A stretch of 64,000 nucleotides of DNA from Parafannyhessea umbonata (GTDB lineage Bacteria; Actinomycetota; Coriobacteriia; Coriobacteriales; Atopobiaceae). Both the position numbers and the translations under genes were made by a program. Location of the stretch: positions 62,001 through 126,000 of the forward strand of contig NZ_JABAGR010000001.1 of NCBI RefSeq assembly GCF_012844235.1, in the 5' to 3' direction. Position 1 is the stretch's first letter, and each line of letters opens with the position of its first letter. The notes under the pieces were generated by a model. The model did no database searches. It was not told the origin of the DNA and saw only the letters and a program-made list of their open reading frames with translations. Shown piece by piece: positions 1 through 64,000 of the stretch.

Positions 1-677
1 TCCACCATGGCCAGGATCGCCGTCGTGTTCGAGGTGACGCAGCGCACGTTGGAGTGGCGAAGCTCGCGCTGCAAGAGAGGGGCCGTCTCCGTGTCCGCCA
101 CGAACATCTCGTCCAGCAGGGACTCCACGGGTATGACGCCCTGTTGCGCAAAGTGCCCCCGCGGCGCCACGATCACCAGCTCGTCGCGCTCGAACGGGGT
201 GCACTCGAGGCCCTCCGCCCGCATGGGGTGGGGAACGAACGCAACGTCCACCCCGTCCTTCTCCATGAGGCTCTGCGCCTCGCCGTACGTGCTCTCGATG
301 ATGTTGACCTGGACGCCGGGGTGGCTGCGCACGAACGCGCCCAGGGGGCCCGCCAACCGCAGCGCGACGATGCTCGACGGGGCGGCGATGGCGACGGTGC
401 CGGAGTCCAGTCCGCGCAGAGACTCCACGTGGCGGTGCAGCTCGTCGTAGCTGCGGCACAGCCGGTCCGCGTCTTCCAGCACGGCCTGGCCGTCGCTCGT
501 GAGCGCCAGCGCGGTGCCGCGGCGGTGGAACAGCCTCAGCTGCCAGTCCGCCTCGAGGCTCGCGACCATGCGGCTCACGGTGGACTGCGTGCAACCCAGC
601 TCCTCGGCGGCGCGCGTGAAGCTGCCAAGGCGGGCGCTCGTCACGAACGCCCGGAACTTGCGGATGTTTGCCTCCAC
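1..677 (-). CDS. LysR-family transcriptional regulator (3' end outside window)
   Basis: About 225 residues are visible; the C-terminus runs off the left edge. Reading leftward, the N-terminus is a classic LysR winged helix-turn-helix (residues ~3-60: an FVTSARLGSFTRAAEELGC stretch followed by TQSTVSRMV), then the start of the periplasmic-binding-protein-like effector domain from ~residue 85. I chose the GTG at 677, preceded by a weak G-rich ribosome site, because it puts the HTH at the normal distance from the N-terminus. It points away from the amidohydrolase gene and a strong hairpin lies between them, so it need not regulate that gene. The effector is unknown. Family assignment is secure; the target is not visible. 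Confidence 0.88.
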   Translation of the reverse strand, partial: MEANIRKFRAFVTSARLGSFTRAAEELGCTQSTVSRMVASLEADWQLRLFHRRGTALALTSDGQAVLEDADRLCRSYDELHRHVESLRGLDSGTVAIAAPSSIVALRLAGPLGAFVRSHPGVQVNIIESTYGEAQSLMEKDGVDVAFVPHPMRAEGLECTPFERDELVIVAPRGHFAQQGVIPVESLLDEMFVADTETAPLLQRELRHSNVRCVTSNTTAILAMV

Positions 678-842
678 GCCTGCCCCCAATCCCGCGCTCG
701 CAACGCGCGACCGCGCCCTCTTCCCAAAGCCGGCCGCGCCGCGGCCTGCGCGCCGCGCGACGCCTGACCGATTCTAGGTTTTATGTCCACCTCGCCATGG
801 GGCAATTAGGCCAGCGGCGCATCGGGCCCGCCCGGGCGAGAA

Positions 843-890
843 GGGCGCGGGCACAGGGGCGGGCGCGGGCACAGGGTCGGGCGCGGCACA
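843..890. repeat. 18-bp tandem repeat, about 2.6 copies
   Basis: Two full 18-bp units (843-860 and 861-878, differing at one base, core GGGCGCGGGCACAGGG) are followed by a partial third unit. It lies between the LysR gene and the terminator of the amidohydrolase operon. There is no sign of coding function; it looks like slippage-generated G+C-rich spacer. Confidence 0.7.
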
Positions 891-929
891 AAAGGCGGGA
901 GCCGGCCGCAACTGCGAGGCCGGCTCCCG
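890..929 (-). terminator. Rho-independent terminator of the permease/amidohydrolase operon
   Basis: On the minus strand a perfect 11-bp stem (GGGAGCCGGCC with its complement, 897-907 and 918-928) with a 10-nt loop is followed by GCC and four T. It sits about 70 bp past the stop codon of the amidohydrolase gene. Confidence 0.75.
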
Positions 930-996
930 AAGGCGTTGCCTTGTTGTGCGCGGGGGTCGCGGGCGATGGTGGCCGCGGCCCCTTGCGCGGGTGCGC

Positions 997-2244
997 CTAC
1001 AGGGCGCCCTTGATCATCTGGTCGCCCTCCTTCATGATGACCTCCATCTTGTCGGGCGTGAGGTCGCGGATGTTGGCCAGCGGGTCGCCGTTAACAACCA
1101 GCAGGTCTGCGTACTTGCCCTTCTCGAGGGAGCCAAACTCGTCCTCGTGGTGGACCATCTTGGCGCCGTTAAGCGTCGCGGCCACGATCGCGTCCATCGC
1201 GGGGATGTCGCAGTGCTCGACCCACGCGTACACCTCGTCCAGCGTGGTGTAGCCGTACGGCGTGGAGAAGCTGAAGGAGTCCGAGCCCACGGTGAGCGTG
1301 ACGCCGAGCTTGTACGCGCGGTTGAGGTTGGCGTACGAGCGCGCGATGCCCTTCTCGGCGTTGTCCTTGCCGGGCCACTTGTCGAGCTCCGGCGTCCACT
1401 CGGGGGGATACGTCGCGTACCAGCTGGGCAGGAAGCCGACGGTTGGCGTGAAGAACGTGCCCTTCTCGGCCATGAGGTCCATGGTCTTGTCGTCCAGCTC
1501 GAAGCCGTGGATCAGCTGCTCGCAGCCAAAGCGCACCGAGTCGTACGCGCCCGAGATGGAGTTGTAGGAGTGCGACCACACGGGGATGCCCACCATCGCG
1601 CACTCGTCGCAGACGGCCTTGATCTCCTCGGTGCTCATGAGCTGGGCGCGGCCGGAGTCCCAGCGCCAGATGCCGCCGCCGGTCACCCAGATCTTGATGG
1701 CGTCCGGGTTCTCGCGCAGGCGCATGCGGATGGCGTGGCGGAGCTCCCACGGGCCGTCCACCTGGTCGCCCCAGGGGTGGCCGTTCTTGGACATCTCGAA
1801 CGGCAGCTTGTGGCAGTCGCCGTGGCCGGCGGTGCGGCAGAAGCCCAGGCCGGTCGCGAAGATGCGCGGCCCCTTCATGACGCCCATGTTCACCAGGTCG
1901 CGGATGGCGATGCCGTTGCGGCCGATCTCGCACACGGTGGTGAGGCCGTGGGTCACGGCGTCGTACGCCTGCTTCACGGCGCAGGCCTGCTTCTGGGCGA
2001 CGGTCTCGATGACCCAGTCGTTGTCGTTGTCGGTGAGGTTGCCCGAGAAGTGGATGTGCGTGTCGACGATGCCCGGCATGATGGTGCGGCCAGAGATGTC
2101 GCGCACCTCATAGCCCTCGGGAATCTCGGTGGCGGGGCCGGCGTAGGCGATCTTCTTGTCGTCCACTAGCACCAGGCTGTCCTCGACCGGAGACGCGCCC
2201 GTACCGTCTACGAGCTTGCCACCCTTGAACGCGATCTTGCCCAT
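997..2244 (-). CDS. Metal-dependent amidohydrolase, imidazolonepropionase-like (COG1228)
   Basis: A 415-residue cytosolic hydrolase of the amidohydrolase superfamily. The metal-binding HxH lies in VDTHIHFSG near the N-terminus, followed by a Lys in the IKIWVTGGG strand (candidate bridging residue), His residues in the WSHSYN and IHGFELDD stretches and the catalytic Asp in TVGSDSF. The start at 2244 is set by a GGAGGT ribosome site 6 bp upstream; the frame is open further upstream but without a good site. The gene follows an APC permease by 86 bp in the same direction, so permease and hydrolase probably import and open one amide or N-heterocyclic compound. It is not SsnA by motif. Substrate unknown; relatives include prolidase-like and imidazolonepropionase-like enzymes. 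Confidence 0.85.
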   Translation of the reverse strand: MGKIAFKGGKLVDGTGASPVEDSLVLVDDKKIAYAGPATEIPEGYEVRDISGRTIMPGIVDTHIHFSGNLTDNDNDWVIETVAQKQACAVKQAYDAVTHGLTTVCEIGRNGIAIRDLVNMGVMKGPRIFATGLGFCRTAGHGDCHKLPFEMSKNGHPWGDQVDGPWELRHAIRMRLRENPDAIKIWVTGGGIWRWDSGRAQLMSTEEIKAVCDECAMVGIPVWSHSYNSISGAYDSVRFGCEQLIHGFELDDKTMDLMAEKGTFFTPTVGFLPSWYATYPPEWTPELDKWPGKDNAEKGIARSYANLNRAYKLGVTLTVGSDSFSFSTPYGYTTLDEVYAWVEHCDIPAMDAIVAATLNGAKMVHHEDEFGSLEKGKYADLLVVNGDPLANIRDLTPDKMEVIMKEGDQMIKGAL

Positions 2245-2330
2245 AACAATACCTCCAATTCGCACAAGCCTTTGTCTGTTGCGTATCGCTAGTCGCGCCT
2301 TGCGCGCGGTATAGCCGTTCTTCTCGGCCG

Positions 2331-3806
2331 TCAGGCCTTTGCCGTGCTTGGGGACGCATGCGTGTCCGCGGCGGCGTGCTTGTTTCCGTACAGCACCATG
2401 ATCAGGATGCCAATGAGGACCCACCCGGCGGTGATGGCCCACTCCACGCCGTTAAGGGCGGCGGGGCTGAACGGAAGCACCATCAGGCCGATCACGATGG
2501 CACCGGCGGCGATGGCGCAGGCGATTCCGGCCTTGCCGCCGTTGACCTTGTACGGGCGCGGCAGGTCGGGCTCGGTCTTGCGCAGGCGCATGCAGGCGCA
2601 GGCCGCCATGGTGCACGCGAAGATGAAGCCGAGCGACGCCACGTTGGTGAGCGGCACGAGCATGTTGCGGCCGAGGAAGGGGCCGACGAGCGTCAGGACG
2701 GCCATCACGATGTTGCCGTTTCTTGGGGCGCCGGACTTGGGGTCGATCTTGGCGAAGGACGCCGGGAGCATCTCCTTGCGGCCCATGGCGAGCATCAGGC
2801 GGGTCGAGGCGCCAAAGAACGAGTTCATGGGACCCATGGGCCCAAGCGTTGCGATGATGAGCATCGCGACGTAGAAGAAGACGTTGATGCGCTCCAGCAC
2901 CGCGAGGGCCGGGACGGAGGACTGGACGAACTCGTGCCAGTCGATGATGGTGCCGAACGAGTAGATGCAGATGAGGTAGAACACGCCGGAGGCGAGAAGC
3001 GCTATGGCCGGGACGAGGCCGAACTTCTTCCAGTCGAGGTTGTCGGACGCCTCCTCTGCCTGCTGCGGGATGGTGTCGAAGCCCGCGTAGAAGAACGGGG
3101 TCATAACGAGTACCGCCACGATGCCGCCCAGAAGCGACGTCGCCTCCGTTGCCGAGCCGCCCGCCGCGTGCGTGGCCCGCGAGAACACGGGAAGCGCGTT
3201 GGAGGGCGAGCCCGTGGCGATGGAGATGACCATCGCGAGGACCATGCCGGCGAGAAGCGCCTTCGCGAGGAAGCTTGACAGCTTCGCCGCCGCGCCGGCG
3301 CCGCGGAAGTTGAGGAAGATCACCAGCACGGCGAAGCCGAGCGCGATGACGGTGGGCCACAGGTACACGTCGGCGCCCATGATGGTGTACAGCCTCACGG
3401 AGCGCAGCCACGCGAGCGCCGGGAACTCCGCGAAGCGGTCCGTGAGCAGCGTGGATATGGCGATGGCCTCCCAGGGGCACAGAGGGGCGTTGCCCAGAAG
3501 CAGCATCCAGCCCGTGAGGAAGCCCATCTTGCGGCCAAAGGTGCGGTCCACGTACTCGATGATGCCGCCCGAGATGGGGATCGCCGCGGTGAGCTCGCCA
3601 AAGCACATGCCGATGGGCACGAGGAATATCGCGCCTATGGCGAAGGCGATCATGGCCGGGATGGGACCTCCGCCCAGCACCATCCAGTCGCCAACCAGCA
3701 GTACCCACCCGGTGCCGATGATGGCGCCGAATCCGATGGTGAAGAAGTTGAAGAGCGTGAGCTCCTTCTTCATCCCGCCGGAGGTGGGGGTGTCGTTGTC
3801 TGCCAT
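2331..3806 (-). CDS. APC-superfamily amino acid/amine permease
   Basis: A 491-residue integral membrane protein with about twelve hydrophobic segments. TM1 carries the APC signature around GFGAIIGTGWV (residues ~26-36), where backbone atoms bind substrate in this fold. The ATG at 3806 has a GGAGAT site just upstream. It is the first gene of a leftward pair with the amidohydrolase, and is divergent from the ygeY operon across a 472-bp spacer, so both may respond to the same nitrogenous substrate. The family transports amino acids, polyamines or related compounds by symport or exchange; the actual substrate cannot be read from the sequence. Confidence 0.87.
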   Translation of the reverse strand: MADNDTPTSGGMKKELTLFNFFTIGFGAIIGTGWVLLVGDWMVLGGGPIPAMIAFAIGAIFLVPIGMCFGELTAAIPISGGIIEYVDRTFGRKMGFLTGWMLLLGNAPLCPWEAIAISTLLTDRFAEFPALAWLRSVRLYTIMGADVYLWPTVIALGFAVLVIFLNFRGAGAAAKLSSFLAKALLAGMVLAMVISIATGSPSNALPVFSRATHAAGGSATEATSLLGGIVAVLVMTPFFYAGFDTIPQQAEEASDNLDWKKFGLVPAIALLASGVFYLICIYSFGTIIDWHEFVQSSVPALAVLERINVFFYVAMLIIATLGPMGPMNSFFGASTRLMLAMGRKEMLPASFAKIDPKSGAPRNGNIVMAVLTLVGPFLGRNMLVPLTNVASLGFIFACTMAACACMRLRKTEPDLPRPYKVNGGKAGIACAIAAGAIVIGLMVLPFSPAALNGVEWAITAGWVLIGILIMVLYGNKHAAADTHASPSTAKA

Positions 3807-4278
3807 TCCATCTCCTTCCCGTGGCCGCCTTGCGACCTATGTCCGTGTCCAGATGCGCGCGGTTCGTGCGCGCAGGGAAGATGTTCGTTCTGATGCGCCC
3901 GAGGGGAGGGGGACTTCGCGCGCGGGTCGCCGCGAGCGGGCGCCCACCGGCCGCAAGCGGGGTCGCGTCCAGCCCCGTGCGGGTGCATGGCACGCGACAA
4001 CTGAATCGATTCCATGCATATTTCGAATTGGTTTCCTGCAGATAACATTCGACGCGGTCCCGAGGCGCCCCCGGCAGGTCCCGCTGACGCATACCGCTGG
4101 CCTCTTCAAACCAACCGTTTGTAGCAAAAACAAAAAGTTAGGCGTTCTGGCTTGAATCGGCCGCGTGCCGTGGTTTAATGGTCTTGCCAAACAAAAAGTA
4201 TGGCACGCAGACAAAGCGTCATATCTCCACCGGGGGACGCTCGCCTGCGTGTCCAAAGGCCCGTGCAAGGAGGATCAC
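3807..4278. promoter_or_regulatory. Divergent intergenic region with ygeY promoter and flanking 11-mer repeats
   Basis: A 472-bp spacer between the leftward permease and rightward ygeY. An A+T-richer patch near 4110-4200 holds a plausible sigma-A promoter for ygeY: TTGAAT at 4152-4157, a 16-bp spacer and TTTAAT at 4174-4179. The 11-mer AAACAAAAAGT occurs identically at 4128-4138 and 4189-4199, on either side of that promoter, and may be an operator pair. I see no credible gene here; the ORFs that cross it are shadows. Confidence 0.5.
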
Positions 4279-5661
4279 ATGAAGGACCTGGACTTCGACA
4301 AGATCAAGGCCGCGGCTAACGCCTACGGCAAGGACATGACGGCGTTCCTGCGCGCCATGATCTCTCACCCCAGCGAGTCCTGCGAGGAGGGCGAGGTCGT
4401 CGCCTGCATCAAGGCCGAGATGGAGAAGCTGGGCTTCGACGAGGTCAAGGTGGACGGCCTCGGCAACGTCATGGGCTTCATGGGCGAGGGCGAGAAGATC
4501 ATCGCCATCGACTCGCACATCGACACCGTGGGCATCGGCAACCGCGACAACTGGGACTTCGACCCGTACGAGGGCTTCGAGGACGACCAGCTCATCGGCG
4601 GCCGCGGCGGTTCTGACCAGGAGGGCGGCATGGCGAGCGCCACGTACGCCGCGAAGATGATGAAGGACATGGACCTCATCCCCGAGGGCTACAAGGTCAT
4701 GGTCGTCGGCACCGTGCAGGAAGAGGACTGCGACGGCATGTGCTGGCAGTACATCTACAACGTCGATGGCATCAAGCCGGAGTTCGTCATCTCCACCGAG
4801 CCCACGGACGGCGGCATCTACCGCGGGCACCGCGGCCGCATGGAGATCCGCGTGGACGTGAAGGGCGTCAGCTGCCACGGCTCTGCCCCGGAGCGCGGCG
4901 ACAACGCGATCTACAAGATGGCCGACATCATAAGCGACGTGCGCGCGCTCAACAACAACGGCGCCGACGAGTCCACCTCCATCAAGGGCCTCGTCAAGAT
5001 GCTCGACCCCAAGTACAACCCCGAGCACTACGAGGACGCCCGCTTCCTGGGTCGCGGCACCTGCACCGTCAGCCAGATCTTCTACACCAGCCCCTCCCGC
5101 TGCGCCGTAGCCGACTCCTGCGCCATCAGCATCGACCGCCGCATGACCGCGGGCGAGACGTACAAGTCCTGCCTGAAGGAGATCGAGGACCTGCCCTCCG
5201 TCAAGAAGTACGGCGAGGACGTGAAGGTCTCCATGTACATGTACGACCGTCCCAGCTGGACCGGCGAGGTGTACGAGACCGAGGCCTACTTCCCGACGTG
5301 GATCAACAAGGAGACCGCGCCGCACGTGAAGGCTCTGGTCGACGCGCACAAGGCGCTGTTTGGCGACAAGCGCATCGGCTGCCCGAAGTCCATGGACAAG
5401 CGCGAGGGTCGTCCCCTGTGCGACAAGTGGACCTTCTCGACCAACTGCGTGTCCATCCAGGGCCGCTACGGCATCCCGTGCGTGGGCTTTGGCCCCGGCG
5501 CCGAGTCCCAGGCCCACGCGCCCAACGAGGTCACCTATAAGCAGGACCTGCCCACGTGCGCGGCCCTGTACGTCGCGGCCCTGAACATGTACGACCCCAG
5601 TGCCGCCGACGGCAGCGCGACGGAGTTCCGCGCCTCCCTCACGGACAACGACATCAAGTAG
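4279..5661 (+). CDS. ygeY: YgeY-family selenium-metabolism-linked M20 hydrolase
   Basis: A 460-residue M20-type zinc hydrolase. Visible metal and catalytic residues: His80 and Asp82 in DSHIDTVG, the bridging Asp113 in [10 protein letters not shown], and the Glu148-Glu149 pair in GTVQEED. The start at 4279 is fixed by AAGGAGG a few bases upstream. It leads a rightward run with ygeW 30 bp downstream. In E. coli and many gut anaerobes ygeY sits with ygeW, hyuA, ssnA, ygfK and xdhD, and the cluster has been tied to anaerobic purine/uric-acid degradation. The exact reaction of YgeY is not something I can state; a peptidase- or deacylase-type hydrolysis of a C-N bond is expected. Confidence 0.92.
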
Positions 5662-5691
5662 CATCACGACACAACAGCAAGGAGTAACGCC

Positions 5692-6897
5692 ATGAGCGAG
5701 AAGACCATCAAGCCGTACCTTGAGCAGCTTGCCAAGCTCGACTTCAAGAACATGTACAACAACGACTTCCTGCACACGTGGGACAAGACGACCGACGAGC
5801 TGAAGGCCATGTACCTGGTGGCCGACGCCCTCAGGAACCTGCGCGAGCGCAACATCAGCACGCGCATCTTCCAGTCCGGCCTTGCGGTCTCCAACTTCCG
5901 CGACAACTCCACGCGCACGCGCTTCTCGTTTGCCTCCGGCACCAACCTGCTGGGCCTGCAGCTGCAGGACCTGGACGAGTCCAAGTCGCAGATCGCCCAC
6001 GGCGAGACCGTGCGCGAGACCGCCACGATGATCAGCTTCATGGCAGACGTCATCGGCATCCGCGACGACAAGTTCATCGGCGAGGGCGACGCGTACATGA
6101 AGGAGGTCGCGGAGTCCGTGGAGCAGTCCTGGCGCGACGGCATCCTGGACCACCGCCCGACCCTGGTGAGCCTGCAGTCCGACTCCGACCACCCCACCCA
6201 GTCCTCCGCGGACATGCTGTACCTGATCAACGAGTTTGGCGGGCTCGATAACCTCAAGGGCAAGAAGGTCGCCGTGACCTGGGCGTATAGCCCCTCCTAC
6301 GGCAAGCCGCTCTCTTGCCCGCAGTCGCTCATCATGCTGCTTACCCGCTTTGGCATGAACGTGACGCTTGCGCACCCCGAGGGCTACGACCTCATGCCCG
6401 AGCTCGTGAAGCAGGCCGGCGTGTACGCAAAGGAGTCCGGCGCGACCTTCACCCAGGCCCACACCATGGAGGAGGCCTTCGAGGGCGCCGACATCGTGAT
6501 CCCCAAGAGCTGGGCGCCGTACGCTGCCATGGAGCAGCGCACCAAGCTGTACGCCGCCGGCGACCAGGAGGGCATCGACAAGCTGGAGAAGGAGCTCCTT
6601 GCCCAGAACGCCACGCACAAGGACTGGTGCTGCACCCAGAAGCTGATGGAGACCACCGCCAAGGGCCAGGACACCATCTACATGCACCCGCTGCCCGCCG
6701 ACATCAACGGCGTGAGCTGCGAGCACGGCGAGGTCGAGAACGAGGTCTTCGACTACCACCGCGACGGCCTGTACATGGAGGCCAGCTACAAGCCCTACGC
6801 CGTGGCCGCGATGGTCTTCCTGCAGAAGGCGAAGGACCCCATCGCCACGCTGAAGGCGCTTGAGGACGCGGCGACCCCGCGCTGGAACCAGGCATAG
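5692..6897 (+). CDS. ygeW: YgeW knotted carbamoyltransferase
   Basis: A 401-residue member of the aspartate/ornithine transcarbamoylase fold, YgeW branch. The carbamoyl-phosphate motif STRTR is at residues 73-77, and a C-terminal HPLPADI stretch matches the HPLP-type loop that contacts carbamoyl phosphate. AAGGAG precedes the ATG. It follows ygeY closely and precedes mocA and hydA. In the known clusters YgeW is thought to act on a ureido/carbamoyl intermediate made during purine-ring breakdown, so it could run in the phosphorolytic, ATP-yielding direction. The natural substrate is unproven, but the family call is very safe. Confidence 0.94.
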   Translation: MSEKTIKPYLEQLAKLDFKNMYNNDFLHTWDKTTDELKAMYLVADALRNLRERNISTRIFQSGLAVSNFRDNSTRTRFSFASGTNLLGLQLQDLDESKSQIAHGETVRETATMISFMADVIGIRDDKFIGEGDAYMKEVAESVEQSWRDGILDHRPTLVSLQSDSDHPTQSSADMLYLINEFGGLDNLKGKKVAVTWAYSPSYGKPLSCPQSLIMLLTRFGMNVTLAHPEGYDLMPELVKQAGVYAKESGATFTQAHTMEEAFEGADIVIPKSWAPYAAMEQRTKLYAAGDQEGIDKLEKELLAQNATHKDWCCTQKLMETTAKGQDTIYMHPLPADINGVSCEHGEVENEVFDYHRDGLYMEASYKPYAVAAMVFLQKAKDPIATLKALEDAATPRWNQA

Positions 6898-7049
6898 GAA
6901 CGCAGCCGGCGCAAGCCGGCGTGGCGGCGGGACGCGTGGCCGTATGACGCCAGCGTTCCGCCGCCAACGTGTCACACTGGTGGCACGGGTGCGCCCGCCG
7001 CGACGGCGTGGCGGCGCGCACCAACGTGGCGCGAGGGGAGGCGACCGAC

Positions 7050-7697
7050 ATGGACCGTGCGCGCGGGGACAACAAGTGCTGCGCGGGCGAGAAGTGCGGC
7101 CGCCTTGGCTGCGTGGTCATGGCCAACGGCGAGGCCCGGCGCTTTGGTAGGCAGAAGCTGCTGGAGCCGCTGGGCGGCAAGGCCGTGGTGCTGCACGCGC
7201 TGGACGCGCTCTTCTCGCCCGCGCTTGACGTGGTGGTGGTAAGCCGCTGGCCCGAGGTGCGGCGCGTGTGCGCGGAGCACGGCGCGGCCGTGGCAGAGCC
7301 CGCGGGACCACAGCAGAGCGACACGGTGCGCGCGGGCGTGCGCGCGCTGGGTCCGCGCGTGGGCTACCTGTTTGCCCAGGGCGACCAGCCGCTGCTTTCT
7401 GCCGCGAGCGTGGACGCGCTCGTGCGGGAGTTTGGGGCGCACCCGGGGTGCGTGGCTCGGCTGGCGTGGCACGGCGAGGCGGGAAGCCCCGTGGTGTTTC
7501 CCGGCGCGCTGGCGCCGGCGCTGTGTGCGCTTTCCGGCGACGTGGGCGGGGGCGCGCTGCTGCGCCAAGACGCCACGCTCGCGCGCGGCGTGCGGCTGGT
7601 AGAGGCGCGGCGTGCCGCGGAGCTTATGGACGTGGACACCCCAAAGGACCTTGCGCGCGTGGCGGGGGAGCTGGGGCGTTCTGCGGAGTGCATGTGA
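7050..7697 (+). CDS. mocA: MocA-like molybdenum-cofactor nucleotidyltransferase
   Basis: A 215-residue MobA/MocA-type NTP-transferase. The N-terminal phosphate-binding motif is MANGEARRFGRQK (~residues 24-36), the counterpart of the family's LAAGxSxRMGxxK; a QGDQPLL stretch supplies the metal-binding Asp and MDVDTPKDL closes the fold. ATG 7050 is chosen because GAGGGGAGG lies just upstream. E. coli MocA makes molybdopterin cytosine dinucleotide for hydroxylases of the xanthine oxidase family. Its place between ygeW and hydA, as in E. coli yqe/yge, fits a role in maturing a selenium-dependent molybdenum hydroxylase. The Cys-rich N-terminal stretch (CCAGEKCGRLGC) is unusual. Confidence 0.85.
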   Translation: MDRARGDNKCCAGEKCGRLGCVVMANGEARRFGRQKLLEPLGGKAVVLHALDALFSPALDVVVVSRWPEVRRVCAEHGAAVAEPAGPQQSDTVRAGVRALGPRVGYLFAQGDQPLLSAASVDALVREFGAHPGCVARLAWHGEAGSPVVFPGALAPALCALSGDVGGGALLRQDATLARGVRLVEARRAAELMDVDTPKDLARVAGELGRSAECM

Positions 7698-7711
7698 GGG
7701 AGGATGGTCTT

Positions 7712-9097
7712 GTGGCTGCTGTTACGAAGGTGCTGAGGGGCGGAAGCCTGGTGACGCCAGACGGCGTGCTTGCGGGCGACGTGGTGCTTGAGGGCGCGCA
7801 CATAGCGGCCGTGGTGCCGGGCGGCCTGGACGCGGCGCAGTTGGACGGCTGCGAGGTATTCGACGTGGCCGGGTGCTGGGTGTTTCCGGGCTTTATAGAC
7901 GCGCACACGCACATGCAGTGCTGGACCGGCATGGACTGGACGGCGGACAGCTTCAAGACGGGCACGCGTGCGGCGGCGTGCGGCGGCACCACCACGATCG
8001 TGGACTACGCCACGCAGGACCGCGGCATGACCCTGACGCAGGCGCTGGACGCGTGGCACGAGCGCGCGGACGGCACGTGCACCGCAAACTACGCGTTCCA
8101 CATGGCGATATCAGACTGGAACGAGCGCACGCGCGGCGAGGTGGACGCGATGCGCGACGCGGGCATCACCTCGTTCAAGACGTACTTTGCCTACGACCAC
8201 CTGCGCCTGGACGACGCCCAGACCATGGAGGTGCTCGAGGCGATCAAGCCGTTCGACGGCATCCTGTGCGTGCACTGCGAGAACGGCACCCTGGTGAACG
8301 AGCTGCAGCGCCGCGTGTTCGCGCGCGGGATCACGGGGCCTGAGGGGCACCCGCTCAGCCGTCCGGCGGAGTGCGAGGCGGAGGCCATAGGGCGCCTGAT
8401 GTACCTGTCGCAGCTCACGGGCGTGCGCGTGAACGTGGTGCACTGCTCCACGAGGCTCGGGCTGGAGGAGGTAAGGGCCGCCCGCGCTCGCGGCGTGCGA
8501 GCGATGCTGGAGACGTGCCCCCAGTACCTGCTGCTGGACGACACCCGCTACCTGGAGCGCGGCGAGGACGGCTTCGCGGGCGCCAAGTACGTGATGAGCC
8601 CGCCCCTGCGCAGGCCCACGGACGTGGCGGCGCTGCGCCAGGCCGTGCTTGCCGGCGAGGTGGACCAGATCTCCACGGACCACTGCAGCTTCAACCTGCA
8701 CGGGCAGAAGGACCGCGGCCGCGCGGACTTCCGCAAGATCCCTAACGGCGGCCCCGGCGTGGAGCACCGCCCTGCGCTGGTGATGACCACGTTCGAGGGC
8801 GAGCTGGGCCCCATGGACTTCTGTCGGCTGCTTTCGACCGGGGCGGCGCGGGAGTTTGGCATGTACCCGCGCAAGGGCGCGCTTGCGGCGGGCTCCGACG
8901 CGGACGTGTGCGTGTGGGACCCGGCGGCGCGCTGGACCATAGGCGCCGCCAACCAGCACCAGGCCGTGGACTACACGCCGTACGAGGGCTTCAAAGCGCG
9001 CGGCCGCGCGCGGCTGGTGTTCGTGAACGGCGAGCTCGTGGCGCGCGACGGCGAGCCCACGGGCGCCATGCCCGGCGCGTACGTGGCGCGCTCGTAG
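7712..9097 (+). CDS. hydA: Dihydropyrimidinase/hydantoinase (HydA/HyuA)
   Basis: A 461-residue cyclic amidase. All dinuclear-zinc ligands are present: His65 and His67 (FIDAHTHMQ), the Lys156 expected to be carboxylated (SFKTYFAYD), His188 (CVHCENG), His244 (NVVHCSTR) and Asp323 (ISTDHCSFN). The GTG at 7712 has GGGAGG eight bases upstream; a GTG at 7694 overlapping the mocA stop is possible but less well placed. The enzyme opens hydantoin- or dihydropyrimidine-like rings. HyuA is one of the genes of the anaerobic uric-acid cluster of gut bacteria, and its neighbours here are ygeY, ygeW and mocA. Confidence 0.93.
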   Translation: MAAVTKVLRGGSLVTPDGVLAGDVVLEGAHIAAVVPGGLDAAQLDGCEVFDVAGCWVFPGFIDAHTHMQCWTGMDWTADSFKTGTRAAACGGTTTIVDYATQDRGMTLTQALDAWHERADGTCTANYAFHMAISDWNERTRGEVDAMRDAGITSFKTYFAYDHLRLDDAQTMEVLEAIKPFDGILCVHCENGTLVNELQRRVFARGITGPEGHPLSRPAECEAEAIGRLMYLSQLTGVRVNVVHCSTRLGLEEVRAARARGVRAMLETCPQYLLLDDTRYLERGEDGFAGAKYVMSPPLRRPTDVAALRQAVLAGEVDQISTDHCSFNLHGQKDRGRADFRKIPNGGPGVEHRPALVMTTFEGELGPMDFCRLLSTGAAREFGMYPRKGALAAGSDADVCVWDPAARWTIGAANQHQAVDYTPYEGFKARGRARLVFVNGELVARDGEPTGAMPGAYVARS

Positions 9098-9250
9098 CAG
9101 GCGCGCGCCGCGCGCCGGAGCGGGCCGCGAAGGCTGCGTGGGCTGCAACCAGGCACTAAGGCCCTTCTCGGCCGCAAGGTCGTCGGAGGGCAGACATATG
9201 GAAGGTGCGTCGCCGCGCGTGGCGCACCGCTATCACTTAAGGAGAAGAAC

Positions 9251-9628
9251 ATGAAGAAGGCAATCGTTACCGATAAGGCACCTGCGGCGCTTGGTCCCTA
9301 CAGCGCGGGCGTCACCTCGAACGGCTCCATCAACGTGAGCGGCCAGCTGGGCATCGACCCCGCTACCGGCAAGCTTGCGGGCGACGACATCCAGAGCCAG
9401 ACGCGCCAGAGCCTCACGAACCTGAGGAACATTCTGGAGGCGGCCGGCGCCACCATGGCGGACGTTGTGGAGACCACCGTGCTGCTGGCAGACATCAGCG
9501 AGTTTGGCGCCATGAACGAGGTGTACGCCGAGTTCTTCGAGGCACCGTATCCCGCGCGTGCTGCGTTCCAGGTGGCGGCGCTTCCCGGCGGCGGCAAGGT
9601 CGAGATCAAGGCCGTCGCGAGGGTCTAG
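9251..9628 (+). CDS. ridA: RidA-family enamine/imine deaminase
   Basis: A 125-residue YjgF/YER057c/UK114 protein of normal length with the conserved GPYSAGV N-terminus, NVSGQLGIDP, and the catalytic Arg in YPARAAFQV near residue 101. AAGGAGA precedes the ATG. RidA trimers hydrolyse reactive enamine/imine intermediates. Placed after ydrolase and carbamoyltransferase genes, it may clear intermediates of the same pathway, in line with the YgeX-type (diaminopropionate lyase) chemistry of related clusters, although no ygeX is seen here. Confidence 0.93.
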   Translation: MKKAIVTDKAPAALGPYSAGVTSNGSINVSGQLGIDPATGKLAGDDIQSQTRQSLTNLRNILEAAGATMADVVETTVLLADISEFGAMNEVYAEFFEAPYPARAAFQVAALPGGGKVEIKAVARV

Positions 9629-9665
9629 CGCGAGGGTCTAGCACGAATCTGGCACGCGAGCTTGG

Positions 9666-9705
9666 GGCGGCGTCGGCTGTGGCTGGCGCCGCCTTTCGCC
9701 TTTTG
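9666..9705 (+). terminator. Probable terminator after ridA
   Basis: GGCGGCG (9666-9672) pairs with CGCCGCC (9687-9693) and is followed by TTTCGCCTTTTG. It lies about 40 bp after the ridA stop and would end the ygeY-ridA transcript. Confidence 0.6.
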
Positions 9706-9868
9706 CGTGCGGTCGCGCCGTCGTTGGAGTGGAGTGCGAGCGCGGAAATCGACACTTAAAGTCGCGGATTCTGACAAATGAGCAGGTAAATCGCTTGTGG
9801 ATGATGCTGCTATCATGGGTGGGCGGGGACCGTGGCGTCCCCGCGACCGGACCCAAGGGAGGCAGTCC

Positions 9869-10441
9869 ATGGGTGGCATTGCGTTTGAGCAGATGAGGCA
9901 GGGCCATTGGCTGATGGCCGCGTGCTGCGTGCTGTACCTTTTGTGGTGGGCGATATTCTTCTGGCCCAAGGTGGGCGGCGGGTCTGCCCACGGGCCGCTT
10001 AGGGTCGTGGGCATTGCGGCGATCCTGGGGGCCGTCGTTTGCGGCCTGTTGGGTGCGTCCCGCGTGTGCGGGGGAGCGGCAAGGCTCGTGCCCGCCTGGG
10101 CGCCCTGGGGCTTTGCGCTGGGGTCGGCGGCGCTGTACTTCGCGCTGCTTGCGGTGACGCAGCGCGCGTTCCAGCGGCAGCCAACCACGGAGCTCGTGCT
10201 CTTCGTGGCGTGGCTCGGCATGGAGGCGTTCTGCGCGCTGGCTCTGGGCCGCGCCGGAGAGGCGGGCGCGGCCACGCTGGTGGCACTTCTCGCCGTGGCG
10301 GGCTTTGCCGTGAGCCTTGTGTGCTACGTGCTGTACTACCGGTTGGGCGCGCTGGCCTCGTTCGTGGACGGGTGCGTGCCGCTGGCGCTCATCGGCGTGG
10401 TGAGCGCCGTCGTCGCAGGTTGCATCGCCGTGGTGGGATAG
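9869..10441 (+). CDS. Six-TM membrane protein of unknown function
   Basis: 190 residues with about six hydrophobic helices (roughly 14-31, 45-65, 82-102, 111-133, 137-162 and 168-190). The ATG at 9869 is favoured by GGGAGGC upstream; the frame also opens at 9797 but that stretch is arginine-rich and shows no membrane segment. No motif that I recognise. It stands alone, convergent with the next gene, and closes the G+C-rich backbone before the island. Confidence 0.7.
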   Translation: MGGIAFEQMRQGHWLMAACCVLYLLWWAIFFWPKVGGGSAHGPLRVVGIAAILGAVVCGLLGASRVCGGAARLVPAWAPWGFALGSAALYFALLAVTQRAFQRQPTTELVLFVAWLGMEAFCALALGRAGEAGAATLVALLAVAGFAVSLVCYVLYYRLGALASFVDGCVPLALIGVVSAVVAGCIAVVG

Positions 10442-10512
10442 GTGGTGGGGTAGGTCCAGCCCGTCGCGCCCGCCATGGCCGCTGGCCGGATGGGCCAGGT
10501 CGGCGTCGTGCG

Positions 10513-11088
10513 CTACGCGAGCTTGGCCATGTCCTCGGGGCTCACGAGCCATTGCTTCAAAGGGCAGGCGTACGCAACGTCATTCTGGTCGAAGATTGCG
10601 AGCGACGTCTTGGAAAGCTCTGCCCGATACCAGTTTCCGAAGGAACTCGAGGGGTTGTCGAATACCTCCCTGCGCATGATGCGGGACGTGAGGAGCGGGT
10701 TGCCTTCCGCGTACTTGGCATCGAAGAACTCATAGTCGGGTGCTTCACCACGCTTGGTCTTCTCCGAGAGATATCTATCGATCTCGTCGAAGAAGAGCTC
10801 ATCGTTGTAGAGCACGCCTCGACGGGCGTCAGGCCCAACGGGCGGCTTGCCCCCGGAGGCCCTTCTCATGTAGCGCGTAACGTAGATGCCACCATCATCG
10901 AAAAGGATGAGCCGGTCGCACTCTTGGCAGTGCCAAACTTCTGATTTCTCCCCGGGACGGTACTCGAGGCCGAAGAATGCCTGGCTGTCGGCCAGCTCGT
11001 CCATGAGCGAGTCTGCTACGAAGTTCCACACGTTCTCGTAGTTGTTTTCGCGAACGTCGTTGCCGCAGAGACATGCTATGTGCGACAC
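10513..11088 (-). CDS. Hypothetical protein with zinc-ribbon-like cysteines
   Basis: 191 residues from a GTG at 11088 with AGGGGGC upstream. Two cysteine pairs, CLC near the N-terminus (residues ~6-8) and CQEC in the WHCQECDRLILF stretch (~53-58), could bind a metal, after which the protein is rich in acidic and aromatic residues. The HCQECD...LFDDGGIYVTRY layout resembles small hypothetical proteins found beside toxin/immunity or defence genes, but I recognise no named family. It is the left-most gene of the lower-G+C island and convergent with the membrane protein. Confidence 0.6.
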   Translation of the reverse strand: MSHIACLCGNDVRENNYENVWNFVADSLMDELADSQAFFGLEYRPGEKSEVWHCQECDRLILFDDGGIYVTRYMRRASGGKPPVGPDARRGVLYNDELFFDEIDRYLSEKTKRGEAPDYEFFDAKYAEGNPLLTSRIMRREVFDNPSSSFGNWYRAELSKTSLAIFDQNDVAYACPLKQWLVSPEDMAKLA

Positions 11089-11219
11089 TGCGCCCCCTAT
11101 CGTCGTCGCGGATGTCAGCAGTGCATTCTACCAGCCTCTTTCCCCACCTTGGCGCCCGTAAGAAAATGTCAGCGGACGATGAGCCGATGACACGCGGGGC
11201 GAGAAGGACGGGTCAGTAA

Positions 11220-11744
11220 TGCATCTGGGAAAACCCGAACCAGCGCGAGCACATAGACGACGATCCGTTCGAGGGCATCGGCTTCACGCTGGGATGCTCT
11301 GCGGCAGTTGGGCAGCAGATGACAGACGCGGCGTGCACGATGATCGCAGGCCCCCTGGCGTGGAGACGCGGTCATCTACGTTGGTGACTACTGGACTGAA
11401 GGCTCCTTCGACGACGAGCGCTCGCACAGGCTGTTCACGAAGTTCGACGGCTATCCCTACGAGGACATACTGAAACGTTTTGAGAACGTAACGGGGCACT
11501 TTGAGGAGGCCCGGGGCCACAAATACGGTGACTATCTCCATTTCGAGGAGCGGGGCGACGTATTCGACGAGCCGTATACCGGGTCGTTCGACTTGCGCGT
11601 AAGGAGCTGGCGTGCTATGCGCACGCCGCAGTCCAAGGGCTTCGGTTCACGGCCAAGCCCAGGATTTGGACTTTCGTCCTCTTTACGGGACGTGAACGGC
11701 ATGACCATACGGAGGAACAAGGCAACATACCCGCATGGAGGTAG
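11220..11744 (+). pseudogene. Decayed gene of unknown family, at least two frameshifts
   Basis: Coding-like sequence runs across three frames. From about 11220 it reads ENPNQREHIDDDPFEGIGF then a GCSAAVGQQMTDAACTMIAGP stretch; near 11360 it jumps frame to DAVIYVGDYWTEGSFDDER and on to YGDYLHFEERGDVFDEP; near 11600 it jumps again to RFTAKPRIWTFVLFTGRERH and stops at 11744. No start codon heads it. Loss of frame with preserved protein-like composition is the mark of a pseudogene (or sequencing indels). Family not recognised. Confidence 0.55.
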
Positions 11745-12020
11745 CCAAATCCACTCAAAAGCGTCTGCCGCCTCTCAAGAATCCGCCGGCACCCCGCTCA
11801 CCAAAATATCTGACATTGGATCTTGATCTTTCTTCTCTATCGAGAGATCATCTCCATAGCAACCCGGATGGGTGCTGGAGATGTGGAATCGGACGATTCC
11901 AGGACAATGTGCGCAATAGAGAGATGCGTATGCATTGACTGGAGCCGGGAGACCGGCCCTTCTTTTCTCTCGAGAGGGTCTCCGATCCGCTTCTCGCCGA
12001 CGGCTAGAGAAGGGATCATC

Positions 12021-13457
12021 ATGACACACGAGTCACCAGTAACAATTCGGCTTAAGCAGTCCTCGGAGCAAACAGTCGGGGTCATCAAGCGCGTGTTTGG
12101 GCTGATGCCGGCACGCTTCATCGTCAATGTTATCGATGCATTGGACCTTGAGGCAAACCCGAGGAACTCCCGCCTCGGAAGCGTCACAGACGCAATCGAG
12201 GCCTCTATTGCTAATGACGACCTGGACCAGGGCCAGCAGCTCTTCCCATTCAAGACCAAGGGCATTCTTCTCGCCACGTCACAATACGAGCAGCTTGATC
12301 GGGGACGCTATAACCTGATCTTTGATGACCGCAGCATCGAAGGAGTGCTGGACGGAGGTCACAACATGCTGGCAATAGGCCTCTACATCCTCAATCAGGC
12401 AGAGATAACTGCCGGAAAGACCACGCCAAGGAAGAAGGATGTCAATCTCTGGGCCGACTTCAAGGGGGTCTGGAAGGAAGCTCACCAAGACATCGATAGC
12501 TACCTCCAGCGCATCGCTAGCGTAGAGGATCGCGCCAAGCTCGAGCAAGATGGAATCGGAACCCTCAACTTTCTCATTCCTACGGAGATGCTAATCCCCG
12601 CCGACCAAAACGACGCGGAATGCCTCGAGACCTTCCGCTCTTCCCTGCTTGAAATCTGCGACGCTCGTAACAATAACGCCCAGCTCACTGTGGGTACCAA
12701 GGGTAATAAAGAGGGTCTGTTCGACGCCTTCCGCTCCCTCTTTGAGGAGAAGGAGCCGGAGTTCGCAAAGAACATCAGCTGGAAGACCAACGACGGCGGA
12801 ACAATCGAAAGCCGTAACCTGATCGCCCTCGCATGGATCCCCCTCTCGCTGACGACTTGGGTGAACGGGGAGGATGCCGTGATGGACCCGCCCAAGACAA
12901 CGGCAATCTACAGTGGCAAGGGGCAGTGTCTGGACAAATACCTCACCCTCATGCGGAATCCAAGGATCTCCACCGCAAACACGAACGGAACCGAGAAGGA
13001 GCTGCACGACCAGCAGGTGCTTAGCGCCTTGAAGGTTGCCGTAGACATACCGCGCGCCTTTGACCTGATCTATCAGAACTTCCCGAAGTACTACAACAAG
13101 CCAGGTGGCTCATATGGGAAGATCAGCGCAGTGAAGAGCATGCAGCATAAGTCCGGTGAATACACGACCCCATTCTACGGCCTTGATGCCGAGCAGCCGG
13201 TCCCCGATGGCTTTATCTACCCGCTCGTCTACGGCCTTAGGGCTTGCATGGAATACGATCCTGGCAGGAATGAGGTAAGGTGGCGCGTGGATCCGTACAA
13301 GTTCATTCAGAGCAAGGACTTTGCCAAGGCAGCCGAAGACTATTGCGGAGTCATCCGACAGTCCGAGTACGACCCCCAGAAGGTCGGCAAGGGTAAATTC
13401 AGCTATTCCTCCGCGGAGACTTTCGTTGAGCTGGCCATGGTTCGCTACCACGAGTAG
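12021..13457 (+). CDS. AIPR-like (abortive infection phage resistance) protein, putative
   Basis: 478 residues from ATG 12021 (AGAAGGGA upstream; the frame extends upstream without a good start). Key stretch SIEGVLDGGHN at ~106-115, followed by an alpha-helical segment, recalls the DGGH/NG-Q core of AIPR-family proteins; a later DARNNNAQLTVG stretch (~residues 218-229) resembles the N-N-Q segment of the same family. The central part is mixed alpha/beta; no membrane segments. It lies 360 bp upstream of a CBASS operon and 115 bp before a restriction-enzyme relic, supporting an anti-phage role. The family assignment is by pattern only and could be wrong. Confidence 0.5.
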   Translation: MTHESPVTIRLKQSSEQTVGVIKRVFGLMPARFIVNVIDALDLEANPRNSRLGSVTDAIEASIANDDLDQGQQLFPFKTKGILLATSQYEQLDRGRYNLIFDDRSIEGVLDGGHNMLAIGLYILNQAEITAGKTTPRKKDVNLWADFKGVWKEAHQDIDSYLQRIASVEDRAKLEQDGIGTLNFLIPTEMLIPADQNDAECLETFRSSLLEICDARNNNAQLTVGTKGNKEGLFDAFRSLFEEKEPEFAKNISWKTNDGGTIESRNLIALAWIPLSLTTWVNGEDAVMDPPKTTAIYSGKGQCLDKYLTLMRNPRISTANTNGTEKELHDQQVLSALKVAVDIPRAFDLIYQNFPKYYNKPGGSYGKISAVKSMQHKSGEYTTPFYGLDAEQPVPDGFIYPLVYGLRACMEYDPGRNEVRWRVDPYKFIQSKDFAKAAEDYCGVIRQSEYDPQKVGKGKFSYSSAETFVELAMVRYHE

Positions 13458-13571
13458 GTAGCCTTCGCCCCGATGCGGCCCCCACAATGGTGTAGTTTCC
13501 TTGCCGCGAACTGTAAACATAACGAAGTGTCGAAAACCTGCTGAGCGTTCCGTCGACCCCTACGTTAGCGA

Positions 13572-13796
13572 ATGCAGCAGGGCAGCTTCTTCCCCGACGG
13601 GGCCTACGTGGAGGAGGCAGAAGACGGGCGGCAGCGGGTGTACTTCGTGGTGGAGACCAAGGGCAAGCAGCGCGGCGAGAACCGCCCCACCGGGGAGGCG
13701 AAGATAAGCTGTGCGGAGGCGCACTTCAAGGCGCTGGAGCTGGGCAGCGACTTCCACTACGAGGTGGAGACGGAGTACCACTACGCAACGGTGTAG
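13572..13796 (+). pseudogene. C-terminal relic of a type III restriction endonuclease (Res)
   Basis: A 74-codon open frame holding what looks like the PD-(D/E)xK nuclease tail of a Res subunit: FFPDGAYV, then VYFVVETKGKQ, then KISCAEAHFKALE. An in-frame stop lies just upstream of the ATG and no helicase part or methylase partner is present, so this is a fragment rather than a working enzyme. It sits between the AIPR-like gene and the CBASS genes. Confidence 0.6.
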
Positions 13797-13816
13797 AACC
13801 GAGAAAGTGAGGCTAG

Positions 13817-14632
13817 ATGGATAAGGTCCATGAGAACAACCATTCCATTCCCCTTGAGACCAGGAGCTTGATTTCCAAGCGCTACAAGAGGATGACAAAG
13901 GCTGTCAACGGCGAATTCTGGGACTCATCAAGCGAGACAGCACACTCGCGTTACGTCGGGTCTTATGGCCGTGGGACGGCCATCGACACGAGCGACCTCG
14001 ACATCCTCATGGAGTTGCCACGAGAGGAATACGAGCGCTATGACGGATACAAGGGAAACGGCCAGTCACGACTCCTCCAGGCTCTGAAGGGGGCCATTCA
14101 GTCGACCTGGTCCGGCTCCAACATTCGGGCTGATGGGCAAGTAGTCGTGGTCAATTTCAGCGACGGTATGAGGTTCGAGGTCCTTCCCGCATTCGAGCAA
14201 ATCGTATCTTGGGACGACGATCCACATTATGTGTATCCGGACACAAACATGGGAGGCAACTGGCTCACGACCAATCCCATTGCAGAGCAGCGAGAAATAC
14301 GAGCAAAGAATGACCGCACTCGTGGACTCCTCTTCGATACTTGCAAGCATGTCCGCTATGTTCATACGCAGCATTATTCGAGCTACCATCTTTCGGGTAT
14401 TCTTATTGATAGCTTCGTTTACGAGGCAATAGATGAATGGCGATGGGCTCTGGACGGAGAGCGCGGGTCCGAACCCGGGGCGTTTGAGAAGCACCTTCTT
14501 GAGCGTTACAACAGCATGACAGCCAGAGGCTTGGTTCCTCCTTCTCTGCGAGCGCCCGGCAGCGGGCAACAGGTGGATGCAAGGTACGATTACGGGGCGC
14601 TCGGCAAGGTCATTCGATATATCGCCGAGTAA
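13817..14632 (+). CDS. CBASS cyclic-oligonucleotide synthase (CD-NTase, SMODS type)
   Basis: 271 residues of the cGAS/DncV-like nucleotidyltransferase fold. The active site is complete: GSYGRGT at 48-54, the metal-binding Asp60 and Asp62 in TSDLDILM, and a third acidic residue, Glu121, in MRFEVLPAF. The helical C-terminal half matches SMODS-associated folds. GAAAGTGAGG precedes the ATG. It is followed after 10 bp by a SLATT-domain gene, the classical two-gene arrangement in which the synthase makes a cyclic nucleotide signal on infection and the membrane protein responds. The product nucleotide cannot be predicted. No Cap2/Cap3 or HORMA/TRIP13 genes are next to it. Confidence 0.88.
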   Translation: MDKVHENNHSIPLETRSLISKRYKRMTKAVNGEFWDSSSETAHSRYVGSYGRGTAIDTSDLDILMELPREEYERYDGYKGNGQSRLLQALKGAIQSTWSGSNIRADGQVVVVNFSDGMRFEVLPAFEQIVSWDDDPHYVYPDTNMGGNWLTTNPIAEQREIRAKNDRTRGLLFDTCKHVRYVHTQHYSSYHLSGILIDSFVYEAIDEWRWALDGERGSEPGAFEKHLLERYNSMTARGLVPPSLRAPGSGQQVDARYDYGALGKVIRYIAE

Positions 14633-14642
14633 CGAGGCCTGC

Positions 14643-15209
14643 ATGGACGAAAATCATGAGTACAAGAAGCGGCTCTGGTCGCAACTTACCGAAGCCTATG
14701 CCAAGGAAGTCTATTCCCGTGAGACGCAAAACGTGGCCGCCAACAGCACCAAGAAACTGGGCGACCGCATCTCCATCGCGCAGATAGTCCTGACGTCCGT
14801 CGCCACCGTCGGGTTTATCTCCACCTTACTGCCTTCAGGCTACGTAGCCGCGATCGTTGCAACGGCATGTTCAGCGGTTGCCCTTGCCTTAAACCTCTAT
14901 TCGCGTGGGGCAAAGCTGTCAGAAGAATCCGCCGCCCATGTCAAGGCTTCAAATGACCTGTGGGCCTTCGAGCAAAGGCTAGTCTCCCTTCTCACCGATT
15001 TCGAGGAACTCGATCCGGGCGCTATATGCGCTAAACGTGACCAGCTATTCGACGAGCTCGATGCGGTTTACCGAAGCGCCCCAAGAACCAACGAGCGCCA
15101 ATACGAAAAGGCCAAGAAGATGCTGAAGGAGAATCAGGCTCAATCATTTACCGATGGCGAGATAGACTCTCTCCTCCCTGAAAACCTTCGATGGAAATAC
15201 AAGTCCTGA
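14643..15209 (+). CDS. SLATT-domain membrane effector of CBASS
   Basis: 188 residues from ATG 14643, preceded by AACGAGG. Two closely spaced transmembrane helices (about 43-63 and 66-87, separated by a short LPSG turn) lie between soluble alpha-helical parts, the layout of SLATT (SMODS and SLOG-associating two-TM effector) proteins. Directly downstream of the CD-NTase, probably co-transcribed. In the family the helices are proposed to assemble in the inner membrane and breach it when the cyclic nucleotide binds, killing the infected cell. A terminator-like hairpin follows. Confidence 0.82.
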   Translation: MDENHEYKKRLWSQLTEAYAKEVYSRETQNVAANSTKKLGDRISIAQIVLTSVATVGFISTLLPSGYVAAIVATACSAVALALNLYSRGAKLSEESAAHVKASNDLWAFEQRLVSLLTDFEELDPGAICAKRDQLFDELDAVYRSAPRTNERQYEKAKKMLKENQAQSFTDGEIDSLLPENLRWKYKS

Positions 15210-15259
15210 GCTAAATGCTTTCTCGCATCAGAGGAGTCCCGCTTGTGGCACCACCGGAC

Positions 15260-15290
15260 AATGCCCGTACCTAGAAGGTGCGGGCATTTC
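15260..15290 (+). terminator. Terminator-like hairpin after the CBASS operon
   Basis: AATGCCCGTACC (15260-15271) pairs with GGTGCGGGCATT (15277-15288) with one G-U pair and a 5-nt loop, followed by a short T-containing tail. Found 50 bp past the SLATT stop. Confidence 0.55.
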
Positions 15291-15327
15291 TAATGTGTCG
15301 GGCCCGCGAGACGAAAGGGGTCCAACG

Positions 15328-15892
15328 ATGGACGGTGATCTGGATGGCAAGGCATCGCCGGGTGCGGCAGGCGAAGGGGACTCGAGCGAGCAGGCGCTCG
15401 CGCAGGGGGACCAAGACGCCCAGGCGGACGGCGCGAAAGAGGTAGCGGGCGACGGTGCCGATGACGGTGTGGCCGACTACCAGGCGGCACTGAGGGCCAA
15501 GGACGCTGAGATCGAGACGCTTCAGGCGCGTGTCGTGGAGGCCGCGAAGACCTCCGAGGCGACCGAGACTCTGAACAAGGAGATCGCGGCACTCAAGAAG
15601 CAGATGGCCGACGAGCGCGTGGAGTTCACGCTACGCTCGGCCGGCGCACGCTCGGTCAAGGCCGCGAAGGCGCTGCTGGAGGAGCACGACGGCGACGTGG
15701 CAGCGCTCGTGGCTGCCGAGCCCTGGGCTCTTCGAGGGGGCCGAAGTTGGCACTTCACAAAGGACTTCACAAGATTCCGTAGGTGGCGCGACGGGCCTGG
15801 AGCCCGCGGGTGTCGCGGGCAGCTCTGACGACCAGTACATGAAGCGTTGGGAGATGATCGCCGACCTCGCCGACGAGAGCAAGGAGGGCTAG
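15328..15892 (+). pseudogene. Phage scaffold protein (GP20-like), frameshifted
   Basis: From ATG 15328 (GAAAGGGG upstream) the frame encodes an acidic head and a coiled-coil (ALRAKDAEIETLQARV, then LNKEIAALKKQM), typical of phage minor structural GP20/scaffold proteins. Near 15726, after AAEPW, the reading frame is lost; the +1 frame continues LFEGAEVGT and ends with DDQYMKRWEMIADLADESK and a stop at 15892, exactly the conserved scaffold tail. One indel therefore disrupts it. A capsid fragment follows after 3 bp, so these two are a relic of a prophage structural operon. Confidence 0.7.
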
Positions 15893-15895
15893 GGT

Positions 15896-16066
15896 ATGCC
15901 GAACAACATCGCAGCTATCAAGAGCTACACGACCATCCTCGACCGCGTGTGCCAGGGGGAGGCCACGAGCTCGTGCCTGAACTCGCCGGCGCGAATGGCG
16001 AGGGCAGGCCGCAACGCGAAGGAGATCATGATCCCGAAGATCTCCGTCTCTGGCCTGGGCGACTAG
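15896..16066 (+). pseudogene. Phage major capsid protein, N-terminal fragment
   Basis: 56 codons (MPNNIAAIKSYTTILDRV ... KEIMIPKISVSGLGD, stop at 16064-16066) match the N-terminus of the capsid protein that follows GP20 scaffold genes in Firmicute/Actinobacterial phages. The stop falls after GLGD, where a longer capsid normally continues. It lies immediately downstream of the scaffold relic and its end coincides with the start of the ~190-bp repeat. Confidence 0.6.
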
Positions 16067-16240
16067 AAGCACAACGTGAGAGTAGTTGTCCGAGTGAGCG
16101 CTCAACGAAGATGAACTTCTCGCTCACTGTGGCATGATGTGAATGAGTTACAAGCTCAGAGCTTATCGAACTGCGGGCGGCACGATATGTACGGAGGCCA
16201 TCATCTCCTGTCTGCTACTGTATGCGCTTCTCTATATCCT
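16049..16240 (+). repeat. Degenerate ~190-bp direct repeat, copy A
   Basis: This segment aligns over its whole length with 21523-21715, from TCTGGCCT(G/C)GGCGACTA at the left to TATGCGCTTCTCTAYATCCT at the right, with shared blocks such as AACGTGAGA, TGTCCGAG and ATGAACT. The copies are in direct orientation 5.5 kb apart and enclose the BREX relic, the DUF262 gene, the ADP-ribosylglycohydrolase and the AlbA_2 ATPase gene. The GCTGTCCGAGA block in copy B resembles the termini of some insertion sequences, but no transposase is present. Confidence 0.6.
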
Positions 16241-16349
16241 TAAATGCGCGACTCGGCACGGCGGCATTGCCGCGCACGAGCTTAACAAGATTCTTTCGCA
16301 CCACAAAGCCTGGAAAGGCATCGTTGAGCTTCCTATCCAAGTTGTCCAC
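16215..16349 (-). pseudogene. brxL: BREX protein BrxL, N-terminal fragment
   Basis: 44 codons from a GTG at 16349. The fragment reads DNLDRKLNDAFPGFVVRK, then NLVKLVRGNAAVPSR, a clear match to the start of BrxL (Lon-related BREX protein: LDxxLNxxFxGxVVRKDLTK...VPVYVLEYLLG), and then loses similarity after VPSR where the ~190-bp repeat begins. The remaining ~600 residues are absent. It lies 4 bp downstream of a decayed COG2865 ATPase gene, apparently preserving the gene order of a former BREX locus. Confidence 0.7.
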
Positions 16350-16353
16350 GCCA

Positions 16354-17002
16354 TCACTTCGCCTTCCGGTACTTCTGTTTGCTGCTGGTTGGTCTGTCGG
16401 GAATGGTTCGCTCGATGAGCCCACACGCGAGGGGAGGCTCAAGGTATCGCTCCCTGAAGCTAGGACGGTGCTTCAGCCCCAGCCCCTCATCAGCTCCGAA
16501 GCTGACATCTCTCTATCTCCTAGGACAGCGATAAGCTCCTTTACCGGATCGTCAGCGCAGCGGGCGCCTGTCGGCACTTGGTCGGTGACTTGGTCGGCGT
16601 TGTTGATAACTTGGTCGCCAGCATGAGTCATTTTGATACTCATCGGTGGCTCAATCTCCGTCACGAGAGTGGGACTCCCCTCCCAAGCCCGGCAGGCGGA
16701 AGCCGGCCAGGCCGCTCGTCTCAAGTTCCAGCGTCAGACGCACCCGGTCCGGCTCCCAAAGCTCCTCGAGCAGGGGATCTGGCTTGCCGGCACCGTACGT
16801 GCCCTCGCGCAGCGTGTCATAGCCGCTGCCTGCCCGCTCCCCAATGTTGATCAGGCTTGAACATGGAGAGGAACGTCCCGTTGCGCGGGTCGGACACGCC
16901 TCCCGCCTCCACCTCGCCTATCGAGATCCTGAGCGTGCCTGGGTTGGACGCGATGACGCGTTCCGGCTTTCGCGCCCCACATTTGCAGACCAGGACTAGA
17001 CG
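16354..17002 (-). pseudogene. Decayed COG2865 ATP-binding/DNA-binding protein, C-terminal half (copy 1)
   Basis: Minus-strand sequence preserves the C-terminal half of a COG2865 (AlbA_2/HATPase-like) protein across several frames: RKPERVIASNPGTLRIS and SDPRNGTFLSMF, then after a frameshift NIGERAGSGYDTLREGTYG and PDPLLEELWEPDR, then a wing-helix tail KELIAVLGDREMSASEL and GLIERTIPDRPTSSKQKYRK before a stop at 16354. At least three frame changes are needed. It is a clear paralogue of the relic at 44410-45002. Confidence 0.7.
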
Positions 17003-17076
17003 CACTCGGCACGAAGCCTGATAGTTGGATAGTTGAATAGCAACGAACTGTCACTTCCTGCAGATTGAGAGGGCCC

Positions 17077-18813
17077 ATGTCTCAGCTGACGGTCGATCAG
17101 AAAAACATCAGGACGCTTCTCCAGGACGAGGACGCCGACTTTCTCATCCCGGACTACCAGCGGCCATACGCCTGGGGAGAGGACGAGTGCTCCACCCTGT
17201 GGGATGACCTCTTCGCCTTCGCGTTCCCCAACAACGCAAGCGACCGGTTCGACAAGCGTAACGACTACTTCCTTGGGCCCATAGTCACGTTCAAGAACGA
17301 CGAGGGGCAGCAGGAGATTATCGACGGCCAGCAGAGGCTCACCACCATCATGCTTCTGCTCAGGGCACTCTACGACCGCTTCGCGAAGATGAAGGACAGG
17401 AACTCCGTCAGCCTCCACGACGACATCGCCGCATGCATCTGGAAGTCCGACGACTACAGCAACCTCGACATGACTGAGGACGGCCTCAAAATCAAGTCCG
17501 AGGTCGCCTCCGACAACGATAAGGGCGAATTCCTGCATATTCTGCGGGACGGCAAGGCCAACCCCGCATGGAAGAGCAGCTACGCGAAGAACTTCCGGTA
17601 CTTCCAGGGCAAGATTGCGGAGCTCGCCGAGAACTATGACGGCTACTCGACCCTCTTCGCCTCCCGCATCATGCGCCACGTGATACTGCTCCCCATCGAG
17701 GCTGGGTCGCAGGACACAGCGCTGCGCATCTTCTCGACGCTGAACGACCGCGGACTCCCGCTCTCCGACGCCGACATCTTCAAGAGCCAGCTCTACAAGC
17801 ACTTCTCCAGCGAGGGCAGGAAGGATGACTTCGTCACGCGCTGGAAGGCGATGGAGGAAAGCGCCAATGATCTTCTCCACCCGCTTCGTGGCACACCCAT
17901 GGATGAGCTCTTTACACGCTACATGTACTACCGCAGAGCGCTCAGGGGCACGACGGGCACGACCACCGAGTCCCTGCGCGGGTTCTACGCTAGGAACAAG
18001 TACTCCATCCTGCACGAGGACAGAACCCTGGACGACCTCGAGTCGCTCCTTGGCTTCTGGCAGCGCGTCGAGACCGGGGATGGCTTCTCCGACGCGGCCA
18101 ACAGGCGCTTTGCGATTTTGCGTTTTGCGCCCAACGGCATGTGGTACTACCTGCTGAGCGTCTGGTTCCTCGCGCGCCGCGACGGCAGCGACAACCTGGA
18201 CGACGAGGGCCTCGTGCGGCTGCTCGACCTCACCATCGCCTTCGTCTGGTACTACGCCATCGAGCGTCCGGGTGTGAACTCCCTTCGCACCCCCATGTTC
18301 CCCGAGATGGTCAACATCGTGAACGGCACGGACGTGAGCTTCTCGAACTACCGGTTTGGCAGGGAGGACGTAATAGCCCGCATCCGCGCCTTCCAGTTCA
18401 CCAACCAGCGTGCGATCACTCGCTCCATGCTCGCCTGGTGGGCGTACCACGATCCGGCGCAGGGGCTGTGGGACAACGACACGGTCCTCGAGGTGGAGCA
18501 CATCTACGCCCGCAAACGCGCAGAGGTCGAGCCCCTGCAAGACCGTTCTGACCTTGAGGCTCTCGGCAACAAGGCGCTTCTGGAGAAGCGTGTGAACATC
18601 CGCGCCGCTGACTATCGTCTCTCCGACAAGAAGAAGTACTACGAGGGCTTCGTTGACGGAAACGGGAGGACGCGAGAGGGCACCAAGAACGTGGAGCTTC
18701 TTGGAATCGTGAGGTCGAAAACGGACTTCACCGAGGCCGACATAGTAGACCGCACCAACGACATCATCGATTCGTTCGTCGACTTCATGGACTCGAACGG
18801 ACTTATCGGATAA
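17077..18813 (+). CDS. DUF262/DUF1524 protein, GmrSD-type restriction-like nuclease
   Basis: 578 residues. N-terminal DUF262 with the nucleotide-binding core (IPDYQRPYAW at 24-33, then DGQQRLTT at 83-90); C-terminal DUF1524 with an HNH-like VEHIYARKR (His475) followed by LGNKALLEKRVN. The start is the ATG at 17077 behind GAGAGGG. GmrSD proteins are single-gene type IV systems that use NTP and cut modified phage DNA; the present protein has the standard domain order and length. It stands alone, with a BREX relic upstream and an ADP-ribosylglycohydrolase gene 41 bp downstream in the same direction. Confidence 0.88.
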   Translation: MSQLTVDQKNIRTLLQDEDADFLIPDYQRPYAWGEDECSTLWDDLFAFAFPNNASDRFDKRNDYFLGPIVTFKNDEGQQEIIDGQQRLTTIMLLLRALYDRFAKMKDRNSVSLHDDIAACIWKSDDYSNLDMTEDGLKIKSEVASDNDKGEFLHILRDGKANPAWKSSYAKNFRYFQGKIAELAENYDGYSTLFASRIMRHVILLPIEAGSQDTALRIFSTLNDRGLPLSDADIFKSQLYKHFSSEGRKDDFVTRWKAMEESANDLLHPLRGTPMDELFTRYMYYRRALRGTTGTTTESLRGFYARNKYSILHEDRTLDDLESLLGFWQRVETGDGFSDAANRRFAILRFAPNGMWYYLLSVWFLARRDGSDNLDDEGLVRLLDLTIAFVWYYAIERPGVNSLRTPMFPEMVNIVNGTDVSFSNYRFGREDVIARIRAFQFTNQRAITRSMLAWWAYHDPAQGLWDNDTVLEVEHIYARKRAEVEPLQDRSDLEALGNKALLEKRVNIRAADYRLSDKKKYYEGFVDGNGRTREGTKNVELLGIVRSKTDFTEADIVDRTNDIIDSFVDFMDSNGLIG

Positions 18814-18854
18814 CCACGTCACAGCCCAATCCAGTTCCCCCCAAGGAGTCCCCC

Positions 18855-19652
18855 ATGCCCACCTCGCAGCATCCCTCCCCCACCCTGCGCGACTGCATGT
18901 ACGGGCAGGCCGTGGGCGACGCGCTCGGCGTGCCGTACGAGTTCCTGTCGCGCGGGACGTTCGAATGCACAGACATGGTAGGGCACGGCAGCCACGACCA
19001 GCCCGCCGGCACCTGGAGCGACGACACCTCCATGGCACTCGCGACCTGCGACAGCATCCGCGCTACGGGCCGCATCGACGTGCGCGACATGCGGGAGCGC
19101 TTCGTCCGCTGGTATCGCGAGGGCGCGTACACCGTGAGCGGCCTCTTCGACATCGGCGGCACCACCGCCGACGCGCTCTCCTCCGGGCGCGGTCGCGCGG
19201 GCGAGCGCGACAACGGCAACGGGTCTCTCATGCGCATCCTCCCACTCGCGTTCGCGGACGCGACGGACGACGAGGTTCGCGCCGTCTCCGCCATCACGCA
19301 CGCGCACGCAATCTCCTGCGAGGCGTGCGTTCGCATGGTGCACGTGGCCCGTAGGCTCACCGCCGGCGAGGGACTGCGCGACGTCGCGGGCGACTTTGTG
19401 GGTGTGCCCGCGAGCCAGATCCGCTCCGGCGGCTTTGTACTGGACACCGAACGCGCCGCCCTGTGGTGCCTTGCCAACACCTCGAGCTACGCCGAGTGCG
19501 TGCTCGCGGCGGTGAACCTGGGGGACGACGCGGACACCACCGCCGCGGTGGCGGGAGGGCTCGCCGGCATCGCGTACGGTATGGACTGCATTCCGGCCGA
19601 GTGGCTCGACGCACTTCTCGGCAAGGCGACCATCGACGCGTGCCTGTTCTAG
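18855..19652 (+). CDS. ADP-ribosylglycohydrolase family protein
   Basis: 265 residues, all-helical DraG/ARH-type hydrolase. Metal-binding motifs are all visible: GDALG at 21-25, TWSDDTSM at 53-60 and LGDDADTTAAV from residue 222; RDNGNGSLMRI supports the substrate loop. AAGGAG lies upstream of the ATG. The enzyme removes ADP-ribose from proteins or small molecules. Its context beside a GmrSD-type gene and a Schlafen-like ATPase suggests a possible role in countering or processing ADP-ribosylation in defence, but housekeeping copies also exist. Confidence 0.9.
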   Translation: MPTSQHPSPTLRDCMYGQAVGDALGVPYEFLSRGTFECTDMVGHGSHDQPAGTWSDDTSMALATCDSIRATGRIDVRDMRERFVRWYREGAYTVSGLFDIGGTTADALSSGRGRAGERDNGNGSLMRILPLAFADATDDEVRAVSAITHAHAISCEACVRMVHVARRLTAGEGLRDVAGDFVGVPASQIRSGGFVLDTERAALWCLANTSSYAECVLAAVNLGDDADTTAAVAGGLAGIAYGMDCIPAEWLDALLGKATIDACLF

Positions 19653-19748
19653 GGTGCGGGGGTCTTTAGTTGGCAAGACGTCCGGGGATCGGCCGCCCTT
19701 AGGCCATGCGGTAAAATGTCTCCCATTAAACATATTTAGGAGACGCCC

Positions 19749-21197
19749 ATGCAGCAGCCCATCACCCGGAACGACCCCGATCTCTTCTCCAAAGAGAAAG
19801 AGAATCTCTACTTCGACCGCAAGAGCGCGCGCCTCAACGCCAAGGAGACGGCACGGCACATCTGCGCCTTCGCCAACGCCTCGGGCGGCAAGCTGGTCAT
19901 CGGCATCGAGGACAACGGCGAGATAACAGGCTTCAAGCGCGACGGCGCGCGGGACATCGAGGAGTTCGAGCAGGCGCCGATCGTAGGCTGCGACCCCTCG
20001 CCCGTGGTGCACGCGATGAGGGTGCCCGTGAAGAATGCCAAGGGTCAGGACGACCAGATTCTCGTGCTGGAGGTCGCCAGCTCGACCGGGCGCGTCATCG
20101 CCAGGAGAAGCGACAAGGCCGTGTTCCTCCGCCAGCGCGACAGCAGCGTGGAGCTGGACCGCGAGCAGGTGCTGGCGCTCGAGTACGACAAGAACCAGCG
20201 GCGCTACGAGGACGAGGTGCAGGAGCGCTCCTCCGTCGCGGACGTGGACCCCGAGGTGGTGGCGCGCTACAAGGCGGAGCTTGGCACCGAGGCGAGCGAC
20301 GAGCAGGTGCTGCGCAGCCGCGGGTTCCTCCAGGACGGCCACCTCACCAACGCGGGCGTCCTGCTCTTCTCCGAGAACCCGACGCGGTTCATACCTTGGG
20401 CACGGGTGCGCGTAATCCGCTTCGACGGGAACAAGATGGAGACGGGCAGGCGGCTCAACATCGTGAAGGACAGGACCTTCGATGGGCCGCTGCCCAAGCA
20501 GATTGAGGGCGCGAAGGGGTTCATATCGAGCCAGCTGAGGGAGTTCCAGTACCTGGGGGACGACGGCAGGTTCAAGATTATCCCCGAGTACCCCGAGTTC
20601 GCTTGGTTCGAGGGCTTGGTGAACGCCGTTACGCACCGCGACTACGCCATGAGCGGCGACCACATACGCGTGATGATGTACGGCGACCGCCTGGAGATCA
20701 CTAGCCCGGGCGGCCTGCCCAACATGGTGACCTTGGAGAACATGAGGTACACCAGGTGGTCGCGCAACCCGATCATAGCGCGGACGCTCGTCGAGTTCGG
20801 CTGGGTGCGCGAGCTCAACGAGGGCGTACAGCGCATCTACGACGAGATGGCGTCCTTCTTCCTGAACGAGCCAACGTATTCGGAGCCCAACGGCATGTCG
20901 GTGCGCTTGGTGCTGCAGAACAGCATCACCTCGCGCGTGCTGAGGCAGGCCGACGCCGTGGCGGAAAGCTTGGGCGAGGGCGTGTACGGGGACCTCAGCG
21001 AGTACGAGCTCGCCGCCGTGCAATACACGTATGGGAAGGGGCGGGTGACGGTGAGGGGGCTCGCAGAACATCTGGGGCGCAGCAGCAAGGTGGCCCGTGC
21101 GACGCTCAGATCGCTCGCTGACAAGCGCATCCTCGACTGGCACGGCACCAGCGCGACCGACCCCTCCCAGTACTATGACCTTCACAGGGCAGAGTAG
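19749..21197 (+). CDS. AlbA_2 (Schlafen-like) ATP-binding protein, COG2865-type
   Basis: 482 residues. The N-terminal AlbA_2/Schlafen fold carries FDRKSARLNAKETARHICAF and ANASGGKLVIGIEDNG (~21-56). A HATPase-like part follows with FEGLVNAVTHRDYAMSG (~residues 287-303) and RLEITSPGGLP, and the C-terminal third ends in a winged helix (GRVTVRGLAEHLGRSSKVAR). TAGGAGA precedes the ATG. Such proteins are reported as transcription regulators or parts of phage-defence loci. It is the only intact member of a family that has three decayed relatives in this window. Confidence 0.82.
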   Translation: MQQPITRNDPDLFSKEKENLYFDRKSARLNAKETARHICAFANASGGKLVIGIEDNGEITGFKRDGARDIEEFEQAPIVGCDPSPVVHAMRVPVKNAKGQDDQILVLEVASSTGRVIARRSDKAVFLRQRDSSVELDREQVLALEYDKNQRRYEDEVQERSSVADVDPEVVARYKAELGTEASDEQVLRSRGFLQDGHLTNAGVLLFSENPTRFIPWARVRVIRFDGNKMETGRRLNIVKDRTFDGPLPKQIEGAKGFISSQLREFQYLGDDGRFKIIPEYPEFAWFEGLVNAVTHRDYAMSGDHIRVMMYGDRLEITSPGGLPNMVTLENMRYTRWSRNPIIARTLVEFGWVRELNEGVQRIYDEMASFFLNEPTYSEPNGMSVRLVLQNSITSRVLRQADAVAESLGEGVYGDLSEYELAAVQYTYGKGRVTVRGLAEHLGRSSKVARATLRSLADKRILDWHGTSATDPSQYYDLHRAE

Positions 21198-21706
21198 GTA
21201 AGGGCTCGGGCATAGCTTGGAAGGGGCTTTACGGGCAGCAGGGGCCGTCGAGCCCTTCCCATGAGGGCATAGCAGGTAAGAGTAAGTGCGAGTAAGGTTC
21301 GAGTATAGGGGCGTCGGGACAGCGATGGCTGCGACGCCGTTTGCCATCCCACCGCCCGCCGCCGGACGAGGGCTCTGGCACGCTCGCATGCGAAGCCCCA
21401 CGCCCCGGGCCACTCCCCGCAGGTTCGTGACGCTTCCTTGGGCGCGCAGGCCCGTGGGCGTCCTGGACTGCTTCGTGCAGGCGGGCGCCGGCGGGGTGGC
21501 TCCGCGGGCATCGATCGCAGCATCTGGCCTCGGCGACTAAACGCGTAACGTGAGAAGGGCTGTCCGAGAAAGCACCTGGCGAAAATGAACTCCTCGCTTA
21601 CTGAAATGCGATATATATGAGTCGCTACAGCCGCAAACTTCTCAAGCCGCGAGAGATGCGTGATGTCTGTACGCTGACTCCTTGACCTGCTGCTTTATGC
21701 GCTTCT
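21198..21706. other. Gene-free stretch holding repeat copy B
   Basis: 509 bp between the AlbA_2 gene and the convergent ATP-grasp gene. The left 320 bp is G+C-rich without a convincing gene; an open frame ending PRASIAASGLGD at 21540 shares the SGLGD-stop ending with the capsid relic at 16066, so it may carry a trace of the same phage sequence. The right part is repeat copy B. Confidence 0.45.
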
Positions 21707-21715
21707 CTACATCCT
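21523..21715 (+). repeat. Degenerate ~190-bp direct repeat, copy B
   Basis: Partner of 16049-16240 in the same orientation. Blocks in common include TCTGGCCT, GGCGACTA, AACGTGAGA, TGTCCGAG, ATGAACT, CTCGCT and the right-hand TATGCGCTTCTCTA. The right end overlaps by nine bases with the stop end of the ATP-grasp gene. In copy A the same right-hand block is where brxL is broken, which suggests that the block marks a recombination or insertion boundary. Confidence 0.6.
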
Positions 21716-22453
21716 CGGCACGGGCACGCCATAGTCACAGGGGTCATCTATCCCGACCATCTGGGCCCAGCGGGCGGAAAGCAGCTGCGCATACAGCTCG
21801 GGCCACAGGCCGTACGGACCGAGCGAGTAGCCGTCATTCACCTCTACGAGCAGCGTCCTGCCGTCCGAGGTGACGCCGAAGTCGGCGGCGTACCCGGCCG
21901 GCGCGCTGGCATACGCGGCAATCGCCTGCTCGACGACCTCCCTGCTCGGCGCTTTCGACCAGTCTCCGCGGTAGCGGCGAACGTCGAGGATCTCCCCGTA
22001 CCTTACGAAGCACCGATACTCCGAGACGAAGTCGACCACCTCGCTGCAGATGACGGGGAAGTCCTCCCCGCAGCAGCCCTTGCCGACGAGGTCCTTCGTG
22101 CTGGCAACCACGCACCCGGTGAAACGCTTGCCCTCGACGGGCTTCACGAACAGTGGCCAGGAGCTCACCTCGGTGCTCACGTGGTCAATCGTCGTCTTCC
22201 AGAGCCTCCTACCCAGAAACGAACGCAGCTCCTCGGGATAGTTGATCTCGCTCGTGTCTGCGCCAAGAGCGCGGAGCCTGGCACGGACGACGCCGAGGCC
22301 ACCCACGACCACGTCCTCGCGGTCGCAGGCATCTAGGCCGTCAACGGTTTCGAATGGAACTGTCTCGAACCCCATGTTCTTGAACCCGAGCCACGCGGTG
22401 TACTGGCTCATGCCTCGCGGCATCCCGTTTCTGCTCTGGATGAACGCCCTCAT
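21707..22453 (-). CDS. ATP-grasp domain protein (DUF4343-like)
   Basis: 248 residues on the minus strand with AAGAGGAGCC upstream. The C-terminal half shows an ATP-grasp core: WPLFVKPVEGKRFTG (Lys for nucleotide), then a CSEVVDFVSEYRCF strand and ADFGVTSDGRTLLVEVNDG, whose E-x-N is the usual metal-binding pair. The N-terminus (FIQSRNGMPRGMSQYTAWLGF) fits small ATP-grasp proteins of the DUF4343 kind. These ligate a carboxylate to an amine or thiol, but no partner peptide gene is seen next to it, so its substrate is unknown. Confidence 0.8.
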   Translation of the reverse strand: MRAFIQSRNGMPRGMSQYTAWLGFKNMGFETVPFETVDGLDACDREDVVVGGLGVVRARLRALGADTSEINYPEELRSFLGRRLWKTTIDHVSTEVSSWPLFVKPVEGKRFTGCVVASTKDLVGKGCCGEDFPVICSEVVDFVSEYRCFVRYGEILDVRRYRGDWSKAPSREVVEQAIAAYASAPAGYAADFGVTSDGRTLLVEVNDGYSLGPYGLWPELYAQLLSARWAQMVGIDDPCDYGVPVPRM

Positions 22454-22708
22454 CGCCTGGCTCCTCTTGGTTTGATGGATGACAACAGGGTATCAGCCTG
22501 TCGGCCGAAATAGTCCTGCACTCTTCGCCACTGCGGCGCTGCCTTTGACAAGAAGTCTGCATGTCCACCTCGCAACAGCGCGTCCCTTGTGAGCGAGAGC
22601 TCGATTTTCCTTCGGGAAAGTGGATGATCCAGACTCCTGGGACAAAGGTTTCCAAGAGCATGATTCGCTTGTCGGTGACGTGGACGTAGGGCAATGGAGG
22701 CGCGAGAG

Positions 22709-23638
22709 ATGGGCTATGGCCTTGTTCATCTGAAGAAGGTTGAGCTGCGTAAGGTCTGGCCGCATGAGGCGCTTGATTTCACCAAGTGGCTTTCGAGCCC
22801 AGCCAACTTGAATATGCTGGGCGAAGCGGTTGGCGTTGAGCTCGAGCTCATTGAGACTGAATCCTCTGTGGGATCATTTAACGTGGACATCTACGCGCAG
22901 GAAGCCGGCACCGGACGCAAGGTCATCATCGAGAACCAGCTCGAGGAAACAAATCACGACCACCTGGGCAAGGTGATTACCTATGCTGCCGGTAAAGGCG
23001 CCCAAGTCATTATCTAGGTTGTCTCCCATGCACTTGACGAGCACCGTCAGGCGATTGAATGGCTTAACGAGCACACCGATAACGACTTTGGCTTCTTCCT
23101 TGTTGAGATTGAGCTTTGGACTATTGGAGACTTTAAGCCGGCTCCCCGCTTCAACGTTGTAGAGCAGCCGAACGAGTGGACAAAGGCCCTGAGGCTGAGT
23201 GAGAACCTGTCAGAGACCGAGCGTGTCAAGCTGTCGTATTGGACGAAGTATCGCGAGATTGTACGTTCGACTCCCAATTTTCTTAAGGTGTTTAGTCCGC
23301 AGAAGCCGACGAAGGACCACTGGTCTACTCTCCGATGCGGCACAAGTGCCTATCACATAGCGCTCCTGATTGACACGCAGCACGGCCGAACCGGTATCGA
23401 GTTTTATGTGCCAGACGATAAAGACATTGGTCACAAGTCAATCGAGAACGCGCAGCTTTTCGAGAAGGCGCTGGGACTGAAGGCGAAGCCTTTCGACGCG
23501 AAAAAGGCGTCGGGTCTGCGCTTCTACAAGGACGGCTGCAAGATTAAGAACAACGAGGGCGAACGGCCTGGGTTTATTGCAGAACAGCTGGACTGGGCGC
23601 TCAAGATGAGGAAGCTGATCGAAGAGCTTCAGCTCTAA
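22709..23638 (+). pseudogene. DUF4268-type nuclease-like gene interrupted by one amber codon
   Basis: 310 codons in one uninterrupted frame except for TAG at 23015-23017 (codon 103). Before it: LHKV-type start, [34 protein letters not shown], which carries a PD-(D/E)xK-like D...E-N-Q core, and GKGAQVII; after it VVSHALDEHRQAIEWLN and a DUF4268-like C-terminal domain (FYVPDDKDIGHKSIENAQLF). Relatives usually have Trp at the broken position, so one base change (TGG to TAG) explains it. GGAGG eight bases upstream supports ATG 22709. It may be a fresh pseudogene or a base error. Confidence 0.75.
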
Positions 23639-23770
23639 GCTGGCGTTCGAATTCGACCCCGCGCTTCTCCAAGGCGCTGCCGTTCCGTTTGTGAAAGGTG
23701 CCGCACGCATGCCCGCCGTGCGCCCGCCCGTAGTAGTCTTGTGCTCGTGAGCACGAGCGACGGGAGGGCA

Positions 23771-24388
23771 ATGGTGCAGGAAAATGCCGGCGCGGTGACG
23801 GGGGAGGGCACGCGCATCAGGATGGCGACGCCGGACGATGCGGAGCGCCTGCTGCAGATATATGCGCCCTACGTGCGCGACACGGCCATAACCTTCGAGT
23901 GGGACGTCCCCAGCGTGGAAGACTTCCGCCAGCGTATCGCGCGTACGCTGGAGCGCTATCCCTACCTTGTGGCTGAGTCCGCGGACGGCCGAGCGCTGGG
24001 CTACGCGTACGCCGGCCCCCTCAAGGAGCGCAAGGCGTACGACTGGGCCTGCGAGCTCTCCATCTACGTGGCGCAGGACGCGCACGGCCGCGGCGTCGGC
24101 GGCGCGCTGTACGCCACGCTCGAGCGCCTGCTTTCGGCCATGGGCGTCACTAACCTCAACGCGTGCATAGGCTACCCCGCCGCGCCGGACGACCCCTACC
24201 TCACGCGCGCGAGTGTGGAGTTCCACACCCACCTGGGCTTCGAGTGGGTCGGCCGCTTCCACGGCTGCGGCTACAAGTTTGGCCGCTGGTACGACATGGT
24301 GTGGATGGAGAAGATCGTGGGCGACCACCCCGCAGACGCCCTCCCGCTGAGGCCCGTGTCGCAGGTGGCGGCCCTGCTGGGGGAGTAG
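23771..24388 (+). CDS. GNAT N-acetyltransferase (phosphinothricin acetyltransferase-like)
   Basis: 205 residues of the PAT/Pat-like GNAT branch: IRMATPDDAERLLQIYAPYV at the start, TAITFEWDVPS, then the acetyl-CoA loop in DAHGRGVGGALYATLE, and HTHLGFEWVGRFHGCGYKFG with the characteristic C-terminal W-D-M-V-W-M-E-K. ATG 23771 has GGGAGGG just upstream. The branch acetylates amino groups of small molecules such as phosphinothricin or methionine sulfoximine; the natural substrate here is unknown. It marks the return of G+C-rich backbone. Confidence 0.9.
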   Translation: MVQENAGAVTGEGTRIRMATPDDAERLLQIYAPYVRDTAITFEWDVPSVEDFRQRIARTLERYPYLVAESADGRALGYAYAGPLKERKAYDWACELSIYVAQDAHGRGVGGALYATLERLLSAMGVTNLNACIGYPAAPDDPYLTRASVEFHTHLGFEWVGRFHGCGYKFGRWYDMVWMEKIVGDHPADALPLRPVSQVAALLGE

Positions 24389-24469
24389 GCCCCCGGCCCG
24401 AGCGGACCGCTGAGTCGGCCCGCCGCGCCGCCGCAGCGCGCAGACATCCGCAAGACTTTGGAGAAGAAC

Positions 24470-25315
24470 ATGATCAAACTTGCCCTGACCGATCTGGACG
24501 ATACGCTCATCCCCGTTGGCGCACCGCGTGCCACGGACCGCGCCATCGCGGCCATCCACGCCATGGTCGACGCGGGCCTGCACGTTGGCCCCGTCACGGG
24601 CCGCGTTCCCTCGGCCATGGGCTGGATGTTCGCGGGCGACGCCACCTGCTTTGCCACGGGCGCGTTCTGCAACGGCCAGATGGTCTACATCGACGGTGAG
24701 CTCGCCCACCAGGAGGCGTTAGACCCCGCGTCGCTCGCCCGCGCGCAGGAAGTGCTGGAAGATGTGGAGGGTGCGGCGCTCGCCGTGTACGACGTGTTTG
24801 GCGACGGCCAGGCCATCCTGGTAAAGCGCAACGTCAAGAGCCTGGAGGGCCACCCGGAGGTCATGAGCGAGGTGGGCCACCCCACGCGCGCCGAGCTTGG
24901 CCCCACGCCGTGGATTAAGGCGAACGTGCACGTGTCTGGCCCGCGCGAGCGCCTGGTGCGCGTGCGCGACCTGCTGCGCGCGGAGTGCCCGGGCCTCGAC
25001 TTCGTGTTCCCCAGCCCCACGGCCCCGCTCATCGACATCACGCCGCACGGCTGGGACAAGGCGGCCGGCGTGCGCGAGCTCGCCCGCGAGCTCGGCGTGA
25101 CGCTCGACGAGGTCGCGACGTTCGGCGACTCGGAAAACGACCTGCCCATGATATCCGCGGTGCCAAACTCCGTTGCCGTCGCGAACGCGAGCGAGGACGT
25201 GGCCAAGGCCGCGCGCTGGCACATTGGGTCTGTGCGCGAGGACAGCGTTGCCGTCGCGCTGGAGCAGATCGCCGCAGCAGCGCCCAACGGCGCCATGCCG
25301 GCGTTCATGCGCTAG
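24470..25315 (+). CDS. Cof-type HAD-IIB sugar-phosphatase-like hydrolase
   Basis: 281 residues. HAD motif I is LTDLDDTL near the N-terminus, motif II lies in GPVTGR, motif III Lys in WDKAAGVRELA, and motif IV in TFGDSENDLPMI, with a C2B cap between. GGAGAAG precedes the ATG. Cof-type enzymes dephosphorylate sugar phosphates and other small phosphoesters in the cytosol. Not obviously linked to its neighbours. Confidence 0.9.
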   Translation: MIKLALTDLDDTLIPVGAPRATDRAIAAIHAMVDAGLHVGPVTGRVPSAMGWMFAGDATCFATGAFCNGQMVYIDGELAHQEALDPASLARAQEVLEDVEGAALAVYDVFGDGQAILVKRNVKSLEGHPEVMSEVGHPTRAELGPTPWIKANVHVSGPRERLVRVRDLLRAECPGLDFVFPSPTAPLIDITPHGWDKAAGVRELARELGVTLDEVATFGDSENDLPMISAVPNSVAVANASEDVAKAARWHIGSVREDSVAVALEQIAAAAPNGAMPAFMR

Positions 25316-25361
25316 GCGTCAAACCGCGGCACGGCCTCGTCGCGCCCGTGGCTCGGTGGCG

Positions 25362-26033
25362 TCACGCCAGCGCGGGCCACGTGACCACGGGCGTCTGGTC
25401 TCCCTCTTCCCGAAGCGCCTGCTCAAAGGACTGCACGTCCTTCTCGCCCTGGGGCGTCACCTGGCTCACAAGAAGGACGTCCGCCTTAAGGCCGCCGGCG
25501 TGCTCGTGGGCGATGGCCCGCGCCACGAGGGCGGGCGTGGCGACGTCCGCGGCGTCGCAGCCCGCGAGCTTGCAGAAGACTTCCGGCCGGTGCACGGCCT
25601 GCGCCACGGGCAGCCCAAAGCCGGAGGCGCCCACCACCTGCACCACGCGGTCCGCCTCGGCGGGGATCACGGGCTCGTAGTCCGCGTGCGCCTTCAGCGG
25701 GTGCCGCGCGGCGCCGTCCGCCTCTACCAGCACGTAGTCTGCCAGCACGGAGAGCGTGCGCATCTTCAGGCGCGGCGCCGCGAGCTTGCCGGTGCCGTCG
25801 CCGACGGGCGTGCCCACGCACACCACGCGGCTGTACCACAGCGCCTGCTCCACGGCGCGCTCGTCCGCGTCCTCAAGCACCGGGCACGCAAACGGCATCA
25901 CGTGCGTGGTGGTTGTGAGCACGACGGTGCCTGAAAGCTCGCGCGCCAGCGCGTCGAGCAGGCTCGTCTTGCCGCCGCTGCCGATGACCGCCGTGATGCC
26001 GCGCCCGATTGCCAGCTTGTCCGCAAGGCCCAT
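25362..26033 (-). CDS. yqeC: Selenium cofactor biosynthesis protein YqeC
   Basis: 223 residues with an N-terminal P-loop-like stretch, ITAVIGSGGKTSLLDALA (~13-30), then VVLTTTTHVMPF, VLVEADGAARHPLKAH and a conserved PVIPAEADRVVQVVG. The start at 26033 has GGGAGG upstream. YqeC, together with SelD and YqeB, defines the third selenium-use trait, in which selenium is built into the active site of molybdenum hydroxylases; its exact reaction is unsettled. It is separated from the rest of the selenium cluster by the PTS operon. Confidence 0.88.
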   Translation of the reverse strand: MGLADKLAIGRGITAVIGSGGKTSLLDALARELSGTVVLTTTTHVMPFACPVLEDADERAVEQALWYSRVVCVGTPVGDGTGKLAAPRLKMRTLSVLADYVLVEADGAARHPLKAHADYEPVIPAEADRVVQVVGASGFGLPVAQAVHRPEVFCKLAGCDAADVATPALVARAIAHEHAGGLKADVLLVSQVTPQGEKDVQSFEQALREEGDQTPVVTWPALA

Positions 26034-26150
26034 GTGCACGCTCCCTCCCAGGCGTGGCGGCCCCCGCGGCCGCCCGTGGCAGAATTCTAGCGCTCCGCGG
26101 CGGGTGCGGCGTGCCGTCTGCGGCGTCAACCATGGCGCGCGGTTCTTCTC

Positions 26151-26264
26151 AAAAGATTGCAAACGTATATAACGTATATGATATAGTGTGCCCAAAAGGA
26201 GGCGCCGCGGGGATGCGACGGTGCCACGAGTGAGCGGTGAGGGCGCGCGGAGGAAGGGGAGCGC
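26151..26264 (+). promoter_or_regulatory. Promoter/operator region of the first SIS gene
   Basis: An A+T-rich island in G+C-rich surroundings contains AACGTATATAACGTATATGATATAG; TATGAT (26177-26182) or TATAGT (26182-26187) could be the -10 element. The block CGTATATGAT recurs upstream of the PTS genes (27530-27539) and a related ATCATACATATGAC lies upstream of the gntR gene, so it is a candidate binding site for that regulator. A ribosome site GGAAGGGGAG precedes the start at 26265. Confidence 0.5.
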
Positions 26265-27308
26265 ATGGGCGAGAAGGACGAGAAGGGTCGGGTCGAGAAG
26301 GGCCAGGCCGTCGGGGCAGGCGCGGAGGTCCGGATTCAGGACGAGGTTGCGGAGGTCGTGGCCAACGCGCTTCGCGGGCGCGACGTGACGCATGTGGCGT
26401 GGGTGGCCGCCGGCGGGTCGAACGGCGGGTTCTACGCGGCACACTACTTCATGGAGCGCGAGTGCGCGACCGTTTCCTCGCACATGTATACCAGCAACGA
26501 GTTTGTGCTGGCGCCGCCGGCGTACGTGGACGAGCACACGCTTTGCGTTATCTGCTCCATGCGCGGTACGAAGGAGACCTGCGAGGCGGCGCGGGTTGCG
26601 AAGGAGCTGGGTGCCGCGACGGTGGCGCTGTATGTGAACGAGTCCGACCTCACGCGGATCTGCGACCAGAAGATTGCGTACGAGTCCATCGCGCTGGATC
26701 AGAGCCGCACGGAGCGCGTGAACTCCAGCGTCGCCCTCATGATTGCGATGAGCCTTGCGAGCCAGGTGGACAGCTATGACCATTACGACGAGGCCATGTA
26801 TGCGTTCGACGTGGTGGACGGCATCTACCGCAAGGCGTTTGCGCGCATGCAGGAGCCTGCGCGCGAATGGGCGGCCCGCATGGCCGGCGAGCGCACCATC
26901 TACGTGATGGGCTCCGGCCCCGCGTATGGGTCTGCGTACATATTCTCGATTTGCAACATCGAGGAGATGCTGCAGATAGACTCGCCCACCATCAACAGCT
27001 GCGAGTTCTTCCACGGCCCGTTCGAGGTGCTGGACGCCACAAAGCCCGTGTTCCTGCTGCTCTCCGTGGGACGCTGTCGCCCGGCGGACGAGCGCGCCCT
27101 ACGCTTCCTCAGGCGCTACGGCGGCCCGAACGTCTACGTGCTGGACGGTATGGACCTCGGCCTGGGCGAGCTGCCCCAGGACGTGCGCGAGTACTTCAAC
27201 CACATCCTTTTCTCGCCCATCCTCAATAACGTGTACATGCGCGCGCTGTCCGCCGCGACCGGCAAGGACTACATGACGCGGCGCTACATGTGGAAGGTGG
27301 AGTACTAG
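26265..27308 (+). CDS. SIS-domain sugar-phosphate deglycase-like protein (GfrE/FrlB type)
   Basis: 347 residues with two SIS sugar-phosphate-binding domains (about 40-170 and 200-330). Telling motifs: AAGGSNGGFYAAHYF, SMRGTKETCEAA, VMGSGPAYGSAYIF, CEFFHGPFEVLD, the last being the hallmark of FrlB-like deglycases, and RRYMWKVEY at the C-terminus. The first ~30 residues are charged and disordered-looking. With a second SIS protein and a mannose-family PTS downstream, it matches the gfr arrangement in which two deglycases cleave glucoselysine-6-phosphate and fructoselysine-6-phosphate. Which of the two it acts on is not decidable. Confidence 0.75.
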   Translation: MGEKDEKGRVEKGQAVGAGAEVRIQDEVAEVVANALRGRDVTHVAWVAAGGSNGGFYAAHYFMERECATVSSHMYTSNEFVLAPPAYVDEHTLCVICSMRGTKETCEAARVAKELGAATVALYVNESDLTRICDQKIAYESIALDQSRTERVNSSVALMIAMSLASQVDSYDHYDEAMYAFDVVDGIYRKAFARMQEPAREWAARMAGERTIYVMGSGPAYGSAYIFSICNIEEMLQIDSPTINSCEFFHGPFEVLDATKPVFLLLSVGRCRPADERALRFLRRYGGPNVYVLDGMDLGLGELPQDVREYFNHILFSPILNNVYMRALSAATGKDYMTRRYMWKVEY

Positions 27309-27401
27309 GGGCCCTGACGCGCGGGCGCCATTTGGGCTGCGTCTGCGCTTGCGCTCAACATTCGGTTCCTGCGGAGGCACTCCCCTTGGCCTCCGAGGAA
27401 A

Positions 27402-27437
27402 GGCCAGTCGCTTCCTCCAGCGGCTGGCCGTTTTGTT
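27402..27437 (+). terminator. Terminator after the first SIS gene
   Basis: GGCCAGTCGC (27402-27411) pairs with GCGGCTGGCC (27420-27429), one G-U pair, then GTTTTGTT. So the SIS gene and the PTS genes are probably separate transcripts. Confidence 0.7.
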
Positions 27438-27463
27438 GCCATACGGTTGCCACCGCATGTACC

Positions 27464-27578
27464 GTTCGCCGGCAAAAGTGAACCGTTTGTTTCTAGACGT
27501 TATAGACCACTATCACCACGATAATAAGACGTATATGATGTCTGCAACATCAAGCCAACAAGGGGAGGTCGGGACCAC
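27464..27578 (+). promoter_or_regulatory. PTS operon promoter/operator region
   Basis: A+T-rich stretch between the terminator and the PTS genes. ACGTATATGATGT at 27529-27541 carries a TATGAT -10-like hexamer (27534-27539) and the same CGTATATGAT decamer found upstream of the first SIS gene. AGGGGAGG gives the ribosome site for the gene at 27579. Confidence 0.5.
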
Positions 27579-28505
27579 ATGAACCAAGTCATCCTTGCGT
27601 CTCACGGCGGACTCGCGACCGGCGCGCTTGACACCGTCCGCATGATCGTGGGCGAGGCGCCAAACGTGCACGCGGTCACGCTCGAGCGCGACGACAAGGA
27701 GCCCATCACCGCCAAGGTCGAGGCGCTCGTCAAGGGTTTCTCGCCGGACGATGCCGTGTACGTCCTCACGGACATGCTGGGCTCCAGCGTCAACAACTCC
27801 ATGGTCGAGTACCAAGCGGCGCACCCGGACGTCACCGTAATCGCAGGCATGAACATGCCCATGGTCCTCACGCTGGCGCTTTCGGACGGCCCGCTGGACG
27901 CCGCGGCCGTGCGCGACCTCGTGTCGGAGGGCCGCCGCGGCATCGTTGACTGCGCGCACCCCGACGCTCCCGAAAGCGCGGCTCCGGCCGCCGCGGCAAA
28001 GCGTCCGCAGGCAAATCACGGCCCCGCGAAGATCGTCCTCACCAGGCTCGACTACCGTCTGCTCCATGGCCAGGTCGTCTTCTCGTGGGTCTCGAGCGTC
28101 GGTGCCGAGCGCATCATCGTCGTGGACGACGACGCCGCGACTGACGATGTCAAGAAGGGCGCCCTGCGCCTGGCGAAGCCCGCGGGCGTCCGACTGAACG
28201 TCTTCACCGTCGACCGTGCACTCAAGAAGATGGCAAAGCTCAACACGCTGGGCGAGAAGGTCATGTTCGTGTTCGGCACCACCTCGGAGCTGCGTCGCTT
28301 CTACGAGTCCTACAAGCTGGGCGACGTGGACCTCGGCGCGACCGCCAACCACGACGGCGCCGAGATGATCGGCGGCAAGGGGTCGTCCGTCTTCCTGGAC
28401 GCGGCCCAGAAGGCAGACGTCAACGCCCTCCTCGACATGGGCGTGAAGGTCTACGTTCAGCAGACTCCCACGCTTCCGCGCACAGACGTCACGAAGAGGC
28501 TGTAG
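27579..28505 (+). CDS. PTS mannose/sorbose-family EIIAB
   Basis: 308 residues. EIIA domain at 1-~130 with phospho-acceptor His9 in ILASHGGLA and the LTDMLGSSVNNS strand; an Ala/Pro linker; EIIB domain from ~150 with the phospho-acceptor His163 in RLDYRLLHGQVVFSW. First gene of the PTS set, 30 bp before EIIC. It passes phosphate from HPr to the incoming sugar. Fusion of IIA and IIB is common in this family; Salmonella gfr has them separate. Confidence 0.93.
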   Translation: MNQVILASHGGLATGALDTVRMIVGEAPNVHAVTLERDDKEPITAKVEALVKGFSPDDAVYVLTDMLGSSVNNSMVEYQAAHPDVTVIAGMNMPMVLTLALSDGPLDAAAVRDLVSEGRRGIVDCAHPDAPESAAPAAAAKRPQANHGPAKIVLTRLDYRLLHGQVVFSWVSSVGAERIIVVDDDAATDDVKKGALRLAKPAGVRLNVFTVDRALKKMAKLNTLGEKVMFVFGTTSELRRFYESYKLGDVDLGATANHDGAEMIGGKGSSVFLDAAQKADVNALLDMGVKVYVQQTPTLPRTDVTKRL

Positions 28506-28535
28506 CCCCGGTGCAGTCCCCGAAAGGAGAAAGAC

Positions 28536-29351
28536 ATGAACACATTCGTTAGCGCCCTGCTCGTGGGTCTCGTCAGCGTGTTCTGCATGCTCGACTCGCG
28601 CCTGCTCGGCCGCCTGAACTTCGAGCAGCCGCTCGTGGGCGCCACGCTCGTAGGCGTCGTCCTCGGCGACCCGATGACGGGCCTCGCCGTCGGTGCGGCC
28701 GCGGAGCTCGTGAGCATGGGCCTCGTGAGCGTCGGCGCCGCGGTGCCGGCCGACATGGTGCTCGGCAGCATCATCGCGTCCGCGTTCGCGTGCCTCACCG
28801 GCGCCAGCGCCGAGACCGCCATGACCATCGCTGTCCCCGTCGCGGTCCTGGGCCAGCTCCTCGGCATCGTGTTCCGCTCCGTCATCGCCGTGCTCACGCA
28901 CGTCGCGGACGCCGCGATCGAGGAGGGCAAGTTCGTCAAGGCCCAGCACCTGCACATCGTCGTGGGCACCATCCTGTACTCTCTCATGTACTTCATCCCC
29001 ACGTTCTTCGCGATCCTGCTGGGCACCGACCTTGTCAAGGGCGTCGTCAGTCTCATCCCCGGCTGGCTCACCACCGGACTGAACGTCTCCACCAAGCTTC
29101 TCACCGCCTACGGCCTCGCGCTGCTCCTCTCGCTCTCGCTCAAGAAGGGCATGGGCGCCTTCCTCTTCATCGGCTTCCTGCTCGCTGCCTACCTCAAGCT
29201 CTCCGTCATCGCCGTGTCCGCCCTCGGCGTCGCCGCGGCGGTCGTGCTGACAGACCTCAAGTTCGGCCGTCGCGCCAACGGTAATGGCGGCGGCACCGCA
29301 GCACTTGCCGCATCCGATGACTACGACCCCCTTGAAGACGACGACGAGTAA
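28536..29351 (+). CDS. PTS mannose/sorbose-family EIIC
   Basis: 271 residues, about eight to ten hydrophobic segments, with the family's N-terminal LLGRLNFEQPLVGATLVGVV-type stretch that names ManY/EIIC proteins. AAAGGAGA precedes the ATG. It forms the membrane channel with EIID, which follows 10 bp later. The acidic C-terminal tail (DDYDPLEDDDE) is not usual in the family. Confidence 0.92.
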   Translation: MNTFVSALLVGLVSVFCMLDSRLLGRLNFEQPLVGATLVGVVLGDPMTGLAVGAAAELVSMGLVSVGAAVPADMVLGSIIASAFACLTGASAETAMTIAVPVAVLGQLLGIVFRSVIAVLTHVADAAIEEGKFVKAQHLHIVVGTILYSLMYFIPTFFAILLGTDLVKGVVSLIPGWLTTGLNVSTKLLTAYGLALLLSLSLKKGMGAFLFIGFLLAAYLKLSVIAVSALGVAAAVVLTDLKFGRRANGNGGGTAALAASDDYDPLEDDDE

Positions 29352-29361
29352 GGAGAAGGAC

Positions 29362-30192
29362 ATGGCTACCAAGGAAGTCTCTACTCGCAAGAAGATCAGC
29401 CAGTTCTTCTGGCGCAGCTGGGCCATCCAGGACTCCTGGAACTACGAGCGCCAGATGAACATGGGCTTCATGTACGGCATCGCGCCGACCCTTGACCGCT
29501 GCTACCCGAATGCGGACACCGACCCCAAGCAGATGGAGCGAAAGAAGGAAGCATACCGTCGCCACATGGCGTTCTACAACTGCACGCCACAGACGAGCGC
29601 CTTCGTGCTGGGCCTTTCCGCCTCGATGGAGGAGGAGCTGGCCGAGGACCCGAACGCTTTCGACCCCGACACCGTCAACGCCGTGAAGACGTCGCTCATG
29701 GGCCCGCTCTCCGGCATCGGTGACTCGTTCTTCCAGGGCACCATCCGCGTCATTGCCTTTGGCCTGGGCGTGAGCCTCGCGAAGCAGGGCTCGTTCCTCG
29801 GCCCCATCCTCGCGATGGTCATCTCGATCATCCCGTCGGTCCTCGTCACGTGGTTCGCGGCGAAGCTCGGCTACGAGGGCGGCCGCGGATTCCTGCAGAA
29901 GATGCAGAGCGGCGACCTCATGGACCGCGTCATGTACGTGTGCGGCATCGTGGGCCTCATGGCAATCGGCGGCATGGTCGCAACGCTCATCGGCGCGACG
30001 GCCCCGGCGACGTTCGCAAGCGGATCGGTCAAGATCCAGAAGCTCCTGGACTCCATCATGCCGCAAATGATCCCGCTCGCCCTCACGGGTGCGATGTACT
30101 GGCTCATCAAGAAGAACGTCAAGTCGGGCTGGATCCTCGCCATCTGCATCTTCGGCGGCATCCTGCTCTCAGTGCTCGGCATCCTGGCCTAG
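29362..30192 (+). CDS. PTS mannose/sorbose-family EIID
   Basis: 276 residues. The EIID signature is seen in SWAIQDSWNYERQMNMGFMY near the N-terminus and MGPLSGIGDSFFQG mid-protein, with C-terminal membrane segments. ATG 29362 is chosen (AAGGAGAAGG upstream) over upstream in-frame codons inside the IIC gene. Partner of EIIC in the sugar-translocating complex. Confidence 0.93.
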   Translation: MATKEVSTRKKISQFFWRSWAIQDSWNYERQMNMGFMYGIAPTLDRCYPNADTDPKQMERKKEAYRRHMAFYNCTPQTSAFVLGLSASMEEELAEDPNAFDPDTVNAVKTSLMGPLSGIGDSFFQGTIRVIAFGLGVSLAKQGSFLGPILAMVISIIPSVLVTWFAAKLGYEGGRGFLQKMQSGDLMDRVMYVCGIVGLMAIGGMVATLIGATAPATFASGSVKIQKLLDSIMPQMIPLALTGAMYWLIKKNVKSGWILAICIFGGILLSVLGILA

Positions 30193-30304
30193 GACCGCGC
30201 AAAGCACAGGGCCGCGCAAGGCCCGGGACTGCGCAAGGCGTACGGAAGAGAAAAGCAGACAACGCGCCAGTGTGGCGCTTCTCGACAGAAGAAGGAGACA
30301 GAAC

Positions 30305-31288
30305 ATGTACGAGATCGACCTCAGCAAGCCCAAGCAGATCGTGGCGGACGTCCTGAAGGACCACCAGATCGACTCCGTCGCGTTCGTGGGATGCGGCGCC
30401 TCGATGAGCGAGCTCTACCCCGCGAAGTACTTCCTGGCCAACAACACCCGCACGCTGAACGTGCAGATCTTCACCGCCAACGAGTTCAACTATGACACGC
30501 CGGCATGGGTTGGCCCCAACACCTTCGTCGTGACGTGCTCCCTGGGCGGCACCACGCCCGAGACCGTGAAGGCCAACGGCACCGCGAAGGCGCTCGGCGC
30601 GCCCGTGACCGCCATCACGCACAACGGCACCTCCCCGCTGACCGAGGGCGTCGACCACGTGATCGTTCACGGGTTCGAGAAGAACTACGCTGCCAAGGTG
30701 GAGAAGATGGGCTATGCCCTGGCGCTTGCGGTCGAGCTGCTGCAGCAGGTCGAGGGCACGGACCTATACGACGACATGATCGCCGGCCTCACAAAGGTGT
30801 ACGACCTCGCCGAGGACGCGGCCGAGCACGCCGGCAAGCTTGCGGCGCAGTTTGCGGCAGACTTCAAGGACGACCAGCTCATCTACCTCATGGGCTCCGG
30901 CGCGAGCGCGAAGGTTGCGTACTCCACCTCCATGTTCCTGTTCTCCGAGATGCAGTGGATCGACTCCGCTGCCTACCACACCGGCGAGTACTTCCACGGC
31001 CCGTTCGAGCTTACCGAGAAGGACAAGCCGTACCTGCTGTTCATGAACGACGGCGCGACCCGTGCGATGGACGCCCGCGCCCTCACGTTCCTGCAGCGCT
31101 TCGACGCCAAGGTCGCCGTCATCGACGCGAAGGACTACGGCCTGTCCGGCGTGGTGGGCTCGAAGGTTGCCACGTACTTCAACCCCTTCGTGCACACCGC
31201 CGTCATGCGCGTGTACGCGGAGAAGATCTCCGAGGCGAGGCAGCACCCGCTCACCATGCGCCGCTACATGTGGAAGCTGCAGTACTAG
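30305..31288 (+). CDS. SIS-domain sugar-phosphate deglycase-like protein (GfrF/FrlB type)
   Basis: 327 residues, two SIS domains. VGCGASMSELYPAKYFL, CSLGGTTPETVKANG, LMGSGASAKVAYS, GEYFHGPFELTE and the C-terminal RRYMWKLQY parallel the first SIS protein; the two are diverged paralogues. AGAAGGAGA precedes the ATG, 112 bp after EIID. FrlB-type enzymes convert fructoselysine-6-phosphate and water to glucose-6-phosphate and lysine. Having two such genes with a mannose-type PTS is the gfr signature, so this is likely the second deglycase. Confidence 0.78.
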   Translation: MYEIDLSKPKQIVADVLKDHQIDSVAFVGCGASMSELYPAKYFLANNTRTLNVQIFTANEFNYDTPAWVGPNTFVVTCSLGGTTPETVKANGTAKALGAPVTAITHNGTSPLTEGVDHVIVHGFEKNYAAKVEKMGYALALAVELLQQVEGTDLYDDMIAGLTKVYDLAEDAAEHAGKLAAQFAADFKDDQLIYLMGSGASAKVAYSTSMFLFSEMQWIDSAAYHTGEYFHGPFELTEKDKPYLLFMNDGATRAMDARALTFLQRFDAKVAVIDAKDYGLSGVVGSKVATYFNPFVHTAVMRVYAEKISEARQHPLTMRRYMWKLQY

Positions 31289-31304
31289 GCTTCTGGTGCG
31301 TGTT

Positions 31305-31337
31305 GCGGACCGTCCGTTGCGGGCGGTCCGCTTTTTT
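31305..31337 (+). terminator. Strong terminator after the PTS/SIS operon
   Basis: Perfect 8-bp stem GCGGACCG (31305-31312) / CGGTCCGC (31324-31331) with an 11-nt loop followed by six T (31332-31337). It separates the PTS operon from the HAD and gntR genes. Confidence 0.9.
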
Positions 31338-31402
31338 GTAGCGCGCACGGGCGCGTGCGCATGTTTTTCTCGCCCGCATTGCGGGCCTTTGGGGGTGGTG
31401 GC

Positions 31403-32056
31403 ATGGCGAGGGCCGTGCTGTTTGACATGGACGGGGTGCTGGCGTTCACGGAGCAGTTCTACAACCAGCGTCGCGTGGACTACCTGATGGGAAAGGGCTT
31501 TTGCTTCGATGCGGTCCCGGACTTCAGTGGGAGTAACGACCGGGCGATCTGGGAGGAGTTGGTACCGGGCAATGCCGAGCTGCGTCGCGCGCTGCATGAG
31601 GGCTACCGCGCGTACTCTGACGACCATCCAACCCCATGGCGCAGGGTTGCGAACCCGGATGCGGTGCCCGTGATGCGTACCCTGCGAGAGCGGGGCGTGA
31701 GGTGCGCGATCTGCTCTTCTTCATACCCGGAGCTCATACGCGAGTTCATGCGGGCGACGGGCGCGGAGCCCTACGTGAGCCTTGCAATCAGCGGACAGGA
31801 GTGCAGCGCGTTCAAGCCAGACCCAGAGATCTACCTGACGGCGATGAGTCGCCTGGGCGTGCCTGCGGGGGATTGCGTGGTTGTGGAGGACTCGCCGATT
31901 GGCATCCGTGCGGGCAAGGCGTCCGGCTCCTTTGTGGCTGCGCTGAGGCCCAAGCCTGGCGTGAGCCTCGACCAGGGAGAGGCGGACGTGGTGGTGGACT
32001 CGCTTTGGGAGGTCGTGCCCCTGGCGCTGGGGCCGTCGGGCGCGGCGCAGGAATGA
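31403..32056 (+). CDS. HAD-family hydrolase, beta-phosphoglucomutase-like
   Basis: 217 residues with motif I FDMDGVL, a helical cap, motif II in CSSSYPE, and SAFKPDPEIYL plus VVEDSPIGIRAGKASG as motifs III and IV. A GGGGGTGGTGG run lies upstream of the ATG at 31403. Sits between the PTS operon and its GntR regulator, so a role in dephosphorylating an excess sugar phosphate from that pathway is possible. Confidence 0.88.
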   Translation: MARAVLFDMDGVLAFTEQFYNQRRVDYLMGKGFCFDAVPDFSGSNDRAIWEELVPGNAELRRALHEGYRAYSDDHPTPWRRVANPDAVPVMRTLRERGVRCAICSSSYPELIREFMRATGAEPYVSLAISGQECSAFKPDPEIYLTAMSRLGVPAGDCVVVEDSPIGIRAGKASGSFVAALRPKPGVSLDQGEADVVVDSLWEVVPLALGPSGAAQE

Positions 32057-32140
32057 CGTCGCGTGACGAAACGGTATCATACATATGACACGTGAGGTAT
32101 GAGGCGGCGCACCGACGTGGCGCCGTGCGAAAGGCAAGAC

Positions 32141-32860
32141 ATGGGCACCACGACGACGCCGCTCTATCAGCAGATATACGATGATCTGAAAGGCGAGATC
32201 AAGGGCGGCACATACAAGAACGGCGACAGGATCCCCTCTGAGGCGGAGTTGAGCCAGAGCTACGGGGTGAGCCGCATCACCGTGCGTCGTGCAATCGAGG
32301 ACCTGTGCTCGGACGGCTTTCTGGTGAAGATGCAGGGCCGCGGGACGTTCGTGGGAACGCGTCACATAAGCCGCCAGCTCTCGCGCACGCGCGACATCAG
32401 CACGTTCACGCGCATGTGCCAGGAAATAGGGGCGCGTCCGGGTGCGCGCGTGATAGACCGTCAGATAACGCCTGGCAGACCCGACGAGCTCGAATTCTTT
32501 GGGATGGGTGACGGCACGCTCATGCTGCTTGTGCGACGCGTGAGGTCTGCCGATGGCCTGCCCGTGTGCGACGAGCGCGTAATCCTTCCGTACGACTGGG
32601 CGCCAGACCTCCTGACGGAGCCGTTGGAGGACACGTCGATGTTCGGCGCCATCGAGCGCGCGATCGGGCGTCGGCCGGACCACCACACCGCATGGACCAT
32701 CAATGCCGTGAAGTCAACGACGGAGCAGGGGCAGCTGCTTGAGGTCTCCGCGGGGGACCCTCTGATCTATAGCGTTGCCGACTACGTCGACGCGGACGGC
32801 AAGCCCGTATGCATAGGTCGCGACTACTTCGTGGGCGGACGCTACGAGATAGACCTCTAG
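32141..32860 (+). CDS. GntR-family regulator (HutC/UTRA type)
   Basis: 239 residues. N-terminal GntR winged HTH (PLYQQIYDDLKGEIKGG to ELSQSYGVSRITVRRAIED, ~7-60, then GRGTFVGT), followed by a UTRA effector domain (~90-235) that binds sugar-phosphate-like ligands in this subfamily. ATG 32141 with AAGGCAAG upstream. It ends the PTS locus and is the natural candidate regulator of it. A motif related to the upstream SIS and PTS operator sequences lies in its own leader (32068-32082), suggesting autoregulation. Confidence 0.9.
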   Translation: MGTTTTPLYQQIYDDLKGEIKGGTYKNGDRIPSEAELSQSYGVSRITVRRAIEDLCSDGFLVKMQGRGTFVGTRHISRQLSRTRDISTFTRMCQEIGARPGARVIDRQITPGRPDELEFFGMGDGTLMLLVRRVRSADGLPVCDERVILPYDWAPDLLTEPLEDTSMFGAIERAIGRRPDHHTAWTINAVKSTTEQGQLLEVSAGDPLIYSVADYVDADGKPVCIGRDYFVGGRYEIDL

Positions 32861-32881
32861 CGCGGTGGTACGTCCCTCTCG

Positions 32882-32911
32882 CCCTGCGCGGCGCCGTCCG
32901 CGGCGCCAGGG
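32882..32911 (+). terminator. Weak terminator-like hairpin after gntR
   Basis: CCCT...GGCGCCG (32890-32896), loop TCCG, CGGCGCC (32901-32907), then AGGG. No T tract follows, so it is either a weak terminator or a pause/Rho-type site. Confidence 0.35.
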
Positions 32912-32939
32912 AACCGCTGGCAAAAAAGAAGTTCTGCAA

Positions 32940-33091
32940 TCCAAACAAACATTTATCTGCCCGTGGCGCTTCGCTATACTGGGCAGGCAAGGGTGACTGG
33001 CACGGCACCCCGGCGGCTCGACCGCCCAAAAAGTCACGGCCCTGTGGAAACCCGCGGGCCACGCGCCCGCTCGTAGCGTTTGGAGCGAAGC
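32940..33091 (+). promoter_or_regulatory. yedF promoter and long structured leader
   Basis: CAAACAAAC at 32943-32949 lies upstream of TATACT (32975-32980), a good -10. The ~110-nt leader that follows folds on paper into an outer helix GTGACT (32993-32998)/AGTCAC (33032-33037) enclosing GGCGG/CCGCC (33012-33026), then a second hairpin GGCCC/GGGCC (33038-33060). No open frame explains this region. It could be a cis-regulatory RNA of the selenium operon; this is unproven. Confidence 0.4.
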
Positions 33092-33703
33092 ATGAAGATC
33101 GATGCGCGCAACCTCACCTGCCCAAAGCCCGTGGTACTGACGCTGGAGGCGCTGCCAAAGCTTGCGCCCGGCGAGTCGCTGCAGGTGCTGGTGAACGATT
33201 CCGTGGCAGAGGGCAACCTCACGCGCCTTGCGGACGAGAAGGACTGCGAGCTTGGCGTGGAGCGCTCTGGGAAGGACGTTACCCTTACCTTCAGCCCGCG
33301 CGGCGAGGTGGCCGCGAGCGAGGCCGCCGCGACGGAGGCCGCCGCGTTCTGCAACGTGCCCGACCGCACGTCGGCCGTGGTGGCCGTGGACACGGACTCC
33401 ATGGGCCGCGGCAGCGAGGAGCTGGGTCACATCCTGATGAAGGGCCTCATCTACGCGCTGGCCCACCAGGACCAGGTTCCGGACACCATGCTGTTCTACA
33501 ACGGCGGCGCGCGCCTTACGTGCGAGGGCTCGGAGTCGCTGGAGGACATCCGCGAGCTGGAGTCCCGCGGGACGAAGGTCCTTACCTGCGGCACCTGCCT
33601 GGACTTCTATGGCATCCGCGACAAGCTTGCCGTGGGCGGCGTCACCAACCTGTACGCCATAGCGCAGATCGTGGCGGCGCGTCCCGGCGTCACGGTGCTG
33701 TAG
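33092..33703 (+). CDS. yedF: Sulfurtransferase-like selenium metabolism protein YedF
   Basis: 203 residues in two domains: a TusA/SirA-like N-terminus with Cys10 in NLTCPKPVV (~1-75), and a DsrE/F-like C-terminus (~90-203) with GRGSEELGHILMKGLIYAL and a CGTCLDFYG pair that may hold sulfur or selenium. ATG 33092 follows TGGAGCG. This two-domain YedF marks organisms with selenium traits and is thought to handle or deliver a selenium donor. First gene of the selenium cluster, 6 bp before a NifS-like gene. Confidence 0.9.
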   Translation: MKIDARNLTCPKPVVLTLEALPKLAPGESLQVLVNDSVAEGNLTRLADEKDCELGVERSGKDVTLTFSPRGEVAASEAAATEAAAFCNVPDRTSAVVAVDTDSMGRGSEELGHILMKGLIYALAHQDQVPDTMLFYNGGARLTCEGSESLEDIRELESRGTKVLTCGTCLDFYGIRDKLAVGGVTNLYAIAQIVAARPGVTVL

Positions 33704-33709
33704 CCGGCC

Positions 33710-34888
33710 ATGGTGTACCTCAACTGCGCCGCCACGGCGCACGAGCGCCCGGACTGCGTGATAGACGCCGTGGTGCGCGCCATGCGCGAGCTGGGAAGCT
33801 CTGGCCGCGGCGCCGCGGAGGGCGAGCTTGGCGCGGCGCGCACGGTGATGGTGGCGCGCGAGCGGGTGGCGTCGCTTCTGGGCTTTGGCCACTCGGAGCG
33901 CGTGGTGTTTGCCGCCAACGCCACGCAGGCGCTGAACATGGCGATCCTGGGCACGGTGCGCCCGGGCGACCGCGTGGTCGCCACGGACTGGGACCACAAC
34001 TCCGTGTTGCGGCCGCTGCACCTGCTTGCCGGCCGCGGCGCGCACGTGGACTTCGTGCCGGCGGACGCGCTGGGCAGGCTGGACTACGACGCGCTTGGGC
34101 GCCTTGTGGCGCCGGGCACGCGGCTGGTGGTATGCACGCACGCGTCCAACCTTACGGGCAACGTGGCGGACGTGCGCCGCTTTGCCCGCGTGGCGCACGC
34201 GGCCGGCGCGCTGCTTCTGGTGGACGCGTCGCAGACGGCGGGTGCCGCCCCCGTGGACATGGAGGCCATGGGCGCGGACCTGCTGGCGTTCACGGGGCAC
34301 AAGGCCCTCATGGGGCCGCAGGGCACGGGCGGCCTGCTGGTTGCGCCGGGCGTGGACGTGCGGCCCGTGATTTCGGGCGGCACGGGAGTGCTCTCGTTTG
34401 CGGAGGGCATGCCGGACGCGTACCCGGAGCACCTGGAGGCCGGCACGCTCAACGGCCACGGCATCGCGGGGCTTTCCGCCGCGGCGGACTTCGTGGCGCG
34501 CGCGGGCGTGGACGCCATCCACGCGCACGACCTTGCGCTCACGCGGCGCTTCGTGGCGGGTGCGCGAAAGGTGCCCGGCGCCCACGTGTACGGCGACTGG
34601 CCGGAAGACCTTGCACTGCTCGACGGCAGCACGCCCGCGCGCGACCACGCGCCCGTCGTGACGCTAAACATGGACGGCTGGGAGTCCTCCGAGCTTGCGG
34701 ACGCGCTGGACGAGGACTTTGGCATAGCCACGCGCGCCGGGGGCCACTGCGCGCCCAGGATGCACCGGGCCCTGGGCACGCAGGACGCCGGGGCCGTGCG
34801 CTTCTCGTTTGGCTACTTTACGGGCGAGAAGGACGTGGACCTTGCGCTCGAGGCGCTGGGCCGGCTTTCTGCGGAGGCGCGGCCGTGA
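33710..34888 (+). CDS. Class V aminotransferase/NifS-like cysteine desulfurase family
   Basis: 392 residues, PLP fold type I. Schiff-base Lys198 in AFTGHKALMGPQGTGG, a nucleophile-candidate Cys347 in AGGHCAPRMH, VVFAANATQALNMA for the phosphate end. Starts 6 bp after yedF stops and overlaps the next gene. Members of this branch in selenium clusters probably release selenium (or sulfur) from selenocysteine for SelD; a general SufS-type role is less likely given the company. Confidence 0.87.
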   Translation: MVYLNCAATAHERPDCVIDAVVRAMRELGSSGRGAAEGELGAARTVMVARERVASLLGFGHSERVVFAANATQALNMAILGTVRPGDRVVATDWDHNSVLRPLHLLAGRGAHVDFVPADALGRLDYDALGRLVAPGTRLVVCTHASNLTGNVADVRRFARVAHAAGALLLVDASQTAGAAPVDMEAMGADLLAFTGHKALMGPQGTGGLLVAPGVDVRPVISGGTGVLSFAEGMPDAYPEHLEAGTLNGHGIAGLSAAADFVARAGVDAIHAHDLALTRRFVAGARKVPGAHVYGDWPEDLALLDGSTPARDHAPVVTLNMDGWESSELADALDEDFGIATRAGGHCAPRMHRALGTQDAGAVRFSFGYFTGEKDVDLALEALGRLSAEARP

Positions 34889-35142
34889 GCGCCGCGGCCG
34901 CGGGCGGCGGGCGCAGGCGCCGTCCGCGCGTGGTGGTGGCGTTTGACTCCACGCACGAGGCGCTGGAGTGCGAGCGGCTGTGCCGCGATGCCGGCGTGGC
35001 CGGGCGCCTGATACCCACGCCGGTGAGCATACGCGCGGACTGCGGCCTGGCGTGGGCGATGCCGCCCGCGTCGCGCGGCGAGTTCGAGCGGCTGGTGGCG
35101 CCGGGCGTAACGTGCGCGGGCACGTACGAGCTGGAGCTGTAG
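34885..35142 (+). CDS. DUF3343 protein (small putative selenium/sulfur carrier)
   Basis: 85 residues from a GTG at 34885 that overlaps the previous stop by 4 bp (GTGA), a translational-coupling layout. The core reads VVVAFDSTHEALECERLCR, PTPVSIRADCGLAW; three cysteines, of which one in the DCGLAW motif is conserved in the family. DUF3343 proteins accompany YedF and NifS-like genes in selenium loci and are thought to move the chalcogen. The first ten residues are Arg/Gly/Ala-rich. Confidence 0.85.
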   Translation: MSAAAAGGGRRRRPRVVVAFDSTHEALECERLCRDAGVAGRLIPTPVSIRADCGLAWAMPPASRGEFERLVAPGVTCAGTYELEL

Positions 35143-35228
35143 CGGGCGCGCCGCGAGCGGGAACGTGCCGCCCGGCCTGCGCGCCGCATGGCCGCGCGCT
35201 GCGAGCGGGGGCGAACGGAGGAGGAAAG

Positions 35229-36035
35229 ATGCTGGTAGTGATACGCGGCGCGGGGGACCTTGCCTCCGGGATCGCCGTGAGGTTGCGCCGCAGCGGCGCG
35301 GACGTGGTGATGCTGGACGTGGCCGTGCCCACCGCGGTGCGGCGCACCGTGTGCTTTAGCGAGGCCATCCGCCTGGGCGAGGCCACGGTGGAGGACGTGC
35401 GCGGCGTGCTGTGCGCGGACGCGGAAGAGGCGGCCCGCGTGGCGCGCGCGGGCACAGTCGCCGTGCTCGTGGACCCTGACGGCGCCTCCATCGCGCGGCT
35501 GCGCCCGGAGTGCGTGGTGGACGCGATCATCGCGAAGCGCAACCTGGGCACCACGCGCGACATGGCGCCCGTGGTGATAGGCGTGGGCCCGGGCTTTAGG
35601 GCCGGCACGGCGGCCGGCTGCGACTGCCACGCCGCCATAGAGACAAAGCGCGGCCACTACCTGGGCCGCGTCATATACGACGGCTCGCCCATACCCAACA
35701 CGGGCGTGCCGGGAAACATAGGCGGCTATTCGCGCGAGCGCGTGCTGCGCGCGCCGGCGGACGGCGCGTTCGAGCCCGTGCTGAAGATCGGCGACGTGGT
35801 GCGCAAGGGCGACCTGGTGGCGACGGTTGCCGGAAAGCCGCTTGTGGCCACGATCCCGGGGGTGCTGCGCGGCCTGCTGCAGGAGGGCTGCCCCGTCACG
35901 CGCGGCATGAAGTCCGGCGACATCGACCCGCGCTGCGTGCCGGGCCACTGCAACACGTGCTCCGACAAGGCGCGCGCGATAGGCGGCGGCGTGCTGGAGG
36001 CGCTTCTGCACCTCTCGCACAGGCTGGAGGGATAG
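35229..36035 (+). CDS. yqeB: YqeB, selenium-dependent molybdenum hydroxylase system protein (EF2563 family)
   Basis: 268 residues with a Rossmann-like start VIRGAGDLASGIAVRLRR and a conserved VVDAIIAKRNLGTTRDMAP and GPGFRAGTAAGCDCHAAIE, which names the family. The C-terminus adds a lipoyl-like KIGDVVRKGDLVATV segment and HCNTCSDKARAIGGGVLEA. GAGGAAAG is the ribosome site. Known as a marker, with SelD and YqeC, for selenium as a hydroxylase cofactor; the reaction is not established. selD starts 2 bp later. Confidence 0.93.
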   Translation: MLVVIRGAGDLASGIAVRLRRSGADVVMLDVAVPTAVRRTVCFSEAIRLGEATVEDVRGVLCADAEEAARVARAGTVAVLVDPDGASIARLRPECVVDAIIAKRNLGTTRDMAPVVIGVGPGFRAGTAAGCDCHAAIETKRGHYLGRVIYDGSPIPNTGVPGNIGGYSRERVLRAPADGAFEPVLKIGDVVRKGDLVATVAGKPLVATIPGVLRGLLQEGCPVTRGMKSGDIDPRCVPGHCNTCSDKARAIGGGVLEALLHLSHRLEG

Positions 36036-36037
36036 CG

Positions 36038-37144
36038 ATGGCAGACGACGCAAAGGCCCGGCAGGGCGAGAAGGGCGCGGCCCCCGCGCCCGCGGGCGAG
36101 GACGTGAAGCTCACGAAGCTTGCGGAGTGCGCGGGCTGCGGGGCGAAGGTGGGCGCCGGCGAGCTGGCGCGCCTGCTGAGCGACATCCGGGTGCGGCGCG
36201 ACCCCAACCTGCTGGTGGGGTTTGACAAGTCGGACGACGCGGCCGTGTACCGCGTGACGGACGATATCGCCCTGGTGCAGACCGTGGACTTCTTCCCGCC
36301 TATCGCGGACGACCCGTACACGTACGGGGCCATCGCCGCGGCGAACGCGCTTTCGGACGTGTACGCCATGGGCGGCGAGCCCAAGGTCGCCCTGAACGTG
36401 ATGGCCGTGCCAGAGGACATGCCGGCGGACGTGGTGCACCAGATCCTGCGCGGCGGCTACGAGAAGGTGTACGAGGCCGGTGCCTCCATCGTGGGCGGCC
36501 ACAGCATATACGACCGCGAGCCCAAGTACGGCCTTGCCGTGACGGGCTTCGTGAACCCGGCGCGCATGCTCACCAACAGCGGCGCGCGCCCCGGCGACGC
36601 GCTGGTGCTGACGAAGGCGCTGGGCGTGGGCGTGATCACGACGGCCGCGAAGGCCGGGCTCGCCGCGCCGGCAGACGTCGCCGCGGCGGAGGCCCAGATG
36701 ATGCGCCTTAACCGCTACGCGCGCGACGTGATGGTGGCGCACGACGTGCACGCTGCCACGGACGTGACAGGCTTTGGCCTCTTGGGCCACGCGCTCGAGA
36801 TGGCGCAGGGCGCGAACGTTTCGCTGGAGCTTGACGCCGCCGCGCCGGCGCTGCTTTCGCCCCGCGTGCGCGAGCTTGCGCGCCTGGGCATCCTGCCTGC
36901 GGGGATGTACCGCAACCGCCACTTTGCTGAGTCTTCGGTGGACGTGGGCGATGTCCCGCGCGACGTGCAGGACCTGCTGTTCTGCCCCGAGACCTCTGGC
37001 GGGCTGCTCATAAGCGTCGCCGCGGCGGACGCGGACGCGCTTCTGGCGGACCTTCTGGCAGACGGCCGCGTGCCCGACGCCCGCGTGGTGGGGTGCGTGG
37101 GCGAGGCCGGCGCGGCGGGCGGCGCCCGCATCGCGCTGCGCTAG
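36038..37144 (+). CDS. selD: Selenophosphate synthetase SelD
   Basis: 368 residues. The active-site pair Cys34/Lys37 in AECAGCGAKVG is the Cys (not selenocysteine) form of the E. coli Cys17/Lys20 pair; metal-binding Asp residues occur in VGFDKSDDAAVY and VQTVDFFPP. GGAGGG inside the yqeB end serves as ribosome site. Makes selenophosphate from selenide and ATP. No selA, selB, ybbB or selC is in this window, so in view of YqeB, YqeC and XdhC here, this SelD probably serves the molybdenum-hydroxylase selenium trait; other uses elsewhere in the genome cannot be excluded. The first ~22 residues are a low-complexity extension. Confidence 0.95.
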   Translation: MADDAKARQGEKGAAPAPAGEDVKLTKLAECAGCGAKVGAGELARLLSDIRVRRDPNLLVGFDKSDDAAVYRVTDDIALVQTVDFFPPIADDPYTYGAIAAANALSDVYAMGGEPKVALNVMAVPEDMPADVVHQILRGGYEKVYEAGASIVGGHSIYDREPKYGLAVTGFVNPARMLTNSGARPGDALVLTKALGVGVITTAAKAGLAAPADVAAAEAQMMRLNRYARDVMVAHDVHAATDVTGFGLLGHALEMAQGANVSLELDAAAPALLSPRVRELARLGILPAGMYRNRHFAESSVDVGDVPRDVQDLLFCPETSGGLLISVAAADADALLADLLADGRVPDARVVGCVGEAGAAGGARIALR

Positions 37145-37219
37145 GGGCCCGCGCGGCCATGGCGCCCGGTTGGCGCCCGCGCGGCAAGACGACGCGACGG
37201 CATGAACAAGGAGAAGGAC

Positions 37220-38281
37220 ATGCAAGACTCTCATGACACCCTGCGCGACCAGGCGCTTGTGGACCGGCTTCTGGCGGAGCTCTCTGCCGGGCGTCCGTTT
37301 GCCCTGGCCACGGTGCTTGCCACCCGCGGCTCCATGCCGCGCCACGCCACGGCGCGCATGGCGCTTCTGCAGGACGGCACGTGGCTGGGCACCGTGGGCG
37401 GCGGCCGCCTTGAGCAGCAGATGCAGCGGCGCTGCCGCGACGTGCTTTCCGGCGCGGCGCCGGCGAGCCTGGAGTGGATGACGCACGCGAAGACCGGCAT
37501 GGCGTGCGGCGGCGACGCCCTGGTGGGCGTGACGGCGTGGCAGCCCGGGAGGGCGGCACTTCTGACAGAGCTGCTGCGTAGGCTTCGCGCGGGCGAGCGC
37601 TTCGTGCTGCGCGAGGCGTGGTGCGACCCTTCGGACGTGACTGTGGAGCTTCTGGGCGCGGACGAGCTTGCGGCGGGCTCCGCGGAGGCGCGGGCGCTTG
37701 CCGGCCAGGCGGCCGTGTGGGAGGAGGGCTCCCACACGTACGTTGAGCCGGCCGGACCGGACCCGGTGTGCTACGTGTTTGGCGGCGGCCACGTGGGCCG
37801 CGCGCTCACGGGCGTCCTTGCGAACGTGGGGTTTCGCGTGGTGGTGGCGGACGACCGCCCCGGCGTGGCCGTGCCGGCGGACTTTCCCGCGGCGGAGCGC
37901 GTGCTCTGCGGCGACCTGCGCGACATCGCGGGCATGGGCATACGCGTGGGCGGCGCGGACTACGTAGTGGTGACGACGCACGGCCACGCGTGGGACATAG
38001 ACGTGCTGCAGCAGGTGGCGGCCGCGCGCCCCGCGTACGTGGGCTGCATCGGTAGTCGCGGCAAGGCGGCGTTTGCGCGCAAGACCCTGCGCGAGCGCGG
38101 CGTGGACGAGGCGTGGCTTGAGTCCGTTCACCTGCCCATAGGCGAGGACATCCTGGCCGTGACGCCGGCGGAGATCGCGATATCCATCGCGGCGCAGATG
38201 ATCCGCTGCCGCGCGGAGCTGCGCCCGCCGGAGCAGAGGCCGCACGCCGATTCGTCACGCGCGTCAGATAAAAGTTTGTAA
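37220..38281 (+). CDS. xdhC: XdhC-family molybdenum hydroxylase maturation factor
   Basis: 353 residues. N-terminal XdhC/CoxI domain (ALATVLATRGSMPRHATARM, then GTVGGGRLEQQM, ~28-80) and C-terminal Rossmann domain (CYVFGGGHVGRALTGVL, ~185-350, ending with VTPAEIAISIAAQMI). ATG 37220 has AAGGAGAAGG upstream and is preferred over 37202. XdhC proteins bind Moco, help insert sulfur (or selenium) at Mo, and hand the cofactor to xanthine-dehydrogenase-like enzymes. Confidence 0.93.
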   Translation: MQDSHDTLRDQALVDRLLAELSAGRPFALATVLATRGSMPRHATARMALLQDGTWLGTVGGGRLEQQMQRRCRDVLSGAAPASLEWMTHAKTGMACGGDALVGVTAWQPGRAALLTELLRRLRAGERFVLREAWCDPSDVTVELLGADELAAGSAEARALAGQAAVWEEGSHTYVEPAGPDPVCYVFGGGHVGRALTGVLANVGFRVVVADDRPGVAVPADFPAAERVLCGDLRDIAGMGIRVGGADYVVVTTHGHAWDIDVLQQVAAARPAYVGCIGSRGKAAFARKTLRERGVDEAWLESVHLPIGEDILAVTPAEIAISIAAQMIRCRAELRPPEQRPHADSSRASDKSL

Positions 38282-38404
38282 GGCAAACGTATAATTTGTT
38301 TGAGAACGTCCCCGGCCGCGGTCGGGGCGAACGCCCACAGGCACCACATGGGCACCTTTTTGCGCCACGGCGCGCATTGGCAGGCACCACACCAAGGAGG
38401 GAAC
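38274..38404 (+). promoter_or_regulatory. modA promoter with GTTTG/CAAAC arms and structured leader
   Basis: A perfect TATAAT (38290-38295) sits between inverted pentamers: GTTTG (38274-38278), CAAAC (38284-38288), GTTTG (38298-38302). The ~100-nt leader then shows a CCCCG/CGGGG stem (38310-38327) and the decamer AGGCACCACA twice (38339-38348 and 38382-38391) before AAGGAGG. This looks like a regulated start of the mod-moa operon; a molybdenum-cofactor RNA element is possible, although I could not match the known consensus. Confidence 0.5.
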
Positions 38405-39313
38405 ATGCACCACATGGTCGAGAAGGGCGGCGCCCTTACGCGGCGCCAGCTCTTGGGCGGCGCGGCCGCCCTGGCGGCAACGGCGGCGCTCGCCGCGTGC
38501 GGGAGCGCGGGCAGCGCCGGCCGCGACGGCGCGGACTCGTCCGCAAGCGGACCCAGCAAGGCGGCGGCCAGCGGCAAGGCGCGCACGCTCACCGTGTTTG
38601 CCGCGGCGTCGCTCACGGAGTCGCTGCAGCAGATCGGGCGCCTCTTCGAGCGCAAGCACAAGGGCGTCACGGTAAAGTTCAACTTCGACTCCTCCGGCAC
38701 CCTCTGCACCCAGATCGCGGAGGGGGCAAGGGCGGACGTGTTCTTCTCCGCCGCAGAAAAGCAGATGGACCAGCTGGACGGCGGGCTCGACGGCCAGGAG
38801 GGCGCCGGCATGGTGGACCACGCCACCCGCGTGGACCTGCTGCAGAACAAGGTGGTGCTCTGCGTGCCCAAGGGCAACCCCAAGGACGTCAAGAGCTTCG
38901 ACGGCCTGGCAAAGGCGCTTGCCGCGCACCAGGTGCTTCTGGCCATGGGCAACGCGGACGTGCCGGTGGGCCAGTACACGCAGAGGATCCTGGCCCACTA
39001 CGGCCTGGACGAGGCTGCCCTCGCGCAGGCGGGCTGCATAAGCTACGGCAGCAACGTGAAGGAGGTCGCGGCGCAGGTGCGCGAGGCGAGCGTGGACTGC
39101 GGCGTGGTGTACGCGACGGACGCGAAGGCGGAGTCGCTTGCACAGGTGGACGCCGCGACGGACGCGATGTGCGGCCGCGTGGCCTACCCCGTGGCCGCGG
39201 TCAAGGCGGCGCCGGAGCACGCCCTCGCCGTCGAGTTCGTGGACTTCCTGCGCACAAAGGCCGCCGTAAAATGCTTTACGGACGCGGGCTTCACCGCGCT
39301 CGCCAAGGCCTAG
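38405..39313 (+). CDS. modA: Molybdate ABC transporter substrate-binding lipoprotein ModA
   Basis: 302 residues. Export signal with twin Arg at 13-14 (TRRQLLGG) and a lipobox LAAC at 29-32, so probably a Tat-exported lipoprotein anchored to the outer face of the membrane. Mature part has TVFAAASLTESLQQIG, DSSGTLCTQIAEGARADVFFSA and a C-terminal EFVDFLRTK, typical of ModA/WtpA-type oxyanion binding. AAGGAGGG precedes the ATG. First gene of a tight operon running to the MoeA-like gene. Confidence 0.94.
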   Translation: MHHMVEKGGALTRRQLLGGAAALAATAALAACGSAGSAGRDGADSSASGPSKAAASGKARTLTVFAAASLTESLQQIGRLFERKHKGVTVKFNFDSSGTLCTQIAEGARADVFFSAAEKQMDQLDGGLDGQEGAGMVDHATRVDLLQNKVVLCVPKGNPKDVKSFDGLAKALAAHQVLLAMGNADVPVGQYTQRILAHYGLDEAALAQAGCISYGSNVKEVAAQVREASVDCGVVYATDAKAESLAQVDAATDAMCGRVAYPVAAVKAAPEHALAVEFVDFLRTKAAVKCFTDAGFTALAKA

Positions 39314-39324
39314 GGGAGAAGGAC

Positions 39325-40071
39325 ATGGACCTCTTTCCCCTGGCAAACTCGCTCAGGGTGGCCGCCATCTCGACCGTGGTGGTGTTCCTCCTGGGCATCG
39401 CCCTCGCGAATGTGGTGTCGCGCGCGCCGCGCGTGGTGCGCGGCCTTGCGGACGTGGTGCTGACGCTTCCCCTGGTGCTGCCACCCACCGTGGTGGGCTT
39501 CCTGCTGCTGATGCTTCTGGGCCCGCGGCGGCCCCTGGGCGCGTGGGCGCTTTCCGCGCTGGGCGCGCGCCTGACCATGGTGTGGTACGCGGCAGTGTTC
39601 GCGACGGTGGTGGTGAGCTTCCCGCTGATGTACCGCACCGCGCGCGGCGCGTTCGAGTCGTTCGACCAGACGCTGGCAGACGCGGCCCGCACGCTGGGCC
39701 GCTCCAACGCGTGGGTGCTCTGGCACGTGAAGATGCCGTGCTGCCGGCAGGGCATCGTGGCGGGCGCGGTGCTCGCGTTCGCTCGGGCGCTGGGCGAGTA
39801 CGGCGCCACGTCCATGGTGTGCGGCTACATGCCCGGCTCCACGGCGACGGTGTCGACCACGGTGTACCAGCTGTGGCGCACGGGCGACAACGCGGGAGCA
39901 CTCGCGTGGGTGCTCGTGAACCTCGCGATCAGCTGCGTCGTGCTCGTGGCGCTCAACGTGGTGCAGGGGCGTGCGGCCGGCGGGCGCGGGGCCGCATCCT
40001 TCTCGCCCGCGGGCAGCGCGGCGGAGGCCGTTGCCGCAGAGGCCGTCGTTGCGGAAGGCGGCGCGCTATGA
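39325..40071 (+). CDS. modB: Molybdate ABC transporter permease ModB
   Basis: 248 residues, five to six transmembrane helices. LPLVLPPTVVGFLLLMLLG and the EAA-type loop DAARTLGRSNAWVLWHVKMP contact ModC. GGGGAGAAGG precedes the ATG. The Ala/Glu-rich hydrophilic tail of ~30 residues at the C-terminus is unusual. Overlaps modC by 4 bp. Confidence 0.94.
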   Translation: MDLFPLANSLRVAAISTVVVFLLGIALANVVSRAPRVVRGLADVVLTLPLVLPPTVVGFLLLMLLGPRRPLGAWALSALGARLTMVWYAAVFATVVVSFPLMYRTARGAFESFDQTLADAARTLGRSNAWVLWHVKMPCCRQGIVAGAVLAFARALGEYGATSMVCGYMPGSTATVSTTVYQLWRTGDNAGALAWVLVNLAISCVVLVALNVVQGRAAGGRGAASFSPAGSAAEAVAAEAVVAEGGAL

Positions 40072-41207
40072 GCCTCTGCGTGCGCATACGCAAGCGCCTG
40101 GCCGCGTTCACGCTGGACGCGAGCTTCGACGTGGAGCGCGCGGACCGCGTGATGGCGCTTCTGGGGCCGTCCGGCTGCGGCAAGTCCGTCACGCTCAAGT
40201 GCATCGCCGGCGTCATGCGCCCGGACGAGGGGCGCATCGTGCTTAACGGCCGCACGCTGTTTGACAGCGACGCCGGCGTAGACCTGCCGCCGCAGCGTCG
40301 GCACGTGGGCTACCTGTTTCAGGACAGCGCGCTGTTTCCCACCATGGACGTGCTGCACAACGTGATGGCCGGCGTGCGCGAGGGCGGCCGCGCCGAGCGC
40401 CGCGAGCGTGCGCGCCGCGAGCTTTGCGCCATGCGCCTGGACGGCGTGGAGCGCCTGCGGCCGGCGCAGCTTTCCGGCGGGCAGCGGCAGCGCGTCGCGA
40501 TGGCGCGCATCCTGGCGAGCGATCCGGAGCTCATCCTTCTGGACGAGCCGTTCAGCGCGCTCGACGGCTACCTGCGCTGGCAGCTGGAGCTTGAGCTTGT
40601 GGACGAGCTCCGCGCGTTTTCGGGCGGAGCCGTGCTGGTGACGCACGACCGTGACGAGGTGCACCGCCTGGCGCAGGACGTGTGCGTGATCGACCGTGGC
40701 CAGACCGAGCCGCTCGTGAGCGTGCACGAGCTGTTTGCCCGCCCGCGCACCGTGGCGGCGGCGCTCATAAGCGGCTGCAAGAACGTGAGCCGCGCACGCG
40801 TGGTGGGCGATCGCCTGCTGGCCTGCGACGACTGGGGCGTGACGCTTGCGTGCGCGGACGCGCCGGATGCGCGCATGACGCACGTCGGCATCCGCGCGCA
40901 CTACCTGACGGCCGCGCCCACGGATGCGGCTGACGGGCGCCCGGCACTCGCGGGCAAGGGGGACGCGGCCCCGCGCCCCGCTCCCGGCGCCAACCGCATC
41001 CCGTGCGTGGTGGAGCGCGTGATCGACGGCACGTTCAGCACCATCGTGATGGCGCGGACGCCCGGCGGCGCGCTGCTGCGCTACGAGTGCGAGAAGGACG
41101 CGTGGGCCGCGCTTGGGGGCGCCACGCGCGTGACGTTTGGCATCGCGCCGGAGTGCGTGATGCCGCTGTGCGAAGGATGTGCGAAAGGAGGGGGAGGCCA
41201 TGCATGA
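40068..41207 (+). CDS. modC: Molybdate ABC transporter ATPase ModC
   Basis: 379 residues. Walker A GPSGCGKS at 33-40, signature LSGGQRQRVAMARIL, Walker B LILLDEPFSALD, and the H-loop in LVTHDRDE. A C-terminal molybdate-binding-like (TOBE/Mop) region follows from ~250 with an inserted Ala/Pro-rich loop. Start codon overlaps the modB stop (ATGA). Drives molybdate uptake with ModA and ModB. Confidence 0.94.
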   Translation: MSLCVRIRKRLAAFTLDASFDVERADRVMALLGPSGCGKSVTLKCIAGVMRPDEGRIVLNGRTLFDSDAGVDLPPQRRHVGYLFQDSALFPTMDVLHNVMAGVREGGRAERRERARRELCAMRLDGVERLRPAQLSGGQRQRVAMARILASDPELILLDEPFSALDGYLRWQLELELVDELRAFSGGAVLVTHDRDEVHRLAQDVCVIDRGQTEPLVSVHELFARPRTVAAALISGCKNVSRARVVGDRLLACDDWGVTLACADAPDARMTHVGIRAHYLTAAPTDAADGRPALAGKGDAAPRPAPGANRIPCVVERVIDGTFSTIVMARTPGGALLRYECEKDAWAALGGATRVTFGIAPECVMPLCEGCAKGGGGHA

Positions 41208-42153
41208 CGCGTTTGGACGAGACGTCACCTACCTGCGGCTGAGCGTGACGGACCTCTGCAACTGCCGCTGCGTGTACTGCATGCCGGCGTGCGGCGTGCC
41301 GCGCCTGCGCCACGAGGACGTGCTCACGTTCGAGCAGATGCAAGAGATCGTGGCCGCCGCGGCGAGCCTGGGCGTGCGCAAGGTGCGCCTGACGGGCGGC
41401 GAGCCCCTGGTGCGCCGCGGAATCGTGGACCTGGTGCGCATGGTGGCGGACGTCCCCGGCGTGGAGGAGGTGGACATGACCACCAATGCCACGCTGCTGG
41501 CGCCCGTGGCGGCAGACCTGCGGGCGGCGGGCCTCACGCGGCTGAACGTGAGCCTGGACACGCTGGACGGCGCGCGCTACCGCAAGATCACGCGCACGGG
41601 CACGCTGGAGGACGCGCTTGCCGGGCTTGCGGCCGCGCGCGAGGCGGGCTTTTCCGGCACGAAGGTCAACTGCGTGCTGCTGGGCGGCATCAACCAGGAC
41701 GAGCTGCGCCCGCTTGCGGAGCTCGCGCGCGGAAGCGACCTCTGCGTCCGCTTCATAGAGCTCATGCCCATGGGTGCGTGCGCCGCGTGGCCGCGCGAGC
41801 GCTTCCTTCCGGCGGACGCCGTGCTCGCGGCCGTGCCGGAGCTCGTGCCCGCGGACGCGACCGCCCCCGGCGTGGCGCAGCTCTACCGCGCGCCGGGCTG
41901 GCGCGGCACGGTGGGGCTGATCCGGCCCATGACGCACAGGTTCTGCGGGCAGTGCAACCGCATACGCGTCACGGCGGACGGCAGGCTCAAGCCGTGCCTG
42001 CACTCCGCGCAGGAGGTGGACCTCCGCGGGCTTTCCGGGGAGGAGCTGGTGCGGGCCGTGGCGCGCGGCATCGCGGAAAAGCCCGGCAGGCACCACATGG
42101 ACATGGGGCACGCGAGCCAGACGCCGCGTGCCATGAGTCAGATAGGAGGCTGA
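41200..42153 (+). CDS. moaA: GTP 3',8-cyclase MoaA
   Basis: 317 residues. Radical-SAM cluster ligands Cys20, Cys24 and Cys27 ([12 protein letters not shown]), [11 protein letters not shown], and a C-terminal second Fe-S cluster from Cys249, Cys252 and Cys266 ([10 protein letters not shown] ... LKPCLHS). The C-terminus ends in GG as required for catalysis with MoaC. AAAGGAGGGGGAGG lies inside the end of modC, with an 8-bp overlap. First step of molybdopterin synthesis. Confidence 0.96.
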
Positions 42154-42155
42154 GC

Positions 42156-42629
42156 ATGGCGCTCACGCACTTCAACGAGCAGGGCCGCGCCCGCATGGTG
42201 GATGTTTCCCAGAAGCCCCGCACCCAGCGCACCGCGACGGCGGCCGGCAAGGTCCTCATGAGGCCGGACACCCTGGAGCTCGTGCGCACGGGCGGCGTGC
42301 GCAAGGGCGGCGTGCTCGCCGTGGCGCAGGTCGCCGGCATCATGGCGGCAAAGCGCACGTGGGAGCTGGTGCCCATGTGCCACCCCGTGCAGCTCACGGG
42401 CGTGGACGTGTCCTTCTCGCTAGAGGAGGACGGCATAGCGATCACGGCCACGTGCCGCTGCTGCGGCGAGACTGGGGTAGAGATGGAGGCGCTCACGGCG
42501 GCCAGCGTCGCGGGCCTCACCATCTACGACATGTGCAAGGCGCACCAGCGCGACATGGTGATAGACCGCGTGCGCCTAATGGAGAAGGACGGCGGCAAGT
42601 CGGGGCACTTCGTTCGGGAGGAAGGCTGA
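42156..42629 (+). CDS. moaC: Cyclic pyranopterin monophosphate synthase MoaC
   Basis: 157 residues, standard length. [16 protein letters not shown] at the start, [29 protein letters not shown] in the centre, and the catalytic Lys/Asp region [13 protein letters not shown], with DGGKSGH near the end. ATAGGAGG precedes the start. Completes the first pathway step with MoaA. moaD/moaE (molybdopterin synthase) are not in the window. Confidence 0.96.
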
Positions 42630-43123
42630 TGCGGGGTAGCGAGGAGCTGCAGGGCGGCGTGGGGCCGCGGGGAGGCGCCGGACGCGTGCTCGCCACGAGC
42701 GTGAGCGAGCGCAAGGGCACGCGCAAGCACCCGGTGGACGCGCTTGAGCTGCGCGTGGGCGTGGGGATCGTGGGCGACGCCCACGCCGGCGCGTGGCACC
42801 GGCAGGTGAGCCTGCTTCCCAACGAGAGCGTGGACCGCATGCGCGAGCGCGGGCTCGACCTTGCGGCCGGCGACTTTGCGGAGAACATCCTGACGGAGGG
42901 CCTCGTCCTGCGCGAGCTTCCCGTGGGGAGCGTGCTTGCGGTGGGGGAGTGCCGCCTGGTGGTGACGCAGATTGGCAAGACGTGCCACAACGACTGCGAG
43001 ATACGCCGCCTCACGGGCATGTGCGTCATGCCCACGGACGGCATATTCTGCGTGGTGGCGCGCGGCGGCAGCGTGCGCGCCGGCGACGCGGTGCGCGTGA
43101 TGGAAGAGGGTGAGCTTGCGTGA
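42629..43123 (+). CDS. MOSC-domain protein
   Basis: 164 residues; starts on the last base of the moaC stop. A beta-rich MOSC fold with VGIVGDAHAGAWHRQVSLL, the DLAAGDFAENILTEGL stretch and a conserved Cys in IGKTCHNDCEIRRLTG. MOSC domains bind sulfurated Moco and can carry sulfur; in selenium/Mo clusters such single-domain proteins are thought to aid cofactor transfer. It overlaps the next gene by 4 bp. Confidence 0.92.
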   Translation: MRGSEELQGGVGPRGGAGRVLATSVSERKGTRKHPVDALELRVGVGIVGDAHAGAWHRQVSLLPNESVDRMRERGLDLAAGDFAENILTEGLVLRELPVGSVLAVGECRLVVTQIGKTCHNDCEIRRLTGMCVMPTDGIFCVVARGGSVRAGDAVRVMEEGELA

Positions 43124-44256
43124 GCGAGTCCGGAATGAAACTGGTTGCGACCCAGGATGCCGTGGGGCACGTGCTGTGCCACGACATGACGCAGATCCTG
43201 CCCGGCGGCACGGACGCCAACGGCAACGAGCTGCCGCGCTACAAGGGCGCGCGCTTTCGCAAGGGCCACGTGGTGACGGCCGAGGACGTGCCGGTGCTTT
43301 TGAGCATGGGCAAGGCGCACCTGTACGTGTGGCAGAGGCGTCCGGGCTGGCTGCACGAGGACGAGGCCGCGCGCCGCATGGCCGCGCTGTGCCTGGGCGA
43401 GGGCTGCGTTGCCTCGGGCGAGCCGCGCGAGGGGAAGATCGGCATAAGCGCCGCCCACGACGGCGTGTTCCTGGTGGATTCCGAGCGCCTTGCGGCCGTG
43501 AACTCCGTGGACCAGGTGATGGTGGCCACGCGCCGCGGCAACTTTGGCGTGCGCGCCGGCGTCGCCCTCGCCGGAACCCGCGTGATCCCGCTCGTGATAG
43601 ACGGGCGGGTCGTGGCCCGGGCCGAGGCCGCGGCGGACGTCGCCGCGCACGGGCCGCTCATGCGCGTGGCGCCGTACGTCATGCGCACCGCTGCCGTGAT
43701 CGCCACGGGCTCGGAGGTCAAGAGCGGGCTGATCCAGGACCGCTTCACCCCCGTGGTGGAGCGCAAGCTCGCGCGCTACGGCGTCGCCGTCACGTGGCGC
43801 GCCACGCCGGGCGACGCGATGGAAGACGTGGTGGCCGCCATTGGCGAGGCCCGCGCCGCCGGGGTGGACATGGTGTTGTGCACGGGCGGCATGAGCGTGG
43901 ACCCGGACGACAACACTCCCGGCGCCATCAGGCGCGCCGGCGCGCGCATCGTCACGTACGGCGCTCCGGTGCTGCCGGGGGCCATGCTGCTGGTGGGCTA
44001 CTTCGACCCGGACGGCGCCGCGGGAAAAGCCGCAGCCGCGCCGCAGGACGCCGCGGGCAAGAGGGACGCGCGCCCCGTGCCCGTGGTGGGGCTGCCGGGG
44101 TGCGTCATGTACAACAAGGCGACAGTGTTCGACCTCGCGCTGCCGCGCCTGGTGGCGGGCGTGCCGCTCGCGAAGCGCGACTTCGTGGCCATGGGCGAGG
44201 GCGGGCTCTGCCTGGGCTGCGACCCGTGCACGTTCCCGCACTGCCCGTTTGCGTAG
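43120..44256 (+). CDS. Molybdopterin-binding protein, MoeA-like
   Basis: 378 residues from a GTG overlapping the MOSC stop. It has a MoaB/Mog-type MPT-binding core (VIATGSEVKSGLIQDRF, then VLCTGGMSVDPDDNTPGAI, with the GG-x-S-x-D pattern typical of MoeA domain III) but a shorter N-terminus than MoeA (~400), so it may be the truncated MoeA-like type found next to selenium/Mo hydroxylase genes. The C-terminus is Cys-rich (CLGCDPCTFPHC), possibly binding a metal. Probably inserts Mo or hands over the cofactor. Confidence 0.85.
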   Translation: MSESGMKLVATQDAVGHVLCHDMTQILPGGTDANGNELPRYKGARFRKGHVVTAEDVPVLLSMGKAHLYVWQRRPGWLHEDEAARRMAALCLGEGCVASGEPREGKIGISAAHDGVFLVDSERLAAVNSVDQVMVATRRGNFGVRAGVALAGTRVIPLVIDGRVVARAEAAADVAAHGPLMRVAPYVMRTAAVIATGSEVKSGLIQDRFTPVVERKLARYGVAVTWRATPGDAMEDVVAAIGEARAAGVDMVLCTGGMSVDPDDNTPGAIRRAGARIVTYGAPVLPGAMLLVGYFDPDGAAGKAAAAPQDAAGKRDARPVPVVGLPGCVMYNKATVFDLALPRLVAGVPLAKRDFVAMGEGGLCLGCDPCTFPHCPFA

Positions 44257-44287
44257 CGTCCCGCCTGCGTGGCGACCGTAGGCCATG

Positions 44288-44329
44288 GCCCTTCTCGCCC
44301 AGCGCATCGACGGGCGAGAAGGGCTTCTT
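44288..44329 (+). terminator. Terminator of the mod-moa operon
   Basis: Perfect 13-bp inverted repeat GCCCTTCTCGCCC (44288-44300) / GGGCGAGAAGGGC (44312-44324), loop of 11, followed by TTCTTC. It carries the motif GGGCGAGAAGG that recurs across the window. Confidence 0.75.
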
Positions 44330-44409
44330 CAGCTGCTTCAAAGCGCGTCCGTACAGCATTGGGTTATGGAGGGGGTCGGTGGGCTTCCTGCCCATACCAT
44401 CCATTCCCG

Positions 44410-45002
44410 CTATTGCTTCACCTTTCGGTACTTCTGCTTGCTGCTGGTTGGCTTGTTGGGTATGGTCCTCTCGATGAGCCCCTTTTCGAGGGCGGGGTCG
44501 AGGTAATTTCGCCTGAAGTATGTGCGGTGCTCTAGTCCAAGCCTCTGCATCATCTCGACACAGACATCTCTTTCCCATCCATGACGGCTAGGAGCTTGTC
44601 GACTTGATCACTGGACTCGGTCACTCCTTGGCGGCTCGACCTTCGTCACGAGCGGGGAGGACTCACCGCCTATGCCCGGTAGGCGGAAGTCGGCAAGACC
44701 GCTCGTCTCGAGCTCAAGAGTCAGGCGCTCCCGGTCCGGCTCCCAGAGCTCCTCGAGCAGAGGGTCGGGCTTACCGGCGCTGTACGTGCCCTCGCGCAGC
44801 GTGTCGTACCCGCTGCCAGCCCGCTCGCCAATGTTGGGCAGACTGAACATCGAGAGCAGCGTCTCGTTGCGGGGGTCAGAAGCTCCGCCCGCCTCAACCT
44901 CGTCCACCGCGATTCTGAGCGTGCCTGGATTGGATGCGATGATGCGGTCCGGCTTCCGCACGAGCACCACGCCGGTTCGCCCAAAGTAGTCGGCGTGAAC
45001 TT
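44410..45002 (-). pseudogene. Decayed COG2865 ATP-binding protein, C-terminal half (copy 2)
   Basis: On the minus strand from ~45002: VHADYFGRTGVVLVRKPDR, IIASNPGTLRIAVDEVEAG, LLSMFSLPNIGERAGSGYDT, PDPLLEELWEPDRERLTLEL, then frame changes and a winged-helix tail QRLGLEHRTYFRRNYLDPAL and KGLIERTIPNKPTSSKQKY before a stop at 44410. The N-terminal AlbA_2 half is absent. Highly similar to copy 1 at 16354-17002 and better preserved in its first half. It lies just before the lower-G+C sugar cluster. Confidence 0.72.
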
Positions 45003-45643
45003 ACGTCTGTGCGGGCCGGCAGAGTAACGCGAGCTGGTAAAAGGTGGTCTAGAGACCATATCTTTTCGGAATTTGCAACTATCTTGGCGACCCCTCGCCT
45101 TTTCCACTGAACGTTTGTATCCCGCACTTGCGGCGTTCCTCTCTAGTTCAAATAGTCTGACAGGCGCGCACCGTTTCCAGGATAAGTAGCAATATTCGAG
45201 TGACCATCGGAAGATTCGATACCCGACTGCCGGAACGACCGGCCGGAACGACCGGTGTTGTCGCGCTCGCTGCTGTCCGACTTTTTCAGTTCAATTGATG
45301 GCGGCACCGAAATTCAACAACAGGTTATGGGGTTTGTTGGAGGACGTTGATTTTTCTGGCGGCAGCGTGTCGGTTACAACAGTGGGTTCCGAATGCCAAC
45401 TTTGACCGTTTCGGTAGGAAAATCTGCCGTTCGCAGATATAAATGACGTAAACACAGAAGAAATCTTTGAAACACAGAAATACTCTTGTATAAAAAGGGT
45501 GTGCAAGGAAGGCTCGGGCAAGAGAGGCCGAATGGCAGTTTAGATAAACGCACAAATTCGGCCGCTCTCCAAGATACTGCGTCGATTCGCAGTGATGATT
45601 GGGTGTCCGGGGAAAGGTCAACGGTGTTATTGGAGGGGAAGTC
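45003..45643 (+). promoter_or_regulatory. Upstream region and promoter of the ydj-type operon
   Basis: 641 bp without a gene. A near-consensus promoter lies at TTGAAA (45467-45472), 16-bp spacer, TATAAA (45489-45494). The decamer AAACACAGAA occurs at 45450-45459 and again at 45470-45479, exactly 20 bp apart and overlapping the -35, a typical repressor operator layout; the DeoR-family regulator at the other end of the cluster is a candidate. A 13-bp tandem duplication (CCGGAACGACCGG twice) lies at 45230-45255. Confidence 0.6.
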
Positions 45644-46804
45644 ATGAAGGCACTTACTAGGTACTGCGACAATGGCGAGTTCGGCGGTTATCACTACATA
45701 GACATGCCGGTTCCCGAGTGTGGCCCCGACGACGTGATCATTCGCCTGAAGGCTGCTGCTATTTGCGGAGCCGACATGAAGCACTGGTATGCGGATTTGG
45801 AGGGAAAGAACACCTCGAAGACGCTCAACTCCATTCGTGGGCACGAGTTCGCCGGCGTAATCGTTAAGGTTGGCGAGAACGTGACCGATTGGAAGGTCGG
45901 CCAGCGCGTGGTGTCCGACAACGCCGGCAAGGCCTGCGGAAAGTGCCCCGCTTGCGAGCGCGGCGACTTCATGCTGTGCGAGCACAAGACCGGCCTTGGC
46001 CTGGACAACAACTACCAGGCCTTCGGTGGTACCGGTGGCTTCACCAAGTATGCGAAGATCCCCGGCGGCATCCTCAAGCTGCACCCCCATGCCATTTGGG
46101 AGATTCCCGATGGCGTGAAGTACGAAGAGGCCGCCGTGCTTGACCCGATTGCCAACTCCTACAAGGCAATCGCGCAGCAGTCCAGCTTCCTGCCTGGCCA
46201 GGACGTCGTCGTGTTTGGCACTGGCCCACTGGGTCTGTTTGCCGTGCAGGTAGCTCGCATCATGGGCGCCGTCAACATCGTGATGGTTGGTCTTCAGGAC
46301 GACGTTGAAACCAGGTTCCCGATTGCCCGCGAGGTCGGTGCAACTCACTGCGTCAACGGCTCCACCGAGGACGTCGTTAAGCGTTGCACCGAGATTTGCG
46401 GCCGTGACAACCTTGGACTGGTAGTGGAGTGCTCCGGCGCCAACATCGCCCTTAAGCAGTCCCTCGAGATGCTGCGCCCGAACGGCGAGGTCGTGCGCGT
46501 GGGCATGGGCTTCAAGCCGCTTGAGTTCTCGATCAACAACATCACCGAGTGGAACAAGAGCATCATTGGCCACCAGGCCTACGACTCCACCTCTTGGCGC
46601 GAGTGCATCCGTTTGCTCGCCTCCGGTGCGATAAACGTCCAGCCCATGATTACCCACCGTCTCGGTCTCTCCCAGTGGAAGGAGGGCTTCACCGCGATGG
46701 CCAACAAGTCCGCGGTTAAGTGCATCTTCCACTACGACGAGCCCGACAAGGACGAGAAGGCCTACGGCGAGGCGGACTACCCCGACGACTACGACTTCGA
46801 GTAA
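45644..46804 (+). CDS. Zinc-binding alcohol dehydrogenase, YdjL/sorbitol-dehydrogenase-like
   Basis: 386 residues of the medium-chain dehydrogenase family. Catalytic zinc residues: Cys in AAAICGADMKH, His-Glu in SIRGHEFAGV; structural zinc Cys set in ACGKCPACERGDFMLC; NAD(P) site VVVFGTGPLGLF. GGAGGGG precedes the ATG. An acidic tail of ~25 residues (EADYPDDYDFE) exceeds family length. First gene of the operon; it would oxidise a polyol or hydroxy-acid, or reduce the matching ketose. Confidence 0.88.
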   Translation: MKALTRYCDNGEFGGYHYIDMPVPECGPDDVIIRLKAAAICGADMKHWYADLEGKNTSKTLNSIRGHEFAGVIVKVGENVTDWKVGQRVVSDNAGKACGKCPACERGDFMLCEHKTGLGLDNNYQAFGGTGGFTKYAKIPGGILKLHPHAIWEIPDGVKYEEAAVLDPIANSYKAIAQQSSFLPGQDVVVFGTGPLGLFAVQVARIMGAVNIVMVGLQDDVETRFPIAREVGATHCVNGSTEDVVKRCTEICGRDNLGLVVECSGANIALKQSLEMLRPNGEVVRVGMGFKPLEFSINNITEWNKSIIGHQAYDSTSWRECIRLLASGAINVQPMITHRLGLSQWKEGFTAMANKSAVKCIFHYDEPDKDEKAYGEADYPDDYDFE

Positions 46805-46866
46805 GCAGGAGCATCGGTACCGGCTGGCTCCCGCGCGAGGAGCCAGCCTCTTTGGAAGAAGGGAAG

Positions 46867-47571
46867 ATGGCCCCTATGGATCACAAGCTCCTGCTTGCAC
46901 CGTCGATGGGCTGCTGCGACCTGTTCGATTTCGCCCATCAGGTGTCCTACATCGACGAACGAGCCGACTTTTTGCACATCGATATCAAAGATGGCAACTA
47001 CGTAAAGACCTACAGCATCGGTCCCGACTTCATGGCTGCGCTCAAGCCGCACGTGAAGACTCCTATGGACGCGCACCTCATGGTTAAGCATCCGCAGTGG
47101 ATTATCGAGGACTGCGCCAAGGCTGGTGCGACATACATAACCCCTCACGCCGACTGCATCGAGAGCGATGCGTTCGTTACCTTCAACAAGATCCTTTCCC
47201 TGGGATGCAAGGCGGGCGTCGCGCTTAACCCGGCCACCTCGCTGGAGACGATTCGTTACTACCTGCCGCTCTTATCGAAGGTCACCTTGATGATCGTGGA
47301 CGCCGGGTATGCCGGCCAAAAGGTAATTCCGCAGGTATACGACAAGATTCGCACCCTCGTGGAGTGGCGCAAGAGCATGCATCTGGACTTTCTCATCGAG
47401 GCAGACGGCTCTATGAACAAGGACGTTTATCGTCCGCTGTACGAGGCGGGTGCTGACGTGGTGGTCCTGGGCCCGCCTGCCCTTTGGAACAAGAATCCAA
47501 ACATCGAAAAGGCTTGGGACGTAATGCAGTCGGAGGTCGATTCTGAGCTGGCCGACGCAACGCGGTCCTAA
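46867..47571 (+). CDS. Ribulose-phosphate/allulose-phosphate 3-epimerase family protein
   Basis: 234 residues, TIM barrel. APSMGCCDLFDF, FLHIDIKDGNYV (His, Asp for the metal), MDAHLMVKHPQW, LMIVDAGYAGQKVIPQVYDK and IEADGSMNKD are the RPE-family landmarks, but the canonical VDGG is EADGS and HVMVNP differs, nearer to the AlsE-like side branch. Starts 62 bp after the dehydrogenase. E. coli ydj clusters lack it, so it may add an epimerisation step to the pathway. Confidence 0.8.
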   Translation: MAPMDHKLLLAPSMGCCDLFDFAHQVSYIDERADFLHIDIKDGNYVKTYSIGPDFMAALKPHVKTPMDAHLMVKHPQWIIEDCAKAGATYITPHADCIESDAFVTFNKILSLGCKAGVALNPATSLETIRYYLPLLSKVTLMIVDAGYAGQKVIPQVYDKIRTLVEWRKSMHLDFLIEADGSMNKDVYRPLYEAGADVVVLGPPALWNKNPNIEKAWDVMQSEVDSELADATRS

Positions 47572-47613
47572 CGAAATAACGAGTGCGAGAAGAAACACCG
47601 AGAGGAAGCGAAC

Positions 47614-48996
47614 ATGGACAATACCAAGGGCGCCAACATTGGTGCCAGGCTTGACCGGCTGCCCGATTCGAAGTGGCACGTGAAGATGTGGCTCATCACC
47701 GCTTTCGCGTTGCTGGTGTGCTGGTCGAACGGCATTAGCGGCGCCGTCCAAAACATCCTGCTGAACGAGGTCCACTGGCTCGAGAAGGGTAGCACCCTCC
47801 TGGCGTTGTGGGGAACCACCTACACCATTGGCCAGCTGTTCGGCGCTTTGGTCGGCGGCCCCATCGGCGACAAGATTGGCCGTAAGAAGTCGATCATCCT
47901 GTACGAGTGCATCCACATCGCGGTAATGATTGGCGCCGCACTTGCTCCCAACGTGTACGTGCTGTACTTCTTTAGGCTTGCCCAGGGATTTGGCCTCGGT
48001 GCTCTGCTGGTGGTTCTGTTTGCCGGCTTCACCGAGTACGTGCCAAGCCGCAACCGCGGAACCTGGTCCAGCCGCACGTCGTTCATCGGCAACTGGGCTC
48101 ACCCCATTTGCAACCTCATCGCCCTTCTGCTGATGGGCTCGGGCATGGCCATGAGCATGAACTGGCGCGTTGAGTTCATGATTCCTTCGGTCCTTTCCAT
48201 CGTTGCCACCATCATGGTTTGGAAGAAGTTCCCCGAGTCCCCGCGTTGGCTTGAGTCGCAGGGTCGCGTGGAAGAGGCCGACGCCATCGTTACGAAGATT
48301 GAGAAGGAGATCGAGGCGTCCACCGGCAAGCCCCTGCCTCCCGTTACCGAGCCCCCTGCGGAGGTTAAGCGTCTTCCTTATTCGGCTCTGTTCCACGGCA
48401 AGCTGCTGCGTCGTACCATCGTCGGTTCGCTCGTCCTCATTGGCATGAACACGATTCAGTACACGCTCATGACATGGATGCCCACCCTTATGAACGGCCT
48501 TGGCTACGACACCTCGCAGTCCCAGTTCATGACCGTGTTTGGCCTGTTTGGCGCACCCTTCGGCATCTTCATCGCTTCTCTCATCATGGACAAGGTGCCG
48601 CGCAAGAAGATGGGCATGTTCCTCCTCGTTGGCATGGCGGTGTTCGGAGTCCTTATTGGCTTCCTCACCTCGATGGGCCTTGTGAATATGGTCGGCCTCA
48701 TCGTCCTCACGTTCATCATGAACACGATCATTTACATGTACGTTTGCTACGCGTCGGCGGTGTATGTGCCCGAGATGTGGCCCACTTCCGCAAAGCTCTC
48801 TGGCTCTGGCTTCTGCAACGCAATGGGCCGTGTGAGCAACGTGTTCTTCCCGTTCCTTGTTACCGCACTTGCCGCCCAAAGCTCGAGCTACGTGTTCATG
48901 CTTCTGGCCGCCGTGGCAATTATCATCGCGGTTTGCGTTGGTGCCTTCGGCGTGGAGACTCGCGGCGAGTCCGTCGAGGCAATCGGCAACGTGTAA
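47614..48996 (+). CDS. MFS permease, metabolite:H+ symporter (YdjK/YdjE-like)
   Basis: 460 residues, twelve transmembrane segments with the MFS loop motif GGPIGDKIGRKKS after TM2 and PESPRWLESQGRVEEAD after TM6, typical of sugar/acid symporters. GAGAGGAAGC precedes the ATG. It lies in the middle of the operon and would bring in the substrate. Its closest functional neighbours by gene context are YdjK and YdjE of E. coli, whose substrates are not known with certainty. Confidence 0.87.
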   Translation: MDNTKGANIGARLDRLPDSKWHVKMWLITAFALLVCWSNGISGAVQNILLNEVHWLEKGSTLLALWGTTYTIGQLFGALVGGPIGDKIGRKKSIILYECIHIAVMIGAALAPNVYVLYFFRLAQGFGLGALLVVLFAGFTEYVPSRNRGTWSSRTSFIGNWAHPICNLIALLLMGSGMAMSMNWRVEFMIPSVLSIVATIMVWKKFPESPRWLESQGRVEEADAIVTKIEKEIEASTGKPLPPVTEPPAEVKRLPYSALFHGKLLRRTIVGSLVLIGMNTIQYTLMTWMPTLMNGLGYDTSQSQFMTVFGLFGAPFGIFIASLIMDKVPRKKMGMFLLVGMAVFGVLIGFLTSMGLVNMVGLIVLTFIMNTIIYMYVCYASAVYVPEMWPTSAKLSGSGFCNAMGRVSNVFFPFLVTALAAQSSSYVFMLLAAVAIIIAVCVGAFGVETRGESVEAIGNV

Positions 48997-49142
48997 CAGT
49001 CCCTTCGCACCACACCACCACGCAACTTTGCGTTCCTCCTCCCTGGGTCGCCGGCGTCTTGGAACCGGCGTCGGCGGCTCCCCGTCACTTATGAAACACC
49101 TGCTCTGCATCACAACTCACACGTTCACAAAGGAGTAGAGAA

Positions 49143-50213
49143 ATGAAGAACTCCAAAGCCATTCTGGTTACCCCCAAGCACTTTGAGATAAAAGAAGCGC
49201 CCGTTCCCGAGCCCGGTCCCAAAGAGGTGCTGATCAAGGTCAGCTATGTTGGAATGTGCGGCTCCGACATCCACGGGTTCGAGTTCGGCCCCTTCATCCC
49301 TCCCAAAGACCCCAACCAGGAGATTGGCCTCGGCCACGAGGTTTCCGGCGAGGTCGTTAAGGTGGGCAAGGATGTAACCAAGTTCAAGCCCGGCGACAAG
49401 GTGCTGGTAGAGCCCGGCGTGCCCGACAGCTCATGCGAGTACTGCCGCACCGGCAGGTACAACATTTGCCCCGACGTGGACTTCATGGCTACCCAGCCCA
49501 ACTACCGCGGCGCCCTGTGCCAGTACATGACGCACCCCGAGGACTGGGTGTACCCCGTGCCCGAGGGTATGAGCATGGTGGAGGCCGCACTCGTTGAGCC
49601 CGCTGCCGTCGGCATGCACGCGGCCATCCTGGGCGGCGCTTCCTTGGGAAGCCACATCGTAATTCTTGGCTGTGGCACCATCGGCCTCATGACCCTCCAG
49701 GCCTGCCGCAGCCTTGGCGCCACTGACATTACCGTCGTGGACGTCATTCCCTCGAAGCTCGAGCTGGCAAAGAAGCTCGGAGCCAAGGAGGCCATCAACG
49801 GCAAGGAAGTGGATACCGTAAAGTACCTGCGTTCCGACGAGAAGTTCGGCGACCACGGCGTTGACCTCGTATTCGAGTGCGGTGGTTCCGGCTTCCTCGC
49901 ACAGCAGGCGGTGCAAATAGTTGCCCGCGGCGGAAAGATCATGATGGTCGGAACGCAGAGCAAGCCCGTGCCCATCGACTTCCTCAAGATCAATCGCGAG
50001 GTCACCATTCAAACCTCCTTCCGTTACTGCAACGACTACCCCCGCACCATCGAGGCAATCGCCACGGGCAAGTTCAACGTGAAGGACATGGTCACCAACG
50101 TTTACGACTATAAGGACGTGCAGCAGGCGTTCACCGATGCCATCGATCCACAGAAGAAGGTCGACATGGTAAAGGGCGTCGTGAAGGTCGCCGGAACTCC
50201 GGGCTGCGAGTAG
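49143..50213 (+). CDS. Zinc-binding alcohol dehydrogenase, YdjJ/xylitol-dehydrogenase-like
   Basis: 356 residues, medium-chain dehydrogenase. VGMCGSDIHGF and LGHEVSGEV carry the catalytic zinc ligands; the second zinc lobe has CEYCRTGRYNIC (one of the usual four Cys replaced, preceded by DSSC); VILGCGTIGLMTLQ binds NAD(P). AAAGGAG precedes the ATG. Second dehydrogenase of the operon, of the sorbitol/xylitol type; two such enzymes also occur in the E. coli ydj cluster (YdjJ, YdjL). Confidence 0.9.
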   Translation: MKNSKAILVTPKHFEIKEAPVPEPGPKEVLIKVSYVGMCGSDIHGFEFGPFIPPKDPNQEIGLGHEVSGEVVKVGKDVTKFKPGDKVLVEPGVPDSSCEYCRTGRYNICPDVDFMATQPNYRGALCQYMTHPEDWVYPVPEGMSMVEAALVEPAAVGMHAAILGGASLGSHIVILGCGTIGLMTLQACRSLGATDITVVDVIPSKLELAKKLGAKEAINGKEVDTVKYLRSDEKFGDHGVDLVFECGGSGFLAQQAVQIVARGGKIMMVGTQSKPVPIDFLKINREVTIQTSFRYCNDYPRTIEAIATGKFNVKDMVTNVYDYKDVQQAFTDAIDPQKKVDMVKGVVKVAGTPGCE

Positions 50214-50282
50214 TTCGCATAAAACTCTTATCTATTAATCGTTGAGGAGCCCTACTGGCGCCTCGAAGTGAAGGGAGTAGTC

Positions 50283-51125
50283 ATGCTTGCCAACATCAAG
50301 TACTGGGAGAACAAGGCCAAGGACGGTCAGTTTGCAATTCCGCACTTCAACGTTTGGAACGCCGAGATGCTCATGGGCGTTATCGACGCGGCGGAGGAGG
50401 ACAACGCCCCCGTTATCATCTCGTTCGGTACGGGCTTCGTGGGCAACACTTCGTTCGAGGACTTCTGCTGGATGATGGTCTCCATGGCAAAGAACGCCAA
50501 GGTGCCCGTTATTACCCACTGGGACCACGGCCGCAGCATGGACATCATCAAGAACGCCTACACCCACGGCATGAACTCCGTCATGCGCGACGCCTCGGCC
50601 CTGCCCTTCGAGGACAACGTGAAGGAAATCAAGACCGCCGTCGATTACTTCCATCCTCTGGGAGTGCCCGTGGAGGCCGAGCTTGGTCACGTGGGTAACG
50701 AGACGGTGTACGAGGAGGCCCTTGCCGCCTATGCCTACACCGACCCCTCCAAGGCTGCAGAGTTCGTTGAGCGCACCGGCTGCGACTCGCTTGCCGTCGC
50801 AATTGGTAACGTCCACGGCCACTACTCCGCCACCCCCAAGCTCAACTTCGAGGTTGTTGAGAAGTGCCGTGACGCCGTAAGCGTTCCCCTGGTTCTGCAC
50901 GGTGCCTCCGGCATTGGCGACGAGGACATCAAGACCGCCATTTCCCTGGGCATCGCGAAGATCAACATCCACACCGAGCTGTGCGACGCCGCCATGGGCG
51001 CAATCCAGAAGAACACCGACAAGTCGTTCCTGGAGCTCGAGCGTGCGGTTCGCCAGGCGGTCAAGGAGCGCGCCCTGTACAAGATCGAGCTGTTCGGCGA
51101 CGCCGACAAGGCAGACCTTAGGTAG
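50283..51125 (+). CDS. ydjI: Class II ketose-bisphosphate-type aldolase (YdjI-like)
   Basis: 280 residues, zinc aldolase. WDHGRSMD gives the zinc His region, EAELGHVGNETVYEEA the second ligand segment, AVAIGNVHGHYSATPKLNF the third His, and LHGASGIGDEDIKTAI the phosphate loop. The ATG at 50283 follows GAAGGGAG. E. coli YdjI prefers long-chain uronate 1-phosphates rather than fructose bisphosphate, so the partner kinase and reductase here may act on an unusual sugar acid or polyol. Kinase gene begins 6 bp later. Confidence 0.87.
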   Translation: MLANIKYWENKAKDGQFAIPHFNVWNAEMLMGVIDAAEEDNAPVIISFGTGFVGNTSFEDFCWMMVSMAKNAKVPVITHWDHGRSMDIIKNAYTHGMNSVMRDASALPFEDNVKEIKTAVDYFHPLGVPVEAELGHVGNETVYEEALAAYAYTDPSKAAEFVERTGCDSLAVAIGNVHGHYSATPKLNFEVVEKCRDAVSVPLVLHGASGIGDEDIKTAISLGIAKINIHTELCDAAMGAIQKNTDKSFLELERAVRQAVKERALYKIELFGDADKADLR

Positions 51126-51131
51126 GTCGCC

Positions 51132-52145
51132 ATGTCTACCAACGCAACCCAGGGTTGTCCCGACGCGTCCGCTGCGCAAAGCGCCAATAAACCCTTGGAC
51201 GTGGTGTGCGTAGGCGCAGCAATCGTGGACGTTCCCCTGCAGCCCGTGAGCAAGGACATCTTCGACAACGAGTCCTACCCCCTTGAGCAAATAAGCATGA
51301 CCATAGGCGGCGATGCCATCAACGAGTCGACCATCATCAGCCGGCTTGGGCACAAGGTCGGTCTCATGAGCATGGTCGGCAAGGACGTCGTAGGAGATTT
51401 CATTCTTGATCACTGCCGCAAGGAAGGAATCGACACCCAGGGCATGAAACTGCGCGAGGGAGTCAATACCTCCATCAACGTGGGCCTCGTTACGGCCGAT
51501 GGCGAGAGGACCTTCGTCACGAACCGCAACGGCAGTCTTTGGAAGATGGGTATTGAGGACGTTGATCTGGGGCTCATTGCCCGTGGAAGACTTCTTTCGC
51601 TGGCGAGCTTCTTCAACAACCCTCGCCTGAACAACGATGCCCTCGTGAGGATCTTCAAGGTGGCAAAGTCGGCCGGCATGGTAATAACGGCCGACATGAT
51701 CAAGCCCCGCCTTGGCGAGACCTTCGACGACATTGCCGAGGCCCTATCGTACGTGGACTACTTCTTCCCCAACTGCGATGAGGCTCGCCTTATGACGGGG
51801 GAGGACGATATCGAGTGCGTTGCCGACAAAATCCTGTCGTACGGCGTGAAGCATGTCGTGATAAAGATCGGCAAGCAGGGAGTGTTCATCAAGGGGCAGG
51901 ACGGCCAGAAGGTCATCGTCCCCGCCATGAAGGGCATCATCGCCGTGGACACCATCGGCGCGGGCGACAACTTCGCCTCCGGCTTCATCACGGGACTTCT
52001 GGAAGGCAAGTCTTTGGTCGAGTGCGGCGAGTACGGAAACGTCGCCGCCTCGCTGGCCATCACAAGTATCGGCGCGACTACGGGCGTGAAGAGCAGGGAT
52101 TTGTTTGACCGCCAGCTTGCACACTACAAGCAGCAGTACGCCTAA
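51132..52145 (+). CDS. ydjH: PfkB-family carbohydrate kinase (YdjH-like)
   Basis: 337 residues. N-terminal glycine-rich SMTIGGDAINES and LGHKVGLMSMVGKDVVGD; C-terminal signature DTIGAGDNFASGF with the catalytic Asp. The first ~20 residues are a flexible extension. Located directly after the aldolase, so it likely forms the 1-phosphate that the aldolase then cleaves, as proposed for YdjH/YdjI. Followed by a terminator-like hairpin. Confidence 0.9.
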   Translation: MSTNATQGCPDASAAQSANKPLDVVCVGAAIVDVPLQPVSKDIFDNESYPLEQISMTIGGDAINESTIISRLGHKVGLMSMVGKDVVGDFILDHCRKEGIDTQGMKLREGVNTSINVGLVTADGERTFVTNRNGSLWKMGIEDVDLGLIARGRLLSLASFFNNPRLNNDALVRIFKVAKSAGMVITADMIKPRLGETFDDIAEALSYVDYFFPNCDEARLMTGEDDIECVADKILSYGVKHVVIKIGKQGVFIKGQDGQKVIVPAMKGIIAVDTIGAGDNFASGFITGLLEGKSLVECGEYGNVAASLAITSIGATTGVKSRDLFDRQLAHYKQQYA

Positions 52146-52152
52146 CTTCTCT

Positions 52153-52213
52153 AGCCCCCTGGGCCAAGCGTTTTCATATGCACAAGAGTGCAAATGTCCT
52201 GGCCCAGGGGGCT
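52153..52213 (+). terminator. Long-stem hairpin between ydjH- and ydjG-like genes
   Basis: AGCCCCCTGGGCCA (52153-52166) pairs perfectly with TGGCCCAGGGGGCT (52200-52213), a 14-bp stem with a 33-nt loop, followed by TCTCTA. Probably ends or attenuates the first half of the operon. The large loop is unusual. Confidence 0.6.
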
Positions 52214-52261
52214 TCTCTATAGCATCTATATCAATCAGTAAACTAAGTAAGGATGGATACC

Positions 52262-53248
52262 ATGCGCTACATGGAACTTGGAAGCTCGGGCATTCAGGTC
52301 TCGAAGATGGGTTTGGGAACGTGGGCGATTGGCGGCGGCCCCGCCTGGAGCGGAGGCCCCGACGAGGACAAGGCTGTCGACACCATTGTTGCCGCAGTTG
52401 ACGCCGGCATCAACATGATCGACACCGCTCCTGGCTACAACTTTGGCAACAGCGAGCGCATCGTTGGCAAGGCCCTGAAGAAGCTGGATCGCTCCAAGGT
52501 GATCCTGGTCACCAAGTGCGGCGTGGTGTGGAACCGCAAGGGCACGGTTTGGAACAAGGTGGGCGACCGCCAGCTGTACAAGAACCTCACGCCCGAATCG
52601 GTCCGCCTTGAGGTCGAGGAGTCGCTCGAGCGCCTTGGTACCGACTACATCGACCTGTACATGACGCACTGGCCCTCCGTCGAGCCGTACTACACGCCCA
52701 TTAGCGAAACGGTTGCCGAGCTTAACAAGCTCAAGAGCGAGGGCAAGATTCGCGCCATCGGTGCCGCCAACGTAAGCATCCCCCAAATTAAGGAGTACCT
52801 GGCTTGCTGCGAGCTGGACCTGGTGCAGGGCAAGTACAGCGTGCTCGACCGTGCCGTGGAGGACGAGCTTATTCCGCTGTGCAAAGAGAACAAGATCACA
52901 ATGCAGGCGTACTCGCCGCTTGAGCAGGGCCTTCTTACCGGAACCATTACGAAGGACTACCGCCCCGAGCCCGGTAACGCGCGCGCCAACAAGAAGTGGT
53001 GGCAGCCCGGCAACATGGAGCGCGTCATCGACATGCTCGATGCCTGGAAGCCGCTTGCGCGGAAGTACAACTGCAGCATTCCCACTCTTTGCCTGGCCTG
53101 GATTATGAACCAGGGCGACACCGTTAACCTCCTCACCGGCGCAACCTCGCCCGAGCAGGTGCGCCAGAACGCTCCTGCCGCGGACATCGTTCTTTCCGAA
53201 GAGGACAAGCAGGTTATGAGAGAGATGGCCGAGGACCTGGACAAGTAG
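52262..53248 (+). CDS. ydjG: Aldo/keto reductase, YdjG-like
   Basis: 328 residues. The sequence follows E. coli YdjG closely over its length: MGLGTWAIGGGPAW, DTAPGYNFGNSE (catalytic Asp-Tyr pair), TKCGVVWNRKGT, KVGDRQLYKNL, YMTHWPSVEPYYTPI and YSPLEQGLLTGTIT. I chose ATG 52262 because AAGGA is suitably spaced; ATG 52253 adds three residues. YdjG reduces methylglyoxal in vitro with NADH; in this pathway it may reduce an aldehyde product of the aldolase. Confidence 0.92.
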   Translation: MRYMELGSSGIQVSKMGLGTWAIGGGPAWSGGPDEDKAVDTIVAAVDAGINMIDTAPGYNFGNSERIVGKALKKLDRSKVILVTKCGVVWNRKGTVWNKVGDRQLYKNLTPESVRLEVEESLERLGTDYIDLYMTHWPSVEPYYTPISETVAELNKLKSEGKIRAIGAANVSIPQIKEYLACCELDLVQGKYSVLDRAVEDELIPLCKENKITMQAYSPLEQGLLTGTITKDYRPEPGNARANKKWWQPGNMERVIDMLDAWKPLARKYNCSIPTLCLAWIMNQGDTVNLLTGATSPEQVRQNAPAADIVLSEEDKQVMREMAEDLDK

Positions 53249-53309
53249 GCACGGCTCTAGCGGTGGGGGCGTGCGATCGTGCGGATGGTAAGGCTGAGGG
53301 GAGGCAACT

Positions 53310-54719
53310 ATGAGCGACAAAATGGCTGAGGATGCGCGGGAGAAATCGATACAATCTTCGAATAAAAAGGCTGGGCACTCCATAGTTCGAAGGATTTTCA
53401 TCGCGGTAATACTTGGCTTTCTTGCGGGTGCAGGATGCTTGGCGCTGCGCATGCAGCTGGGCAATACGAATCCAGTGTGGGAGAGCCTGAACAGTCTATT
53501 GTTCGTCGACATTACCTCGGAGGCGGGGGTCAATGGCATCGGACTCTTCTACATTGTGGGCCAGCTGTTCATGCATGCCCTGCAGGTTGCCATCGTTCCG
53601 CTGGTGCTCACTTCTTTGTCGCTCGCTCTCTGTAGCCTTACCGATCCAAAGAAGCTCAGCAGCATTGCAATTAAGACGATCATTACCTTCCTGTGCTTCT
53701 ATGCGGTAACGGCCGCCCTCGCCGCGACCATTGCGTACTCAGTTAAGGCAGCGGGCGGGTTTACGGTAACGCTTCCGAATGGCCGGGCAACCGAGCTTGC
53801 AACCATTGACTCCTATAACCCGCTCTCTACGATTATCGACGTTGTGCCCAGCAACCTGCTGTCCGCGTTTTCCTCGAACAACTCCATTTTGGCCGTGTGC
53901 TTCGTGGCCATAGTTCTTGGAATTTGCATGTCACGCATGGGCGATAAGGTGAAGCCATTGAAGGACGTTCTGGAGAACCTCAACGACATAATCAACATGT
54001 GCCTCACCTTCGTGATCAACCGCTGCGCGCCCGTTTCGATCTTCTGCATGATTACTCGCGGTCTCGCGTTGTACGGAATCGAGTACATTCGCCCGACTCT
54101 CGTGTGGATGGCGACCACCATCGTGGGTTGCATAGGTCTTCTCTTCATCATCTATCCGCTTGGAATTCTCCTCACTACGCGACTCAACCCGATTCCGTTC
54201 ATTCGCAAGACTGCCAAGATCGCATTGTTTGGCGCGGCTACCCAGTCGTCCGCAGCGACGCTGCCTCTGAACATGAAAACGTGCATGGAAGAGCTCGGCT
54301 GTCCCGAAGAAATAACAAGCTTTGTTATGCCTACCGGAATGACCGTTCACATGAACGGAACCACCGCCATGCAAATAATCGCGGTGACCTTCATCGCAAC
54401 TGCCGCCGGCATCGATATGACTCCGAGCATGCTCGTGGTTGCGGCGTTGATCTCGGTGTCGTGCGCGTTCGGAACGCCTCCTATTCCAGCTGCGGGTACA
54501 ACCCTGGTATACGTGGTAATGCTTGGCGTTGGATTAAACACTCCCCTGTGCATGACGTGCTACTCGCTCGTTCTTGCCATGAACTACCTTCCCGGAATGG
54601 CTGTTATGCCCATGAACGTAGTTGGCGATGCCGCCACGAACGTGATTGTGAGCTTTGGGGAAGACATGTTGGACAAGAAAAAATACATGAGCGGTGTCAG
54701 TAGAAGCTACTCTCGTTGA
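53310..54719 (+). CDS. Dicarboxylate/amino acid:cation symporter (DAACS)
   Basis: 469 residues with eight or so membrane helices and two re-entrant loops: the HP1-like stretch AATQSSAATLPLNM (Ser-rich) and, in TM7/HP2, PTGMTVHMNGTTAMQI and CAFGTPPIPAAGT. Family: GltP/DctA/SstT. GAGGGGAGGC precedes the ATG. It would take up an acidic or neutral amino acid or dicarboxylate with Na+ or H+. Not part of E. coli ydj; it may import a substrate of this pathway or be an add-on. Confidence 0.9.
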   Translation: MSDKMAEDAREKSIQSSNKKAGHSIVRRIFIAVILGFLAGAGCLALRMQLGNTNPVWESLNSLLFVDITSEAGVNGIGLFYIVGQLFMHALQVAIVPLVLTSLSLALCSLTDPKKLSSIAIKTIITFLCFYAVTAALAATIAYSVKAAGGFTVTLPNGRATELATIDSYNPLSTIIDVVPSNLLSAFSSNNSILAVCFVAIVLGICMSRMGDKVKPLKDVLENLNDIINMCLTFVINRCAPVSIFCMITRGLALYGIEYIRPTLVWMATTIVGCIGLLFIIYPLGILLTTRLNPIPFIRKTAKIALFGAATQSSAATLPLNMKTCMEELGCPEEITSFVMPTGMTVHMNGTTAMQIIAVTFIATAAGIDMTPSMLVVAALISVSCAFGTPPIPAAGTTLVYVVMLGVGLNTPLCMTCYSLVLAMNYLPGMAVMPMNVVGDAATNVIVSFGEDMLDKKKYMSGVSRSYSR

Positions 54720-55073
54720 AAGCCTGAATATAGTCTTATAGCTATGCCAGGTTGCCAATTACTGAGGGTGGAGTCGGAGTTGTCTCCGGCTCCACCCGAC
54801 TCAAACAGGATGCCGTATACCGTATGGATTGTTTACTATGGAATAATATGGGAACAGAACCATGGGATATGTATGACAGCTATTGCTACCAGATGCGATT
54901 CTCTGCCAAGGGGTTGCGAATCATGGAGTTGTTCTTTGCGGGTGCGGCGAATCACCTTTGTTTTCGCTAGCGTCTCTTTTAATTTTCAGGATAATTCCAA
55001 GCCCCTAGCAGTCACGTCTTAAATTGCGTCGGTTCAGCCTTACAGAGTCCTGTAACAATATGGGGTTGGAAAG
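54720..55073 (+). promoter_or_regulatory. Spacer with hairpin before the DeoR gene
   Basis: 354 bp. A hairpin GGGTGGAGTCGGAG (54766-54779) / CTCCGGCTCCACCC (54784-54797), one mismatch/G-U, lies 50 bp after the symporter but has no T tract, so its terminator role is uncertain. The A+T-rich remainder probably holds the regulator's promoter. Small ORFs here show no protein-like features. Confidence 0.45.
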
Positions 55074-55832
55074 ATGAAGGCATCAGAGCGCCAAGAGCAG
55101 ATGAAACAGCTAATCCATTCTGCGAATCGCGTGAGTGTTGCGGAACTCAGCGAACAGTGGGGAATTACCGAAGAAACTGTGCGACGAGATTTGGATAAGC
55201 TTGAATCCCAGGGCAGCATTACGCGTGTTCACGGTGGAGCCATTTGGAACGGCAGCATCGATATGGGCGGTGTGCATTTTCTGCGTCGACAGCTAAGCAA
55301 CGCAAAAGAAAAAGGCCGCATAGCGCTTAAGGCTGCGGAAGTTATTCGGTCGCGAGAGACAATCATCGCGGACGCCAGTTCCACTGTTTTGGAAGCATTA
55401 AAGGCCGTCGGCGACGACAGTCGTCTCACTGTGGTAACCAATTCGTCTAAGATTTGCGACGGCAGCTTCGAGCCCTCGTACAACCTCATTTGCACTGGGG
55501 GTACCTACAATTGGAAGTCCCTCTCGTTTCAGGGGGAGTCGGCCATACAAACAATACGGAAGTATCACGTTGACCTAGCCATACTAAGCTGCAAGGCCTT
55601 GGATATCTCCCGTGGCGTCATGGACTCCTATGAGAGCGAGGCAGTTGTGAAGCGCGTGATGGAGGCTCAGGCAAATGAGGTGGCTATTCTGGCCGATCAC
55701 ACCAAGTTCGACAAGGTCGCCCTCCTGAAGTTGATGGACTTGGATGGAATCTCCTACATTATTACCGACCAAAAACCGTCGAATTCTTGGGTATCCCTGT
55801 GTGCCGACAAGAAAATCGACCTCATTTACTAG
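55074..55832 (+). CDS. DeoR/GlpR-family repressor (YdjF-like)
   Basis: 252 residues. N-terminal DeoR winged HTH (ASERQEQMKQLI, RVSVAELSEQWGITEETVRRDL, then LESQGSITRVHGGA) and a C-terminal sugar-phosphate sensor with VVTNSSKIC, FEPSYNLICTGGTYN and ADHTKFDKVALL. GGTTGGAAAG precedes the ATG. It closes the ydj-type cluster, as YdjF does in E. coli, and is the likely repressor of the operon promoter near 45.47 kb. Confidence 0.9.
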   Translation: MKASERQEQMKQLIHSANRVSVAELSEQWGITEETVRRDLDKLESQGSITRVHGGAIWNGSIDMGGVHFLRRQLSNAKEKGRIALKAAEVIRSRETIIADASSTVLEALKAVGDDSRLTVVTNSSKICDGSFEPSYNLICTGGTYNWKSLSFQGESAIQTIRKYHVDLAILSCKALDISRGVMDSYESEAVVKRVMEAQANEVAILADHTKFDKVALLKLMDLDGISYIITDQKPSNSWVSLCADKKIDLIY

Positions 55833-56175
55833 CCTTTAAATAGCGGAATTGTGGATGCTGTATTAGAGCTTCGGTGGCTTGACTGCGTACCTGAAGCGAT
55901 TTCAACGGCGATCTCGAGTTGTTGCTCGAGTAGTGCTGTCGGAACATTAGCGAGGATATGCGAAACGGGCGAAAGGCGCGGCTGGGGGGCATGCTTTGCC
56001 GCGGGACGCCTTGTGGAGCGGGCGAGGATGACAACGTGGTCGCGCTTGTACGGGTTCGATAGCACCTGAGTTGATTTCGGGCATGTAGACGATTTCCCGG
56101 CTAAAAGACCTCGAAGATGAAGATGCGGAGACGTAGGCAATCGCCTCGAGGAGGTGGCAACGCTTGGATATTAAA
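55833..56175. other. Gene-free stretch, possible eroded minus-strand coding sequence
   Basis: 343 bp. A minus-strand frame across ~55829-56140 contains protein-like runs (NPYKRDHVVILARSTRR, SHILANVPTALLEQQLEIAV) but no homologue comes to mind and no start or ribosome site is visible. It adjoins the third COG2865 relic and may belong to the same eroded locus. Confidence 0.35.
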
Positions 56176-56540
56176 CTAGTTGGTATCGTTGCCGGCAGAA
56201 TCTCTCGGTTGGGTCACTTGCCCGCTGAGCTTGACATTAATGGCGTTTCTACCTACATTTCCGCCATAGATTTTGTTACTCCCGAGCGACTTAACATCCA
56301 TTACTAGCGGGAAGGTCTTGCCGTCTATATCTGATGGGTGGAAGACGGTTGGTTCGATTGCTCCAAATTCAAGGATATGGTGCTCCCGGCCTGATTTCTG
56401 TACGAACATCACACCGAATCGTCCAAAGTAGTTAGCGAGAACGAGTGCGTTCGTCAGCACCTCTCGCATGACACATGTCGCGGCATATCGTCGATGGACT
56501 GCGTGCCGGTCGAAGTCCTCACGAGAATGGGCATCCCGCG
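56176..56540 (-). pseudogene. Decayed COG2865 ATP-binding protein fragment (copy 3)
   Basis: On the minus strand, TSTGTQSIDDMPRHVSC reads in one frame and, after a frame change near 56470, REVLTNALVLANYFGRFGVMF, the same E-x-x-x-N-A-L-x-x-A-x-Y-F-G-R element seen in copy 2 (VHADYFGRTGVVLV). Beyond it the sequence (HHILEFGAIEPTVFHPSD to the stop at 56176) no longer resembles copies 1 and 2, so this is a chimeric or more distant relic. It forms the right border of the lower-G+C sugar insert. Confidence 0.5.
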
Positions 56541-56704
56541 GATAGCATACGGCATGCCTCGAACCAGAAATTGAATAAGTTGTTCGCCGGGCGGCGGGGT
56601 AGCATGGTGGGCGAGAAGGGCGGCGGCGCGGGGTGCGCGACGGCCGTGTGGGCAAGCATGACGCCGGCCGCCGCCGTGCGGCCCGCGAGCGAGGGGAGGC
56701 CGGG

Positions 56705-57817
56705 ATGGCGCTTGAGGTCAGGAGGGCGACTGCGGGGGACCTGGAGCCGCTGTGGGGGCTGTACGCTGCGTCGTGCGCGCGGCAGGTTCCGGGCGACATG
56801 GGGCCGGACTGGCACATGGGGGTGTATCCCGCGAGGTCGGACATGGAGGGGCGCCTTGCCGCGGGCGAGTTGTACGTGGGCGAGCAGGACGGCGCCCTCG
56901 TTGCCGGCATGGTGGTGGCCAAGGGCGAGGACCCGATCTACGCAAGGGTGCCGTGGCGGGTGCCGGCCGCGCCGGACGAGGTGGCGGTGCTGCACCTTCT
57001 GGTGGTGGACCCCGCGGCTCGCGGGCGCGGCGTGGGCGGCCGGATGGTGGCCGCAGCCGCCCGCGTGGCCCGGCAGGCGGGCATGCGGGCGCTCCACCTG
57101 GACACGCTGGAAACCAACGTCGGCGCCATCGCGCTGTACAAGGGGTGCGGGCTTTCCGTGGCATGCGTGATGCCCGTGCACTACGAGGACATTGGCGACG
57201 CGAGCACCGTGCTGTTCGAGCTCGCGCTGGACGGGGGCGCCGCGGACGACTCCGACGGCGTGGCCGGGGCCGCAGGCGCCGGTGGCGCGGCCAAGGCGGA
57301 CGCCGCGTGCCGCAAGGGCGCGGGCCACGGCGGCGAGCCCTTCTCGGTGGAGGTCATCACCGTGAGCGACCGCTCGTTTAGGGGCGAGCGGCCGGATGCG
57401 AGCGGACCGGCGCTCGTGGAGCTTGCGGAGCGCCACGGGTATCGCGTGGTGGCGACGCGCCTGGTGCCGGACGAGCGCGAGCGGATAGAGGCGGAGCTGC
57501 GCGACGCGGCCGCGCGCGGGGTGGCGCTGGTGCTGACCACCGGGGGCACGGGGTTCTCGCCGCGCGACGTGACGCCGGAGGCCACGGCCGCCGTGTGCGA
57601 GCGCATGGCGCCGGGCATCCCGGAGGCCATGCGGGCGGCGTCGCTTGCGATCACGCCCAAGGCGTGCCTCTCGCGCGAGGTCGCGGGCATCGTGGGGCGC
57701 ACGCTGGTGGTGAACCTTCCCGGCAGCCCCAAGGCCGCGGTAGAGAACGTCTCCGCCGTGATCGGGCCCATCGCGCACGGGCTGGGCATCCTGCGCGGCG
57801 AGGCGCTGGACGGCTAG
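56705..57817 (+). CDS. GNAT acetyltransferase fused to MogA/MoaB molybdopterin adenylyltransferase
   Basis: 370 residues. N-terminal GNAT domain (1-~178: VAVLHLLVVDPAARGRGVGG is the acetyl-CoA loop, then TLETNVGAIALYKGCG), a ~35-residue Gly/Ala linker, and a C-terminal Mog/MoaB domain (~217-370: EVITVSDRSFRGERPDASGP, and the MPT-site motif TTGGTGFSPRD at 278-288 followed by VTPEATA). The ATG at 56705 follows GAGGGGAGG. Mog adenylates molybdopterin before metal insertion, so this supplies a step missing from the mod-moa operon 13 kb away. The acetyltransferase fusion is unusual. Confidence 0.87.
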   Translation: MALEVRRATAGDLEPLWGLYAASCARQVPGDMGPDWHMGVYPARSDMEGRLAAGELYVGEQDGALVAGMVVAKGEDPIYARVPWRVPAAPDEVAVLHLLVVDPAARGRGVGGRMVAAAARVARQAGMRALHLDTLETNVGAIALYKGCGLSVACVMPVHYEDIGDASTVLFELALDGGAADDSDGVAGAAGAGGAAKADAACRKGAGHGGEPFSVEVITVSDRSFRGERPDASGPALVELAERHGYRVVATRLVPDERERIEAELRDAAARGVALVLTTGGTGFSPRDVTPEATAAVCERMAPGIPEAMRAASLAITPKACLSREVAGIVGRTLVVNLPGSPKAAVENVSAVIGPIAHGLGILRGEALDG

Positions 57818-57885
57818 GTGCCGGCGCGGCGCCGGGCAGGGGGGCGGTCCTTCTCGCCCGGCGCGGGCGGAGCGGGCGGCGCGCG

Positions 57886-59121
57886 CTAGCCCACCGTGGT
57901 CGCAGACGTCTGCCGCAGGGCGGAGCTGCCGCCGCACATCTTGCCGTGCGCGGCGTTCAGCGCGTCCAGCACCGGCAGCAGGGAGTCGAAGTCCGAGGGC
58001 GCGTCGGAAAGCACCGCTACCGCGTAGTCGCCGCAGTCGGAAAACACGATGCCGTTGTCGGCCGTGGCCGTGGAGGCCAGACCCTCGTTTACGGGGTACC
58101 AGCCCGGCTTGGACCACACCGTAAAGCGGTCGCGCAAGAGCGCGCCCCACGCGGAGTGGTTGGTGCGCGCAAGGCAGCCGGTCAGGAGGCTGGCGCCCGC
58201 CTCGCCGGATTTTCCAAAGCGGTACACCTCGCGCCAGCAGTTCAGCATGCCCGCGGCAGATATGTGCGGGTAGTTGTAGCCGTAGGCCTCCTGCGCCGCC
58301 TCGGGCGCGCGGCTCTGCAGCCAGCTGCCATACACGTTGTAGCCGTACGTCTTCAGCAGCGTGCGGAACGCGTCGTTGTCGGAGTCAACCAGGCACTTGG
58401 TGATGGCGTCCGCGCTCGCCGCGGCGCCGCCGTGCGTGGACTCCAGGATCGCGGTCACGTACACGGCCTTGATGCTGCTTGCGGGATAGAACTTCTGGTC
58501 TGCGTTGTACGAGGCGCCGCGCCCCGTCTTCAGGTCCACCATGGCAAACCCCAGGTGGTAGCCCTTTGCGGTGAACGCGGCCACCGCGTCTTGCAGATGC
58601 CTGCACGTGGGCGTGGACGCGAAGCCCTCGGGCGCCGTCACGCTGATGCCGCCCGCGGAAAACGTGGTCACCTTCGCGCCGGCGCCGGTGTCGAGCGGCG
58701 TCTCGTCCTCCTGGGGCGCGGCCTCCGCCTTGGTGGGCGCGCTCGCGTCCGGGGCGCCGGAACCAGACGCGTCCGCGTCCGAGCCGCCGGCGTCCGCGCC
58801 GGCCTTCGCCTTCGCGCCGGACGTGCTCGCGCTTGCGTCGTCGCGCCGCGAGGCCGCGTCAGAGGCGCCTGCGTTCGCGCCGCCTGCGGCCGAGAAGAGC
58901 CGGCCCCTCAGCTGCGGCGATGCCATGGCGGCACCCGCGGCCACGACCACGGCGATCGCCGCGGCCACGGCGGCCGTTCGCCCATGGTGGGCGCCGCGGG
59001 GACGGCGGCCGTCCTTCTCGCCCGGCACGCCCTGTGCCAGGTGCCCCGCGTGACGGGCATGCCCCTCGCTTGCGCCTGCCTTTGCGTTGCTGCGGTCCCG
59101 TGCCGCGTGCCGTGCAGCCAC
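57886..59121 (-). CDS. Membrane-anchored class A serine hydrolase (beta-lactamase-like)
   Basis: 411 residues from a GTG at 59121 behind AAGGGAGCGAAG. N-terminal basic region, one transmembrane helix (TAAVAAAIAVVVAAGAA), a ~100-residue Ala/Ser/Asp-rich linker, then the catalytic domain: SxxK as Ser215-Ser-Ile-Lys218 (YPASSIKAVYV), SDN in VDSDNDAF, and a KPG in VWSKPGW in place of KTG. The catalytic domain would face the outside. Likely a cell-wall-related hydrolase or D,D-peptidase-like protein rather than a drug-resistance enzyme. Convergent with the GNAT-Mog gene. Confidence 0.82.
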   Translation of the reverse strand: MAARHAARDRSNAKAGASEGHARHAGHLAQGVPGEKDGRRPRGAHHGRTAAVAAAIAVVVAAGAAMASPQLRGRLFSAAGGANAGASDAASRRDDASASTSGAKAKAGADAGGSDADASGSGAPDASAPTKAEAAPQEDETPLDTGAGAKVTTFSAGGISVTAPEGFASTPTCRHLQDAVAAFTAKGYHLGFAMVDLKTGRGASYNADQKFYPASSIKAVYVTAILESTHGGAAASADAITKCLVDSDNDAFRTLLKTYGYNVYGSWLQSRAPEAAQEAYGYNYPHISAAGMLNCWREVYRFGKSGEAGASLLTGCLARTNHSAWGALLRDRFTVWSKPGWYPVNEGLASTATADNGIVFSDCGDYAVAVLSDAPSDFDSLLPVLDALNAAHGKMCGGSSALRQTSATTVG

Positions 59122-59309
59122 CTTCGCTCCCTTGCGTCCGTCTGCGCGCCACGTGCGGCGCGCCCGCCCATGGGCACGAGTATAGTCCGTGTGGCTGCGC
59201 CCGGCGCCGCGCCGTCCGTTGCCGCCATGCGCTAGACTGTGCAGGCCGCATACGTCGCGCGCGGCGTGCGTCGCGCGCAATCCATCGCAAGCCCGGGAGT
59301 CCGCCCATC

Positions 59310-60605
59310 ATGACCAGCGCCCACAACACGTCCAAGCCCACCGCCCCCGCCGGACGCCGCCCCATGCGCCTGCTTTCGCCCGCCGGCGGCCCAGAGCAGC
59401 TGCGCCAGGCCATCCACTTTGGCGCGGACGAGGTCTATCTGGCCGGGCGCAGCTGGGGCATGCGCGCCCGCAGCAAGAACTTCGACCGCGACCAGCTTGC
59501 CCAGGCCGTCCGCCTGGCGCACGCCTCCGGCGTCGCCGTCCACCTCACGCTCAACACGCTCATGCGCGACGCGGACGTGGACGCCCTGCCAGACTACCTG
59601 CGCTTCGTGGACCAGGTGGGGGTGGACGCCGCCATCGTGGCGGACCCGGGCGCCATGGCGCTCCTGCGCAGGTACGCGCCGCACGTGGAGCTTCACGTGT
59701 CCACGCAGGCCTCCGTCATGAACGCGCTCGCGGCAGAGGAGTACGCCCGCCTGGGCGCGCGCCGCGTCGTCCTTGCGCGCGAGATGAGCGTGGGCGAGGT
59801 CGCGGAGGTGCGCCGCCGCCTGGACGCGGACGGGTTTGGGTCGCTGGAGCTCGAGGTCTTCGCCCACGGCTCCATGTGCATGGCCGTGAGCGGCCGCTGC
59901 CTGCTGTCGAGCGAGCTCGTCGGCCGCGAGCGCGGCGCGAGCTTCGGCGCGTGCACGCAGCCGTGCCGCTGGGGCTGGACGCTGGTAGAGGAGTCGCGCC
60001 CGGACGTGCGCCGCATGCCCGTGGAGCAGGACGACTCCTGGAGCTACATCCTAAGCTCCAACGACCTCGCCATGCTCGACCACCTGGACGACCTTGCAGC
60101 CGCGGGCGTCGCCGCCGTCAAGGTCGAGGGCCGCGCGAAGGGCGCCTACTACACGGCGTGCGTCACGAACGCCTACCGCCACGTGCTCGACGGCGAGCCG
60201 GCCTCCGCCTGGATGGGCGAGCTGGACGCCGTGAGCCATCGCCCGTACTCCACGGGCTTCTTCTATGGCAATCCCACGCAGAACCCCGGCCGCGTGGAGT
60301 ACCAGCGCGACCGCCTGATGGTGGCCACGGTCGAGAAGAGCGTGGCCCTGCCGGCGGACGCCGCCTCGGGGCCGCGCTACATGACGGAGGTGCTCTGCCG
60401 CAACAAGGCCGCGGCCGGCTCCGTCCTGCAGGTGCTCTCCCCGCGCGAGCCCATCCGCGAGTGCCGGCTCGGCGCGCTCGAGCGCTTCGACGCCGAGCTC
60501 CAGACCTGGGTGCCGGCGCCGGACCTCTCGCGCGCGATGGAGCGCTACCGCACGGTGCTGCCGTTCGCCCTCGAGCCGCTCGACATACTCTGCCTCAAGC
60601 AGTAG
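59310..60605 (+). CDS. U32-family peptidase-like protein (TrhP/YegQ/RlhA group)
   Basis: 431 residues. MRLLSPAGGPEQLRQAI and FGADEVYLAGRSWGMRA at the start, then the U32 signature ELEVFAHGSMCMAVSGRCLLS with the conserved Cys residues, GACTQPCRW, and LDDLAAAGVAAVKVEGRAKG. CGGGAGT lies upstream of the ATG. U32 proteins are Fe-S-containing enzymes that hydroxylate tRNA or rRNA bases using prephenate-linked chemistry in the characterised cases; some were named collagenases. A long in-frame extension upstream is a shadow. Confidence 0.88.
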   Translation: MTSAHNTSKPTAPAGRRPMRLLSPAGGPEQLRQAIHFGADEVYLAGRSWGMRARSKNFDRDQLAQAVRLAHASGVAVHLTLNTLMRDADVDALPDYLRFVDQVGVDAAIVADPGAMALLRRYAPHVELHVSTQASVMNALAAEEYARLGARRVVLAREMSVGEVAEVRRRLDADGFGSLELEVFAHGSMCMAVSGRCLLSSELVGRERGASFGACTQPCRWGWTLVEESRPDVRRMPVEQDDSWSYILSSNDLAMLDHLDDLAAAGVAAVKVEGRAKGAYYTACVTNAYRHVLDGEPASAWMGELDAVSHRPYSTGFFYGNPTQNPGRVEYQRDRLMVATVEKSVALPADAASGPRYMTEVLCRNKAAAGSVLQVLSPREPIRECRLGALERFDAELQTWVPAPDLSRAMERYRTVLPFALEPLDILCLKQ

Positions 60606-60630
60606 CCGCGCGCGGCCGCCGCGTCGTGCG

Positions 60631-60852
60631 CTACGCCAGCGTGTAGTGGTCGGCGGCGTGGCGCATGTTCACCTCTGCCAGCTCGAGCTCACCCTCGATG
60701 TAGGGCAGGTACATGGCGTCGATCGACCCCACGCCCATGCTGCAGCCGGAGCACTGCTCGCACGACCCGTCGCCGCACCAGTCCAGCCCCCGCCTCACGA
60801 TCTCGATGCGCTCCTCGCGCGTGGTGTCCTTAATCAGAATGCTCTTCGGCAT
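60631..60852 (-). CDS. Small cysteine-rich protein of unknown function
   Basis: 73 residues from the ATG at 60852. N-terminal helix (KDTTREERIEIVRRGLDW) followed by CGDGSCEQCSGCSMG with four closely spaced Cys, likely a metal or Fe-S site, then YIEGELELAEVNM. Convergent with the U32 gene, 25 bp apart. I recognise it as a type seen in anaerobic actinobacteria but know no function. Confidence 0.72.
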   Translation of the reverse strand: MPKSILIKDTTREERIEIVRRGLDWCGDGSCEQCSGCSMGVGSIDAMYLPYIEGELELAEVNMRHAADHYTLA

Positions 60853-61010
60853 GGCGTGCCTCCCTGTCGTTGGTCTCATGTGGAGGAGTGTACCCCTCCG
60901 GGCGCGCCGCGGCCGGCCCGTCGCGCACTTCTCACATCGCCCGCTATACTTCCCATAGCGCGCCGCCGCCGGCGGTCCGCGCAACGCAACGCGTCGATGG
61001 GAGACCCCGC

Positions 61011-62198
61011 ATGCAGTACAGAAACGACAGGCACGGCGAGCCGCTCTCGCTCCTTGGCTTCGGCTGCATGCGCTTCAGGCGCACGTCTGGCCCAGGCGGC
61101 GCCATCGACTACCCCGCGGCGGAGCGCCAGATCATGCGCGCCATCGAGTTGGGCGTCAACTACTTCGACACCGCCTACATCTACCCGGGGAGCGAGGAGC
61201 TCCTCGGCCGCGTCCTTGACGGCAACGGCGTTCGCGACCGCGTGAACATCGCCACGAAGCTCCCGCAGTACCTCATCCGCAGCGCGTCGGCCATCGACCG
61301 CTACTTCGACGAGGAGCTCCGTCGCCTCAGGACGGACCACGTGGACTACTACCTCATGCACATGCTCACGGACGTCGCCGCGTGGCACAAGCTCGAGGAG
61401 CTCGGCATCCGCGACTGGATTGCGCGCAAGAAGGCCTCCGGCCAGATCCGCAACATCGGCTTCTCCTTCCACGGCAACACGGACATGTTCCTCAAGGTGC
61501 TCGCCGCCTTTGACTGGGACTTCTGCCAGATCCAGTACAACTACATGGACGAGCACGCCCAGGCCGGGCGAGAGGGGCTTCTTGCCGCGGCCGAGCGGCA
61601 CATCCCGGTCATCATCATGGAGCCGCTTCGGGGCGGCAAGCTCGTCGACCTGCTTCCCCGTGAGGCGAAGTCGCTCATAGCGGAGGAGGCCCACGGGTGG
61701 AGCCCCGCGGAGCTGGCGCTGCGCTGGCTCTACGACCAGCCGCAGGTCACGTGCGTCCTGTCCGGCATGAACAGCGAGTCCATGGTGGAGGAGAACTGCC
61801 GCGTCGCGAGCGAGGCCGACGTCGGCTGCCTTGGCCAGGCCGACCGGGACCTCATCGCACGCGTGAAGGAGATCGTGGGAAGAAGCATACGCATCGGGTG
61901 CACGGGCTGCGGCTACTGCATGCCCTGCCCGAAGGGTGTGGACATCTCCTCCGCCTTCCGCTGCTGGAACCAGATGTACACGGAGGGCAAGTCCGCCGGC
62001 CGCAAGGAGTACTGGCAGGTCGTGAGCCTGCGGAAGGAGCCCGCGTTCGCCACGCAGTGCGTGCGCTGCGGAAAGTGCGAGTCGCACTGCCCGCAGCATC
62101 TGCCCATCCGCGACGCGCTTCCCCAGGCGGACCGTGACCTCAGGCCCCTGCACTACCGCATCGCGGGCGTCGTGGCCAGGAAGTTCGCCCTCGGCTAG
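61011..62198 (+). CDS. Aldo/keto reductase with C-terminal 4Fe-4S domain
   Basis: 395 residues. AKR barrel (~1-270): LLGFGCMRFRRT, FDTAYIYPGSEELLG, DYYLMHMLTD, NIGFSFHGNTDMFLKVL; then a ferredoxin-like tail with CTGCGYCMPCPKG and CVRCGKCESHCPQ. The ATG at 61011 is used; a TATACT -10-like hexamer lies about 60 bp upstream. This group is widespread in anaerobes, substrate unknown. Its last 4 bp overlap the convergent EamA gene. Confidence 0.9.
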   Translation: MQYRNDRHGEPLSLLGFGCMRFRRTSGPGGAIDYPAAERQIMRAIELGVNYFDTAYIYPGSEELLGRVLDGNGVRDRVNIATKLPQYLIRSASAIDRYFDEELRRLRTDHVDYYLMHMLTDVAAWHKLEELGIRDWIARKKASGQIRNIGFSFHGNTDMFLKVLAAFDWDFCQIQYNYMDEHAQAGREGLLAAAERHIPVIIMEPLRGGKLVDLLPREAKSLIAEEAHGWSPAELALRWLYDQPQVTCVLSGMNSESMVEENCRVASEADVGCLGQADRDLIARVKEIVGRSIRIGCTGCGYCMPCPKGVDISSAFRCWNQMYTEGKSAGRKEYWQVVSLRKEPAFATQCVRCGKCESHCPQHLPIRDALPQADRDLRPLHYRIAGVVARKFALG

Positions 62199-63205
62199 GG
62201 GCGCTCTCCCTTCCGCGCGGCCTGGCGCGCACGCGGGTCGCGGTTCACGATCACGATGCCCACGGAGACGAGCGCGAGCGCGACCGTGGCGCGAAGCGGG
62301 TCGATCGCGGACGCCTCCCCCAGCAGCAGCGCCGAGAGCACCACGCCAAACACGGGGTTCATGAAGCCGAACACGGCAACGCGCGACACGGGGTTTGCCG
62401 AGAGCAGCATGGACCACATCGTGTAGGCGGCCGCGGAGATGAAGCCCATGTACGCAAGCAGCGCGAGCGCGGCCGGCCGGGACGGCTGGAGCCTGCCTCC
62501 CGTGGCAAGGCCGATCGCCGTCAGCACGACGCCGCCGACGAGGAACTGCCACCCGCTCAGCAGCACGGGGTCGTGGCGCTTCGAGAACTCCCTGATGAGG
62601 CAGCTCGACATCGCCGCGGCGATGGTGGAGAGAAACACGAGCCCCTCGCCCGCGAGGCTGAACTCTAGGGTCCCGCCCGACTGCAGGTTCACGAGGAGGA
62701 CGCCCGCGAAGCCGACGACGCACCCGATGACCTTGCGTGCGTCGAGCCGCTCCTGCCTGAAGGCGAGCGCGGCGAGCAGGATAACGATGAAGGAGGCGCT
62801 CGCCTCGATGATGGAGCTTGCGACGCCCGACGCACGCGACAGGCCAGGGTAGAACAGCCCATACTGGAGCACCGTCTGAAAGAGCGACAGACAGAGGATC
62901 GCCTTCCAGTCAGTCGCCCTCGGCAGCAGCGGGCGACCCCTCATGACGCTCATGGCGACGACCACCATGCACCCGGCGACGAAGAAGCGCACGCCCGCGA
63001 ACAGAAGCTGGGAGGACGTCGCGCTTGACGCTATGCCAAACAGGACGTTTCCTATCTTCGTGCATGGGAAGGCGGAGCCCCACAATAGGCAGCTCGCCAT
63101 GGCAAGCGCCAGCACGCCTCCCGTGCTGGAAAGGAAGGAGTTCCTGCGCGACTCGCGCGCGCCTATGGTTGCCTGCGAAGCGTTCTCTGACACCTTTTGC
63201 ACCAA
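62195..63205 (-). CDS. EamA/DMT-family transporter
   Basis: 336 residues, ten transmembrane helices in two EamA repeats: CLLWGSAFPCTKIG at the start and LLIREFS...WQFLVGGVVL in the second half, with FGFMNPVFGVVLSALLLGE as the conserved end. It begins 3 bp after the preceding gene with a TTG (GTG three bases later is an alternative), preceded by AGGTAGG. Putative exporter of amino acids or other metabolites. Confidence 0.87.
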   Translation of the reverse strand: MVQKVSENASQATIGARESRRNSFLSSTGGVLALAMASCLLWGSAFPCTKIGNVLFGIASSATSSQLLFAGVRFFVAGCMVVVAMSVMRGRPLLPRATDWKAILCLSLFQTVLQYGLFYPGLSRASGVASSIIEASASFIVILLAALAFRQERLDARKVIGCVVGFAGVLLVNLQSGGTLEFSLAGEGLVFLSTIAAAMSSCLIREFSKRHDPVLLSGWQFLVGGVVLTAIGLATGGRLQPSRPAALALLAYMGFISAAAYTMWSMLLSANPVSRVAVFGFMNPVFGVVLSALLLGEASAIDPLRATVALALVSVGIVIVNRDPRARQAARKGERP

Positions 63206-63208
63206 ACC

Positions 63209-63772
63209 CTACCTGCGCGCCTTGCGCATCTCCCTCTTCACGTTCCTGAGCCTTGACTCGCACTGCTCCCGGTACTTCGCATACTCCTGCTGGGAGCGCT
63301 GGTCCCTCCCCACGACCTCGCCAAGCACCTTGAGCTGTCGCCTCGCCTGCTTCTCGTGGCCGGTGTTGACGAGGGCGTCGACCGTCGCCTGCGTGAACTG
63401 CGCGACGAGGCTGGGGTCGTGCTCGCCCCTCGCCCAGGACTCGTAGTCTGAGAGCAGCCTCGCCACGTCGCCCGTGCGGTTGTACCGCTCGAGGATGGGG
63501 TTGCACGTGTCCTTCACGTCGAGCTTCATGCGCGTCTTGCGTATGGTCGTCATCACGAAGAGCCCCGCGAGAACGATGACCACGAGGATCGCGAGACCGA
63601 TGAGGAACGTGGTCGTCGTGTCGAGCCTCGCGACGTTCTGAAGGAGGTAGACGACCACGAGCGTCGCGACGAGGGCGGCGATCACGATCCCCCTCTGGCT
63701 CGAGGCTGTCATCTGGGCGCCTTTGGGGCCGCCGCCCTTGCCGCTCGCCTTGCTCTTCTCGTCCTGCGCCAT
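63209..63772 (-). CDS. Two-TM membrane protein with helical cytoplasmic domain
   Basis: 187 residues from the ATG at 63772 with GGGAGG upstream. A Lys/Gly-rich N-terminus, TM helices at about 27-46 and 51-76, and a C-terminal helical region (TCNPILERYNRTGDVARLL, ... TGHEKQARRQLKVLGEV) that resembles TPR-like hairpins. Unknown function; likely translated with the EamA gene. Confidence 0.75.
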   Translation of the reverse strand: MAQDEKSKASGKGGGPKGAQMTASSQRGIVIAALVATLVVVYLLQNVARLDTTTTFLIGLAILVVIVLAGLFVMTTIRKTRMKLDVKDTCNPILERYNRTGDVARLLSDYESWARGEHDPSLVAQFTQATVDALVNTGHEKQARRQLKVLGEVVGRDQRSQQEYAKYREQCESRLRNVKREMRKARR

Positions 63773-63868
63773 GAGAACCTCCCATCCGATTCCTGCCTGC
63801 ACTACCTTAGCGGTTTGCCGCCGGCCGCGCATCCCCTCGGTGATGCGGGGGTGCGCGTCGGCGCACGG

Positions 63869-64000
63869 CTAGCTCGAAAGCCGGCGGGCCATGCCGGGAA
63901 GGAGCCCCTCCTGGTCGCTCTCGGGCGCGTCCGGCCATCCCAGCACGCGATCGACCATCCCCTCGACGTCGAGCACCCCGTATGCGAACCCCTTGCGGAT
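63869..64000 (-). CDS. C-terminal end of a protein entering from the right edge
   Basis: 43 codons plus stop visible on the minus strand: RKGFAYGVLDVEGMVDRVL, then GWPDAPESDQEG and LLPGMARRLSS. The start lies beyond the window. Composition is protein-like but the family cannot be named from this tail. Confidence 0.5.
   Translation of the reverse strand: MRKGFAYGVLDVEGMVDRVLGWPDAPESDQEGLLPGMARRLSS

Follow-up and report, generated by a model that had tools for sequence, protein, structure and literature searches.

A ydj-type operon of Parafannyhessea umbonata carrying an RPE/AlsE-like epimerase with a changed active site

The window, a 64,000-nucleotide stretch of the Parafannyhessea umbonata genome that was analysed as a whole, contains a variant of the known ydj operon. 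Its contribution to existing knowledge is a subtype defined by an altered epimerase, fixed within it, and by an altered DAACS carrier. The genes probably make up a catabolic operon of the ydj type whose substrate is an uncommon long-chain sugar or sugar acid bearing a carboxylate, and its C3-epimerase would act with no grip on a distal phosphate. The epimerase subtype would place a new constraint on the natural substrate of ydj operons, and this one small protein could narrow down what that substrate is.

Gene content, regulation and genomic setting

Nine genes with intact reading frames, all on the + strand, occupy 45644-55832, at the coordinates given in the initial annotation. Seven of them are orthologues of E. 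coli K-12 ydjLKJIHG and ydjF (NC_000913 1854096-1861332) and follow each other in the identical order, L-K-J-I-H-G-F. They encode (all + strand, BLASTP identities to the E. coli K-12 proteins) a zinc dehydrogenase orthologous to YdjL [45644-46804, 72%, Pfam ADH_N and ADH_zinc_N], an MFS permease of the YdjK type [47614-48996, 51% to YdjK and 39% to YdjE], a second zinc dehydrogenase, the YdjJ orthologue [49143-50213, 61%], the class II aldolase YdjI [50283-51125, 77%], the PfkB kinase YdjH [51132-52145, 63%], the aldo-keto reductase YdjG [52253-53248, 65%] and the DeoR regulator YdjF [55074-55832, 43%, Pfam HTH_DeoR and DeoRC]. The nearest solved sequence relatives of the aldolase and the kinase are E. 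coli YdjI [PDB: 6ofu, E = 3.5e-143] and YdjH [PDB: 3h49 and 3in1, E = 3e-128], and the reductase scores above the cut-off of the NCBIfam YdjG equivalog [NADH-dependent methylglyoxal reductase NF049922, 560.1 bits against 550]. With identities of 43-77% and the order kept, the initial reading of these genes as the E. coli ydj set, including a reductase very close to YdjG, is borne out.

The other two genes have no ydj counterpart. The epimerase gene (46867-47571, +) lies between ydjL and ydjK, and the gene for a DAACS (SDF) symporter (53310-54719, +, Pfam SDF) lies between ydjG and ydjF, so that the added cation symporter of the initial annotation is a real gene. Comparison of the nine genes with the E. 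coli K-12 ydj proteins found no counterpart of YdjE, the second MFS carrier, in the cluster, a point that the initial annotation did not make. The operon thus differs from that of E. coli K-12 in the added epimerase and DAACS genes, in the absence of ydjE from the cluster and in being carried by an island within a genome of high GC content.

Upstream of ydjL is a candidate operator (45449-45478, +) composed of two copies of GAAACA(A/C)AGA spaced 20 bp apart, the first (45449-45458) with one mismatch and the second (45469-45478) exact. Allowing up to one mismatch, the motif has three sites in the whole window, these two and a third at 47592. Within a stretch of approximately 330 bases that spans the start of the ydjL frame, at least one copy is found in 30 of 32 epimerase-containing loci (described below), in 17 of 22 loci of the YdjE type and in 8 of 20 other loci, and two copies stand before ydjL in E. 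coli K-12. Since the motif was derived from sequences upstream of the epimerase loci, a fair test is provided by E. coli and the other types only. Shuffles, preserving base composition only, gave means per stretch of 0.04-0.09 for the three groups of loci and 0 for E. coli. From sequence we infer that the DeoR protein may use the repeats as its operator. In the mouse gut, the promoter of E. coli ydjL is reported to be switched on (excerpts of PMC6561318). A consensus scan for promoters and terminators yields fewer sites than shuffled controls (2 vs 4.7; 8 vs 11.7), and no such site is claimed.

The operon is contained in a 12.4-kb island (44259-56657), between genes that by our own reading are moeA-like and GNAT/mog-like. 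This island is absent from the congener G055, where window positions 41559-44258 and 56658-56772 align to one locus (L101) with 28 bases between them. The GC content is 0.52-0.60 in the bins from 44 to 56 kb, against 0.69-0.73 in the adjoining bins. Among the 140 genomes of the window's family, its own included, the aldolase was found in six (E ≤ 1e-90) and the epimerase in five (E ≤ 1e-60); in the two congeners listed, both proteins are lacking at those thresholds. Horizontal acquisition of the operon is indicated by its patchy distribution and by the empty site in the congener. As regards the mechanism of insertion, comparing the two flanks end to end revealed no more than a similarity of 47 bases at 77% and some very short matches.

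The epimerase and its recurrence

Scanning the genome collection with a pattern identified 105 aldolase relatives, and the best 80 of these were retained and examined as loci. The epimerase is present in 33 of these 80 ydjI loci from other genomes and stands directly before ydjK in all 33; ydjL is visible directly before it in 32, the remaining locus (L070) beginning at a contig edge that hides the ydjL side. Because the arrangement recurs in this way, chance is excluded as the cause of the gene set. The comparison of epimerase-containing ydj-like loci that had been proposed alongside the initial annotation thus gives the gene a constant place, and the description of the operon as a ydj set extended by an epimerase and a symporter is right about the genes and too narrow about their standing: this is a recurrent subtype, more than the extension of one locus. 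By the phylum of the record name the 33 loci divide into 28 from Bacillota, three from Actinomycetota, one labelled Pseudomonadota, L009, for which the name match is doubtful, and one unassigned. All 33 have an MFS carrier. A DAACS gene is present in 26 of the 33, against 7 of the 47 other loci, whereas YdjE is found in none of the 33 and in 23 of the 47; some loci are truncated by a contig end, which makes these counts lower bounds. Other ydj types have other companions (HAAT-type ABC, sugar ABC, 5-oxoprolinase-like, RraA-like and aminotransferase genes, the names being read by eye with no family search). Genomes G120, G078 and G019 are the records of loci L011, L012 and L015, so that the genome and locus sets are not independent there. 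Full-text searches of open-licence PMC articles, judged by titles and the starts of abstracts, returned no article describing a ydj locus with an epimerase.

The model of the epimerase (pLDDT 90.1) has as its best structural match AlsE, D-allulose 6-phosphate 3-epimerase [PDB: 3ct7, Z 33.6, 1.4 Å, 219 residues], which is also the nearest solved structure, with 40% identity in the structural alignment. The best NCBIfam match is likewise AlsE (NF007266), at 245.9 bits, below the equivalog cut-off of 271. The two metal histidines and the two catalytic aspartates of RPE and AlsE are kept in the ydj epimerase. A modelled fold in common with AlsE does not in itself reveal function.

Two places in the active site are changed. 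The first of the three RPE active-site methionines is Lys in all 32 readable ydj epimerase rows [Lys41 in the window, numbered from the ATG at 46867; the start was taken as 46870 or 46867 in different analyses]; at the other two places Met is conserved in 33 of 33. After strand 8, AlsE has the loop GTSGLF and E. coli RPE has GSAIF, where the window epimerase has GPPALW (Pro203, Pro204). The first proline is present in 31 of the 32 readable ydj rows and the second (Pro204) in all 32, with the variants GSPALW in L012 and GAPALW in L094; L070 (contig edge) and L027 (end outside the frame read) have gaps at some columns and are the rows left out of the readable count. In RPE and AlsE the backbone of this loop presumably binds the distal phosphate, and proline lacks the backbone NH needed for such binding. 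The enzyme therefore shares with AlsE the fold, the metal and catalytic His and Asp residues and two of the three methionines, but it has Lys for the remaining one, GPPALW for GTSGLF and a score below the cut-off of the AlsE model. The initial label of an RPE/AlsE-like epimerase is apt for the fold and for the metal and acid-base residues and does not extend to these two places.

To place the changes among relatives, the 397 genomes of the Lachnospiraceae-centred family of locus L029, from the gut isolate Schaedlerella arabinosiphila, were surveyed (E ≤ 1e-40), which gave 18 matches from 17 genomes. Seven have at least 62% identity, all of them between ydjL- and ydjK-type genes and with DIK and GPP present; at least two of the seven overlap with the set of loci (G140 is L029, and G235 is L010 by its coordinates). 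The other 11 have 33-45% identity, and none stands beside ydj genes within loci of approximately 3.6 kb. At the place of the Lys ten of these remoter relatives have Met and one has Leu, and the loop proline occurs in none. The matched stretch of L110 (G248) contains an inner TAA. A quick tree puts the 32 ydj epimerase rows on one side of a branch with support 100, several of the outsiders being long-branched. By these comparisons the ydj epimerase is a separate subfamily of RPE/AlsE, neither an ordinary AlsE nor an ordinary RPE, with changes in its active site.

It is unlikely that the protein is nonetheless an ordinary 3-epimerase of D-allulose 6-phosphate or ribulose 5-phosphate, supplying the pathway with a ketose phosphate, and that the residue changes are neutral. 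Its best family match and nearest structure are AlsE and its metal and acid-base residues are intact, but the score stays below the cut-off, the ydj group is fixed for the changes, which the 11 remoter relatives of the same bacterial family lack, and the substrate of the E. coli aldolase is, in the excerpts cited below, a ketose 1-phosphate. Equally doubtful is a change of chemistry, in which the Lys would let the enzyme move the keto group between C2 and C3 (a 2-keto to 3-keto isomerase) with no inversion at C3. This idea draws on RPE, where the three methionines are said to bridge to the C2 oxyanion as a proton-free cushion that prevents isomerization (excerpts of a review, PMC9978339), one of these three places being the one taken by Lys throughout the ydj group. 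Against it, the other two methionines are retained in every row. We also know of no isomerase in the RPE/AlsE family.

The operon is also found without the epimerase, in 47 of the 80 loci, from which those truncated at a contig end have to be subtracted. In the Aggregatibacter locus L077, which lacks the gene, the best match in the genome is 35% identical. Genome G039 has the aldolase and the other ydj genes and no epimerase; it is 99.2% identical over 11.3 kb, from just past the place of the gene, to G040 of the same genus, in which the epimerase is present, and the two constitute a natural pair that differs in the epimerase. On the aldolase tree (77 scored rows, five rows with no visible ydjL being left out) the presence of the epimerase changes eight times, four of these changes being forced by starred branches, so the epimerase is not tightly tied to aldolase descent. 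Since the operon occurs without it, the epimerase would widen or correct the intake of the pathway and not be essential to it.

The DAACS carrier

The ligands of GltPh are given in excerpts of PMC4900748 as Asp394 for the amino group, Arg397 and Thr314 for the side-chain carboxylate and Asn401 for the α-carboxylate. The DAACS of the window has the SDF domain, a serine-rich HP1, an NMNGT-like motif and Asn401 in common with GltPh, DctA and GltP, but it has Gly in place of Asp394, Val in place of Arg397 (GltPh numbering) and the sequence GTPPIPAAG in HP2. The locus set comprises 33 DAACS sequences; one (L076) is cut before the ligand region, and 33 are readable when the window's own is included. 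In the 32 readable locus sequences Arg is found at 397 in none and Asn401 in all; at position 394, L038 has Glu and the remaining 31 have Gly. As controls in the same alignment, E. coli GltP has both the Asp and the Arg, and DctA has the Arg. The row of SstT, an amino-acid carrier, has Gly and Gln in the 394 and 397 columns, with its Asn unaligned, and looks out of register; by our own reading, a shift of four places would bring an Asp to 394. An aspartate-like or C4-dicarboxylate substrate is, from these residues, unlikely for the DAACS. The loss of Arg397 also fits a neutral substrate and does not by itself speak for an acid.

In L037 and L048 the DAACS gene occupies the MFS place, and neither locus showed an MFS relative, which argues that the DAACS carries the substrate of the pathway. 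An export of the end product (the reduced aldehyde acid) or the import of something else by the DAACS is less probable, though it deserves more weight than either alternative discussed above for the epimerase. It would suit the MFS carrier already present in all 33 epimerase loci and a DAACS that is not universal among them: L034, L084 and L085 continue without one, while some of the seven epimerase loci with no visible DAACS are cut at contig ends. It does not suit L037 and L048.

Substrate and proposed pathway

E. coli YdjH and YdjI are reported to favour long-chain sugars with a carboxylate at one end, and YdjI to join DHAP and L-arabinuronate to an octuluronate 1-phosphate (excerpts of PMC9602453 and PMC11194214). 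An uncommon acidic sugar as the substrate here is consistent, by analogy, with these preferences. The aldolase does pass the broad ketose-bisphosphate subfamily TIGR00167 (293.1 bits, cut-off 215.6), as it might in an operon that degrades ordinary tagatose or fructose phosphates and resembles ydj in a merely general way. Such an operon is very improbable: the enzyme is 77% identical to YdjI, it scores below the cut-off of every tagatose- and fructose-bisphosphate aldolase equivalog among the NCBIfam matches listed, and Arg84 and Arg102, a pair that we ourselves chose as distinguishing YdjI, are kept in 82 of 82 aldolase sequences. The neighbouring genes were also considered as a guide to the substrate and set aside, as the companions vary between loci and indicate no single compound.

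In the proposed pathway for a carboxylate-bearing sugar, the MFS and DAACS carriers would take up the substrate, the two zinc dehydrogenases would convert it to a 2-ketose and the C3-epimerase would correct a wrong configuration at C3. The YdjH-type kinase, which we take to phosphorylate C1, would then add the phosphate there; the YdjI-type aldolase would split the ketose 1-phosphate into DHAP and an aldehyde acid, and the YdjG-type reductase would reduce the latter. The YdjF-type DeoR repressor would act on the direct repeats before ydjL. Because the pathway acts at C1 and the presumed phosphate loop is changed, the enzyme is expected to epimerize ketose 1-phosphates or free keto acids at C3; it would work on the C1-phosphate or the free acid with no hold on a phosphate at the far end. 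The order of the steps, the substrate, the direction of DAACS transport and the specificities of the epimerase and the DAACS are those that we infer for this scheme. The substrate implied would be a sugar whose C3 epimer is met by some gut bacteria, and the enzyme would tolerate a far end without phosphate.

More tentatively, and with somewhat less confidence than we place in the operon's general role, we suggest that the epimerase represents a new branch of the RPE family for ketose 1-phosphates or free ulosonic or uluronic acids, in which Lys41 holds the C1 side and the distal-phosphate loop has been rebuilt, and that gut bacteria possessing it, together with a DAACS turned sugar-acid carrier, eat epimers of the ydj substrate that E. 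coli cannot use. Lys41 could also serve something other than a C1 group.

The scheme has a similar logic to the sulfo-EMP pathway, in which an anionic ketose, sulfofructose, is handled by a C1 kinase, a DHAP-releasing aldolase and an aldehyde reductase. The kinase of the operon has a distant match in sulfofructose kinase [PDB: 7ag6, E = 1.3e-8]; the aldolase, in contrast to that pathway, is here a YdjI-type class II enzyme.

A possible recombination breakpoint at the site of the missing epimerase

Two genomes of one genus carry ydj loci (L099 and L100) that share 91.9% identity on the side of the YdjL-type zinc dehydrogenase and 99.2% in the rest. This shift in identity falls at the place of the missing epimerase, the RPE/AlsE-fold protein encoded between ydjL and ydjK in one ydj subtype, which suggests recombination at this site.

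Other arrangements of the ydj genes

Another ydj type (L031, L033, L035, L049, L051, L057, L059 and L061) shows the gene order ydjL-J-I-G-H and lacks an MFS relative; on our reading of the sequences, these loci are adjoined by genes for a HAAT-like ABC transporter. In L034 and L040 such transporter genes are present together with the MFS permease. The Gilliamella loci (L064, L068 and L069) have a rearranged ydj set, split over two strands.

Ends and surroundings of the island

Comparison of the flanks of the island, the 12.4 kb segment (44259-56657) carrying the operon, gives 77% similarity over 47 bases between a left-end stretch near 44954-45000 and a right-end stretch at 56396-56442. Close to the left end, a fragmentary C-terminal ATPase domain of the RecG type lies on the minus strand (44608-44970; HATPase_c_4, E = 4.3e-9). 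Molybdenum-cofactor genes, as we read them, surround the island: moaA-, moaC-, mog- and moeA-like genes on its left (within 41179-44256) and a GNAT/mog-like fusion on its right (within 56633-57817). In the GNAT portion of this fusion, roughly 500 bases (56773-57297) find no alignment in the congener genome G055.
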